A stretch of 39,082 nucleotides of DNA from NCBI GenBank assembly GCA_902510475.1, contig CABXCC010000012.1, positions 1-39,082 on the forward strand. Direction: 5' to 3'. The position numbers and the translations under genes are program-made. This DNA comes from an uncultured Bacteroidota bacterium (GTDB lineage: Bacteria; Bacteroidota; Bacteroidia; Flavobacteriales; Flavobacteriaceae). Below, piece after piece: positions 1-39,082 of the stretch. The notes beneath the pieces were generated by a model, which was given only the letters and a program-made list of their open reading frames with translations, did not search any database and had not been told where the DNA came from. The stretch's first letter is position 1. Each line of letters opens with the position of its first letter.

Positions 1-22
1 ATTTGAGTTCATTTTAGTAAAT

Positions 23-47
23 TTATGATTAAATCTTATAATCATAA
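23..47. repeat. 9-bp inverted repeat just upstream of the first gene
   Basis: Arms TTATGATTA (23-31) and TAATCATAA (39-47) are perfect reverse complements around a 7-base spacer. The repeat ends 5 bases before the TTG start of the LUD gene. All three plus-strand frames hit a stop within positions 1-28, so this is a real intergenic piece. It could be an operator or the weak, AT-only hairpin of an upstream gene's terminator. The sequence alone does not decide. Confidence 0.35.
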
Positions 48-52
48 TTTAA

Positions 53-661
53 TTGAATTTTTTCAGTAAATTTTTCAAAAACAAACCTCAGGATAAAAAC
101 CAGGAGAATGAAGAAAAGGAAGGGGAATTCTTGCCAAAAAAAAAGGCTGTAATTGAAGAGCGTTTTATATTAAAATTCATAGAAAATGGTGGTAAATTTC
201 TTTATTGTGAAAATATAGATGAAGTACAGAAAAACTTTGAGCTAATTATACAAGAAAATGAATGGACTGATCAAGATATCCTTATTATCAATAAAGAAAT
301 TAAAAGTACCTATAAACTTAAAACAGAATTTAAATCAAGTTTAGAAGAAGCAGAATGCTTTGTAACGGATTGTGAGAATTTAATTGCAGGTGACGGATCT
401 ATTTTAATTTCATCGAATCAAATTCACGAAAAAAAACTCGATAACTTTCCGGAAAATTTTATAATAATTTCTGATACCAGAAAATTAAAAAATACAATTA
501 GCGAGGGTCTCTCTGAAATAAAATCCAAAAGCAATAATATACCAACTAACATAACAACTATTAAAAATTTTAATAATACAAATGAGGATAATAATTTTTT
601 GAGCTATGGAACTTCCTCAAAAAACCTATATTTGATCTTATTAGAAAAAGGATTTAATTAA
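53..661 (+). CDS. LUD-domain (LutC/YkgG-like) protein
   Basis: A 202-residue protein with the general look of the LUD family (LutC/YkgG, formerly DUF162). It has a charged, lysine-rich N-terminus (about residues 1-35) and a single alpha/beta domain. The C-terminal segment GTSSKNLYLILLEKG resembles the conserved end of LUD proteins. LutC belongs to an iron-sulfur lactate-oxidation complex in Bacillus, but no LutA or LutB is visible here. The stand-alone copy next to cdsA, which I recall as common in flavobacteria, makes a lactate role uncertain. The start is TTG: an in-frame TAA lies directly before it and the protein has no other methionine. It sits flush against cdsA, so the two are probably co-transcribed. 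Family call is fairly sure, function is not. Confidence 0.75.
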   Translation: MNFFSKFFKNKPQDKNQENEEKEGEFLPKKKAVIEERFILKFIENGGKFLYCENIDEVQKNFELIIQENEWTDQDILIINKEIKSTYKLKTEFKSSLEEAECFVTDCENLIAGDGSILISSNQIHEKKLDNFPENFIIISDTRKLKNTISEGLSEIKSKSNNIPTNITTIKNFNNTNEDNNFLSYGTSSKNLYLILLEKGFN

Positions 662-1486
662 TTGAAAGAATCAAACAAAAGATTATTTAGTGGTCTAATT
701 TTTATAGGAATTTTTATCATTTCATTAAAAACACACCTTAGTTTTGCATTACTTACATTTACTTTTGGCCTAATCTGTTCATACGAATTCAATAAGCTAT
801 TAAATGAAAAAGGAATAGGTTTTTATCTGCTATTCTCTTCAATTTTTATTCTTTTTGCAACCACTGAATATTATTTTAACAGTATAAATCAACCAAATTC
901 TTTTTTCAATGATTTAAAAGACACTCTACTAATATTATCAATATTTGTTTCAATTTTTCTTGTTAGAGATCTATTCACTTCAAAAGATTTACCGAAATTT
1001 TTAACCAAAAAGTATGTGAATTTTATTTTTTACATATCCTCATCATTTGTATTTATGTATTTAATAGCCAATCTTAATGGCTCTTTTAATCCTTACATAA
1101 TTTTAGGATGTTTTATATTAATTTGGGTAAACGATAGCTTTGCCTACATAGTTGGAAAAAACTTTGGAAAACAAAAATTATTTTATAGTATTTCACCACA
1201 CAAAACTGTTGAAGGTTTTTTAGGAGGTCTATTCTTTTGTTGTCTTTGCGCTTCAGTTGTTTCAAGATATATTGACGACTCAATTTCTACATCAAACTGG
1301 TTAATTATAGCCATTATTGTTAGTGTTTTTGGAACTTTAGGAGACCTTATCGAATCAAAACTAAAAAGACAATCAAATGTCAAAGATAGCGGAGCGATAA
1401 TCCCTGGTCATGGTGGATTGTTTGACAGGCTAGATAGTATTATATTTGCAAGCCCATATATATATTTATTTTTAAAATTAATTTAA
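662..1486 (+). CDS. cdsA: Phosphatidate cytidylyltransferase (CDP-diacylglycerol synthase)
   Basis: Makes CDP-diacylglycerol from phosphatidate and CTP in the inner membrane, the branch point for all phospholipids. The protein has 274 residues and about eight hydrophobic segments. The C-terminal third carries the full CdsA signature: S-K-L-K-R, then K-D-S-G, then IPGHGGLFDRLDS, including the metal-binding D-R-L-D. The start is TTG immediately after the TAA of the LUD gene (TAATTG), with no nearby ATG, which points to translational coupling. One base separates its stop from the ATG of psd, so the two phospholipid enzymes form one unit. No oddity beyond the rare start codon. Confidence 0.93.
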   Translation: MKESNKRLFSGLIFIGIFIISLKTHLSFALLTFTFGLICSYEFNKLLNEKGIGFYLLFSSIFILFATTEYYFNSINQPNSFFNDLKDTLLILSIFVSIFLVRDLFTSKDLPKFLTKKYVNFIFYISSSFVFMYLIANLNGSFNPYIILGCFILIWVNDSFAYIVGKNFGKQKLFYSISPHKTVEGFLGGLFFCCLCASVVSRYIDDSISTSNWLIIAIIVSVFGTLGDLIESKLKRQSNVKDSGAIIPGHGGLFDRLDSIIFASPYIYLFLKLI

Positions 1487-1487
1487 A

Positions 1488-2132
1488 ATGTTTCATAAAG
1501 AAGGAATTGCTATAATTTTTACTGCATTTTTAGTTACTGCGGCGTTAATAATTAGTATAGATTATTTTGAGATAAAATATGGACTTCCTGTACAGATTTT
1601 TCTTATTATAATGTTAGTTTTAATTCTGCAATTTTTCAGAAATCCCAAAATAACTATAAATACAAACGAAAATTATATATTATCACCAGTTGATGGTAAG
1701 GTGGTAATAATTGAAGAAGTTTTTGAGCCGGAGTTTTTTAATGATAAAAGACTTCAGGTCAGTGTATTTATGTCTCCTTTAAATGTTCATGTAACAAGAT
1801 ACCCGATGGATGGAAGTATAATCTATTCAAAATATCATCCAGGAAAATATCTGGTTGCTTGGCATCCCAAATCTAGCACTAAAAATGAAAGAACAACTAT
1901 TGTTCTTGAAAACAAAAAGTTTGGAAAAGTTTTATATCGGCAAATTGCGGGGGCATTAGCAAAAAGGATAGTTAATTATGCCAAAGTAGGACAAGAAGCA
2001 ATTCAAGGAAAAGATGCAGGGTTTATAAAATTTGGATCTAGAGTTGACCTTTATTTACCTATTGGAACCAATGTTAATGTCAAATTAAATGAAGTGGTAA
2101 AAGGAGGAATTACCATAATATCTTCTAAATAA
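1488..2132 (+). CDS. psd: Phosphatidylserine decarboxylase, short form
   Basis: Decarboxylates phosphatidylserine to phosphatidylethanolamine, using a pyruvoyl group made by self-cleavage. At 214 residues it is the short bacterial form. Two hydrophobic segments (about 8-25 and 35-50) anchor it. SPVDG (Asp69) and NVHVTRYP (His101) match the conserved protease-like residues. The self-cleavage site is the G-S of KFGSR (Gly183/Ser184), which replaces the LGST motif of E. coli Psd. It follows cdsA by one base, so the pathway from phosphatidate to phosphatidylethanolamine is partly clustered here. The phosphatidylserine synthase step is not in the window. Its end faces the end of valS with a single base between the stop codons. 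Confidence 0.92.
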   Translation: MFHKEGIAIIFTAFLVTAALIISIDYFEIKYGLPVQIFLIIMLVLILQFFRNPKITINTNENYILSPVDGKVVIIEEVFEPEFFNDKRLQVSVFMSPLNVHVTRYPMDGSIIYSKYHPGKYLVAWHPKSSTKNERTTIVLENKKFGKVLYRQIAGALAKRIVNYAKVGQEAIQGKDAGFIKFGSRVDLYLPIGTNVNVKLNEVVKGGITIISSK

Positions 2133-2133
2133 A

Positions 2134-4770
2134 TTAATTAGATAAATTAGACAATCTTTCTTCTAAAACTCTAATTTTTGATAAAGCATCGTCTTTTTTC
2201 TTTTGTTCATTTTTAATCACAGAATCAGGGGCATTTTCAACAAATCTTTTGTTATTTAACTTTGACTCTACAGATTTTAAAAAACCTTTTTGATAATTTA
2301 AATCATTGTTAATTTTAATTATTTCTTCATTAACATCTAATTCTTTATGAAAAGGAATTGAATAAATATTTGAATTTACCCGAAAAGAGATTGATTGTTC
2401 AATTTCACTATCAGAATAATGTATGGAGGATATATTACAAAGCTTAGAAATAATCGAATCATAATCTGCAGAAAAGTTATCATTATTTACAATACTCAAC
2501 TCAAGAGAATCTTTAAAAGATACCTGATATTTTTTTCTGAAATTTCTAATCCCTGAAATAACTTTTAACAAACTTTCAAAATCCTGAATCAAGTCTTTGT
2601 CTTTTGACCTAGTAGATGACGGCCATTTAGCAATAATTATAGCATTTTCTTTAGATCTTTTTTCAATTAAGTGCCATATCTCCTCTGAAATAAAAGGCAT
2701 AAAAGGATGAATAATAATTAAATTTTTCTCAAATATTGATACGATTTGTTCAAATGTTTTTGAATCAATAGATTCACCATAATTTGGCTTTACAATTTCT
2801 AAAAAAACAGAGCAAAAATCATCCCATATTAGCTTATATACTGCCATTAAAGCATCACTAATTCTAAACTTGTTAAAGTGGTCGTTTATTTCACTTAAAA
2901 CAGAGTTAAATTTTTGATTGTACCATTCGATAGCTATTGAAATATGGATGGGTTGGTTTTTTTTAACAACCTCCCATCCCTTAACAAGTCTAAATGAATT
3001 CCATATTTTATTTGAAAACGATTTTCCTTGATCACAAAGACTGGTATCAAATAATAAATCATTCCCAGCAGCAGAACTAAGCATAAGCCCTACCCTTACG
3101 CCATCAGCACTGTATTGATCAATAAGTTTCAGTGCATCAGGTGAATTACCTAATGACTTGCTCATTTTTCTTCGTTTTTTATCCCTAACTATACCTGTAA
3201 AATAAACGTTGTTAAAGGGTTTTTTAGACTTAAATTCATAACCTGCCATTATCATTCTTGATACCCAAAAAAATATGATATCAGGTCCAGTAACTAAATC
3301 AGAAGTAGGGTAATAATAATTAATATCTTCATTATCGGGATCAATAATTCCATTAAAAACACTAATTGGCCATAACCAAGATGAAAACCAGGTATCTAAA
3401 ACATCATTATCCTGTTTTATATCCTTTGGTAAAAAGTCATTATTTTTTGTTTTCTTTTTAACTAGTTCAAGGGCCTCATCAGCATTTTTTGCAACAACAT
3501 ACTGATCATCACTATTACCGTAATAGTAAACAGGTATTTGATGTCCCCAATAAAGCTGTCTTGAGATGTTCCAATCACGAATATTAAGCATCCAATTTTT
3601 AAAAGTGTTATTAAATTTCTTAGGGAAGAAATTAATCTCATCTGATTTAAGAACGGATTTGATTGCTGGCTTAACTAGATCTTCCATTTTTAAAAACCAC
3701 TGATGACTAAATTTAGGCTCAATTACAGCACCGGTTCTTTCACTTACGCCAACATTATGAACAATATCTTCAGATTTAACAAATAAACTTAAATCTTTCA
3801 ACTCTTCAATAATTTTCTTTCTAGCAATGAACCTATCAACCCCAGAGTAATGTAAACATGATTCGTTTAGTGATGCATCATCATTAAAAATATCAATAAA
3901 TTCTAGTTTATGTTTTTCACCTAAAACTTTATCATTTGGATCATGCGCAGGAGTAACCTTCAAACAACCTGTTCCATATTCCATATCGACATATTTATCA
4001 GCTATAATAGGTATTTCACGATTCATAATGGGAACAATTGCTATTTCACCAATCAAATCCTTAAATCTTTTGTCTTTTGGATTAACACAAATTGCGGAGT
4101 CACCTAAGATTGTTTCAGGTCTAGTGGTGGCAATGGTTAAAAAATTATTGGAATGTTTTAATTTATAATTTACATAATAAAGTTTTCCATTCTTCTGCAT
4201 AAAATTTACTTCTTCATCCGAAAGAGTAGTTTTAGCCTGAGGGTCCCAATTAACCATTCGATATCCCCTGTATATCAGACCTTTATCAAATAGGTCAGTA
4301 AAAACCTTAATCACTGACTTATTCATATCATCATCTAACGTAAATTTTGTTCTTTTCCAATCACATGAACATCCAATTTTTTTGAGTTGATCTAGAATTA
4401 TATTTCCGTACTCGTTCTTCCATTCCCAAGCATGTTCCATGAACTCGTCTCTAGATAAATCATTTTTTTCAATTCCTTTTGATTTTAATTTTTCAACAAC
4501 TTTAGCTTCAGTTGCAATTGATGCGTGATCCGTACCAGGGACCCAACATGCATTTTTTCCCAAAAGTCTTGCTCTTCTTATTAAAATATCTTGTATCGTG
4601 TTATTTAACATGTGACCCATATGTAAAACTCCAGTGATATTTGGGGGTGGAATTACGATAGAATAGGGTTCACGATCATCTGGAGTAGATGAAAAATAAT
4701 CATTTTTCATCCAATGGGAATACCATTTTTTTTCTATTTCTTGGTGATTATAATTTGAGGAAATACTCAT
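2134..4770 (-). CDS. valS: Valine--tRNA ligase
   Basis: Charges tRNA-Val with valine and edits mischarged threonine. The protein has 878 residues, normal for the bacterial enzyme. The class I signatures are present: HMGH at residues 50-53 within PPNITGVLHMGHML, and KMSKS near residue 534. The editing domain (TTRPETILGD) and the C-terminal ValS coiled-coil arm rich in Lys, Glu and Asn (last ~60 residues) are also seen. I chose the ATG at 4770. A TTG two codons upstream is also open but adds only M-C. Transcribed alone, convergent with psd and divergent from the DUF1573 gene. The start-codon context is repeated 30 bases upstream (see the direct repeat). Confidence 0.97.
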   Translation of the reverse strand: MSISSNYNHQEIEKKWYSHWMKNDYFSSTPDDREPYSIVIPPPNITGVLHMGHMLNNTIQDILIRRARLLGKNACWVPGTDHASIATEAKVVEKLKSKGIEKNDLSRDEFMEHAWEWKNEYGNIILDQLKKIGCSCDWKRTKFTLDDDMNKSVIKVFTDLFDKGLIYRGYRMVNWDPQAKTTLSDEEVNFMQKNGKLYYVNYKLKHSNNFLTIATTRPETILGDSAICVNPKDKRFKDLIGEIAIVPIMNREIPIIADKYVDMEYGTGCLKVTPAHDPNDKVLGEKHKLEFIDIFNDDASLNESCLHYSGVDRFIARKKIIEELKDLSLFVKSEDIVHNVGVSERTGAVIEPKFSHQWFLKMEDLVKPAIKSVLKSDEINFFPKKFNNTFKNWMLNIRDWNISRQLYWGHQIPVYYYGNSDDQYVVAKNADEALELVKKKTKNNDFLPKDIKQDNDVLDTWFSSWLWPISVFNGIIDPDNEDINYYYPTSDLVTGPDIIFFWVSRMIMAGYEFKSKKPFNNVYFTGIVRDKKRRKMSKSLGNSPDALKLIDQYSADGVRVGLMLSSAAGNDLLFDTSLCDQGKSFSNKIWNSFRLVKGWEVVKKNQPIHISIAIEWYNQKFNSVLSEINDHFNKFRISDALMAVYKLIWDDFCSVFLEIVKPNYGESIDSKTFEQIVSIFEKNLIIIHPFMPFISEEIWHLIEKRSKENAIIIAKWPSSTRSKDKDLIQDFESLLKVISGIRNFRKKYQVSFKDSLELSIVNNDNFSADYDSIISKLCNISSIHYSDSEIEQSISFRVNSNIYSIPFHKELDVNEEIIKINNDLNYQKGFLKSVESKLNNKRFVENAPDSVIKNEQKKKDDALSKIRVLEERLSNLSN

Positions 4771-4801
4771 ACACAAGTTTTACAATACGAAAATACTCAT
4801 A
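4761..4801. repeat. Two copies of an 11-base direct repeat at the valS start
   Basis: AAATACTCATA occurs at 4761-4771, overlapping the valS start codon, and again at 4791-4801. On the minus strand both read TATGAGTATTT. The spacing is exactly 30 bases, so the upstream ATG is in frame with valS. It opens a six-codon mini-ORF (MSIFVL) that stops before the real start. A small local duplication is the simplest explanation. Confidence 0.5.
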
Positions 4802-4847
4802 TTTCTTAATCTGACTAATTATAATTATATTTATCTGGTTAAAAATT

Positions 4848-5291
4848 ATGAAAAAAATTATGAAAAAAATCACAACAATCATCTTAGCCTTTTCTATTAG
4901 CCTTTTTAGTTTTGGTCAACAAAAGAAATCAGAAATTACCTTTGAAAAAATGGTAATTGATTATGGAACAATTGAAAAAGGAGCTAATGGTATCAGGGAT
5001 TTTGTATTTACAAATACTGGAGATACGCCTCTTATAATCTCAAATGTAAAATCAACATGCGGGTGCACAATACCTAAAAAACCAGAAAAACCTATATTAC
5101 CAGGTGAATCTGATAAGATTCAGGTAAAATATGATACAAAAAGAGTTGGTTTTATTCGTAAATCAATTACGGTAACTTCCAATGCTTCAAACCCAAATGT
5201 TATTCTAAAAATCACTGGTCAAGTGATGTCTGATAACAAAAAAACAGGTTTGGAAAAAAAGAAAAAAAGTATTGTTGAAGACTATAACTAA
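4848..5291 (+). CDS. DUF1573-domain exported protein
   Basis: A 147-residue protein of the DUF1573 family, which is abundant in Bacteroidota and has an Ig-like fold. It begins with a signal peptide (MKKITTIILAFSISLFSFGQ, with two possible ATGs at 4848 and 4860). The family pattern follows: F-x-x-x-x-I-D-Y-G-T-I, then F-V-F-T-N-T-G-D-T-P-L-I-I, then STCGCTIP with a CGC cysteine pair, then Y-D-T-K-R-V-G and a closing beta strand. The tail is a short run of lysines and acidic residues. The biochemical role of the family is unknown; it is expected in the periplasm or at the surface. First gene of a run with the aminotransferase and murB. Confidence 0.85.
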   Translation: MKKIMKKITTIILAFSISLFSFGQQKKSEITFEKMVIDYGTIEKGANGIRDFVFTNTGDTPLIISNVKSTCGCTIPKKPEKPILPGESDKIQVKYDTKRVGFIRKSITVTSNASNPNVILKITGQVMSDNKKTGLEKKKKSIVEDYN

Positions 5292-5304
5292 TTATTCCAT
5301 TTAA

Positions 5305-6495
5305 ATGCCGTCGATTTCTAATAAAGGAAATTTAATGCCAGAATCTCCTATAAGGAAGCTGGTTCCCTATGCAGAAAAAGCAAAACAAAGAGGAATTAAA
5401 GTATTTCATTTAAATATTGGTCAGCCTGATATTGAAACTCCAAAAAATGCAATAAATGCTGTTAAAAATGCGGATATAAAAATTCTTGCTTATTCAAAAT
5501 CAGAAGGTGACTTAGTTTTGAGACAAAAAATTTCAGAATATTACCGGACTTTTAATGTTCTGGTTTCTTCATCCGAAATCATTGTTACAAGTGGAGCAAG
5601 TGAGGCATTACTTTTTAGTATAGGAAGTATTATGGACCCTGATGACGAAATTATTATTCCAGAACCGTTTTATGCAAATTACAATGGATTCTCCGTTGCA
5701 AATGGAGTTAAAATAGTTCCTATTTTTTCAAGTATTGATGATAATTTTTCGTTACCAAATATTGAAGAATTTGAAAATTTAATCACAGATAAGACCAAAG
5801 CAATTTTAATATGTAACCCTAACAACCCTACAGGTTATGTATATTCAAAAGAGGAGTTAAAAATATTAATTAAAATTGTCAAAAAACATAATTTATTTTT
5901 GATTGTAGATGAGGTATATAGAGAATTTACATATGATGGGACTAGTCATACCTCTGTCATGGAATTCGATGAAATATCTGAAAATGCCATTGTCATCGAT
6001 TCTGTTTCAAAAAGATATAGCATGTGTGGAGCTAGAATTGGATGCATAATTTCAAAAAATAAAGAGTTTTTAAACACAGCAATGAAATTTGCTCAAGCGA
6101 GATTATCACCTCCCTCCCTAGCCCAGATTGCTAGTACTGCTGCTCTGGACACAGGAAAGGATTATTTTGAAAAAATTATAGAGGAATACAACAAACGAAG
6201 AGTTGTTTTAATCAAGGGACTCAAGGATATTCCTGGGGTTAAAGTATCAGAGCCAAAGGGTGCTTTTTACTGTGTTGCTGAGCTTCCGGTAGATGATTCA
6301 GAGAATTTTGCAAAATGGTTATTAGAAAGTTATAACCTGAATAAAAAAACGATAATGATAGCTCCAGCTGGAGGATTTTACTCTACACCAAATGCAGGGA
6401 ATAACCAGGTAAGAATCGCATATGTGCTTAACGAAAATGATTTAAAAGATTCAATTGAGATTTTAAAAATAGGTTTAATTGAATATTCTAAATGA
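5305..6495 (+). CDS. PLP-dependent aminotransferase, class I/II (AspC-like)
   Basis: A 396-residue fold-type I aminotransferase. Visible landmarks are NIGQPDIETP near the N-terminus, TSGASEALLFS (phosphate-cup region), NPNNPTGYVYS, DEVYREF, and the PLP lysine in DSVSKRYSMCGARIGC (Lys236). The C-terminal VRIAYVLN carries the carboxylate-binding arginine. Substrate cannot be read from sequence; aspartate, aromatic or branched amino acids are all possible. A second, diverged aminotransferase lies at 35570. It sits 13 bases after the DUF1573 gene and overlaps murB by four bases (ATGA), so translation of murB is probably coupled to it. No metabolic link to MurB is evident. Confidence 0.88.
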   Translation: MPSISNKGNLMPESPIRKLVPYAEKAKQRGIKVFHLNIGQPDIETPKNAINAVKNADIKILAYSKSEGDLVLRQKISEYYRTFNVLVSSSEIIVTSGASEALLFSIGSIMDPDDEIIIPEPFYANYNGFSVANGVKIVPIFSSIDDNFSLPNIEEFENLITDKTKAILICNPNNPTGYVYSKEELKILIKIVKKHNLFLIVDEVYREFTYDGTSHTSVMEFDEISENAIVIDSVSKRYSMCGARIGCIISKNKEFLNTAMKFAQARLSPPSLAQIASTAALDTGKDYFEKIIEEYNKRRVVLIKGLKDIPGVKVSEPKGAFYCVAELPVDDSENFAKWLLESYNLNKKTIMIAPAGGFYSTPNAGNNQVRIAYVLNENDLKDSIEILKIGLIEYSK

Positions 6496-7502
6496 TGGAT
6501 GTTAAAGAAAACTATTCGTTAAAAAAATATAACAGTTTCAATATTGATGTAATAGCAAAAGAGTTTATTCAAATAAATTCGATTAAAGAACTGATTGATC
6601 TTCAAAAAAATTCAAAGAATAAAAACAAATTATTTATTGGTGGGGGTAGTAATATTTTATTTACAAATAATTTTGAAGGGTTGGTTGTTCACATAAACCT
6701 GAAAGGAATTTCTGTCAAGAAGATTAATGAGAACTTCAGTGAGATTAAAGTAATGTCAGGTGAAAATTGGAATGAATTGGTTAATTGGTGTATTGAAAAT
6801 AATTTAGGAGGATTGGAGAATTTATCATTGATCCCTGGAAATGTGGGTGCTGCACCTATACAAAATATCGGAGCTTACGGAGTTGAATTAAAAGATGTGT
6901 TTATCTCTTGTGAAGTTTATGATCTGAATACTGAAAAGCTAACTATTTACAATTTAAATGATTGTAAATTTGGGTATAGGGATTCGATATTCAAAAAAAA
7001 TAAAAATCTAATTGTAGTTTCTATAACAATGAAACTAAGTTCTAAAAATCACAAGATTAACTCTTCATACGGAGGAATTAATGATGAGTTAAAAAATTTA
7101 AATATTAAGGAGCCAACGATAAAAGACATTTCAAATGTAGTTTGTGATATCAGAAATAAAAAACTTCCCAATCCAAATAAAATCGGAAATGCAGGTAGTT
7201 TTTTTAAAAATCCAATAGTAAATTCAAAAAAAATTAATTGGTTAAAAGAAAATTTCAATAATATACCTTTTTATAAAATTGATGAGAATAGCTATAAAAT
7301 ACCGGCTGCTTGGTTAATTGAAACATCTGGTTTTAAAGGGAAAGATTTTGGAAATTTTGGTGTTCATAAAACACAGCCATTAGTTCTTGTAAATTATGGA
7401 AAAGCTAGTGGAAGTGATATCAATAAATTATCCCTATCAATAAAAGAAGTTGTAAATAAACTTTTTAAAATTGAATTAGAAACAGAAGTAAATATTATTT
7501 GA
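6492..7502 (+). CDS. murB: UDP-N-acetylenolpyruvoylglucosamine reductase
   Basis: Reduces UDP-GlcNAc-enolpyruvate to UDP-N-acetylmuramate with NADPH and FAD, the second committed step of peptidoglycan synthesis, in the cytoplasm. At 336 residues it is the long, E. coli-like type. The FAD-binding stretches FIGGGSNILF (48-57) and IPGNVGAAPIQNIGAYGVE (114-132) are present. The catalytic residues match by position: Arg163 region in GYRDSIFK, Ser236 in NAGSFFKNP, and Glu332 near the C-terminus. The start is the first ATG of ATGATGG and overlaps the aminotransferase stop. The second ATG is equally possible. Confidence 0.96.
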   Translation: MMDVKENYSLKKYNSFNIDVIAKEFIQINSIKELIDLQKNSKNKNKLFIGGGSNILFTNNFEGLVVHINLKGISVKKINENFSEIKVMSGENWNELVNWCIENNLGGLENLSLIPGNVGAAPIQNIGAYGVELKDVFISCEVYDLNTEKLTIYNLNDCKFGYRDSIFKKNKNLIVVSITMKLSSKNHKINSSYGGINDELKNLNIKEPTIKDISNVVCDIRNKKLPNPNKIGNAGSFFKNPIVNSKKINWLKENFNNIPFYKIDENSYKIPAAWLIETSGFKGKDFGNFGVHKTQPLVLVNYGKASGSDINKLSLSIKEVVNKLFKIELETEVNII

Positions 7503-7518
7503 TAAATTAGAGAATATT

Positions 7519-7716
7519 ATGATGTCAGTTATTGTTACAATTTTGGTTTTAGGTTTATGTGTGCTCGGAATAAGCATCAAAATATGGGCAAAAAAAGACG
7601 GGGAATTTTCAGGTACCTGTGCAAGTCAAAACCCATACCTTAACAAGAACGGAGAAAACTGTAGTTTCTGCGGAAAAAACCCATCAGAGTTTAATCAATG
7701 TGATGGAAAAAGTTAG
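7519..7716 (+). CDS. Small membrane-anchored four-cysteine protein
   Basis: A 65-residue protein. It has one N-terminal hydrophobic segment (about residues 3-22) and then a short soluble part with four cysteines: GTCASQNPYLN, CSFCGKNP and FNQCDGK (C34, C49, C52, C62). The CxxC plus two flanking cysteines look like a small zinc-ribbon-like or Fe-S knuckle. From memory, similar short proteins with a C-A-S-Q motif are annotated as 'membrane or secreted protein' in other flavobacteria, so it is probably conserved, but no function is known to me. It lies 16 bases after murB. Its last 14 bases overlap the start of the Nramp-related gene in another frame, which implies coupled expression. Confidence 0.72.
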   Translation: MMSVIVTILVLGLCVLGISIKIWAKKDGEFSGTCASQNPYLNKNGENCSFCGKNPSEFNQCDGKS

Positions 7717-8929
7717 CTCCATATTAAAAAAATTAGGTCCTGGATTATTATTTGCTGGAGCTGCAATTGGAGTTTCTCACTTAGTTCAATCAACAAAAGC
7801 TGGAGCTGATTTTGGTCTAGGATTAATTTGGGCTTTGATTATTGCAAATTTATTTAAATATCCTTTTTTTCAATTCGGGCCAAGATATGCTTTGTCAACA
7901 GGAGAAAGCATGTTGTCTGGTTATTACAAATTAAGTAAACTAATTCTGGTTACTTATTTTTTAATATCTCTTGCTACAATGTTTTCTATTCAAACTGCGG
8001 TAACAATTGTTACTGCTGGAATTGCTAATTCAATAACCGGAGAAATAATTTCGGTTGAGATATGGACAGTTTTAATCACCCTAATTTGTTCGTTAATTTT
8101 GGTAAAAGGAAAATACAAAGTTCTTGATAAGATTGTTAAGTATATAATAATTGTTTTAGCAATAAGCACAGTTGCTGCTACTATAATTGCTGGCCTTAAG
8201 TTTAATTCTGATTTAAATTTTACACAAATTTTCCCGTCAGATTCTAAATCAATTGTATTTCTAATAGCTTTTATGGGATGGATGCCAGCCCCGTTAGATG
8301 TCTCCGTGTGGCACTCAATATGGTCACTTGAAAAAAAGAAAACATTAAAAAACTATAATTTGAAAAATTCAATGGTTGATTTTAATGTAGGGTATGTTGG
8401 TACTGCTATTTTAGGAATATGTTTTATTGCGTTAGGATATTTTGTAATGTATGGCAGTAATAATTCCTTTAGTGACTCAGCCGGAGCTTTTTCAAATCAA
8501 CTTATAGAAATGTATACATCAAGTCTGGGACAATGGTCTTATTATCTGATTGGAATAGCAGCACTATCAACAATGTTAAGTACAACAATAACTACCCTAG
8601 ATGCCTCTCCAAGAGCAATGTCAGAGACCATTAATTTACTTACAAATAAAAAAAATAATCATGGTTATTTGCTGTGGTTAACAATTCTAGCAATAGGAAC
8701 AATTATTATATTTTTTGCTTTTTCATCAAAAATGGGTCTACTTATTAAAATAGCTACAATACTATCTTTTTTAACTGCACCCTTTTACGCAATAATCAAT
8801 TACATGCTAATTACTTCAAATCAAACTCCGTTAAAAAATAGACCCTCTCTAAAATTACGTGTATTAAGTATTTTAGGAATTTTCTATTTGTTAGGATTTT
8901 CGGTATTCTTTTTGTTAAAAGGTTTTTAG
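7703..8929 (+). CDS. Nramp-family (SLC11-like) transporter lacking the DPGN motif
   Basis: A 408-residue membrane protein with about eleven hydrophobic segments and an Nramp/LeuT-like layout. GPGLLFAGAAIG opens the first segment as in Nramp proteins. Where metal transporters carry DPGN in helix 1, this one has GVSH (residues 23-26). The helix 6 region reads GWMPAPLDVSVW (192-203), not the usual MPH form. Both differ at the metal-binding residues, so the cargo may not be Mn2+ or Fe2+. The frame is open back to 7619, but the hydrophobic domain begins right after the ATG at 7703, so I use that. It overlaps the four-cysteine peptide by 14 bases. Substrate unknown. Confidence 0.85.
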   Translation: MEKVSSILKKLGPGLLFAGAAIGVSHLVQSTKAGADFGLGLIWALIIANLFKYPFFQFGPRYALSTGESMLSGYYKLSKLILVTYFLISLATMFSIQTAVTIVTAGIANSITGEIISVEIWTVLITLICSLILVKGKYKVLDKIVKYIIIVLAISTVAATIIAGLKFNSDLNFTQIFPSDSKSIVFLIAFMGWMPAPLDVSVWHSIWSLEKKKTLKNYNLKNSMVDFNVGYVGTAILGICFIALGYFVMYGSNNSFSDSAGAFSNQLIEMYTSSLGQWSYYLIGIAALSTMLSTTITTLDASPRAMSETINLLTNKKNNHGYLLWLTILAIGTIIIFFAFSSKMGLLIKIATILSFLTAPFYAIINYMLITSNQTPLKNRPSLKLRVLSILGIFYLLGFSVFFLLKGF

Positions 8930-8975
8930 GATTCAGATATTAGTTTTTATATTTACAACTTATTAAAATCAGGTT

Positions 8976-9944
8976 TTGTCACAAAATTTAAACACAGTAG
9001 ATACCCCTTTTTATAAGATGGATATTCCAGAAACGGAAACTGTCATCAAGGAGAAATCTGAGTGGTTTAAAGTTGATTTACCCAAAAAGGTTGTTGAGCA
9101 CAAAAAAAAACCAAAATGGCTCAGAGTGAAGCTTCCGATAGGTCCAAAATATACCAAGCTTAGAAAGTTAGTCGAAGACAATAATTTACACACTATATGC
9201 ACATCTGGAAGTTGTCCAAATATGGGTGAGTGTTGGGGCGAAGGTACAGCTACATTTATGATTCTTGGTAATATTTGTACAAGATCCTGCAAATTTTGTG
9301 GTGTCAAAACGGGTAAGCCTCTTGAGGTTGATTGGAAAGAGGCGGAAAAAGTTGCAAATAGTATTAAAATAATGCAAATAAAACACGCTGTTTTAACCAG
9401 TGTAGATAGAGATGACCTAAAAGACGATATGGGAAGTAAATTTTGGGTTGAAACGATTAATAAAATTAGAGAATATAATCCGGGAATTACTCTTGAAGCG
9501 CTGATTCCTGATTTTCAAGGGATTCATGAACATATCGACAGACTTGTCAAAGTAAAACCGGAAGTAATTTCCCATAATATTGAAACAACTAGAAGATTAA
9601 CCAGAGAAGTTCGTGTTCAAGCTAAATATGACAGAAGTATGGATGTCCTCAGATATATGAAAGAAACTGGCCAGAGAAGAACCAAATCTGGAATCATGTT
9701 AGGGTTGGGTGAAACCAAAGAGGAGGTAATTGAAACAATCTATGATTTAAAAGAAGCAAAAGTTGATGTTGTGACCATAGGTCAATATTTACAGCCTAGT
9801 AAAAAACACTTGCAGGTTCAAAGGTTTGTAACTCCAGATGAATTTTTAGAGTACAAAGAGCTTGGGGAAAAGCTAGGTTTTAAACATTTTGAAAGTAGTG
9901 CCCTTGTACGTTCCTCATACAGAGCCAGGAAACATATTCAATAA
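8976..9944 (+). CDS. lipA: Lipoyl synthase (radical SAM)
   Basis: Inserts two sulfurs into octanoyl groups on E2 and GcvH proteins to make lipoate. Both iron-sulfur clusters are visible: the auxiliary C75/C80/C86 (CTSGSCPNMGEC) and the radical SAM C101/C105/C108 (CTRSCKFC). The C-terminal RSSY (about 312-315) holds the serine ligand. At 322 residues it is longer than the usual ~290. The extra N-terminal part contains a second copy-like stretch: WFKVDLP (about 30-36) resembles WLRVKLP (about 48-54). The start used is TTG; an ATG at 9018 is the alternative. A near-match -7 box (TATATTTA, 8948-8955) lies upstream. Its last 7 bases overlap the end of lpxK on the other strand. Confidence 0.95.
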   Translation: MSQNLNTVDTPFYKMDIPETETVIKEKSEWFKVDLPKKVVEHKKKPKWLRVKLPIGPKYTKLRKLVEDNNLHTICTSGSCPNMGECWGEGTATFMILGNICTRSCKFCGVKTGKPLEVDWKEAEKVANSIKIMQIKHAVLTSVDRDDLKDDMGSKFWVETINKIREYNPGITLEALIPDFQGIHEHIDRLVKVKPEVISHNIETTRRLTREVRVQAKYDRSMDVLRYMKETGQRRTKSGIMLGLGETKEEVIETIYDLKEAKVDVVTIGQYLQPSKKHLQVQRFVTPDEFLEYKELGEKLGFKHFESSALVRSSYRARKHIQ

Positions 9945-10933
9945 GCTATTATATTAGCTATTTCAGCCAGAAAATCTTCTTGATTATGAATTTTAAATTC
10001 AATCGGAAGATAAAATAAATTTTCAATACCCATATTTCTTAGCTTTGTAAAATCTTTTTCGGTGGTAATAACAATTTCATCAGTAAAGTTTTGAACATCA
10101 CTATTTAAATAATTGTAATGGTCTGGATAATTAAAGTGACTAACCATTAAACCTAAGTGTTTTAGATAAGTCAATAATCCTTTTGGATTTACAATTCCTG
10201 TTACTAGATTAACTTTTTTATCTTTTAATTGCTCTAGATTTTTAGAATCATTTAAGGAAAAAATTTTATCTGAATAGATGATTGAACTAAAAAATAATAG
10301 TTGGTTTTGGTTTGGCTTGACCAGTTTTTCTATCCGATCTTTTTCTACATTAGAAATATCTTTAGGACACTTGGTAACTACAATACAATTTGCTCTTTTT
10401 GCGCCCTTTTTTGACTCCCTTAATTTACCTTTTGGCATTAAATAGTCTTCACAATAAAGGTTTCCGTACTCCGATAATAGAATAGAATAATCAGGTTTTA
10501 CTCTTCTGTGTTGAAAAGCATCGTCTAATAAAATTAATTCAACTCCTTCATTTATAAGTCTTTTTATTCCTCGCTTTCTTTTTTTATCAACGGCAACTTT
10601 TATGTTTTTAAATTTTGTAAAATATTGAAAGGGTTCATCTCCGATAGATTTTGCATTGTCTAAGTCTGATGCAAGGATAAAACCCTTAGAATTTCTTTTA
10701 TACCCTCTACTTAATACACCAACATTATAATTTGGTGAAAATTTTCTGATCAAAAACTCAATCATTGGTGTTTTGCCAGTGCCTCCAACAGCTAGATTAC
10801 CAACACTTATCACTGGAATGTTAAATGTATGGCTCTTAATTAGCCCTAAGTCATAGAGCTTATTTCTAAAATTGGTAATCAGAAAAAACTGTAAACTCAG
10901 CTTCCAATAAATTATTTTTTTTAGCAAATTCAT
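9938..10933 (-). CDS. lpxK: Tetraacyldisaccharide 4'-kinase
   Basis: Adds the 4'-phosphate to the lipid A precursor at the inner face of the cytoplasmic membrane. The 331-residue length is normal. The N-terminus carries a hydrophobic, basic membrane-association segment, then the P-loop VGNLAVGGTGKTP (Gly50-Thr55). LLDDAFQHRRVKPDYSILL is the family's characteristic acidic/HR stretch, and TTEKDFTKL is near the C-terminus. Divergent from the NIF3 gene. A one-mismatch promoter box (TACTTTAG) lies five bases before its ATG. Its presence means the organism makes a lipid A outer leaflet. Confidence 0.95.
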   Translation of the reverse strand: MNLLKKIIYWKLSLQFFLITNFRNKLYDLGLIKSHTFNIPVISVGNLAVGGTGKTPMIEFLIRKFSPNYNVGVLSRGYKRNSKGFILASDLDNAKSIGDEPFQYFTKFKNIKVAVDKKRKRGIKRLINEGVELILLDDAFQHRRVKPDYSILLSEYGNLYCEDYLMPKGKLRESKKGAKRANCIVVTKCPKDISNVEKDRIEKLVKPNQNQLLFFSSIIYSDKIFSLNDSKNLEQLKDKKVNLVTGIVNPKGLLTYLKHLGLMVSHFNYPDHYNYLNSDVQNFTDEIVITTEKDFTKLRNMGIENLFYLPIEFKIHNQEDFLAEIANIIAY

Positions 10934-10952
10934 CGTAACTAAAGTAATTATT

Positions 10953-10960
10953 TATCTTTG
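10953..10960 (+). promoter_or_regulatory. Bacteroidota -7 box for the NIF3 gene
   Basis: TATCTTTG is an exact match to TAnnTTTG, 17 bases before the ATG at 10978. The -33 element is weak (TTC instead of TTG at the expected distance). It lies in the 44-base divergent gap between lpxK and NIF3. Confidence 0.6.
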
Positions 10961-10977
10961 AAATAAATAATATTGAT

Positions 10978-12072
10978 ATGACAGTTAAAGATGTTATTGA
11001 TTTTTTAAATGATTACGCTCCTCTAGAATACGCAGAAGATTTTGACAATGCAGGATTAATAGTTGGAGATAAAAATAATAAAGTTTCAGGAATCTTGATT
11101 TGTCATGATTCGATTCCAGAAGTTATAGATGAAGCAATCAATTTAGGCTATAATTTGATTATTAGCTTTCACCCAATACTATTTAAGAGCATTAAAAAGC
11201 TAATACCCAATAATTATGTGAATAGATCTATTATAAAAGCAGTAAAAAATGATATTTCAATATTTTCTACTCATACTGCATTAGATAATTCAAATTTTGG
11301 TGTAAACATGCAATTATGTAAAGAAATCGGAGTTAGAGAAACAAAAATATTATTCCCTAAAAATGAAACCATCAAAAAATTAACAACTTTCATACCCAGC
11401 GAAAGTGCTCATAAATTAAAAGATGAAATATTTAAAACGGGGGCAGGTTCAATTGGTAAGTATGAAAATTGTAGTTTTAGTTTTGAAGGTGTTGGGACTT
11501 TTAAAGGAAATAAAGAATCAAAACCAACAATCGGTAAAAAACTTCAAAACACTAATCAAAATGAGTCCTGCGTAAATATTACATTTTTGAAACACTTGGA
11601 AGAAAAAGTTTTAACCGCCTTAAAAAATACACATCCTTACGAAGAAATTGCTTACGAGATAAAAACATTAGAAAATTACAATGAAAATATTGGAATGGGA
11701 ATGTATGGAGAGCTTAAAGATTCTATAAGCGAAAAAAAATTTTTATCATTTTTAAAAAATAAATTAAATATCAAGTTCATAAAACATTCAAAACTTTTAG
11801 GAAAAAAAATTAAAAAAGTTGCAGTTTTAGGTGGTTCAGGAAGTTTTGGAATTGAAAAAGCTATTGAAGTAAGTGCTGATGTGTTTATCACATCAGATTT
11901 AAAATATCATGACTATTACAAAGCAGAAAAGTCATTACTGTTAGTAGACGTAGGACATTATGAAAGTGAACAGTTCACAAATAAATTAATGTATGATATA
12001 CTTACGAAAAAATTCCCTAATTTTGCAATCGCTTTAACAAAAATAAACACAAATCCTGTAAACTACAGTTAA
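10978..12072 (+). CDS. NIF3-like dinuclear metal centre protein
   Basis: A 364-residue NIF3/YbgI-family protein in the long form, with a middle insert (about 130-235) splitting the two halves of the metal site. Ligand candidates are His65 in SFHPILFK, Asp103 in THTALDNSN, and His327/Glu331 in DVGHYESEQF. The family usually has two adjacent histidines at the first site (HHP); here the first is Phe64. The cellular role of NIF3 proteins is not settled; a metal-dependent hydrolase or a metal-handling role is discussed. It is followed two bases later by the coiled-coil 'zinc ribbon' gene, a pairing I recall as common in Bacteroidota. Confidence 0.9.
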   Translation: MTVKDVIDFLNDYAPLEYAEDFDNAGLIVGDKNNKVSGILICHDSIPEVIDEAINLGYNLIISFHPILFKSIKKLIPNNYVNRSIIKAVKNDISIFSTHTALDNSNFGVNMQLCKEIGVRETKILFPKNETIKKLTTFIPSESAHKLKDEIFKTGAGSIGKYENCSFSFEGVGTFKGNKESKPTIGKKLQNTNQNESCVNITFLKHLEEKVLTALKNTHPYEEIAYEIKTLENYNENIGMGMYGELKDSISEKKFLSFLKNKLNIKFIKHSKLLGKKIKKVAVLGGSGSFGIEKAIEVSADVFITSDLKYHDYYKAEKSLLLVDVGHYESEQFTNKLMYDILTKKFPNFAIALTKINTNPVNYS

Positions 12073-12073
12073 T

Positions 12074-12853
12074 ATGGCTAAAAAGAAAGAACCAACAGTA
12101 GAACAAAAACTAAGAGCATTATACGATCTTCAATTAATTGATTCAAGAATTGATAAAATTAGAGATATCAGAGGAGAATTACCTCTTGAAGTAAGAGACT
12201 TGGAAGACGAGATTGAAGGATTAAATACAAGAATCGAAAAACTTGATGCAAGTTTAAAAGATTTTGATGTTCAAATTTCCGATAAAAAAAACTTAATTGA
12301 AGAAGCCAAAGTTTTGATTAAAAAATATACTGAACAACAAAAAAATGTTAGAAATAACAGAGAATTTGACTCTTTAACAAAAGAAACTGAATACCAAGAA
12401 CTGGAAATTCAATTAGCCGAAAAAAATATTAAAGAATTTAAAGCTCAAATTGAGCTAAAGAACGAATCTATTGAAGAAGTTAAGAGAAAACTCTCTGAAA
12501 AAACAGATCATCTGAAGCACAAAAAAGGAGAGCTGGACACAATCCTTAAAGAAACTGAAAAAGAAGAAAACATGCTTCTTAAAAAGTCAGATGATTACAA
12601 AAAATTAATTGAAGAAAGACTTCTATTTTCTTACGGTAAAATAAGAAGTAATGTGAAAAATGGGCTTGCAATTGTACCAATTGAAAGAGGTGCAGCAGGC
12701 GGATCTTTTTTTACAATTCCACCTCAAGTTCAAATGGAAATTGCGTCAAGAAAGAAGGTCATTACAGACGAGCACAGTGGTAGAATATTAATTGACGAAG
12801 TCTTAGCTACCGAACAGAAAAAAAAGATGGAAAAACTTTTTTCAAGTATTTAA
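12074..12853 (+). CDS. Coiled-coil protein with degenerate zinc-ribbon C-terminus (CdsZ/COG1579-like)
   Basis: A 259-residue protein. Residues about 10-185 are a long antiparallel-type coiled coil rich in Glu, Lys and Leu. The C-terminus (about 198-245) matches the zinc-ribbon domain of the COG1579/CdsZ family: GGSFFTIPPQVQMEI followed by H-S-G-R-I-L. The four zinc cysteines of the family are all replaced: A208 and S211 in place of the first CxxC, D232 and S235 in place of the second. The fold residues (IPPQ, GRIL) are kept, so the domain is probably intact but does not bind zinc in the usual way. The function of family members is little known; a chlamydial relative acts in type III secretion/regulation. 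Confidence 0.85.
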   Translation: MAKKKEPTVEQKLRALYDLQLIDSRIDKIRDIRGELPLEVRDLEDEIEGLNTRIEKLDASLKDFDVQISDKKNLIEEAKVLIKKYTEQQKNVRNNREFDSLTKETEYQELEIQLAEKNIKEFKAQIELKNESIEEVKRKLSEKTDHLKHKKGELDTILKETEKEENMLLKKSDDYKKLIEERLLFSYGKIRSNVKNGLAIVPIERGAAGGSFFTIPPQVQMEIASRKKVITDEHSGRILIDEVLATEQKKKMEKLFSSI

Positions 12854-12868
12854 TTATACACTAAAAAG

Positions 12869-13519
12869 ATGAAGAAAGGTATTATTTATATAATATGTTT
12901 TCTAAGTTTACTATTTAGTTATACTTCCTGCTCACAGAACAATAAACCCTCAAATCAACTAAAACTAGAACCAATCTCTGTAAATAAAGAAAAGGTTCAT
13001 AAAGCATATTTTGCTAGTGGCTGTTTCTGGTGTGTTGAGGCTATTTATGAAAGTATTATTGGGGTTAATAATGTTGTTAGTGGCTATTCGGGCGGAGAAT
13101 TTTCAAATCCAACATATCAGTTGGTAAATACAAAACTAACTGGGCATGCAGAAACTATTGAAGTAACTTATGATCCTGAGAAAATTACTTTTTCAAATTT
13201 AGTTGATGTTTATTTTGGATCTCAAAACATTGAACAAATTAACGGGCAAGGACCAGATAGAGGCCCTCAATATAGATCAATAATTTTTTATCAAAATAAG
13301 GAACAAAAAAATATAATTGACAAAAAGATTTTAGAATTAGAATTTAAATTGAATATAAAGGTCGCTGCGGAAGTATATCCGTTTAGAAAATTTTGGATTG
13401 CAGAGACTTACCACCAAGATTTTAAGAAAAACAATACCAATCACCCTTATATTATAAATGTATCCAATCCAAGGTTTGAAAATTTCAAGTATAAATTTGA
13501 AGACATCATAAAAAATTAA
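12869..13519 (+). CDS. msrA: Peptide methionine sulfoxide reductase MsrA, lipoprotein form
   Basis: Reduces methionine-S-sulfoxide in proteins. Catalytic motif SGCFWC with nucleophile Cys52, followed by the MsrA hallmark SGYSGGEFSNPTY, GHAETIEV and GPDRGPQYRSIIFY. The protein is 216 residues long. It begins with a hydrophobic signal ending at C21 (FLSLLFSYTSC), which reads as a lipoprotein signal. The enzyme is therefore probably anchored in the periplasm or outer membrane, where oxidised envelope proteins would be its substrates. The resolving cysteines of other MsrAs are not obvious near the C-terminus, so recycling may rely on Cys55 or on an outside thiol. It sits 15 bases after the coiled-coil gene. 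Confidence 0.92.
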   Translation: MKKGIIYIICFLSLLFSYTSCSQNNKPSNQLKLEPISVNKEKVHKAYFASGCFWCVEAIYESIIGVNNVVSGYSGGEFSNPTYQLVNTKLTGHAETIEVTYDPEKITFSNLVDVYFGSQNIEQINGQGPDRGPQYRSIIFYQNKEQKNIIDKKILELEFKLNIKVAAEVYPFRKFWIAETYHQDFKKNNTNHPYIINVSNPRFENFKYKFEDIIKN

Positions 13520-13524
13520 TTTAT

Positions 13525-14160
13525 ATGAGCATTGATAAGATAAACAACTATGCAAAAGACCACAGTTGCTCTGAAACAAAATTACTCTCTGAATTAAGAA
13601 GAGAAACTGAGCTAAAATGCATTAATCCAATTATGCTAAGTGGTGAATATCAAGGTAGATTATTAAGCCTAATTTCAAAAATTAAACAGCCAAAAAAAAT
13701 ATTAGAAATAGGCACGTTTACAGGTTATGCAACGCTTTGTTTAGCAGAAGGATTAGAAACATCTGGTAAAATTTACACTATTGATAAAAATGAAGAACTT
13801 ATCAAAATTCAAAATAAATATTTTTTAAAATCAAAATATCACAAAAATATAATACAATACACTGGTGATGCACTAGAAATTATACCTAAAATTAATTCCA
13901 AATTTGATCTTATTTTTCTTGATGCAGATAAAGAGAATTATATTAAATATCTTGAAATTATAATCCCTAAACTTAATAAAAAAGGGATTCTTATTTCAGA
14001 TAATGTATTATGGCATGGTAAAGTCTTAAGTAATAAAAATAATCAAGATAAAGTGACCAAAAGAATCGATACATTTAATAAAAACCTAGTCGAAAATAAT
14101 AATTTTCAAACGTTTATGCTTCCAATTAGAGATGGACTAAGCATTTCGATAAAACTATAA
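13525..14160 (+). CDS. SAM-dependent O-methyltransferase (class I, CCoAMT/COMT-like)
   Basis: A 211-residue methyltransferase of the catechol/caffeoyl-CoA O-methyltransferase type. The SAM-binding motif [19 protein letters not shown] lies at about 58-76, the metal/SAM-binding [11 protein letters not shown] near 132, and the second metal motif [10 protein letters not shown] near 155. The short length without extra domains is typical of the bacterial Mg2+-dependent enzymes. Substrate unknown. Five bases separate it from msrA. Its 3' end overlaps the end of tatA by six bases on the opposite strand. Confidence 0.85.
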
Positions 14161-14442
14161 GTCTCTTTTTACTGAATCAGTAACGGAGTCTATTTCAGAT
14201 TTAACCTTATCGATTTCAGATTTAACCTGAACTGATACATTAGAATCCTCATTAATTTTGTCCTTTGAAGTTTTAATTTCATGTTTAATTTCGTTTGTTG
14301 CATGCTTTATATTATTAATGCCTTTGCCAAGTCCTCTTGCGAATTCAGGAATTTTATCTGCACCAAATAACAAAACAACAATAAAAATAACAAAGCCAAT
14401 TTCAGGACCACTTATAAATAAAAACATATTTTGATATAGCAT
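14155..14442 (-). CDS. tatA: Twin-arginine translocase subunit TatA/TatE
   Basis: Forms the protein-conducting patch of the Tat system, which exports folded proteins. The one transmembrane segment (about 8-25) and the amphipathic helix with [17 protein letters not shown] are typical. The tail is polar and contains a tandem [14 protein letters not shown] repeat. I start at the ATG at 14442 (95 residues), although the frame is open 14 codons further. An exact TATATTTG box at 14454-14447 lies inside that extension and is placed so that transcription would begin near this ATG. An ATG at 14427 is a second option. No tatC is in the window. Confidence 0.9.
14192..14228 (-). repeat. 21-base tandem repeat inside tatA
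   Basis: ATTTCAGATTTAACCT appears at 14192-14207 and again at 14213-14228, a period of 21 bases. On the coding strand this gives two seven-residue units, KSEIDKV and KSEIDSV, in the cytoplasmic tail of TatA. A recent in-frame duplication of a helical heptad is the simplest reading. Confidence 0.8.
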
Positions 14443-14446
14443 TATA

Positions 14447-14454
14447 CAAATATA
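14447..14454 (-). promoter_or_regulatory. Bacteroidota -7 box for tatA
   Basis: The minus strand reads TATATTTG, an exact TAnnTTTG match, with four bases between its G and the ATG at 14442. The -33 region has TTT in place of TTG at a 20-base spacing. The expected transcription start falls at or next to the ATG, implying a leaderless mRNA. Confidence 0.65.
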
Positions 14455-14493
14455 ATGAGTAAGTTTATTTTTATAAAGTAACACATATATTTT

Positions 14494-15201
14494 ATGAAAA
14501 AAATGTTACTGGCCAGTACTTCTACAATTCATGGTCAAAAGTATTTAGAATATATCTTGGAAGAAGTTAGCTTATTATTTTACAAATGCAAAAATATTCT
14601 GTTTATTCCCTTTGCTAGACCATCGGGAATTACACATTTACAATATACCAATCTTGTTAAAAAAACCTTTGGAAAAATTAATCTTCAAGTTCTAGATTAT
14701 AAATCAGATGAAATGATCTCCACGAATATTAATAAATGTGATGGGATTTTCATTGGTGGAGGCAATACTTTTTTATTACTAAATAAACTTTATGAGTATG
14801 ATTTAATAAAGTCTTTAAAACAAAAAATTAAATCTGGAACTCCTTATTTAGGAACCAGTGCGGGAACTAATATTTGTGGAATGACTATAGGTACAACCAA
14901 TGATATGCCTATTATAAATGTTAAAAGTCATAAAGCACTAGAATTGTTACCTTTCAATATTAATCCTCATTATTTAGATCCAGTTAAAAACCCAAAGCAC
15001 ATGGGTGAATCAAGGGAAACAAGGATAAAAGAATTTCATGTACTGAATAATCAGAAAGTTATTGGTTTAAGAGAAAGTTCCTATCTGAGTGTTGAAAATA
15101 ATGATATTATACTAAAAGGACCAAAAAAGGCGGTAGTTTTTAAAAAAGATGAAAATATTTTTGAAATAAATAGTGGGTTTAATTTAAAAAATCTGATTTA
15201 A
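14494..15201 (+). CDS. pepE: Dipeptidase E (peptidase S51)
   Basis: A cytoplasmic serine peptidase that cleaves Asp-X dipeptides. At 235 residues it matches PepE of Salmonella (229). Catalytic Ser122 lies in LGTSAGTN, with the supporting [10 protein letters not shown] (oxyanion side) upstream and INPHYLDP (His159) and TNDMP (Asp137) downstream. The start is ATG at 14494, with a one-mismatch box (TATATTTT) directly before it. It is divergent from tatA and 27 bases ahead of gpmI, which has its own promoter. Confidence 0.93.
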
Positions 15202-15216
15202 GAGATGTCAAAATTA

Positions 15217-15224
15217 TATCTTTG
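15217..15224 (+). promoter_or_regulatory. Bacteroidota -7 box for gpmI
   Basis: TATCTTTG is an exact TAnnTTTG match with four bases between its G and the ATG at 15229, the same geometry as at tatA. A CTG at 15193-15195 stands at about the -33 position. A leaderless mRNA is implied. Confidence 0.65.
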
Positions 15225-15228
15225 AACT

Positions 15229-16746
15229 ATGAAGAATAATAAGGTATTATTAATGATTCTTGATGGCTGGGGGAAGTCAATTAACCCTGAGGTTTCAGCA
15301 ATTGATAAAGCAAAAACCCCCTTTATTGATGAGTTATATGAAAAATATCCAAATGCCAATCTAAAAACATTTGGTGAAGAAGTAGGTCTTCCAAAAAACC
15401 AAATGGGTAATAGTGAGGTTGGTCACTTGAATCTTGGTGCTGGAAGAATTGTTTATCAAGAACTCTCAAGAATAAACATGTCTATAAAAAATAGAGAACT
15501 AGAATCAAATAATACTTTAACTGAAGCATTTAATTATGCTAAAAAAAATAAAAAAAAAATACATCTAATTGGCCTAATTAGTAATGGAGGCGTACATTCC
15601 CATTACAGTCACCTGTGTGAATTAATCAGAATCTCTAACAATTATGAAAGTAATATTTTTATTCACGGATTCACTGATGGAAGAGATGTTGATCCAAAAG
15701 CTTCATTAACAGATTTAGAAAATTTAGAAGAGTATATTTCAGATAAAAACTGTGAAATTGCATCCATCATCGGAAGATATTATTCAATGGACAGAGACAA
15801 CAGATGGGGCAGGACAAAATTAGCATATGATTTGATTTGTAAAGGGCAAGGAAAACAAACAACTAACTTTATTTCTGAAATTAAAAATTCACATAAGGAG
15901 AATTGCACAGACGAATTTTTAAAACCAATGGTTAAAGTAGATGATAATGGAAATCCGATTGGTAATATCAATAAAAATGACGTTGTAGTTTTCTTTAATT
16001 TTAGAACTGATCGTGGAAGACAGCTTACAAAAGCAATGACTCAAGATGGTTTTAATGAATTTGAAACTGAAAATCATAATTATCATTTTGTTACGATGAC
16101 TAATTATGATAACTCATTTAAAAATATTGAAGTGGTTTTTGAAAACGAAAACTTAAAAAATACTTTAGGCGAGGTATTAGAGAAAAATAATAAATTCCAA
16201 CTCAGAATAGCAGAAACCGAAAAATACCCACACGTAACATTTTTCTTTTCAGGAGGAAGAGAGGAGCCATTTAAAAATGAAAAAAGAATTCTAAAAGAAT
16301 CGCCCAAGGTTGCAACCTATGATTTAAAGCCTGAAATGAGTGCTTATGAGATTACTGATGCATTAGTTGAAGAGCTTAATGACGGAACTAATGATTTTAT
16401 CTGTCTCAATTATGCTAATGGAGACATGGTTGGTCACACAGGCAGTTTTAGTGCAGCTATAAAAGCATGTGAGGATATTGATATTTGTGTGAAAAGAACA
16501 ATAGAATGCTCTATAGAGAATAATTATACAATAATATTAATTGCTGACCATGGAAATTGCGATATGATGAAAAACTCTGATGGAACACCTAACACTGCAC
16601 ATACGATGAATTTAGTCCCAATAATCCTGATTAACTCAAGTTTTCATAAAATAAATGATGGAAAGCTTGCTGATATTGCTCCTACAATTTTAAAAATAAT
16701 GGAAATAAATTGTCCAGCGGAAATGACGGGGAAATCATTATTATAA
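15229..16746 (+). CDS. gpmI: 2,3-bisphosphoglycerate-independent phosphoglycerate mutase
   Basis: Interconverts 3- and 2-phosphoglycerate in glycolysis and gluconeogenesis, using two Mn2+ ions. The length of 505 residues is normal. Key features are MILDGWG (first metal Asp12), the phosphoserine in MGNSEVGHLNLG (Ser62), GFTDGRDVDP, FNFRTDRGRQ, and the C-terminal metal motifs GDMVGHTG, IADHGNCDMM and NTAHT. No cofactor-dependent mutase is in view, so this is probably the sole enzyme for the step here. It leads a unit with map (seven bases on). Confidence 0.97.
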   Translation: MKNNKVLLMILDGWGKSINPEVSAIDKAKTPFIDELYEKYPNANLKTFGEEVGLPKNQMGNSEVGHLNLGAGRIVYQELSRINMSIKNRELESNNTLTEAFNYAKKNKKKIHLIGLISNGGVHSHYSHLCELIRISNNYESNIFIHGFTDGRDVDPKASLTDLENLEEYISDKNCEIASIIGRYYSMDRDNRWGRTKLAYDLICKGQGKQTTNFISEIKNSHKENCTDEFLKPMVKVDDNGNPIGNINKNDVVVFFNFRTDRGRQLTKAMTQDGFNEFETENHNYHFVTMTNYDNSFKNIEVVFENENLKNTLGEVLEKNNKFQLRIAETEKYPHVTFFFSGGREEPFKNEKRILKESPKVATYDLKPEMSAYEITDALVEELNDGTNDFICLNYANGDMVGHTGSFSAAIKACEDIDICVKRTIECSIENNYTIILIADHGNCDMMKNSDGTPNTAHTMNLVPIILINSSFHKINDGKLADIAPTILKIMEINCPAEMTGKSLL

Positions 16747-16753
16747 ATAAAGT

Positions 16754-17563
16754 ATGCAAAAATCACTAGAGGAAATAGAATTAATAAGAGAGAGTGCATT
16801 ACTTGTATCAAAGACACTAGGATTAATTGCAAAAGAAATTAAAGATGGAGTAACTACATTACATTTAGATAAATTAGCAGAAGAATTTATAAGGTCTAAT
16901 GATGCATTACCTGGATTTTTAGGATTATATGATTTTCCAAACACACTATGTACAAGTCCGAACTCACAGGTGGTTCATGGGATTCCAAATGATGTTCCGT
17001 TAAAAAATGGAGATATAATTTCTATTGATTGCGGAGTGCTTAAAAACGGTTTCTACGGGGATCATGCATACACTTTTTGTGTTGGGGAAGTTGATGATGA
17101 AATTAAAAAACTTCTAAGAATTTCTAAAGAGTCACTTTATAAAGGAATTTCAGAATTTAAATCGGGAAATCGAGTTGGAGATGTAGGTTTTACTATTCAG
17201 GATTATTGTGAAAAACATGGTTATGGAGTTGTTAGAGAATTAATTGGTCATGGAATAGGTAAAATCATGCATGAAAAACCTGAGATGCCAAATTACGGAA
17301 GAAGAGGAACAGGTAAAAAGTTCAAAGAAGGTATGGTGGTTGCAATTGAACCCATGATTAATATGGGAACCCACAAAATTATACAACACAGTGACGGATG
17401 GACCATCACAACTAAGGATAACCTTGCAAGTGCTCACTTTGAACATAATATTGCGATAATAAACGGTAAGCCAGAAATACTTTCAACATTCAACTATATA
17501 TATGAATCTTTAAATATATCTTCAAATGAAGAAAAGGGATTTCATAATTATTTCAAATTATGA
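16754..17563 (+). CDS. map: Type I methionine aminopeptidase
   Basis: Removes the initiator methionine from new proteins. All five metal ligands are present: Asp92, Asp103, His166, Glu199 and Glu230, in SIDCGVLKNGFYGD, LIGHGIG, AIEPM and HFEHN. The substrate-pocket histidine is in VVHGIPND. The 269-residue length is normal, with no N-terminal zinc-finger extension. Follows gpmI by seven bases and overlaps the next methyltransferase by four (ATGA), which suggests coupled translation. Confidence 0.96.
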   Translation: MQKSLEEIELIRESALLVSKTLGLIAKEIKDGVTTLHLDKLAEEFIRSNDALPGFLGLYDFPNTLCTSPNSQVVHGIPNDVPLKNGDIISIDCGVLKNGFYGDHAYTFCVGEVDDEIKKLLRISKESLYKGISEFKSGNRVGDVGFTIQDYCEKHGYGVVRELIGHGIGKIMHEKPEMPNYGRRGTGKKFKEGMVVAIEPMINMGTHKIIQHSDGWTITTKDNLASAHFEHNIAIINGKPEILSTFNYIYESLNISSNEEKGFHNYFKL

Positions 17564-18324
17564 GACGCTTGGTAAAACTTATTCTAAATTATATTCCAAG
17601 AACAATATTAACTAGGCTTAGTTTTATTTTAAAACCGCTGATAAGAATCTATTTGTATGGTTATAAATATACGGATCCAATTGATGGGTCAAGTTTTAGA
17701 AAATTTCTTCCTTATGGTTACAATAATGTTAGAAAAAATGCTTTATCTCCGTCAACATTTTCATTAGAAAGACATAGATTATTGTGGCTCTATCTAAAGA
17801 ATGAAACACCCTTTTTTAAAAAGAAGTTAAAAGTTCTTCATTTTGCTCCAGAAGCAGCATATTATTCAAAATTTAAAAATCTAACTAATTTAATTTATCA
17901 CACAACTGACATCAACTCTCCACTGGCAACAATTAAAGCCGATATATGTGACCTACCAATGAAAGATAACAGCTATGACTTTATTCTTTGCAATCACGTT
18001 TTAGAGCATATAATTGATGATAAAAAAGCTATGAAAGAACTCTACAGGGTTTTAAAAAAAGGGGGGATTGGTATTTTTCAGGTTCCTCTAGACGAAAATA
18101 GAAAAAAAACATACGAAGATTCCTCAATTGTGACGCCAAATGAAAGGAATAAGGCATTTGGTCAGTATGATCACGTTAGAATTTATGGAATGGATTTTTT
18201 TGACAGACTGTCTGAGGCCGGTTTTAGAGTTGAAAAATGCAATTACACATCACAATTATCAAAAGAGGAAATAGAAAAATTTCGTCTTCCAAATAATGAG
18301 ATTATCCCGGTTTGCTATAAATAA
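17560..18324 (+). CDS. Class I SAM-dependent methyltransferase (Methyltransf_11 type)
   Basis: A 254-residue protein. The basic, hydrophobic N-terminus (about 1-30) could lie on a membrane. The SAM-binding region is atypical in motif I (VLHFAPEAAYYSKF, about 99-112, in place of a GxGxG loop). It then follows the family: TDINSP, ADICDLPMKDNSYDFILCNHVLEHI and LYRVLKKGGIGIFQVP. The first part (ACTDPIDGSSF-like zinc-site region: YTDPIDGSSFRKFLPYG) lacks the cysteines some relatives have there. Substrate unknown. The four-base overlap with map is a pairing I recall in other flavobacteria. Its stop touches the end of apbE. Confidence 0.82.
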   Translation: MRRLVKLILNYIPRTILTRLSFILKPLIRIYLYGYKYTDPIDGSSFRKFLPYGYNNVRKNALSPSTFSLERHRLLWLYLKNETPFFKKKLKVLHFAPEAAYYSKFKNLTNLIYHTTDINSPLATIKADICDLPMKDNSYDFILCNHVLEHIIDDKKAMKELYRVLKKGGIGIFQVPLDENRKKTYEDSSIVTPNERNKAFGQYDHVRIYGMDFFDRLSEAGFRVEKCNYTSQLSKEEIEKFRLPNNEIIPVCYK

Positions 18325-19305
18325 TTAATTGTAAAAATTATTTAAAATTAATTCTTCAAGCTCATTTTTATCATTTTCAAATATAACAAGTGATGAAATA
18401 TTATTATTAAAACTAAAAAACTCTTTAATTTCTTCAATATTCATCGAATGAATAGCGGTTGCATAAGCATCTGCCTCAATACAGGATGATGCTTTTACCG
18501 TTACACTTAAAATATTTGTTTTAGTCGGATATCCTGTCAGGGGATTAATGATATGGGCAAATCTATTTCCCATTGAATCAATTTTAAATTTTCTGTAAGT
18601 TCCAGACGAGGCTAAGGATATATTATTTAATTCTAAAGAGCTATAATTACTCCTATCCCCATCAAATCTAGGCATATCAATAGCAACTAACCATGGCTTA
18701 TTTTTATGGATATTTATTCCTGAACTATTTATTTCTCCACCAATTTCAACCAGAAAATTATCGATTTGTTTATTTTTTAAAAATTCAGCAACTTCATCTA
18801 CTGCATAGCCTTTGGCAATTGCATTAAAATCAATATATGAATCCATGGGTCTACTAAGTTTATCGCCAATAATTTCAAATCTGTTAAATCCTGTTTTTGA
18901 TAATAAATAAGTGAATTGATCATTAGGGTTTATTTTTAAATCAGGAACAAATTTTTCTGGACCAAATCCCCAATAATTAACAAGTAAACCAATAGAAGGG
19001 TCAAATCTACCACCAGTTATCTCATATATCTTTTTTGAAAAACTGAAAACATTTTTAAAATGATCATCAAGTTGAACAGAATTATTATTGTTCACTCTAG
19101 AAATTATAGAGGTTTTCTTGTAGGTGGACATTGACATGTCAATTTCTTTGAAAATATTAACAATCTCATTAGAATAATTTGAATTTCCAGAACTGTAAAA
19201 TTGGATGTTATATGAGGTGCCAAAAATAAGCCCTGATAGAGAGGTTTTTTTTAATTCACTACAAGAAAAAAAAGTAATAAAAACAAGAATTAAATAATTT
19301 TTCAT
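18325..19305 (-). CDS. apbE: FAD:protein FMN transferase, lipoprotein
   Basis: Transfers FMN from FAD onto a threonine of target proteins outside the cytoplasm, here most likely NqrB and NqrC encoded just upstream. The 326-residue protein starts with a lipoprotein-like signal ending at Cys15 (FITFFSC). Family motifs are DFNAIAKGYAVDEV, LVEIGGEI, HIINPLTGYPT and the Mg2+-site ADAYATAI. It follows nqrF by 32 bases. Because a TAAATTTG box overlaps the nqrF stop, it could also be transcribed on its own. Function is well supported by both family and context. Confidence 0.93.
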   Translation of the reverse strand: MKNYLILVFITFFSCSELKKTSLSGLIFGTSYNIQFYSSGNSNYSNEIVNIFKEIDMSMSTYKKTSIISRVNNNNSVQLDDHFKNVFSFSKKIYEITGGRFDPSIGLLVNYWGFGPEKFVPDLKINPNDQFTYLLSKTGFNRFEIIGDKLSRPMDSYIDFNAIAKGYAVDEVAEFLKNKQIDNFLVEIGGEINSSGINIHKNKPWLVAIDMPRFDGDRSNYSSLELNNISLASSGTYRKFKIDSMGNRFAHIINPLTGYPTKTNILSVTVKASSCIEADAYATAIHSMNIEEIKEFFSFNNNISSLVIFENDKNELEELILNNFYN

Positions 19306-19332
19306 GAAAAAGATTGAAATAAATTTAAGTTA

Positions 19333-19340
19333 CAAATTTA
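19333..19340 (-). promoter_or_regulatory. Possible apbE promoter overlapping the nqrF stop codon
   Basis: The minus strand reads TAAATTTG across the nqrF stop (TAA at 19340-19338), an exact match to TAnnTTTG, 28 bases before the apbE ATG. No TTG is found at the right -33 distance, so it may be a chance match. Confidence 0.3.
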
Positions 19341-20645
19341 TCCCCCAAAATCATCAAAACGGATATTTTCATCGGGAATACCAAAGTCTTCCCCCATTTT
19401 TTGGACAGCCTGATTCATTAATGGTGGACCACAAAAATATAATTCTATGTCTTCTGGAGACTCATGGAATTTCAAATAATTTTCAATAACACAATTATGT
19501 ATAAATCCTAAAAAACCATCCCCGTCAGAATCTAAATCTTCTTTAACCTTCCAATTATCTTCGGGCAATGGATCCGATAAGGCAACATAAAATTTGAAAT
19601 TTGAAAAGTCTTTTTCTAACTTATAAAAATGGTCTAAATAAAATAACTCTTTTCTAGATCTTCCCCCATACCAAAAAGTAATTTTTCTCCCAGTCTGTAA
19701 TGTTCTGAACAAATGATACAAATGAGATCTCATTGGTGCCATTCCTGCTCCACCACCAACATATAACATTTCTGCGTCAGATTCGTTTATAAAAAACTCT
19801 CCATAGGGTCCTGAAATAGTTACTTTATCACCTGGTTTTCGAGAAAATATATATGATGATGCAATTCCTGGATTTATATCCATCCAATTATTTTTTTCTC
19901 TGTCCCATGGTGGAGTAGCTATTCTTACATTTAACATTATTTCTCTTCCCTCCGCAGGGTATGATGCCATAGAATAAGCTCTTTCAACCGTTTCTGGATT
20001 TTTCATAACTAAAGGCCAGATATTAAATTTATCCCATTCAGAGTTAAACTTATCCGCTGAGTCGTGTTCTTCGGGATGAGCTGTGATATCCATATCCTTA
20101 AAATTAACTTCAGTATCAGGAATATCAATTTGAATATATCCACCAGCTTTATAATCCATTTCTTCAGGAATTTTTACTACAAACTCCTTAATAAAGGATG
20201 CTACATTATAATTACTTACAACCGTTGCCTCCCATTTTTTAATTCCAAATACCTCCTCGGGTATGCTAATATCCATGTCTTGCTTTACTTTAACTTGACA
20301 AGCTAGTCTCGCACCAGACTTCAATTCTTTTCTGGTAAAATGAGGAGTTTCTGTTGGCAGAGCCTCACCTCCACCTGAATTAACATGACATTCACATTGA
20401 ATACAGGTACCACCTCCACCACAAGCAGAGGGTAAAAATATTTTTTGGGCACTTAAAGTTGTAAGAAGAGTATCACCTGATGCAACCTCAATTTCTTTTT
20501 CTCCATTAATTTTAATTTTAACAGGTCCTGAAGGAGCTAGTTTTTCCTTGACAAAGAGTAGTAAAAGAATTAATAACAAAGAAACTACTAGTAGTATTCC
20601 TACGACTAATAAAATAGACTGAGTTATGGATGTAGCTAAAATCAT
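19338..20645 (-). CDS. nqrF: Na+-NQR subunit F (NADH dehydrogenase subunit)
   Basis: Entry point for electrons: oxidises NADH and passes electrons through FAD and a 2Fe-2S centre. The 435-residue protein has one N-terminal membrane helix (about 8-32). A plant-type ferredoxin domain follows with Cys75, Cys81, Cys84 and Cys116. The FAD domain contains RAYSMASYP, and the NAD-binding domain has [15 protein letters not shown] and FCGPP. The order of domains matches NqrF. Last of the six nqr genes, two bases after nqrE. Confidence 0.97.
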
Positions 20646-20647
20646 AA

Positions 20648-21370
20648 TTAATTTAAATCAATGTTGCTGTAAACAATATTATCATTGTCCTCAATTTTAA
20701 TATTTTTTGAAATTTCTTCATTTTCATTTTCAAGATTTGACGGGGCTTCATCACCTCCTGTTAACATTCCACCAAAACTCATAAAGCCAATGGCCATTAG
20801 GCCAGTTATGATAAATGTAATTCCGAGTCCTCTTAAGGGTCCAGGGATTGATGAATATCTAATTTTTTCTCTAATGGCAGCAATAGCTAATATTGCAAGA
20901 AAAAAACCAAAACCAGATCCAACACCATATGTAGTTGCCAATTGAATTGTTTCTATCTCTCTTGATTGCATAAAAAGAGAGCCTCCAAGAATTGCACAGT
21001 TAACAGCAATCAAGGGTAAAAATATCCCTAATGAATTATACAAAGAAGGAGAGAATTTTTCTACGATAATCTCAACTAATTGCACCATTGTCGCGATGGT
21101 AGCAATAAATAATATGAAAGAAAGAAAACTTAGGTTGTAATCTATTAAACTTGGGTGCAACCAAACAAGTGCACCATCTTGAAGAATATATTGATCAAGA
21201 AGCCAGTTTAATGGAACGGTAATAGCCAATACAAAGGTAACTGCTGCTCCTAATCCAATGGCAGTAGAAACTTTTTTTGAAACAGCTAAATATGAGCACA
21301 TTCCTAAAAATGTCGCAAATACCATATTGTCTATGAATACTGATTTAAAAAATAGTTCTATATGTTCCAT
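20648..21370 (-). CDS. nqrE: Na+-NQR subunit E, with acidic C-terminal extension
   Basis: Integral membrane subunit with six helices. Together with NqrD it holds the intramembrane iron centre: Cys25 ([10 protein letters not shown]) and Cys125 (VNCAILGG) are the expected ligands. At 240 residues it is longer than the ~200 typical of NqrE. The extra ~40 residues after the last helix ([11 protein letters not shown] onward) are rich in Asn, Glu, Asp and Ile. Its first base overlaps the last base of nqrD. Confidence 0.96.
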
Positions 21371-22014
21371 TATTCTTCGATTAAATGTTTACTTCTAGCA
21401 CGTTGAACCCATATTATAATTCCAACAACAATTAGCGCCATTGGAGACAACAACATAAATCCATTATTTTCATAACCTAAAGAATACAGATAAGTTTTAT
21501 CAATCGGATCCCCTAAAACAGGAATTCCCCATAAAGTACCCGAGCCTAATAATTCTCTGAAAAATCCTACGATTATAAGGATAACTGCATATCCAAAAGC
21601 ATTGCCAATACCATCTAAAAAAGATCTCCAAAGGCCATTACCCAAAGCAAATGCCTCAAATCTTCCCATAATGATACAATTGGTAATGATTAGACCTATA
21701 AAAACAGACAAGGTTTTACTTAACTCATAGGCAAAGGCTTTGAGAACTAAATCAACAATTATTACAAGGGTTGCAATAACCGTTAATTGAACAATTATCC
21801 TGATTTTAGATGGCACAATATTTCTGATCATTGAAATAACTACATTTCCAACTCCCATTACAAATAAAACTGAAACAGACATGACAACCGATGCTTCTAA
21901 CTCTGCAGTAATTGCCAGGGCTGAACATATTCCTAAAACCTGAACGGTTATAGGGTTATTGTCAGATAATGGATCTGTTATAAGCTTAGTGTCTTTCTTA
22001 GATAAAAGTCCCAT
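21370..22014 (-). CDS. nqrD: Na+-NQR subunit D
   Basis: Membrane subunit of about six helices, 214 residues, homologous to NqrE and arranged with it in inverted topology. Cys30 (LGICSALAIT) and Cys113 (TNCIIMGRFEAFA) complete the four-cysteine iron site with NqrE. Directly abuts nqrC and overlaps nqrE by one base, consistent with tightly coupled translation of the complex. Confidence 0.96.
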   Translation of the reverse strand: MGLLSKKDTKLITDPLSDNNPITVQVLGICSALAITAELEASVVMSVSVLFVMGVGNVVISMIRNIVPSKIRIIVQLTVIATLVIIVDLVLKAFAYELSKTLSVFIGLIITNCIIMGRFEAFALGNGLWRSFLDGIGNAFGYAVILIIVGFFRELLGSGTLWGIPVLGDPIDKTYLYSLGYENNGFMLLSPMALIVVGIIIWVQRARSKHLIEE

Positions 22015-22767
22015 TTAGTTATTTTTAATATTATTAAAATATGATTGATATAAGCTTAAATCACTTCTGATCATAGCAGTAACACCATCACCAGTTATTG
22101 TAGAACCTGCTATAGCGTCAACTTCGTTATCGTATTTGTCAATATTTTTTGGATCTAGGTTTGTTTTTGAAACATTTACACCCTTAAAATTACCGTTTGA
22201 ATCTAACAAAGCCTCACCAATGAAATCATCCATAAAAAATCTTTGTTTAATGTTTGCTCCTAATCCAGGGGTTTCTGCTTTGTGGTCAAAATAAATTCCC
22301 TGAATAGTCATGTTCTCATCCAATGAAACATATGCCCATATAGCATCCCATAAACCTTTACCTCTAATTGGAGCGACATATAACATTTTTTCATCTTTTT
22401 CAGCAATGAAAAGTGGAAGTTTTCTGCTGTAATTTGGATCTTTAGCAAGAGCTTTTTCTTTTTTCACATCGATTAAATAAGCATTATCGTCTTCAATAAC
22501 ATTGTTGTTTTGAATATAAATTTGCTTAGTTATATATTTTTGGAACTCCTGTTCTGCCTTTTCAGCTGAAATAAAACTTACACTATTGCCTTCGTTTTCA
22601 TTAATACCTATCGCGTATAATATATTTTGCTGTTTTTCCAAAAGTTTATTTACTCTTATCTTGTCCTTAAGGGACGAGTCAACAGCTGCCAATAAAGTTC
22701 CAACTATAACTACAAGGCCTATAGCAAACATTAGTGTGTATGAATTCTTTTCAGTATTGATCGCCAT
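22015..22767 (-). CDS. nqrC: Na+-NQR subunit C (covalent FMN subunit)
   Basis: One N-terminal membrane helix (about 10-30) and a periplasmic FMN-binding domain, 250 residues. The flavin site is read as Thr223 in DAIAGSTITGDGV. The usual ApbE target motif is S-G-A-T; here it is A-G-S-T, so the two residues around the glycine differ. The conserved ETPGLGA segment is also present. It lies two bases after nqrB. Confidence 0.95.
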   Translation of the reverse strand: MAINTEKNSYTLMFAIGLVVIVGTLLAAVDSSLKDKIRVNKLLEKQQNILYAIGINENEGNSVSFISAEKAEQEFQKYITKQIYIQNNNVIEDDNAYLIDVKKEKALAKDPNYSRKLPLFIAEKDEKMLYVAPIRGKGLWDAIWAYVSLDENMTIQGIYFDHKAETPGLGANIKQRFFMDDFIGEALLDSNGNFKGVNVSKTNLDPKNIDKYDNEVDAIAGSTITGDGVTAMIRSDLSLYQSYFNNIKNN

Positions 22768-22769
22768 AT

Positions 22770-23981
22770 TTAAATATTTTTAATTTTTAGTCTATTTAAT
22801 CTCATCTTTACATTAGATTGAACAACAAAGTGGTCTATTGTTGGAGCAAAAACATTCATCAATAATATCGCTAGAAAAACGCCTTCTGGGTAGGCAGGAT
22901 TAAACACTCTTATCATTATAGAAATAAATCCTATCAGAAACCCATAAATCCATTTTCCTTTATTTGTTTGAGCGGCGGTGACAGGATCAGTAGCCATAAA
23001 TACAGCCCCAAATAAAATACTTCCTATCAGTAAATGTTGCCAATAAGGAACACTCATTAGCCCATAGAATTTACTGTACTGGTTAATTAATCCACTGTCA
23101 ACTACCCCGTTAAAAATTAGCCCCATAACCAAAGCACCAAGAAGAGTACTTACAATAATTCTCCAACTACCAATCTTACTAAAGATTAAAAATAGAGCAC
23201 CAAAGACAATTAATAATTTGGAAGTTTCTCCAACGGAACCTGGAATAAAACCATAAAACATGTCGGATAGAGAGTAAATAATATCTTGGTTTTGAGCATA
23301 GCTACCAAGTATTGTTTCACCAGAAATAGCTTCTGGTGTACCTGCTCTATTTACAGCGTCGTGGACCCAAACTTTGTCACCACTCATCCATGTGGGGTAA
23401 GCAAAAAACAAAAATGCTCTAATGGTCAAGGCTGGATTTAGAATATTCATTCCCGTTCCTCCAAAAACTTCTTTACCAATAACTACACCAAAAACAACAG
23501 ATACTGCTAGCATCCATAGAGGTAAGTCAACCGGTACAATTAGAGGAACAAGCATTCCAGTAACAAGATAACCCTCCTCAACTTCATGTCCTTTTATGAC
23601 AGCAAAAATAAATTCAACAATAAGTCCAACGGTATATGAAACGATTACCAGAGGTAAAACTTTCATCGATCCAATCATTAAATTATCAAATGTTAGGAAA
23701 TTTTCAAATAGAGATACTTGAGTTGAAATTCCATTGGCGGCATCGATTGCAATATTATACTGGTAACCAGCGTTAAAAATTCCAAAAATAAGACATGGAA
23801 CCAATGACATAATCACGGTATTCATGGTCCTTTTTAAATCATCTGCAACTTTTACATGAGTTCCAGAGGTGGTAATATCATTAGGGGTAAATAGAAATGT
23901 ATGAAATGCATTGAATGCAGGAGCCATTTTTTTACCCTTAAAGCTTTCTTTTATTTCGTGTAATTTTGACTTTATAGACAT
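22770..23981 (-). CDS. nqrB: Na+-NQR subunit B (Na+-translocating, covalent FMN)
   Basis: The large membrane subunit (403 residues, about ten helices) that binds riboflavin and FMN and forms the Na+ path. The FMN-attachment threonine is Thr223 in the sequence S-G-E-T (residues 220-223). The stretch FGGTGMNILNPALTIRAF after helix 4 is strongly family-like, as is the end region ATDPVTAAQTNKGKW. Follows nqrA by two bases. Confidence 0.96.
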   Translation of the reverse strand: MSIKSKLHEIKESFKGKKMAPAFNAFHTFLFTPNDITTSGTHVKVADDLKRTMNTVIMSLVPCLIFGIFNAGYQYNIAIDAANGISTQVSLFENFLTFDNLMIGSMKVLPLVIVSYTVGLIVEFIFAVIKGHEVEEGYLVTGMLVPLIVPVDLPLWMLAVSVVFGVVIGKEVFGGTGMNILNPALTIRAFLFFAYPTWMSGDKVWVHDAVNRAGTPEAISGETILGSYAQNQDIIYSLSDMFYGFIPGSVGETSKLLIVFGALFLIFSKIGSWRIIVSTLLGALVMGLIFNGVVDSGLINQYSKFYGLMSVPYWQHLLIGSILFGAVFMATDPVTAAQTNKGKWIYGFLIGFISIMIRVFNPAYPEGVFLAILLMNVFAPTIDHFVVQSNVKMRLNRLKIKNI

Positions 23982-23983
23982 AA

Positions 23984-25321
23984 TTAACCTATTTCTTTTT
24001 TCATTAAATCAAGACCATTTCTTATAATATCCTGATGGGGTTGTTTAGAAACACAAATAAATTCTGTTAACGCAAAATCTTCAGGAGAAACTTCATACAT
24101 TCCTAATGCTTCCATCTCATCAAGATCATTGTACATACATGCTTTTAAAATCTGCATTGGATAAATATCAAGCGGGAAAACCTGCTCAAAGGAACCAGTT
24201 ACAACAAAAGCTCTATGCTCACCGTTAGTATTTGTATTTAAATCATATTTTTTATCTGGAAATAACCAAGAAAAAGTAAGGGCACGAGAAAAAGAAAATT
24301 TATCAAATATTGGTTTTGCCCAACCAAATAAATCATAATCATCACCCTCAGGAATAACTGTTATTTCATTATCATAATGTCTTAGGTGTCCAGAAATATC
24401 AAGTTTTGAACCTGTTAATATATTTCCAGATATTATTCTTGAATTTTTATTTGTAATCTTCAAAAAGGAAGAAATACACGAACCAATTTTGGTTTTAATA
24501 TATTTTGGATTATCAACAGATGAACCTGAAATTGCGATTATTCTCTCTGGATCATACTTTGCGTTCAAAATTGCATTGCCGATAATTACTAGGTCAGGTA
24601 AATTTAAAGTCCATATAACATCGCCTTTGTTAATGGGAGATATTTTATTAATAATAGTACTTAAATTACCTGAAGGGTGTGGACCCGAGACATTACATAT
24701 ATTAATGTTATTTAATCCTCTTAAAAAACTTTGACTATCCTTTCTAATTGAAACATTTATGCCTCCATTGGTCAACTTGCTTAAGTAATCAATTGCTGTT
24801 TTAATATTTTTTTGCTGCTCAGCTGTAGTATAGTCGTAGTCAGCGGATAAAGGAGCGGAATCAAATCCAGAAATAAAAATTTCTTTAGGATTTAAGCTTG
24901 GATCAGCGATTATGTCATATGGTCTTTGTTTTACAAAAGGCCAAAGTCCCGAATCCAGCATAAAGTTGATGATTTCATCAGGTTCAGAATCACTTATTTT
25001 TGATAATTTTCTGTAAGAATCCTTTCCGTCTGATTTAATTTTAATTTCAAGAACTCTTCTTCTGTCTCCTCTTATAATTTCTTTTATCTTTCCCGAAACG
25101 GGCGATACGAATTTTACCCTTTCAGAATTTTTATCATAAAATATAATGTCTCCAGCTTTTACAAGGTCATTTTCTTTGACAACCAATTTGGGGTAAATTC
25201 CATGAAAATCGGATGGATAAATCGAATAATCAGATGAATTTTTTGGGTCTTCAGTTTCTAATACTGCCTCCCCTTTAAGTTTCAAATTTAAACCTTTTCT
25301 TACAACTATGTCTGTAGGCAT
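23984..25321 (-). CDS. nqrA: Na+-NQR subunit A
   Basis: Cytoplasmic subunit without cofactor that closes the complex on NqrB; 445 residues, the usual length. The N-terminal barrel-sandwich (biotinyl/lipoyl-like) domain is seen at about 30-95 (ENDLVKAGDIIF, SPVSGKIKEI). The following part contains GPHPSGNLSTIINKI and a C-terminal region ending in QPHQDIIRNGLDLMKKEIG, which are typical. First gene of the operon, served by the promoter at 25358-25388. Confidence 0.95.
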   Translation of the reverse strand: MPTDIVVRKGLNLKLKGEAVLETEDPKNSSDYSIYPSDFHGIYPKLVVKENDLVKAGDIIFYDKNSERVKFVSPVSGKIKEIIRGDRRRVLEIKIKSDGKDSYRKLSKISDSEPDEIINFMLDSGLWPFVKQRPYDIIADPSLNPKEIFISGFDSAPLSADYDYTTAEQQKNIKTAIDYLSKLTNGGINVSIRKDSQSFLRGLNNINICNVSGPHPSGNLSTIINKISPINKGDVIWTLNLPDLVIIGNAILNAKYDPERIIAISGSSVDNPKYIKTKIGSCISSFLKITNKNSRIISGNILTGSKLDISGHLRHYDNEITVIPEGDDYDLFGWAKPIFDKFSFSRALTFSWLFPDKKYDLNTNTNGEHRAFVVTGSFEQVFPLDIYPMQILKACMYNDLDEMEALGMYEVSPEDFALTEFICVSKQPHQDIIRNGLDLMKKEIG

Positions 25322-25357
25322 TTAAATGAAATTTTTTGTTCTAAATTTTGTTATTTG

Positions 25358-25388
25358 CAAAAGTACGTCATAATGCAAGATCACACAA
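25358..25388 (-). promoter_or_regulatory. Full -33/-7 promoter for the nqr operon
   Basis: On the minus strand TTG (25388-25386), a spacer of 20 bases and TACTTTTG (25365-25358) give a complete match to the Bacteroidota form TTG-N19-21-TAnnTTTG. The start of transcription would fall about 30 bases before the nqrA ATG. This is the best-formed promoter in the window and fits a highly expressed respiratory operon. Confidence 0.75.
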
Positions 25389-25427
25389 TAATTTTTTGAT
25401 TATTTTTAGAAAAAATTTCAACAATAA

Positions 25428-26687
25428 ATGAATAAAATTTTCGGTCTTATTTCAATACTTTTTTTACCCCATTTAAATACAATGTCACAAGACATTTCGC
25501 CTGAGATGATTCAGTCTATTTTATTTAAAAAAAACAATGAAAATAAAGCCTCATCATTGATGATTGGAAGTGTTAATGAGCAATTTCACATTTCATTTGA
25601 CGTGTTATCAGGAATTGAATATGATTTATATTATATCATTGAACATTGTGATTTTAACTGGGAAAAATCAAATATTTTAAAATCAGAATACATTTCAGGA
25701 TTTGATGACGTGAAAATTGAAGATTATTCAAGTAGCTTTAACACCTACCAGATTTATACAAACTATAATATATCATTCCCGAACTCAAACACCAGTTTTA
25801 AAAAATCTGGAAATTATATAATTAAAATTTTGGATGAGTTTGGGGTGGAACTTTTTAGAAGAAAATTTATTTTGTATGAGAGTTTATCCCTTGTAAAAAC
25901 GGAAATTAAGAGATCGAGAGAACTAGAATATATAAATGAAAAACAGGTTGTTAATTTTGAAATTGCTCCAGTGAATATTCGTTTTAATAACCCTGATAAA
26001 AATGTAAAAACAGTAATTTTTAAAAATAATGATATTGAAAAATCAATAAAAGACTTAAAACCCCAATATAAAATTGGTCAGAGATTAATTTACAAGTACG
26101 ATAAAGAGTCAAGTTTTTGGGGTGGAAATGAATACCTATACTTTGACAATAAAAATATTCGAAATACGAACGTTAATATAAGAGGATATAACCTAAAAGA
26201 TATTTACGAGAATTATCTTTTTTCAGACTACCCAAGATACAATCGAAAATACACATACAATCCAGACATTAATGGAGGGTTTTTAATCAATGCATCAAAC
26301 GTGGAAGACCCAAATACAGAGGCAGATTATGCAAATATTTATTTTTCTCTTGAAAACGTAAACAATATTATTGGTGGGGATTATAACGTTTATGTAGTTG
26401 GAGAATTTAACAATTTCATCACAAGTGAAGCAAATAAATTGGAATATAACAATAGAAATAATAAACTTGAAGCCTTTATAAAATTAAAGCAAGGTTTTTA
26501 TAATTATAAGTATGTTATAAAACATGACCTTGACATAAAAACAAAATTTAATAATGGTGAGGTTGGAGGTAACTTTGATGAAACAGAAAACTCCTACTCT
26601 ATTCTTGTATATTACAGGGATTTTGGAGAAAGATACGATAGAGTTGTAGGATTTGGAAAAGCATCTTCAGAGAACATTACTAATTAA
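25428..26687 (+). CDS. Type IX secretion plug protein (DUF5103)
   Basis: A 419-residue exported protein. The signal peptide is about MNKIFGLISILFLPHLNTMSQ. The body is beta-rich: an N-terminal domain with YDLYYIIEHCDFNW and GFDDVKIEDYSSSFNT, then YVVGEFNNF and KLKQGFYNYKYV, which resemble a carbohydrate-binding-like beta fold. These features fit the DUF5103 family. One member (Plug) closes the periplasmic end of the SprA translocon in Flavobacterium. The order DUF5103-apaG-pruA is one I recall from other flavobacteria. Divergent from nqrA across 107 bases that hold the nqr promoter and no clear box for this gene. Confidence 0.85.
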   Translation: MNKIFGLISILFLPHLNTMSQDISPEMIQSILFKKNNENKASSLMIGSVNEQFHISFDVLSGIEYDLYYIIEHCDFNWEKSNILKSEYISGFDDVKIEDYSSSFNTYQIYTNYNISFPNSNTSFKKSGNYIIKILDEFGVELFRRKFILYESLSLVKTEIKRSRELEYINEKQVVNFEIAPVNIRFNNPDKNVKTVIFKNNDIEKSIKDLKPQYKIGQRLIYKYDKESSFWGGNEYLYFDNKNIRNTNVNIRGYNLKDIYENYLFSDYPRYNRKYTYNPDINGGFLINASNVEDPNTEADYANIYFSLENVNNIIGGDYNVYVVGEFNNFITSEANKLEYNNRNNKLEAFIKLKQGFYNYKYVIKHDLDIKTKFNNGEVGGNFDETENSYSILVYYRDFGERYDRVVGFGKASSENITN

Positions 26688-26709
26688 AAAATAGTTAAAT
26701 TTATAATTG

Positions 26710-27096
26710 ATGGTAACACAAATAACAAAAGGCATAAAAGTTTCCGTAGAATCTTCTTTTGAAGGGACCTATTACAAGGAAAGCAAGCTTCATTATGCTT
26801 TTGAATATTCTGTTAAAATTGAAAATCAAAGTAAAGAACTGGTGCAGTTAGATTCAAGACACTGGGTAATTCTTGATTCACTAAATGAAGAAGAAACAGT
26901 TGACGGGGAGGGTGTGATTGGTAAAAAACCTGTTTTAAAACCTGGACAATCCCATACCTATACCTCTGGATGTTTGTTAGCATCACCCTACGGAGCAATG
27001 TATGGTTATTACAGAATGATTAACTTAAATTCTACAAAAAAATTTAATGTGATGATTCCTGTTTTTAAACTTAGCGCACCGTTTTCGTTAAATTAA
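26710..27096 (+). CDS. apaG: ApaG-domain protein
   Basis: A 128-residue, single-domain Ig-like protein. RHWVILDS near residue 50, the GEGVIGKKPVLKPGQSHTYTSGC segment (70-92) and the SPYGAMYGYYRM end match ApaG. In E. coli the gene sits with apaH and was linked to Co2+/Mg2+ phenotypes; other members bind pyrophosphate-like ligands. The role here is not known. The frame begins one codon earlier with TTG, but the ATG at 26710 is the natural start. It lies about 20 bases after the plug-protein gene. Confidence 0.93.
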   Translation: MVTQITKGIKVSVESSFEGTYYKESKLHYAFEYSVKIENQSKELVQLDSRHWVILDSLNEEETVDGEGVIGKKPVLKPGQSHTYTSGCLLASPYGAMYGYYRMINLNSTKKFNVMIPVFKLSAPFSLN

Positions 27097-27106
27097 AAAT
27101 TAGTCG

Positions 27107-27114
27107 TAAATTCG
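27107..27114 (+). promoter_or_regulatory. Probable -7 box for pruA (one mismatch)
   Basis: TAAATTCG differs from TAnnTTTG at one base and lies 19 bases before the pruA ATG. A TTTTCG at 27082-27087 sits about 20 bases upstream of it. The 37-base gap after apaG makes a separate promoter reasonable but not certain. Confidence 0.35.
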
Positions 27115-27133
27115 GCGCCTTAAATGTAAATAT

Positions 27134-28762
27134 ATGAGTACAGGATTTTTTAAAGTTCCAAAAGCAAAAAATGAAATAGTTAAATCATATGAGCCAAATT
27201 CATCTGAAAGAAAAGAGGTTTTAAAAACCTACAACGAAATGATTAATACATTCACCGAAGTACCACTATACATAAATGGTAGTGATGTAAAAACAAAAGA
27301 AAAAAAATCCATCAATCCTCCTCATGATCATGGTAAAATTGTAGGTGAATACTACCTTGCTCAACCAAGTGATATAGATTTAGCAATTGATTCTGCCTTA
27401 AAGGCTAAGAAGAGTTGGGAAGCAATGTCATGGGAAAACAGATCAGCTATTTTTTTAAAAGCAGCAGAGTTAATTGCAGGCCCATACAGATCAAAAATTA
27501 ATGCTGCAACAATGATTAGTCAATCAAAAACTGTTCATCAAGCAGAAATTGATTCAGCCTGTGAATTAATAGATTTTTTAAGATTTAATGTTGAATATGT
27601 TACCCAGATCTACTCTAATCAACCAGCTAGTGATAGCGATGCCTGGAATAGGGTTGAATATAGACCTCTGGAAGGTTTTGTTTATGCAGTAACTCCGTTT
27701 AATTTTACAGCTATTGCTGGAAATCTACCAACTTGTATGGCAATGCTTGGAAACGTAGTTATTTGGAAACCAAGCAGCACCCAAATTTTTTCTGCTAAAG
27801 TAATTATTGATGTATTAAAAGAAGCAGGATTACCTGACGGAGTAATTAACGCAGTTTATGGAAATGCATCAATGATTACTGAAAAAGTTTTAGAAAGAAA
27901 GGAATTTAGCGGTCTTCATTTTACAGGATCAACATCTGTTTTTAACAGTTTTTGGAAAACCATCGGAGAAAATATTTCAAATTATAACACATATCCTAAA
28001 ATTGTGGGGGAAACGGGAGGAAAAGACTTTATTGTAGCTCATAAATCGGCAAATCCCAAACAGGTTTCAACCGCAATTACAAGAGGTGCATTTGAATTTC
28101 AAGGACAAAAATGTAGCGCAGCATCAAGAGGTTACATTTCACAAAGTATTTGGAGTGATGTAAAAAAATATTTAACCAATGATCTAGAATCTATAAAAAT
28201 GGGGCCTCCCGATAATACAGAAAATTTTGTTACTGCTGTAATTGACGAGAAATCATTTGATAAAATTGTCAATTACATTGAAAACGCAAAATCTAGCTCT
28301 GATGTTGAAATAATAGCTGGAGGAAATTACGACAAGTCCAAAGGTTATTTTATAGAACCTACAGTGATTTTGGCAAAAGATCCAAATTATATTACAATGC
28401 GTGAAGAAATTTTTGGACCTGTAATGACAATTTTTGTTTTTGAGGATTCAAAATTTGATGAAACATTAAAACTTGTTGATAATACAAGTGAATACGCTTT
28501 AACTGGGGCGATTTTAGCAACTGATAGAAATATTATTCAGCATGCAACGAATTGTCTAAGAAATTCAGCAGGTAATTTTTATATCAATGATAAACCAACC
28601 GGTGCTGTTGTAGGAAAGCAACCATTTGGAGGTGCAAGAGGGTCCGGAACAAATGACAAAGCAGGTAGTATGTTAAACTTGCTCAGATGGGTTTCCCCTA
28701 GATTGATAAAAGAAACATTTGTAACACCTACAGATTACAGATATCCATTTTTAAAGAGCTAG
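27134..28762 (+). CDS. pruA: L-glutamate gamma-semialdehyde dehydrogenase (P5C dehydrogenase)
   Basis: Oxidises the semialdehyde of proline breakdown to glutamate with NAD+. The 542-residue stand-alone form lacks the proline dehydrogenase half found in PutA. The aldehyde dehydrogenase landmarks are FTGSTSVFNSF, the general-base glutamate in VGETGGKDF, and the catalytic cysteine in FQGQKCSAASRGY. PFGGARGSGTNDKAG near the end is typical of P5C dehydrogenases. The N-terminal 40 residues with NEMINTFTEVPLYINGSDV match the family. No prodh gene is in the window. Confidence 0.95.
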   Translation: MSTGFFKVPKAKNEIVKSYEPNSSERKEVLKTYNEMINTFTEVPLYINGSDVKTKEKKSINPPHDHGKIVGEYYLAQPSDIDLAIDSALKAKKSWEAMSWENRSAIFLKAAELIAGPYRSKINAATMISQSKTVHQAEIDSACELIDFLRFNVEYVTQIYSNQPASDSDAWNRVEYRPLEGFVYAVTPFNFTAIAGNLPTCMAMLGNVVIWKPSSTQIFSAKVIIDVLKEAGLPDGVINAVYGNASMITEKVLERKEFSGLHFTGSTSVFNSFWKTIGENISNYNTYPKIVGETGGKDFIVAHKSANPKQVSTAITRGAFEFQGQKCSAASRGYISQSIWSDVKKYLTNDLESIKMGPPDNTENFVTAVIDEKSFDKIVNYIENAKSSSDVEIIAGGNYDKSKGYFIEPTVILAKDPNYITMREEIFGPVMTIFVFEDSKFDETLKLVDNTSEYALTGAILATDRNIIQHATNCLRNSAGNFYINDKPTGAVVGKQPFGGARGSGTNDKAGSMLNLLRWVSPRLIKETFVTPTDYRYPFLKS

Positions 28763-28764
28763 TT

Positions 28765-29790
28765 TTAGTTAAAGTCTTGAAATTCCCCTACTCTAGCCGA
28801 CTGAGAATTAAGCGCTAGATTTTCAGAATTAACTATTATGGCTATAATACTAGTGTTTTCTAGGTTGAAGTCAAATTGACTCATATCTAAATCGAAGTAA
28901 ATTACATTTTCTGAAAGAGCTTCAGAATTTAAAATTTCATCACCCAAAATATCTGTAAAGGAATACCTTAGTACATCTTCGTGTGAATAATCTATTATTG
29001 GGTTGCCCATGCCATAAAAATAGCTATTCTCATCAAAATTTAAATAATTAGCCTGATCTGCAATTAAGTTGTCTTCTGTCAAATAAACTACAATCTTATG
29101 ATCAACTAAGGATTCCTTTGAAATAAATCTAACCCTAGAAATTAAATCATTACCTTCAACCTTACTTTCAATAGAAATAGCGATTGGATTTTGAGTTAAT
29201 ACTAGATCGTTGAGCTCAGAAATATCGTAAGGATCAATCCATTCAATTAATCTATTTATTCTAGCTTCAGGCAAGCCAAATGGGCCTAAAGAACTCGTTA
29301 AATCTTGCTCCTGATCGATCGCGAATTCATCATTTTGGTGAGTGGCAACCACAGTTAGGTTTTGAGAATATAAATCCATTGCCATATTGATAGCATGTTT
29401 AACAGGAGGACAATAGCCACACCACGTACCCGTAAAATCTTCTAATAATACTTTATTAATTGGCTCTACGATAGAATAGCTCTTCATAACAGTATTATAT
29501 AACTGATTTCCAATAGAATATTCAGCAAAAACTTCATGCAAACCTAAATCATCATGAGAAATTTGTGATCCGGTAATTTCTTGACCGTCAATAAAAAAAG
29601 TCGATATCTGGGTATAATCTTCTCCGTTATCTCCGATTACCGAAAAATTAATTAACTGATCAATAAGATAAGATGATTCAACATTTAATCCTGAGATGAT
29701 TTCAGGTTCAATTAAATACGCTGAAAAGTCCTCCTTATCACTACAAGTTAAAAGTATCAGGGAAAAAAGTAAAATTATTTTAGATCTCAT
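28765..29790 (-). CDS. Omp28-related lipoprotein with thioredoxin-like CxxC
   Basis: A 341-residue lipoprotein. Using the ATG at 29790 gives MRSKIILLFSLILLTC with the lipid cysteine at 16. The frame is open 28 codons further upstream, but that extension would bury the signal. An Ig-like region (about 25-110) precedes the Omp28-type domain, which opens with LLEDFTGTWCGYCPP (Cys124/Cys127), a thioredoxin-like active site. Omp28 is an outer-membrane protein first seen in Porphyromonas. The function is not established; a thiol-redox or disulfide role is inferred from the motif. Convergent with pruA and divergent from the TlpA-like gene. Confidence 0.82.
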   Translation of the reverse strand: MRSKIILLFSLILLTCSDKEDFSAYLIEPEIISGLNVESSYLIDQLINFSVIGDNGEDYTQISTFFIDGQEITGSQISHDDLGLHEVFAEYSIGNQLYNTVMKSYSIVEPINKVLLEDFTGTWCGYCPPVKHAINMAMDLYSQNLTVVATHQNDEFAIDQEQDLTSSLGPFGLPEARINRLIEWIDPYDISELNDLVLTQNPIAISIESKVEGNDLISRVRFISKESLVDHKIVVYLTEDNLIADQANYLNFDENSYFYGMGNPIIDYSHEDVLRYSFTDILGDEILNSEALSENVIYFDLDMSQFDFNLENTSIIAIIVNSENLALNSQSARVGEFQDFN

Positions 29791-29873
29791 GGTTATAATG
29801 AGCGCTAATTTACATAATTTGAAACTGATGAAAAACAAATTAAAAAAGAAAGTATATTTACAAAAAACAATCA

Positions 29874-30356
29874 ATGAAAAGATTTATTCTATTTTTCCTA
29901 CTAATGTTTTGTGTAAATTCGTTTAGTCAAAAACAAATTCCTAGTATTGATTTACTTGATTTTCAAGGAGAAAAGATTAATACAACCGATCTTTTAAACA
30001 ATGAAAAACTAACGATTCTTTCTCTGTGGGCCACCTGGTGTGTTCCTTGTATAAAAGAACTTGATGCAATTAACGAAGTTTACGATTTCTGGAAAGAAGA
30101 TATAGATTTTGAATTAATAGCTGTTAGTGTAGACGATAGCAGGTCTCACAGAAGAGCTCAAGCTTTGGTTAACGGAAAAGAATGGCCTTACAAAATATTA
30201 TTAGATGTGAATCAAGACTTTAAGAGGGCTCTTGGAACTTCATTTATTCCACAAACTTTAATAATAAAAAACGGCAAAATTCTCTACCAACATACTGGTT
30301 ATCAACCTGGAGATGAAAATTATTTATTTGAAAAACTTACAGTATATGAAAATTAA
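29874..30356 (+). CDS. TlpA/ResA-like periplasmic thioredoxin
   Basis: A 160-residue exported thioredoxin-fold protein. Signal peptide about MKRFILFFLLMFCVNSFSQ, active site WATWCVPC (Cys56/Cys59), and cis-proline region TSFIPQTLII. Proteins of this group keep other periplasmic thiols reduced, for example during cytochrome or outer-membrane protein maturation. The partner here is unknown. A one-mismatch -7 box (TATATTTA) lies before it. Its end overlaps the DUF6029 gene by 11 bases, so the two are co-expressed. The 84-base gap to the Omp28 gene makes the two divergent. Confidence 0.9.
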   Translation: MKRFILFFLLMFCVNSFSQKQIPSIDLLDFQGEKINTTDLLNNEKLTILSLWATWCVPCIKELDAINEVYDFWKEDIDFELIAVSVDDSRSHRRAQALVNGKEWPYKILLDVNQDFKRALGTSFIPQTLIIKNGKILYQHTGYQPGDENYLFEKLTVYEN

Positions 30357-31995
30357 AATTTTTTATTACATAGCGATATTTTTAATTTATTGTATTTCAT
30401 TTTCGCAAAACGAGACATATATTTCCGGAAGCATAGAAAGCAATTCTCAACTACTCCAAGATGACAGTGGATTAAATTTCTTTTCACCTCAAGATAATTT
30501 AAGATCAAACAATTATTTTCAACTTGATTTTCAAAACGGTAATTTTTCTGCGGGCATTCAGTATGAGAGCTATTTACCTTCAGCATTACTTGGCTATTCT
30601 GAAATCTATAATAATGAAAGCGGAATTGCACAATATTATTTCAAATATGAAGATCAAAAAAATGAGATCAAAGTAGGCTCTATTTATGAGCAATTTGGAA
30701 ACGGACTAATTTTTAGAGCTTGGGAAGACAGGCAGTTAGGTATAAATAATTCTATCAATGGAATTAACTATAAATTTTTTCCAACTTCAAATTTAGAAAT
30801 CTCCGCGATTCACGGAAAACAAAGAAATGGATTTGAATATTCCAACTCTACAATTACAGGACTAAATTCTGATTTTGATATTTCCTCGTTATTAGAATTA
30901 GAGAACATAGGTCTATCATTTGGAGCTAGTTACGTGAATAGATTTCAAGAAAATAACGAGGTAGTTAACGCTCCAGAAAATGTTAATTTAATTGGAACTA
31001 GATTAAACTTATTTCTAAACAAGATCTATATAAACTTAGAAATTGCAAAAAAAGGTAAAGACGTGCTTGTAAACGAAGGGCAAATAGTTTCAGCAAAAAA
31101 GTATGATGGAACCGCTGTGCAAATTGATTTTGGATATTCAAGAAAAGGTCTAGGAATTAACTCAAGTTTTAGGAGGTTAGAGAATTTTAATTTTTACTCT
31201 GACAGATTATCAGAGGGGAATATTTACAATCAACAAACAATTAGCTTCACTCCTGCTCTTAGTAAACAACAGGATTACATGTTAACTAATATATATGTAT
31301 ACAATTCACAGCCTAGATTAGTTATTAATGATATAGAAAAAAGAGTTGGAGAAGTTGGTATACAGAATGACATCTTTTACACCTTTAATAAAGAAAGCCT
31401 TTTAGGAAAATATAAAACGAAACTTGCTGTTAATTTTTCATACTGGAGCTCAATTGAAGCAAACTTCAATTCTGATGACTCATATGATGTTGAGTTTATC
31501 GGCAATGGTAAACGTCTTTACAAAGACTTGAATTTTGAAATCAAAAACAGATGGAATAAAAAAGTGAGTAGTACACTAACATTTATTGATTTAAGTATTG
31601 ATAAAGGTGTCACATTAGGTGGTCCCTTAGGAGTTCAGGGTAATATAGATGCTCGTATTGGTGTTTTTGAATTAAACTTTTTAGATAAAAATAATCGTAA
31701 CAACAGAGTTGTTGCTCAGCACCTCTGGACAAATGATGATAAAAAAGAATGGTTAGGTTTAGTTTATGAATATGCCGTTTCAAATAAATTAAATGTATTC
31801 GTTTCTGATATTTGGAATTACGGAAATGAAAACGATTTACATTATTACAACATCGGAGGAAGTTACTCGAATGGTCCAAGTAGAATCAGCCTAAACTACG
31901 GGAGACAGAGGGGCGGTTTAATATGTGTTGGAGGGGTATGTAGATTTGTGCCCGAGAGCAATGGATTCAATCTAAATTTAAGTTACTCTTTTTAA
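30346..31995 (+). CDS. DUF6029-like outer-membrane beta-barrel protein
   Basis: A 549-residue exported protein. The ATG at 30346 gives a clean signal (MKIKIFYYIAIFLIYCISFS) and overlaps the TlpA-like gene; the longer frame adds 11 residues with no signal. After it the sequence is a run of alternating amphipathic beta strands rich in Tyr, Phe, Asn and Gly, ending in NLNLSYSF with a terminal aromatic residue. This is the form of an outer-membrane barrel. I recognise it as the DUF6029 type, which I recall following TlpA-like genes. Late in the protein there are two cysteines in ICVGGVCRF. Function unknown. Confidence 0.75.
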   Translation: MKIKIFYYIAIFLIYCISFSQNETYISGSIESNSQLLQDDSGLNFFSPQDNLRSNNYFQLDFQNGNFSAGIQYESYLPSALLGYSEIYNNESGIAQYYFKYEDQKNEIKVGSIYEQFGNGLIFRAWEDRQLGINNSINGINYKFFPTSNLEISAIHGKQRNGFEYSNSTITGLNSDFDISSLLELENIGLSFGASYVNRFQENNEVVNAPENVNLIGTRLNLFLNKIYINLEIAKKGKDVLVNEGQIVSAKKYDGTAVQIDFGYSRKGLGINSSFRRLENFNFYSDRLSEGNIYNQQTISFTPALSKQQDYMLTNIYVYNSQPRLVINDIEKRVGEVGIQNDIFYTFNKESLLGKYKTKLAVNFSYWSSIEANFNSDDSYDVEFIGNGKRLYKDLNFEIKNRWNKKVSSTLTFIDLSIDKGVTLGGPLGVQGNIDARIGVFELNFLDKNNRNNRVVAQHLWTNDDKKEWLGLVYEYAVSNKLNVFVSDIWNYGNENDLHYYNIGGSYSNGPSRISLNYGRQRGGLICVGGVCRFVPESNGFNLNLSYSF

Positions 31996-32754
31996 CTAAA
32001 AAATAAATTTCTTAAAATGATGATTTCCGTCAGAAAATTGAAATTTAAAAATGAGAACCTTTCCTTCTAAATTTTGATTAAAAATTGAATTGACTCCGAA
32101 ATTAAGTTCATGTGTGTTAACCAGTTTTCCCTGAATATCAAAAATCTCTAACTTACAATCTGTTGGTGAAATGATATTTAACAATTTAGAATTATACGAA
32201 ATTTGAAAATTAGTATCATTTACATCCGTCATTGAAAGGGTTGATGAGTAATAATAACCAATTGTATAATCAGTTTGTAACTCAGCTTGACTTACAACTC
32301 CATCACCATTTTCGTCAGAAATATAAAATCTAAAGCTATACTGAACAGGGCTATTACCATCACCAGGATCACTATTGAAAAAATGGTCTCCGTCTGCTAT
32401 CTGGGTTTCACCCGGTCCAATATAAACAAATGGCTGAGCATTATTTATGGGATACGATTGTCCTTGCGAAACACCAAAATAACATTCACCAAAACATAAT
32501 TCCATCATACTACCGTCGGTTCCTGAAAAACTTTCAACCTCTACCCTGACTCTTATGGTTTCTGACGTATTATTTCTCACTTTATATGTAAACGAAGCAT
32601 CGGGGTATTCTAATGTGTCAAACTGTAAAATCTGATTATCATAAAGAGTATTACCGTCAAGATCTTCTACAGTAATGGCATATTCAACTTGAGAAAAAAC
32701 ATTAACAGAAACAAATATTGAATATGCGAACAATAATAATGGGATTTTTTTCAT
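31996..32754 (-). CDS. Short T9SS type A cargo protein
   Basis: A 252-residue secreted protein. Signal peptide about MKKIPLLLFAYSIFVSVNVFSQ. The middle is a beta-sandwich-like part with an acidic, Asp-rich loop (DGDHFFNSDPGDGNSP) and an EF-hand-like DENGDGVVSQAEL that could bind Ca2+. The last ~75 residues (LEIFDIQGKLVNTHELNFG... ending KKFIF) follow the type A sorting pattern of type IX secretion substrates. Substrate or role unknown. Its end abuts the DUF6029 stop. The promoter box TATATTTG at 32789-32782 precedes it. Confidence 0.78.
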   Translation of the reverse strand: MKKIPLLLFAYSIFVSVNVFSQVEYAITVEDLDGNTLYDNQILQFDTLEYPDASFTYKVRNNTSETIRVRVEVESFSGTDGSMMELCFGECYFGVSQGQSYPINNAQPFVYIGPGETQIADGDHFFNSDPGDGNSPVQYSFRFYISDENGDGVVSQAELQTDYTIGYYYSSTLSMTDVNDTNFQISYNSKLLNIISPTDCKLEIFDIQGKLVNTHELNFGVNSIFNQNLEGKVLIFKFQFSDGNHHFKKFIF

Positions 32755-32781
32755 TAATTTAGATTTCTTTAATTAGATTTC

Positions 32782-32789
32782 CAAATATA
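32782..32789 (-). promoter_or_regulatory. -7 box for the short T9SS cargo gene
   Basis: The minus strand reads TATATTTG, an exact match, about 27 bases before the ATG at 32754. No TTG at the standard -33 distance (nearest spacers are 15 and 28). On the plus strand two one-mismatch boxes (TAGATTTC at 32760 and 32774) face the Omp28-related gene. Confidence 0.45.
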
Positions 32790-32806
32790 CTAATAAGATG
32801 ACTACA

Positions 32807-34861
32807 ATGAAAAATTACAAATATATATTGCTGTTTTTTTTAATTTCAACTCAAACCTATTTTGCGCAAACTTTTGTTTCTACAAGTCCCGAAAACAAAA
32901 AAGCATTAGTTGAAAAATTCACTGGAATTAACTGTAGTTACTGTCCTTGTGCTGACGTTACAGTATATGGAGTGATTGAAAATAATCCTGATAATATTAT
33001 TATGTTAAAAGTTCACGAAGGTGGCTATGCAGTTCCAGGATCAGGTCAGCCAGATTTCAGAACTCCTTATGGGGATGCACTTTCTAGTCAGGCAAATAAC
33101 ACTGGTAACCCAGCTGTTTCAATTAATAGACATTTTTTCCCTGATTATACCAGTAATGGAGGGACGGCTATTGGGGGTTGCTATTCTAATGCAAGTGGTG
33201 TTGCAATGCAAGGTCCACCAACATACGCCATTGATGAAATTTTAACAGAATCTGCTTATGTAAATGTAGCAGCTGAGGCCGTTCTAAATTATTCATCAAA
33301 CACATTAACAGTAAACACTGAAATTTATTATACCGCTGATAGCCCAAGTTCTGATAATTTCCTGCAAATAGCCATAGTACAAGACAATACAATTGGATAT
33401 CAAGCTGGATCCTCCCTAGCTGCAGGTGGTGCTAATTATGTTCACAATGACAGACTTGTTGATTTTATTACCGGTCAATGGGGTGAAGAAATTAATTCAA
33501 CAAACTCAGGTAGTTTTATCGAAAGAACCCATACATATGAAATTCCAGAAAGCTATAATGACATCCCTGTAATATTGGATGACATCAAGGTTATTGTTTA
33601 TGTTACTGAATCAACGCAGGAAGTTGTAAATGTTAGTAGAGCTGAAATGCAATATGACACCTTTTCTTATGATTTGTCAATTGACTCGATTGACAGCCCT
33701 GTTTTTGCTGGTAATCTTTCTGATAATGAAAATATAACAGTAACAATTTCAAATAATGGTGACAACGACATAGCTAACTTTGAAATGTCTTATGATATTG
33801 ACGGTGTAAATATTTCAACAGAAAATTTTACACCGTCAATTTCATCTAACGAAACAGTAGAATTTACTTTTTCAACCACGCATGATTTTAGTCAAATTGG
33901 CGACTATAATCTAACGGTTACAGCTGTATTTGACGAGGACGAGAATCTGAACAACAATTCAATATCTCAATTAATTACAAATGTTGGTGGAGGAGACTGC
34001 CCAGACGAATATGGCCCACCAATTATATGGAGAGAAAATTTTGAATGCTATGATCCATTTATTTTTGAAAATATTGGAGATTGGTTAGTTTATGATATCG
34101 ATCAATTAGCAACATACGGTTCAAATGCGATGGATTTTCCTAGTGAAACATATTCTGGTGCAGGTTTTATTTATAACCATGCCATTGCAACTGTTTCTGA
34201 TGAAAACACAAATTCTCAAGAACCTGAATGGTGGGATACATACGAGGGTAATCAAGGATTATATTTTGTATCTGGCGTACCCTCAGGTTCTACAACCCAA
34301 AATAATGATTGGATGATAAGTCCTGAATTTTCTCTTGTTAATGTTGAATCACCAACATTAAGATTCATGGCAAAAACATTGAAAGATGATTGGGGGCTAG
34401 AAAGATTTAAAATTACTATTGGTAATACTACTAATTATAATGATTTTACAACTATTTCTGAAGGGGCTTATTTAGAAGCGCCAACGGATTGGACATTATA
34501 TGAATTTGATCTATCTGCTTATGAAGGTCAAAATATTAGGATTGGAATAAATTATTTAAGTAATGATAAATTTGTTTTACAAATGGATGAATTCATCGTG
34601 GAAGGAACCCTTGGGTTCAATGAAAATGAAATATTAAACTTTGAATATTTCTATAATCCTACATATAATATGTTAAACCTAAAATCCGATGAAATATTAA
34701 AAAATATTAAGATTTACAATAGTATCGGTCAATTAGTGATAGATGAAAATATTAATAACTCTAGTTTTTCAACAAACTTAAGTATGTTGTCATCGTCTAT
34801 TTACTTTGTAAAAGTTGAAGGACAAAATGGTATCAAATCGTTTAAGTTAAGAGTTCGTTAA
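32807..34861 (+). CDS. Large T9SS-secreted Omp28-related protein with choice-of-anchor J domain
   Basis: A 684-residue multi-domain secreted protein. In order: signal peptide (MKNYKYILLFFLISTQTYFA); an Omp28-like domain with EKFTGINCSYCPCAD (Cys43, Cys46, Cys48); a CARDB-like Ig domain at about 285-400 (SIDSPVFAGNLSDNENITV); a jelly-roll choice-of-anchor J domain at about 415-605 (WWDTYEGNQGLYF, NNDWMISPEFSL); and a type A sorting tail ending SFKLRVR. The start at 32807 fits the signal; an ATG three codons upstream is also possible. It would be exported by T9SS and attached or released at the surface. Redox function is inferred from the CxxC; the third cysteine is unusual. Its end overlaps rsmG by 15 bases. 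Confidence 0.85.
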   Translation: MKNYKYILLFFLISTQTYFAQTFVSTSPENKKALVEKFTGINCSYCPCADVTVYGVIENNPDNIIMLKVHEGGYAVPGSGQPDFRTPYGDALSSQANNTGNPAVSINRHFFPDYTSNGGTAIGGCYSNASGVAMQGPPTYAIDEILTESAYVNVAAEAVLNYSSNTLTVNTEIYYTADSPSSDNFLQIAIVQDNTIGYQAGSSLAAGGANYVHNDRLVDFITGQWGEEINSTNSGSFIERTHTYEIPESYNDIPVILDDIKVIVYVTESTQEVVNVSRAEMQYDTFSYDLSIDSIDSPVFAGNLSDNENITVTISNNGDNDIANFEMSYDIDGVNISTENFTPSISSNETVEFTFSTTHDFSQIGDYNLTVTAVFDEDENLNNNSISQLITNVGGGDCPDEYGPPIIWRENFECYDPFIFENIGDWLVYDIDQLATYGSNAMDFPSETYSGAGFIYNHAIATVSDENTNSQEPEWWDTYEGNQGLYFVSGVPSGSTTQNNDWMISPEFSLVNVESPTLRFMAKTLKDDWGLERFKITIGNTTNYNDFTTISEGAYLEAPTDWTLYEFDLSAYEGQNIRIGINYLSNDKFVLQMDEFIVEGTLGFNENEILNFEYFYNPTYNMLNLKSDEILKNIKIYNSIGQLVIDENINNSSFSTNLSMLSSSIYFVKVEGQNGIKSFKLRVR

Positions 34862-35479
34862 TTTAGCTGGGAGGTAGACAATTTTTTTATCAATAAAATA
34901 TTCATTGTCTATCACCTCTTTAATAGGAAGTATTGTAAGATTTTCTAATGACGATAATTCGTTACTTATATTACCCCCTTTTAATGCTATAATTCCGTTT
35001 CTTATTGAATGATTAGATTTTTGGTTAAAGCCATTCTTAGACCAGGCTATTATTTTAGGCATTTTTGCAACAGCACGAGTAACCATAAAATCTACCTTAA
35101 GATCTAATTTTTCGACCCTAGAACAAAAAGTAGTCACATTATTTAATTGCAATTCCTTTACAACATTATCAACAACCAAGATTTTCTTTTTTATACTATC
35201 AACTAATATAAAGTTGCAATCAGGAAATAAAATTGCAAGAGGAATTCCAGGAAACCCACCACCGGTCCCAAGGTCAAGTATTTTGGTTTGATTTTTAAAT
35301 TTTATAAATTTTGCTATGCTAAGTGAATGAATAATGTGTCTTAAATTTATATTTTCAATATCTTTTCTGGAAATAACATTAATTCTTTGATTCCAATCTT
35401 CATAAATAAGTTTAAGCATAGAAAATTGTTCTATTTGCTTCTTATTTAAATTTGGAAAATGATCTAAAATTAATTTCAT
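34847..35479 (-). CDS. rsmG: 16S rRNA (guanine-527-N7)-methyltransferase
   Basis: Methylates G527 of 16S rRNA; loss gives low-level streptomycin resistance in other bacteria. The 210-residue protein has the RsmG signature: LIYEDWNQRINVISRKD near the N-terminus, then ILDLGTGGGFPGIPLAILFP (SAM motif I, about 68-87), ILVDS, and VTRAVAKMP. Overlaps the Omp28-related gene by 15 bases on opposite strands. The -7 box TACTTTTG (35503-35496) and the palindrome at 35526-35549 lie upstream. Confidence 0.95.
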   Translation of the reverse strand: MKLILDHFPNLNKKQIEQFSMLKLIYEDWNQRINVISRKDIENINLRHIIHSLSIAKFIKFKNQTKILDLGTGGGFPGIPLAILFPDCNFILVDSIKKKILVVDNVVKELQLNNVTTFCSRVEKLDLKVDFMVTRAVAKMPKIIAWSKNGFNQKSNHSIRNGIIALKGGNISNELSSLENLTILPIKEVIDNEYFIDKKIVYLPAKLTNS

Positions 35480-35495
35480 AAATAAATTTATTTAA

Positions 35496-35503
35496 CAAAA
35501 GTA
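35496..35503 (-). promoter_or_regulatory. -7 box for rsmG
   Basis: The minus strand reads TACTTTTG, the same octamer as in the nqr promoter, 16 bases before the rsmG ATG. The -33 position (about 35524-35526) falls at the edge of the 24-base palindrome; no proper TTG is there. Confidence 0.55.
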
Positions 35504-35525
35504 TAATATTGTAAACAATAATTTT

Positions 35526-35549
35526 AATAATTCCTTTAAAGGGATTATT
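35526..35549. repeat. 24-base near-perfect palindrome between rsmG and the aminotransferase
   Basis: Each base from 35526 to 35537 pairs with its mirror in 35538-35549 except one T-G pair (35532 with 35543). The core is CCTTTAAAGG with outer arms AATAAT and ATTATT. It lies 20 bases before the aminotransferase ATG and over the -33 region of rsmG. A site for a dimeric regulator is the likeliest role; a hairpin is the alternative. Confidence 0.6.
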
Positions 35550-35569
35550 TTTAAATCCAAATTATTTTT

Positions 35570-36757
35570 ATGCACCAATATTTGTCAAACAGAGTTAAAA
35601 ACCTTGCTACTTCACAAACTTTAGCCATGGCTGCAAAGGCAAGAGAATTAAGATCCCAAGGGAAAGATGTAATAGGATTGAGTTTAGGAGAGCCTGATTT
35701 TAATATTCCTGATTTTATTAAAGAGGCAGCTAAAAATGCTATTGATGAAAACTATAATTCTTACACTCCAGTTGACGGATACGGTGAATTAAAAGAGGCT
35801 GTTATTACTAAATTCAAAAGAGATAATAATCTTGAATACTCTGCATCAGAAATAGTTGTTTCTACGGGTGCTAAACAAGCACTTTATAATATTGCATCTG
35901 TCTTGATTAATCCTGGAGATGAAGTGATACTTCCATGTCCTTACTGGGTTAGTTATTCAGATATAATCAAGCTCAAAGGCGGCATCCCTGTTGAAATAAA
36001 AACAAGTATTGAAAATAACTTTAAAATGACAGGGGAACAACTTAAGAATTCAATCAACGAAAAAACAAAAATGGTTTGGTTCAGTTCTCCATGTAATCCT
36101 AGCGGATCCGTTTATAATAAAAAGGAATTAAAAGAAATAGTAGATGTATTGGAATCTCACAAAAATATTTTTGTAGTGTCGGATGAAATTTATGAGCATA
36201 TCAATTACAAAGGTGGGCATTTAAGTATTGGATCATTTGATACAATTAAGGAAAGAACTATCACTGTAAATGGTGTGTCTAAAGCATTTGCAATGACGGG
36301 TTGGAGAATTGGATACATTGGAGCTCCTGAATGGATAGCTAGAGCCTGCAATAAGGTGCAAGGTCAAGTTACCAGCGGAGCAAATTGCATAGCCCAAAGA
36401 GCAGTTATTACCGCTCTAAATGAAAATCCTGACAAAATTGAATACATGGTTAAAGAATTTAAATCAAGAAGGGATTTAATTTTAAATCTTTTAAATGATA
36501 TTGAGGGATTTGAATGCAATGTCCCAGATGGTGCATTTTATGTTTTTCCTGATATATCTTATTTTTTTGGAAAGGAAATTTCTGGAATTAAAATCAATAA
36601 TGCATCTGATATGTCAATGTTTTTGTTAGAAAATGCATTGGTTGCTACAGTTACGGGAGATGCTTTTGGCAACCCAAATTGTATTAGAATTTCATACGCT
36701 GCTTCAAAAGAGAAAATTATAGAGGCAGTAAGCAGGATGAAAAAATTACTGAAATAA
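35570..36757 (+). CDS. Aspartate-type aminotransferase (PLP class I)
   Basis: A 395-residue class I aminotransferase, closer to AspC/AAT-Ib (Bacillus-type aspartate or aspartate/prephenate aminotransferase) than the copy at 5305. Landmarks: SLGEPDFNIPDFI, SYTPVDGYGEL, STGAKQALYN, SSPCNPSGSVY, SDEIYEHINY, and the PLP lysine Lys238 in NGVSKAFAMTGWRIGYIGAP. The C-terminal arginine is in CIRISYAAS. Likely makes aspartate or related amino acids from 2-oxoacids and glutamate. Stands alone between rsmG (divergent) and trkH (convergent); the palindrome upstream suggests its own regulation. Confidence 0.92.
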   Translation: MHQYLSNRVKNLATSQTLAMAAKARELRSQGKDVIGLSLGEPDFNIPDFIKEAAKNAIDENYNSYTPVDGYGELKEAVITKFKRDNNLEYSASEIVVSTGAKQALYNIASVLINPGDEVILPCPYWVSYSDIIKLKGGIPVEIKTSIENNFKMTGEQLKNSINEKTKMVWFSSPCNPSGSVYNKKELKEIVDVLESHKNIFVVSDEIYEHINYKGGHLSIGSFDTIKERTITVNGVSKAFAMTGWRIGYIGAPEWIARACNKVQGQVTSGANCIAQRAVITALNENPDKIEYMVKEFKSRRDLILNLLNDIEGFECNVPDGAFYVFPDISYFFGKEISGIKINNASDMSMFLLENALVATVTGDAFGNPNCIRISYAASKEKIIEAVSRMKKLLK

Positions 36758-36761
36758 ATAT

Positions 36762-38246
36762 TTATCTATTCCTCCAAAAATATGGCGTAAAAATAATTAG
36801 TACTGTAAATAACTCTAGCCTACCAAGGAGCATCAAAAAAGATGACCACCATTTAGCCAAAAGAGGTAATTCCGAAAAAGTATTCATCGGACCATAGGAT
36901 CCAATAGAGGGCCCTACATTTCCTAAACTTGATGCTGAAACTCCTAATGCTGACTCAAAATCCAAACCAAATAAGGCAAAGACTAAAGTTCCAATAATAA
37001 ATGATAACATATAAACAATAAAGAAACCTAATATATTATATGTTATTTCATTTGAAACAGATGAAGTATTATATCTTAATGGGATAATTGCGTGTGGATG
37101 TAAGATTTTTCTAAACTGTAACACACCATTTTTTATGATCAATAAATGCCTCATTATTTTAAATCCACCTGAAGTACTTCCTGCTGATCCTCCCAAAAAC
37201 ATCATTCCAAAAAATAACAATAAAAGTAAAGGAGTCCAGGATGTATAATCAGCTGTTACAAAACCAGTGGTAGTAATAATTGAAACAACTTGAAATAAGG
37301 AGTGCCTAAAAACACCTTCAATTCTTTGAATTTGTGAATCAAAATCAGATAAAAAATCAGTACCGATATAAAGAACCAAAGCTACTGAAACAGTAAATCC
37401 AATTATTAAAAAAGAATAAACTTTGAACTCTTCATCATTAAATATTTTTTTAAAATTTAACTTAAATCCAAAATAGCTTAAAACAAAATTTGTTCCTGCA
37501 ACAAACATAAAGAATATTACGATGTACTGAATTAAAGGATTTGAATTCCAATGAGCTAAACTTTCATTTTTAGTTGAAAAACCTCCTGAAGCAATATTAC
37601 TCATTGAATGATTTATTGCATCAAAAAATGACATACCCGCTAGTTTTAAACAAATGGTTTCAATCAGTGTATAGGATACATAAATAAGCCATAATCTCTT
37701 TGCGGTATCTGTGATTCTAGGATGTAATTTATCAGTGTTAGGGCCAGGTGATTCCGCACTAAATAACTGCATACCTCCAATTCCAAGTAAAGGAAGAATG
37801 GCAATTGCAAATACAATCATTCCCATTCCGCCCAACCAGTGTGTTATGCTTCGCCAAAATAATATACCTTCTGGTAATATCTCTACGTCATTTATTATTG
37901 TGGCACCCGTGGCAGTAAATCCAGAAGTTGTTTCAAAAAATATATTTGAAAACCCATCAATTGTCCCGGTTAAAATATAAGGAATTGTTCCTGAAAAAAT
38001 CATTGCTAACCAACCAAATACAACAATTAAATAACCTTCCCTTTTATTAATTTGTTTGTCATGTTTTTTATTTAGTAAAAGCATTGCCAATCCAACCAAT
38101 GTAACTAATACCCCTGACATAAATAAGCTATTTGTAATACCGTCCTGATATATATAACTTAATAAAGCTGTTAGAAACATAAATCCTCCGTTAATAAGAA
38201 GTAGAAATCCTAAAAAATAAACAATAATCCTCGTGTTAATTTTCAT
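36762..38246 (-). CDS. trkH: TrkH-family K+ uptake protein
   Basis: The membrane pore of a Trk/Ktr K+ system, 494 residues with about ten hydrophobic segments. The four pore-loop repeats are visible: TSGFTATGATI, IASGGFSTKNE, ITTTGFVTADY and LGNVGPSIGSYG, each with the glycine of the selectivity filter. The ATG at 38246 is chosen over a TTG two codons earlier. It starts seven bases after the stop of trkA, so the channel and its regulator are co-transcribed. Confidence 0.95.
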   Translation of the reverse strand: MKINTRIIVYFLGFLLLINGGFMFLTALLSYIYQDGITNSLFMSGVLVTLVGLAMLLLNKKHDKQINKREGYLIVVFGWLAMIFSGTIPYILTGTIDGFSNIFFETTSGFTATGATIINDVEILPEGILFWRSITHWLGGMGMIVFAIAILPLLGIGGMQLFSAESPGPNTDKLHPRITDTAKRLWLIYVSYTLIETICLKLAGMSFFDAINHSMSNIASGGFSTKNESLAHWNSNPLIQYIVIFFMFVAGTNFVLSYFGFKLNFKKIFNDEEFKVYSFLIIGFTVSVALVLYIGTDFLSDFDSQIQRIEGVFRHSLFQVVSIITTTGFVTADYTSWTPLLLLLFFGMMFLGGSAGSTSGGFKIMRHLLIIKNGVLQFRKILHPHAIIPLRYNTSSVSNEITYNILGFFIVYMLSFIIGTLVFALFGLDFESALGVSASSLGNVGPSIGSYGPMNTFSELPLLAKWWSSFLMLLGRLELFTVLIIFTPYFWRNR

Positions 38247-38253
38247 AATCAAA

Positions 38254-39082
38254 TTAGAAAAGTTTTTCTATTTTATTTATTGAATCATTTAAACAACATA
38301 CAACAATTCGATCCTCACTTAGTATTTTGAAGTCACCCAAAACAATGTAACCCTTACCTTCTCTAATAACTCCGGCAATTATAGCACATCTTGGAAATTC
38401 AAGATCCTTAATTGTTTTATTACAAACTTTAGAATCTTCATTTACAACAAATTCTAATAATTCAGCGTCCATGTTGTTAAGTTGGGAAATCGCTACGACT
38501 TCAGCTTTATGAACGTGTTTGGATATAGCATCTGCAGCTAATAATTTTTTATTTATCAATGTATCAATTCCACTAATTTGGGTCAACTTATAGTAATCCA
38601 AATTATCTACTAGTGCAATAGTTTTTTGTATGTCTTTGGACTTAGCTATCAAACTAGACATAATATTTGTTTCAGAATCTCCAGTAACAGCTATAAAAGC
38701 GTCCATTTGATCTAAATTTTCTTCTTCAAGGAGTTCTGAGTTAGTACCGTCTCCATATATTACTAGACAATCATTTAAATCCTCAGCTAATTCCTCAGCT
38801 CTTTCCTTATTAATTTCAACTAATTTTACATTTATATTGTTTAATCCTAGATCCTCAGCAACTTTTTTTCCGACTCTTCCACCTCCAAGAATCATAACAT
38901 TTTTAATTTCTCCGTTATTTTGTCCTGAAAGTTTAAGTAATTCTTCTTCGCCCCCCGGCTCAGTCATAAAAACTATATGATCTCCAGAATGAAAAACAGT
39001 ATCACCTCTTGGAATTATAGTTTTATCCTCTCTTTTTATTGAAATTGGAAAGAAATGGGTTTCTGGAAATATTTCAGCAGCT
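38254..39082 (-). CDS. trkA: Trk system K+ uptake regulator, N-terminus beyond window
   Basis: Cytoplasmic NAD(H)-binding regulator of TrkH. About 276 residues are visible and the frame is open to the window edge. An internal ATG at 38967 is not the start, because the residues before it (IPRGDTVFHSGDHIVF) belong to the first RCK_C domain. The rest holds the second RCK_N domain with the Rossmann loop MILGGGRVGKKVAEDL, the acidic ending LVEINKERAEEL, GDGTNSELL and AVTGDSETN, then the second RCK_C domain. Thus about the last 60% of a double-RCK TrkA. Confidence 0.93.
   Translation of the reverse strand, partial: AAEIFPETHFFPISIKREDKTIIPRGDTVFHSGDHIVFMTEPGGEEELLKLSGQNNGEIKNVMILGGGRVGKKVAEDLGLNNINVKLVEINKERAEELAEDLNDCLVIYGDGTNSELLEEENLDQMDAFIAVTGDSETNIMSSLIAKSKDIQKTIALVDNLDYYKLTQISGIDTLINKKLLAADAISKHVHKAEVVAISQLNNMDAELLEFVVNEDSKVCNKTIKDLEFPRCAIIAGVIREGKGYIVLGDFKILSEDRIVVCCLNDSINKIEKLF

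Follow-up and report, generated by a model that had tools for sequence, protein, structure and literature searches.

Five adjacent genes at positions 28,765 to 34,861 of the window (the whole 39,082-nucleotide stretch of marine Flavobacteriaceae DNA analysed here) may be a single instance of a thiol-disulfide unit conserved in the envelope of Bacteroidia, in which disulfides would be exchanged at the cell surface, perhaps in connection with the type IX secretion system (T9SS); we favour this reading tentatively. All five open reading frames are present and uninterrupted, and Pfam and NCBIfam matches, judged against gathering scores and curated cut-offs, confirm the set named by an earlier sequence-only reading: an Omp28 lipoprotein with a CGYC motif, a TlpA-type thioredoxin with CVPC, a DUF6029 protein, a small exported protein and an Omp28 protein exported by T9SS. 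An 83-bp intergenic region (29,791 to 29,873), which we read directly, separates the divergent lipoprotein and TlpA genes, and a T9SS plug protein gene (25,428 to 26,687, forward strand; NF052315 407.9 bits, PF17116), possibly linked, lies 2.1 kb upstream of the set. An Rfam scan of the window gave nothing at gathering score, and a promoter and terminator scan did not exceed shuffled sequence (promoter-like sites between 28,700 and 34,900, 37 against 32.4, sd 6.2).

The genes keep company well beyond this genome, in many families of the class. Across 185 DUF6029 loci, non-redundant at 90% identity (97 from the Flavobacteriaceae/named group and 88 others), a TlpA gene lies directly 5′ of the DUF6029 gene on the same strand in 163, an Omp28 gene lies within 9 kb in 167, and a gene for a small protein resembling PorA of Porphyromonas lies within 9 kb in 70. 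From the TlpA stop to the first DUF6029 start codon the median distance is 9 nt, with at most 50 nt in 149 of the 163 loci. The flanks vary: PruA and RsmG each occur in 46 of the 97 Flavobacteriaceae/named loci, against 1 and 0, respectively, of the 88 others. Eighty named loci are the best 80 of 583 and were retrieved with a pair of peptide patterns that included the CxGGxC stretch; a control subset leaving out pattern-found loci holds 112 found by profile search alone, and there TlpA is adjacent in 92 and absent from that position in 20, with Omp28 in 100 and the PorA-like gene in 37. Several loci, such as L210, L214, L232, L246 and L258, lack all three. DUF6029-positive genomes number 34, 118 and 210 in three genome sets; for part of them we fetched wide loci (126), choosing mostly from the top of each list and, for the class, roughly one in each family. 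Of these loci 125 gave a DUF6029 map; L091, with a 97-aa open frame, was dropped. Rare adjacency elsewhere, which the sequence-only reading had named as speaking against a shared role, is not what this survey found, and the adjacency of the five genes is more than local chance.

The families also share genomes. Of 296 sampled Bacteroidia genomes, 210 carry DUF6029: Omp28 accompanies it in 209 and is missing in 1, while 8 others have Omp28 without DUF6029 and 78 have neither. The corresponding counts in 149 genomes of the family are 30, 4, 3 and 112. At E 1e-10 the PorA-like family is found in 133 of the 296 class genomes, every one of them DUF6029-positive, as are all 19 family genomes with strong PorA-like matches; Fisher values for these co-occurrences ignore phylogeny. 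The PorA-like part is not essential, since it was not found at that threshold in 77 of the 210 DUF6029-positive class genomes. The joint role suggested earlier is strongly supported, both by gene linkage that persists amid differing flanks and by the sharing of genomes among the families.

By our alignments, each of the five families has one invariant Cys pair. Counting only genes complete within their locus, DUF6029 rows longer than 480 aa and columns with Cys in more than 30% of rows, the CxxxxC pair of DUF6029 is present in 180/180 rows, C56 and C59 of TlpA in 161/162 and 162/162 homologues adjoining DUF6029, C152 and C155 of the tail-less Omp28 proteins in 164/165 and 163/165, C46/C49 of the tailed Omp28 proteins in 85/85, and the C-x3/4-C pair of the PorA-like proteins in 69/69. 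The profile-found loci give the same picture (DUF6029 109/109; TlpA 91 and 92 of 92; tail-less Omp28 100 and 99 of 101; tailed Omp28 50/50; PorA-like 37/37). One such pair per family would fit disulfide exchange. The pairs suit structural disulfides too, which favours an account confined to maturation: DUF6029, the PorA-like protein and Omp28 would hold mainly structural disulfides, and TlpA would be a dedicated oxidase/isomerase or reductase acting before membrane insertion or export, with no exchange at the surface. We treat this as a serious rival, if a somewhat unlikely one; in its favour, the tightest coupling in the set, TlpA to DUF6029 (163/185, median 9 nt), involves the member whose sequence leads us to expect it in the periplasm.

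That member (29,874 to 30,356, forward strand; 160 aa) carries WATWCVPC and matches PF00578 (AhpC-TSA) at 63.3 bits against a gathering score of 26. It shares the AhpC-TSA family, WCxPC and a secretion signal with the periplasmic thioredoxins TlpA, ResA and DsbE, but it falls below the cut-offs of named equivalogs (NF047696, 48.9 against 230 bits; DsbE TIGR00385, 42.8 against 123.15) and is tied to a DUF6029 gene. Its start resembles a signal peptide without a conserved lipobox, and only 8 of the 162 adjacent homologues have a lipobox-like start, consistent with a probable periplasmic location.

The Omp28-type lipoprotein (28,765 to 29,790, reverse strand) has a reading frame that extends to 29,874 and opens with TTG. 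M29 in that numbering is invariant in 20 of 20 sequences of its profile, A3, the window's own included, so the likelier start is the ATG at 29,790, giving 341 aa. The lipobox Cys is Cys44 (conserved in 163 of 164 tail-less rows), the CxxC is C152/C155, and the residues from the lipobox on read C-S-D-K-E-D; among 163 tail-less rows, D or E stands at +5 in 68% and at +2 in 46%. In Bacteroidetes lipoproteins, acidic positions just behind the lipobox mark export to the surface, and this protein may be exposed there. PF11551 matches it at 66.4 bits against a gathering score of 34.9. A distinct arrangement occurs at locus L259, in the SprA-lacking genome G416, where a single 689-aa lipoprotein-like protein holds two Omp28 domains (42-268 and 475-688); we do not claim a three-part fusion, as its middle CAGGQC part scores only 4.5 bits against the PorA-like profile.

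The exported Omp28 protein (32,798 to 34,861, forward strand) has 687 residues rather than the 684 first given. It matches PF11551 (53.1 bits; cut-off 34.9), PF18962 (Por_Secre_tail; 32.7; cut-off 27), PF07705 (CARDB), TIGR04183 (35.2 against 23) and choice_anch_J (58.7, NCBIfam). In the CSYCPC motif reported for it, the CxxC pair is conserved and the third Cys lies outside the conserved Cys columns. The two Omp28 proteins score 56.2 and 75.9 bits against NF033782 (Omp28 family outer membrane lipoprotein; cut-off 150), and by these scores they are relatives of that subfamily, not members.

Both are homologues of HBP35 (PG0616/PGN_0659) of Porphyromonas gingivalis, itself a T9SS cargo with a thioredoxin CxxC. 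The A3 profile matches Omp28 2r2c (E 1e-18), PDI and thioredoxins, and HBP35 5y1a over profile positions 104-340 (E 9.8e-12), covering the thioredoxin and Omp28 parts; the profile of the exported protein, A4, also matches 5y1a (E 1.3e-9). As reported in PMC2907840, HBP35 is an active thioredoxin that reduces insulin in a manner dependent on C48/C51. This argues against maturation alone, as do the Omp28 CxxC, the thioredoxin/PDI match and an invariant Pro that we tentatively place at the thioredoxin cis-Pro, all superfluous for a structural disulfide. The account in PMC2907840 presents HBP35 as a single hemin-binding thioredoxin protein, without the barrel, TlpA and PorA-like partners, and the window's exported copy, unlike HBP35, bears CARDB and choice-of-anchor J.

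The DUF6029 protein (30,313 to 31,995, forward strand; PF19494 576.7 bits against a gathering score of 27) is a predicted outer-membrane beta-barrel that more likely starts at the ATG at 30,346, overlapping the TlpA stop. Its AlphaFold2 model (pLDDT 86.1) has 24 predicted strands by count, and the invariant C538/C543 lie in the last predicted hairpin. The hairpin is predicted to face the cell outside, by the strand parity of one model in which the hairpin blocks have pLDDT 74 and 73. A motif search found CxGGxC in 182 of 185 DUF6029 proteins, the exceptions being L080 (cut by the contig end), L090 (split) and L092 (CNAGIC). Loops 125-147 and 533-548 stand out in conservation (0.79); the "outside" loops are not generally more conserved than the periplasmic turns (p 0.41). 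The single sequence gave only chance matches against the PDB (phmmer), and a profile match to RecA (E 1.9e-6), in which no stretch passes alone, was taken as a repeat artefact of concatenated RecA chains.

By Foldseek and structure alignment, the model resembles generic barrels: ushers, siderophore receptors and porins, the copper transporter OprC among them. The FimD usher (Z 17.9, rmsd 4.6, 375 aligned) ties with OccK3 (Z 17.3), and we dropped any functional assignment from fold since ushers and Occ porins tie. The single open-licence paper that names the family, PMC9603273, raises a possible polysaccharide role from HHpred only: of 28 hits with a Wzi barrel close to OPX genes, many were reported to resemble DUF6029. 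DUF6029 could accordingly be a Wzi-like export porin whose barrel folding is aided by the neighbouring thiol genes, and AlgE, at a Z of about 15, is one of the many barrels that its fold matches; Wzi has no row among those alignments, an absence that carries no weight. AlgE does not rank above ushers or Occ porins, however, and the genes that recur beside DUF6029 across the 185 loci encode thiol proteins, which leaves polysaccharide export very improbable.

A surface lipoprotein, a barrel and a periplasmic partner form a common uptake layout. The set suits that layout, and the Cys pairs could instead bind copper or haem, with the Omp28 and PorA-like proteins collecting it, DUF6029 admitting it and TlpA reducing it or handing it on. 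Hemin binding by HBP35 (PMC2907840) and the presence of OprC among the barrel matches favour such capture. OprC is no specific match, however, since its rank lies amid usher, siderophore-receptor and porin matches, Pfam finds PF19494 only and no plug domain in DUF6029, and redox chemistry explains a CxxC in a thioredoxin-like sequence; we regard metal or haem capture as quite improbable. Substrate capture, offered in the sequence-only reading beside disulfide exchange, gained no support of its own here.

The small protein (31,996 to 32,754, reverse strand; 252 aa) is distantly homologous to PorA (PGN_0123/PG2172) of Porphyromonas. Its Ig-like domain carries the invariant pair C87/C91 and an invariant N61, its profile matches the PorA N-terminal domain (6kjk, E 4.4e-6), Foldseek ranks 6kjk first (E 7.1e-7), and structure alignment gives Z 11.8 with rmsd 3.0 over 125 residues, the next row having Z 8.5. 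PorA shares the Ig-like N-terminal domain, a C-F-G-x-C pair in the aligned chain and the T9SS tail, but is only 16-18% identical to the window's protein in structure alignments. The description as a T9SS cargo suits most of its family: of the 70 genes on mapped loci, 67 have a tail by our own profile, the exceptions being the window's gene, a lipoprotein gene at L113 and a gene that a contig end truncates. The window's copy has a weak tail below cut-off (TIGR04183, 18.0 against 23 bits). The EF-hand-like loop also proposed for it did not hold up (E 0.089, below cut-off) and by eye is not conserved in a 40-sequence alignment. A gene for Omp28 or for a tailed TlpA-type protein adjoins the PorA-like gene in 65 of 70 cases. 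In P. gingivalis, PG2173, the next locus tag to PorA, is named as an Omp28 lipoprotein in PMC9722745, a likeness of neighbourhood by locus tag alone.

PorA offers a possible route to T9SS. In P. gingivalis it forms a PorA-PorV-Sov complex (PMC8754138) and acts on PorXY-SigP signalling, affecting T9SS expression (PMC7712824). The plug gene is on 38 of the 97 Flavobacteriaceae/named loci and SprA on 30 of the 88 outside that group. With the own genome, which itself counts as SprA-lacking, left out, DUF6029 is present in 208 of 287 SprA-positive class genomes against 1 of 8 SprA-negative ones (p 0.0009, though eight genomes say little). Of the 86 genomes among the 296 that lack DUF6029, 79 have SprA, so T9SS as such can do without DUF6029. 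Conversely, T9SS export is not a must, since DUF6029 survives in that one SprA-lacking genome, where it lies beside TlpA and an Omp28 lipoprotein, as maturation alone would allow. The set may be linked to T9SS. Another proposal casts DUF6029 and the Omp28 lipoprotein as the outer-membrane partner still missing for PorA-type proteins, namely a Cys-switched, redox-gated receptor or port that would relay PorA's surface signal toward PorY or give PorA a T9SS-independent route to the surface; it draws on the presence of DUF6029 in 133 of 133 PorA-like-positive genomes (of 296), and we think it distinctly unlikely.

In the thiol-disulfide unit that we favour, the core would be a periplasmic TlpA-type oxidoreductase, the DUF6029 barrel with a Cys pair at its hairpin tip and the HBP35-like Omp28 lipoprotein. 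The PorA-like protein, whose Cys pair sits on a beta-turn, would form the accessory pair with a second thioredoxin-fold protein; these two are of the type that T9SS takes to the surface. TlpA would set or repair the redox state of the Cys pairs in the periplasm. At the surface, the DUF6029 hairpin pair and the PorA-like protein would exchange disulfides with the Omp28 CxxC proteins. In this way the external thiol state might control the barrel; by way of the PorA-like protein, it might also control the T9SS translocon or the expression of that translocon. Homology, adjacency, co-occurrence and the Cys pairs are observed, whereas the scheme supposes the cell compartments, the side of the hairpin, the partner contacts, the redox chemistry and the link to T9SS, and it meets the objection that a barrel in the outer membrane offers no evident path for electrons to cross.

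Parallels elsewhere are partial. The T9SS-dependent surface protein of PMC9477747 is annotated as Omp28-related, but it recruits trypsin and is described with WD40 and Ig-like domains, and the word "thioredoxin" is absent from the main text of that paper; it is set apart by description only. Etrx lipoproteins of Streptococcus pneumoniae, as described in PMC3914529, are likewise thioredoxin-fold lipoproteins at the cell surface that serve a partner protein which is exported; they differ in that the partner is SpMsrAB2 and the organism Gram-positive, without an outer membrane, a comparison again by description only. The claim that the cluster has no described counterpart or assigned purpose thus needs qualifying, with its small cargo PorA-like and its Omp28 proteins homologous to HBP35, and it holds for the set as a whole, of which we found no description in open-licence papers.

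PorA-type proteins, whose BLAST homologues are given as Porphyromonas-only in the account of PMC7712824, are spread over much of Bacteroidia (133/296 genomes). The near one-to-one co-occurrence of DUF6029 and Omp28, together with the TlpA neighbour and the Cys pairs, turns separate families into one testable unit, and the set is a concrete candidate for a point of contact between the extracellular thiol state and the type IX secretion system. It points to an undescribed outer-membrane disulfide-handling system, maybe tied to protein secretion.

The five neighbouring genes picked out by the sequence-only reading are all intact, in a genome of 1.23 Mb that is 65% complete. They encode an Omp28 lipoprotein (28765..29790, minus strand), a TlpA-type thioredoxin (29874..30356, plus), the DUF6029 barrel (30313..31995, plus), a small exported cargo (31996-32754, minus) and an Omp28 protein with a T9SS tail (32798-34861, plus). 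Curated Pfam cut-offs are exceeded by both Omp28 domains, AhpC-TSA, DUF6029 and the last protein's T9SS tail, which also scores above the NCBIfam one. No Pfam or NCBIfam family does so for the small cargo, and its tail-less part with 39 relatives matches no family at E 0.01, bar one chance-like Pfam row for one member. The nearest named relative among the matches listed is AG-390-P14, a single-cell-type assembly whose DUF6029 protein is 95% identical; culturable carriers among these matches include species of Winogradskyella, Mesonia, Salinimicrobium and Flavobacterium. Just upstream of the set (25428-28762) lie a T9SS plug gene and then the ApaG and PruA genes, preceded at 19338-25321 (minus strand) by NqrA, NQR2-family and NAD-binding oxidoreductase genes, apparently an ordinary Na+-translocating NADH:quinone reductase operon.

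We mapped 205 DUF6029 loci besides the window, of which 185 were left once DUF6029 proteins at least 90% identical were removed. The proposal that these genes belong together held up in this survey, since the set recurs elsewhere: at 163/185 loci the gene directly 5' of DUF6029, in the same orientation, is TlpA, while an Omp28 gene lies within 9 kb at 167/185 and a small-cargo homologue at 70/185. Leaving out the named loci retrieved with peptide patterns (the best 80 of 583), one of which was the CxGGxC stretch of DUF6029, gives 92/112, 100/112 and 37/112, respectively. TlpA, Omp28 and the small cargo are all absent from some mapped loci. Positive genomes hold 1 to 10 Omp28 matches; by our own estimate, even the highest of these counts would place an Omp28 gene in only about 1 in 10 randomly chosen 20-kb segments of a 2-Mb genome. 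Gene order in Flavobacteriaceae is often that of the window. Elsewhere in the class a common arrangement begins with a divergent small cargo, followed by T9SS Omp28, TlpA, DUF6029 and the Omp28 lipoprotein. PruA is present at 46/97 loci from Flavobacteriaceae or named organisms but at 1/88 of the others, and RsmG at 46/97 but 0/88; the flanking genes do not accompany the set.

The small-cargo gene directly adjoins a thioredoxin-type gene in 65 of 70 cases, the neighbour being labelled Omp28 in 59, TlpA with a T9SS tail in 12 and both in 6. At three loci (L093, L098 and L156) a T9SS-tailed TlpA-type protein of 491, 521 and 487 aa, respectively, replaces the tailed Omp28 beside the PorA-like gene. 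Five family genomes (G022, G033, G041, G074, G122) carry the small cargo and DUF6029 on separate contigs, and in four of them an Omp28 match lies at most 0.6 kb from the small cargo.

Co-occurrence was scored in 296 class genomes at least 90% complete, with the window's own genome included. DUF6029 and Omp28 occur together in 209, DUF6029 alone in one (G401), Omp28 alone in 8 and neither in 78 (Fisher p 6e-61, kinship ignored). The small cargo, at E 1e-10, is found in 133, all DUF6029-positive (p 4e-29, treating as independent genomes that are not). In 149 family genomes from 148 genera, the corresponding counts are 30, 4, 3 and 112 (p 9e-24, kinship again ignored), and all 19 genomes with strong small-cargo matches (weakest E 5e-36) are DUF6029-positive; a further 18 with weak partial matches (E 9e-5 to 1e-3, first 83 profile positions) were not counted. 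Two of the four family genomes with DUF6029 only, G045 and G092, hold just short stretches of it (97-aa and 38-aa frames), and in G012, an Omp28-only genome, each of two Omp28 matches contains a stop codon. Joint decay of the unit in these three genomes is only suggested, because several other Omp28 matches of the class scan also have internal stops.

The set may be linked to the T9SS. Outside the Flavobacteriaceae/named group, 30/88 loci have SprA no more than about 8.4 kb away; inside it, 38/97 loci carry Plug, the window among them. Since PruA and RsmG occur in that group no less often, the Plug association on its own could be inherited synteny. DUF6029 is absent from 86/296 genomes, 79 of which have SprA, and the unit is therefore not a required T9SS part. 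The only other SprA-lacking genome to keep DUF6029, G416, has as its Omp28 part a single two-domain lipoprotein-like protein. Its locus (L259, 12236-16511, mapped with DUF6029 forward) reads TlpA-DUF6029 and then this 689-aa protein, with a CAGGQC stretch between the two Omp28 domains. Locus L113 encodes, at 11615-12145, a 177-aa PorA-like protein with a lipobox-like start and without a T9SS tail. Judging by these two cases, the T9SS appears to be one of two ways of anchoring such proteins, and L113 suggests that a lipid anchor and a T9SS anchor can stand in for each other.

Among cysteine columns occupied in more than 30% of alignment rows, each of the five families has a single near-invariant pair: C152 (164/165) and C155 (163/165) in the tail-less Omp28, whose lipobox Cys is kept in 163/164; C56 (161/162) and C59 (162/162) in TlpA; C538/C543 in DUF6029 (180/180); C87/C91 in the small cargo (69/69); and C46/C49 in the tailed Omp28 (85/85). 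The tailed Omp28 family has two more Cys columns (48/51 and 46/52 non-gap rows), missing from the window's protein. Among 40 small-cargo sequences, with identities to the window's down to 17%, N61, C87 and C91 are the sole invariant residues. Both Omp28 alignments keep an invariant Pro (P202; P105), which probably occupies the thioredoxin cis-proline position, and their PDB matches include Omp28 (2r2c), HBP35 (5y1a), PDI and thioredoxins. HBP35 is described as reducing insulin, with C48 and C51 needed (PMC2907840).

Among solved structures, the small-cargo model (pLDDT 91.0) is matched best by 6kjk, the PorA N-terminal domain from P. gingivalis (Foldseek E 7.1e-7; Z 11.8 with an rmsd of 3.0 across 125 residues, against Z 8.5 for the next row), and the small-cargo sequence profile matches the same entry (E 4.4e-6) with the C-F-G-x-C pair aligned. 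PorA is a surface protein with a T9SS tail, required for normal T9SS expression through PorXY-SigP; it still reaches the surface in T9SS-deficient mutants, and further factors are thought to be needed between PorA and PorY (all PMC7712824). In that paper's account BLAST homologues of PorA are confined to Porphyromonas, whereas we find the PorA-like domain in 133/296 Bacteroidia genomes (E 1e-10). Removal of porA lowers SigP. In a pull-down of the Sov (SprA) translocon, PorA is reported to be the partner second in abundance only to PorV, and HBP35 was recovered as well (PMC8754138). PG2173, whose locus tag neighbours porA, is called an Omp28 lipoprotein (PMC9722745). Given the co-occurrence seen in the class, P. 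gingivalis would be expected to carry DUF6029.

The DUF6029 model is a barrel (pLDDT 86.1, pTM 0.81; 24 strands by our count). Both termini of such outer-membrane barrels are usually periplasmic. If so here, the CxGGxC hairpin (533-548) and loop 125-147 would lie outside; these two are the most conserved DUF6029 loops (mean 0.79), but outside loops as a class are no more conserved than periplasmic turns (p 0.41). In the portions of the open-licence literature covered, DUF6029 is named in one paper only, which notes a resemblance to some Wzi-barrel homologues (PMC9603273). In the DUF6029 and small-cargo models the Cys pair bridges a tight turn joining two strands. The main rival explanation is that TlpA matures structural disulfides of the set, which we consider rather unlikely.

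Direct comparison establishes the homology, adjacency, co-occurrence and invariant pairs of the five families. We tentatively prefer, at a little under even chances, surface thiol-disulfide exchange by the set: its Cys pairs would be redox-active, the Omp28 proteins would act at the surface upon DUF6029 and the PorA-like protein, and TlpA may serve the whole set from the periplasm. The parts themselves are not new; what is new is the unit, a putative variant of envelope thiol-disulfide systems.
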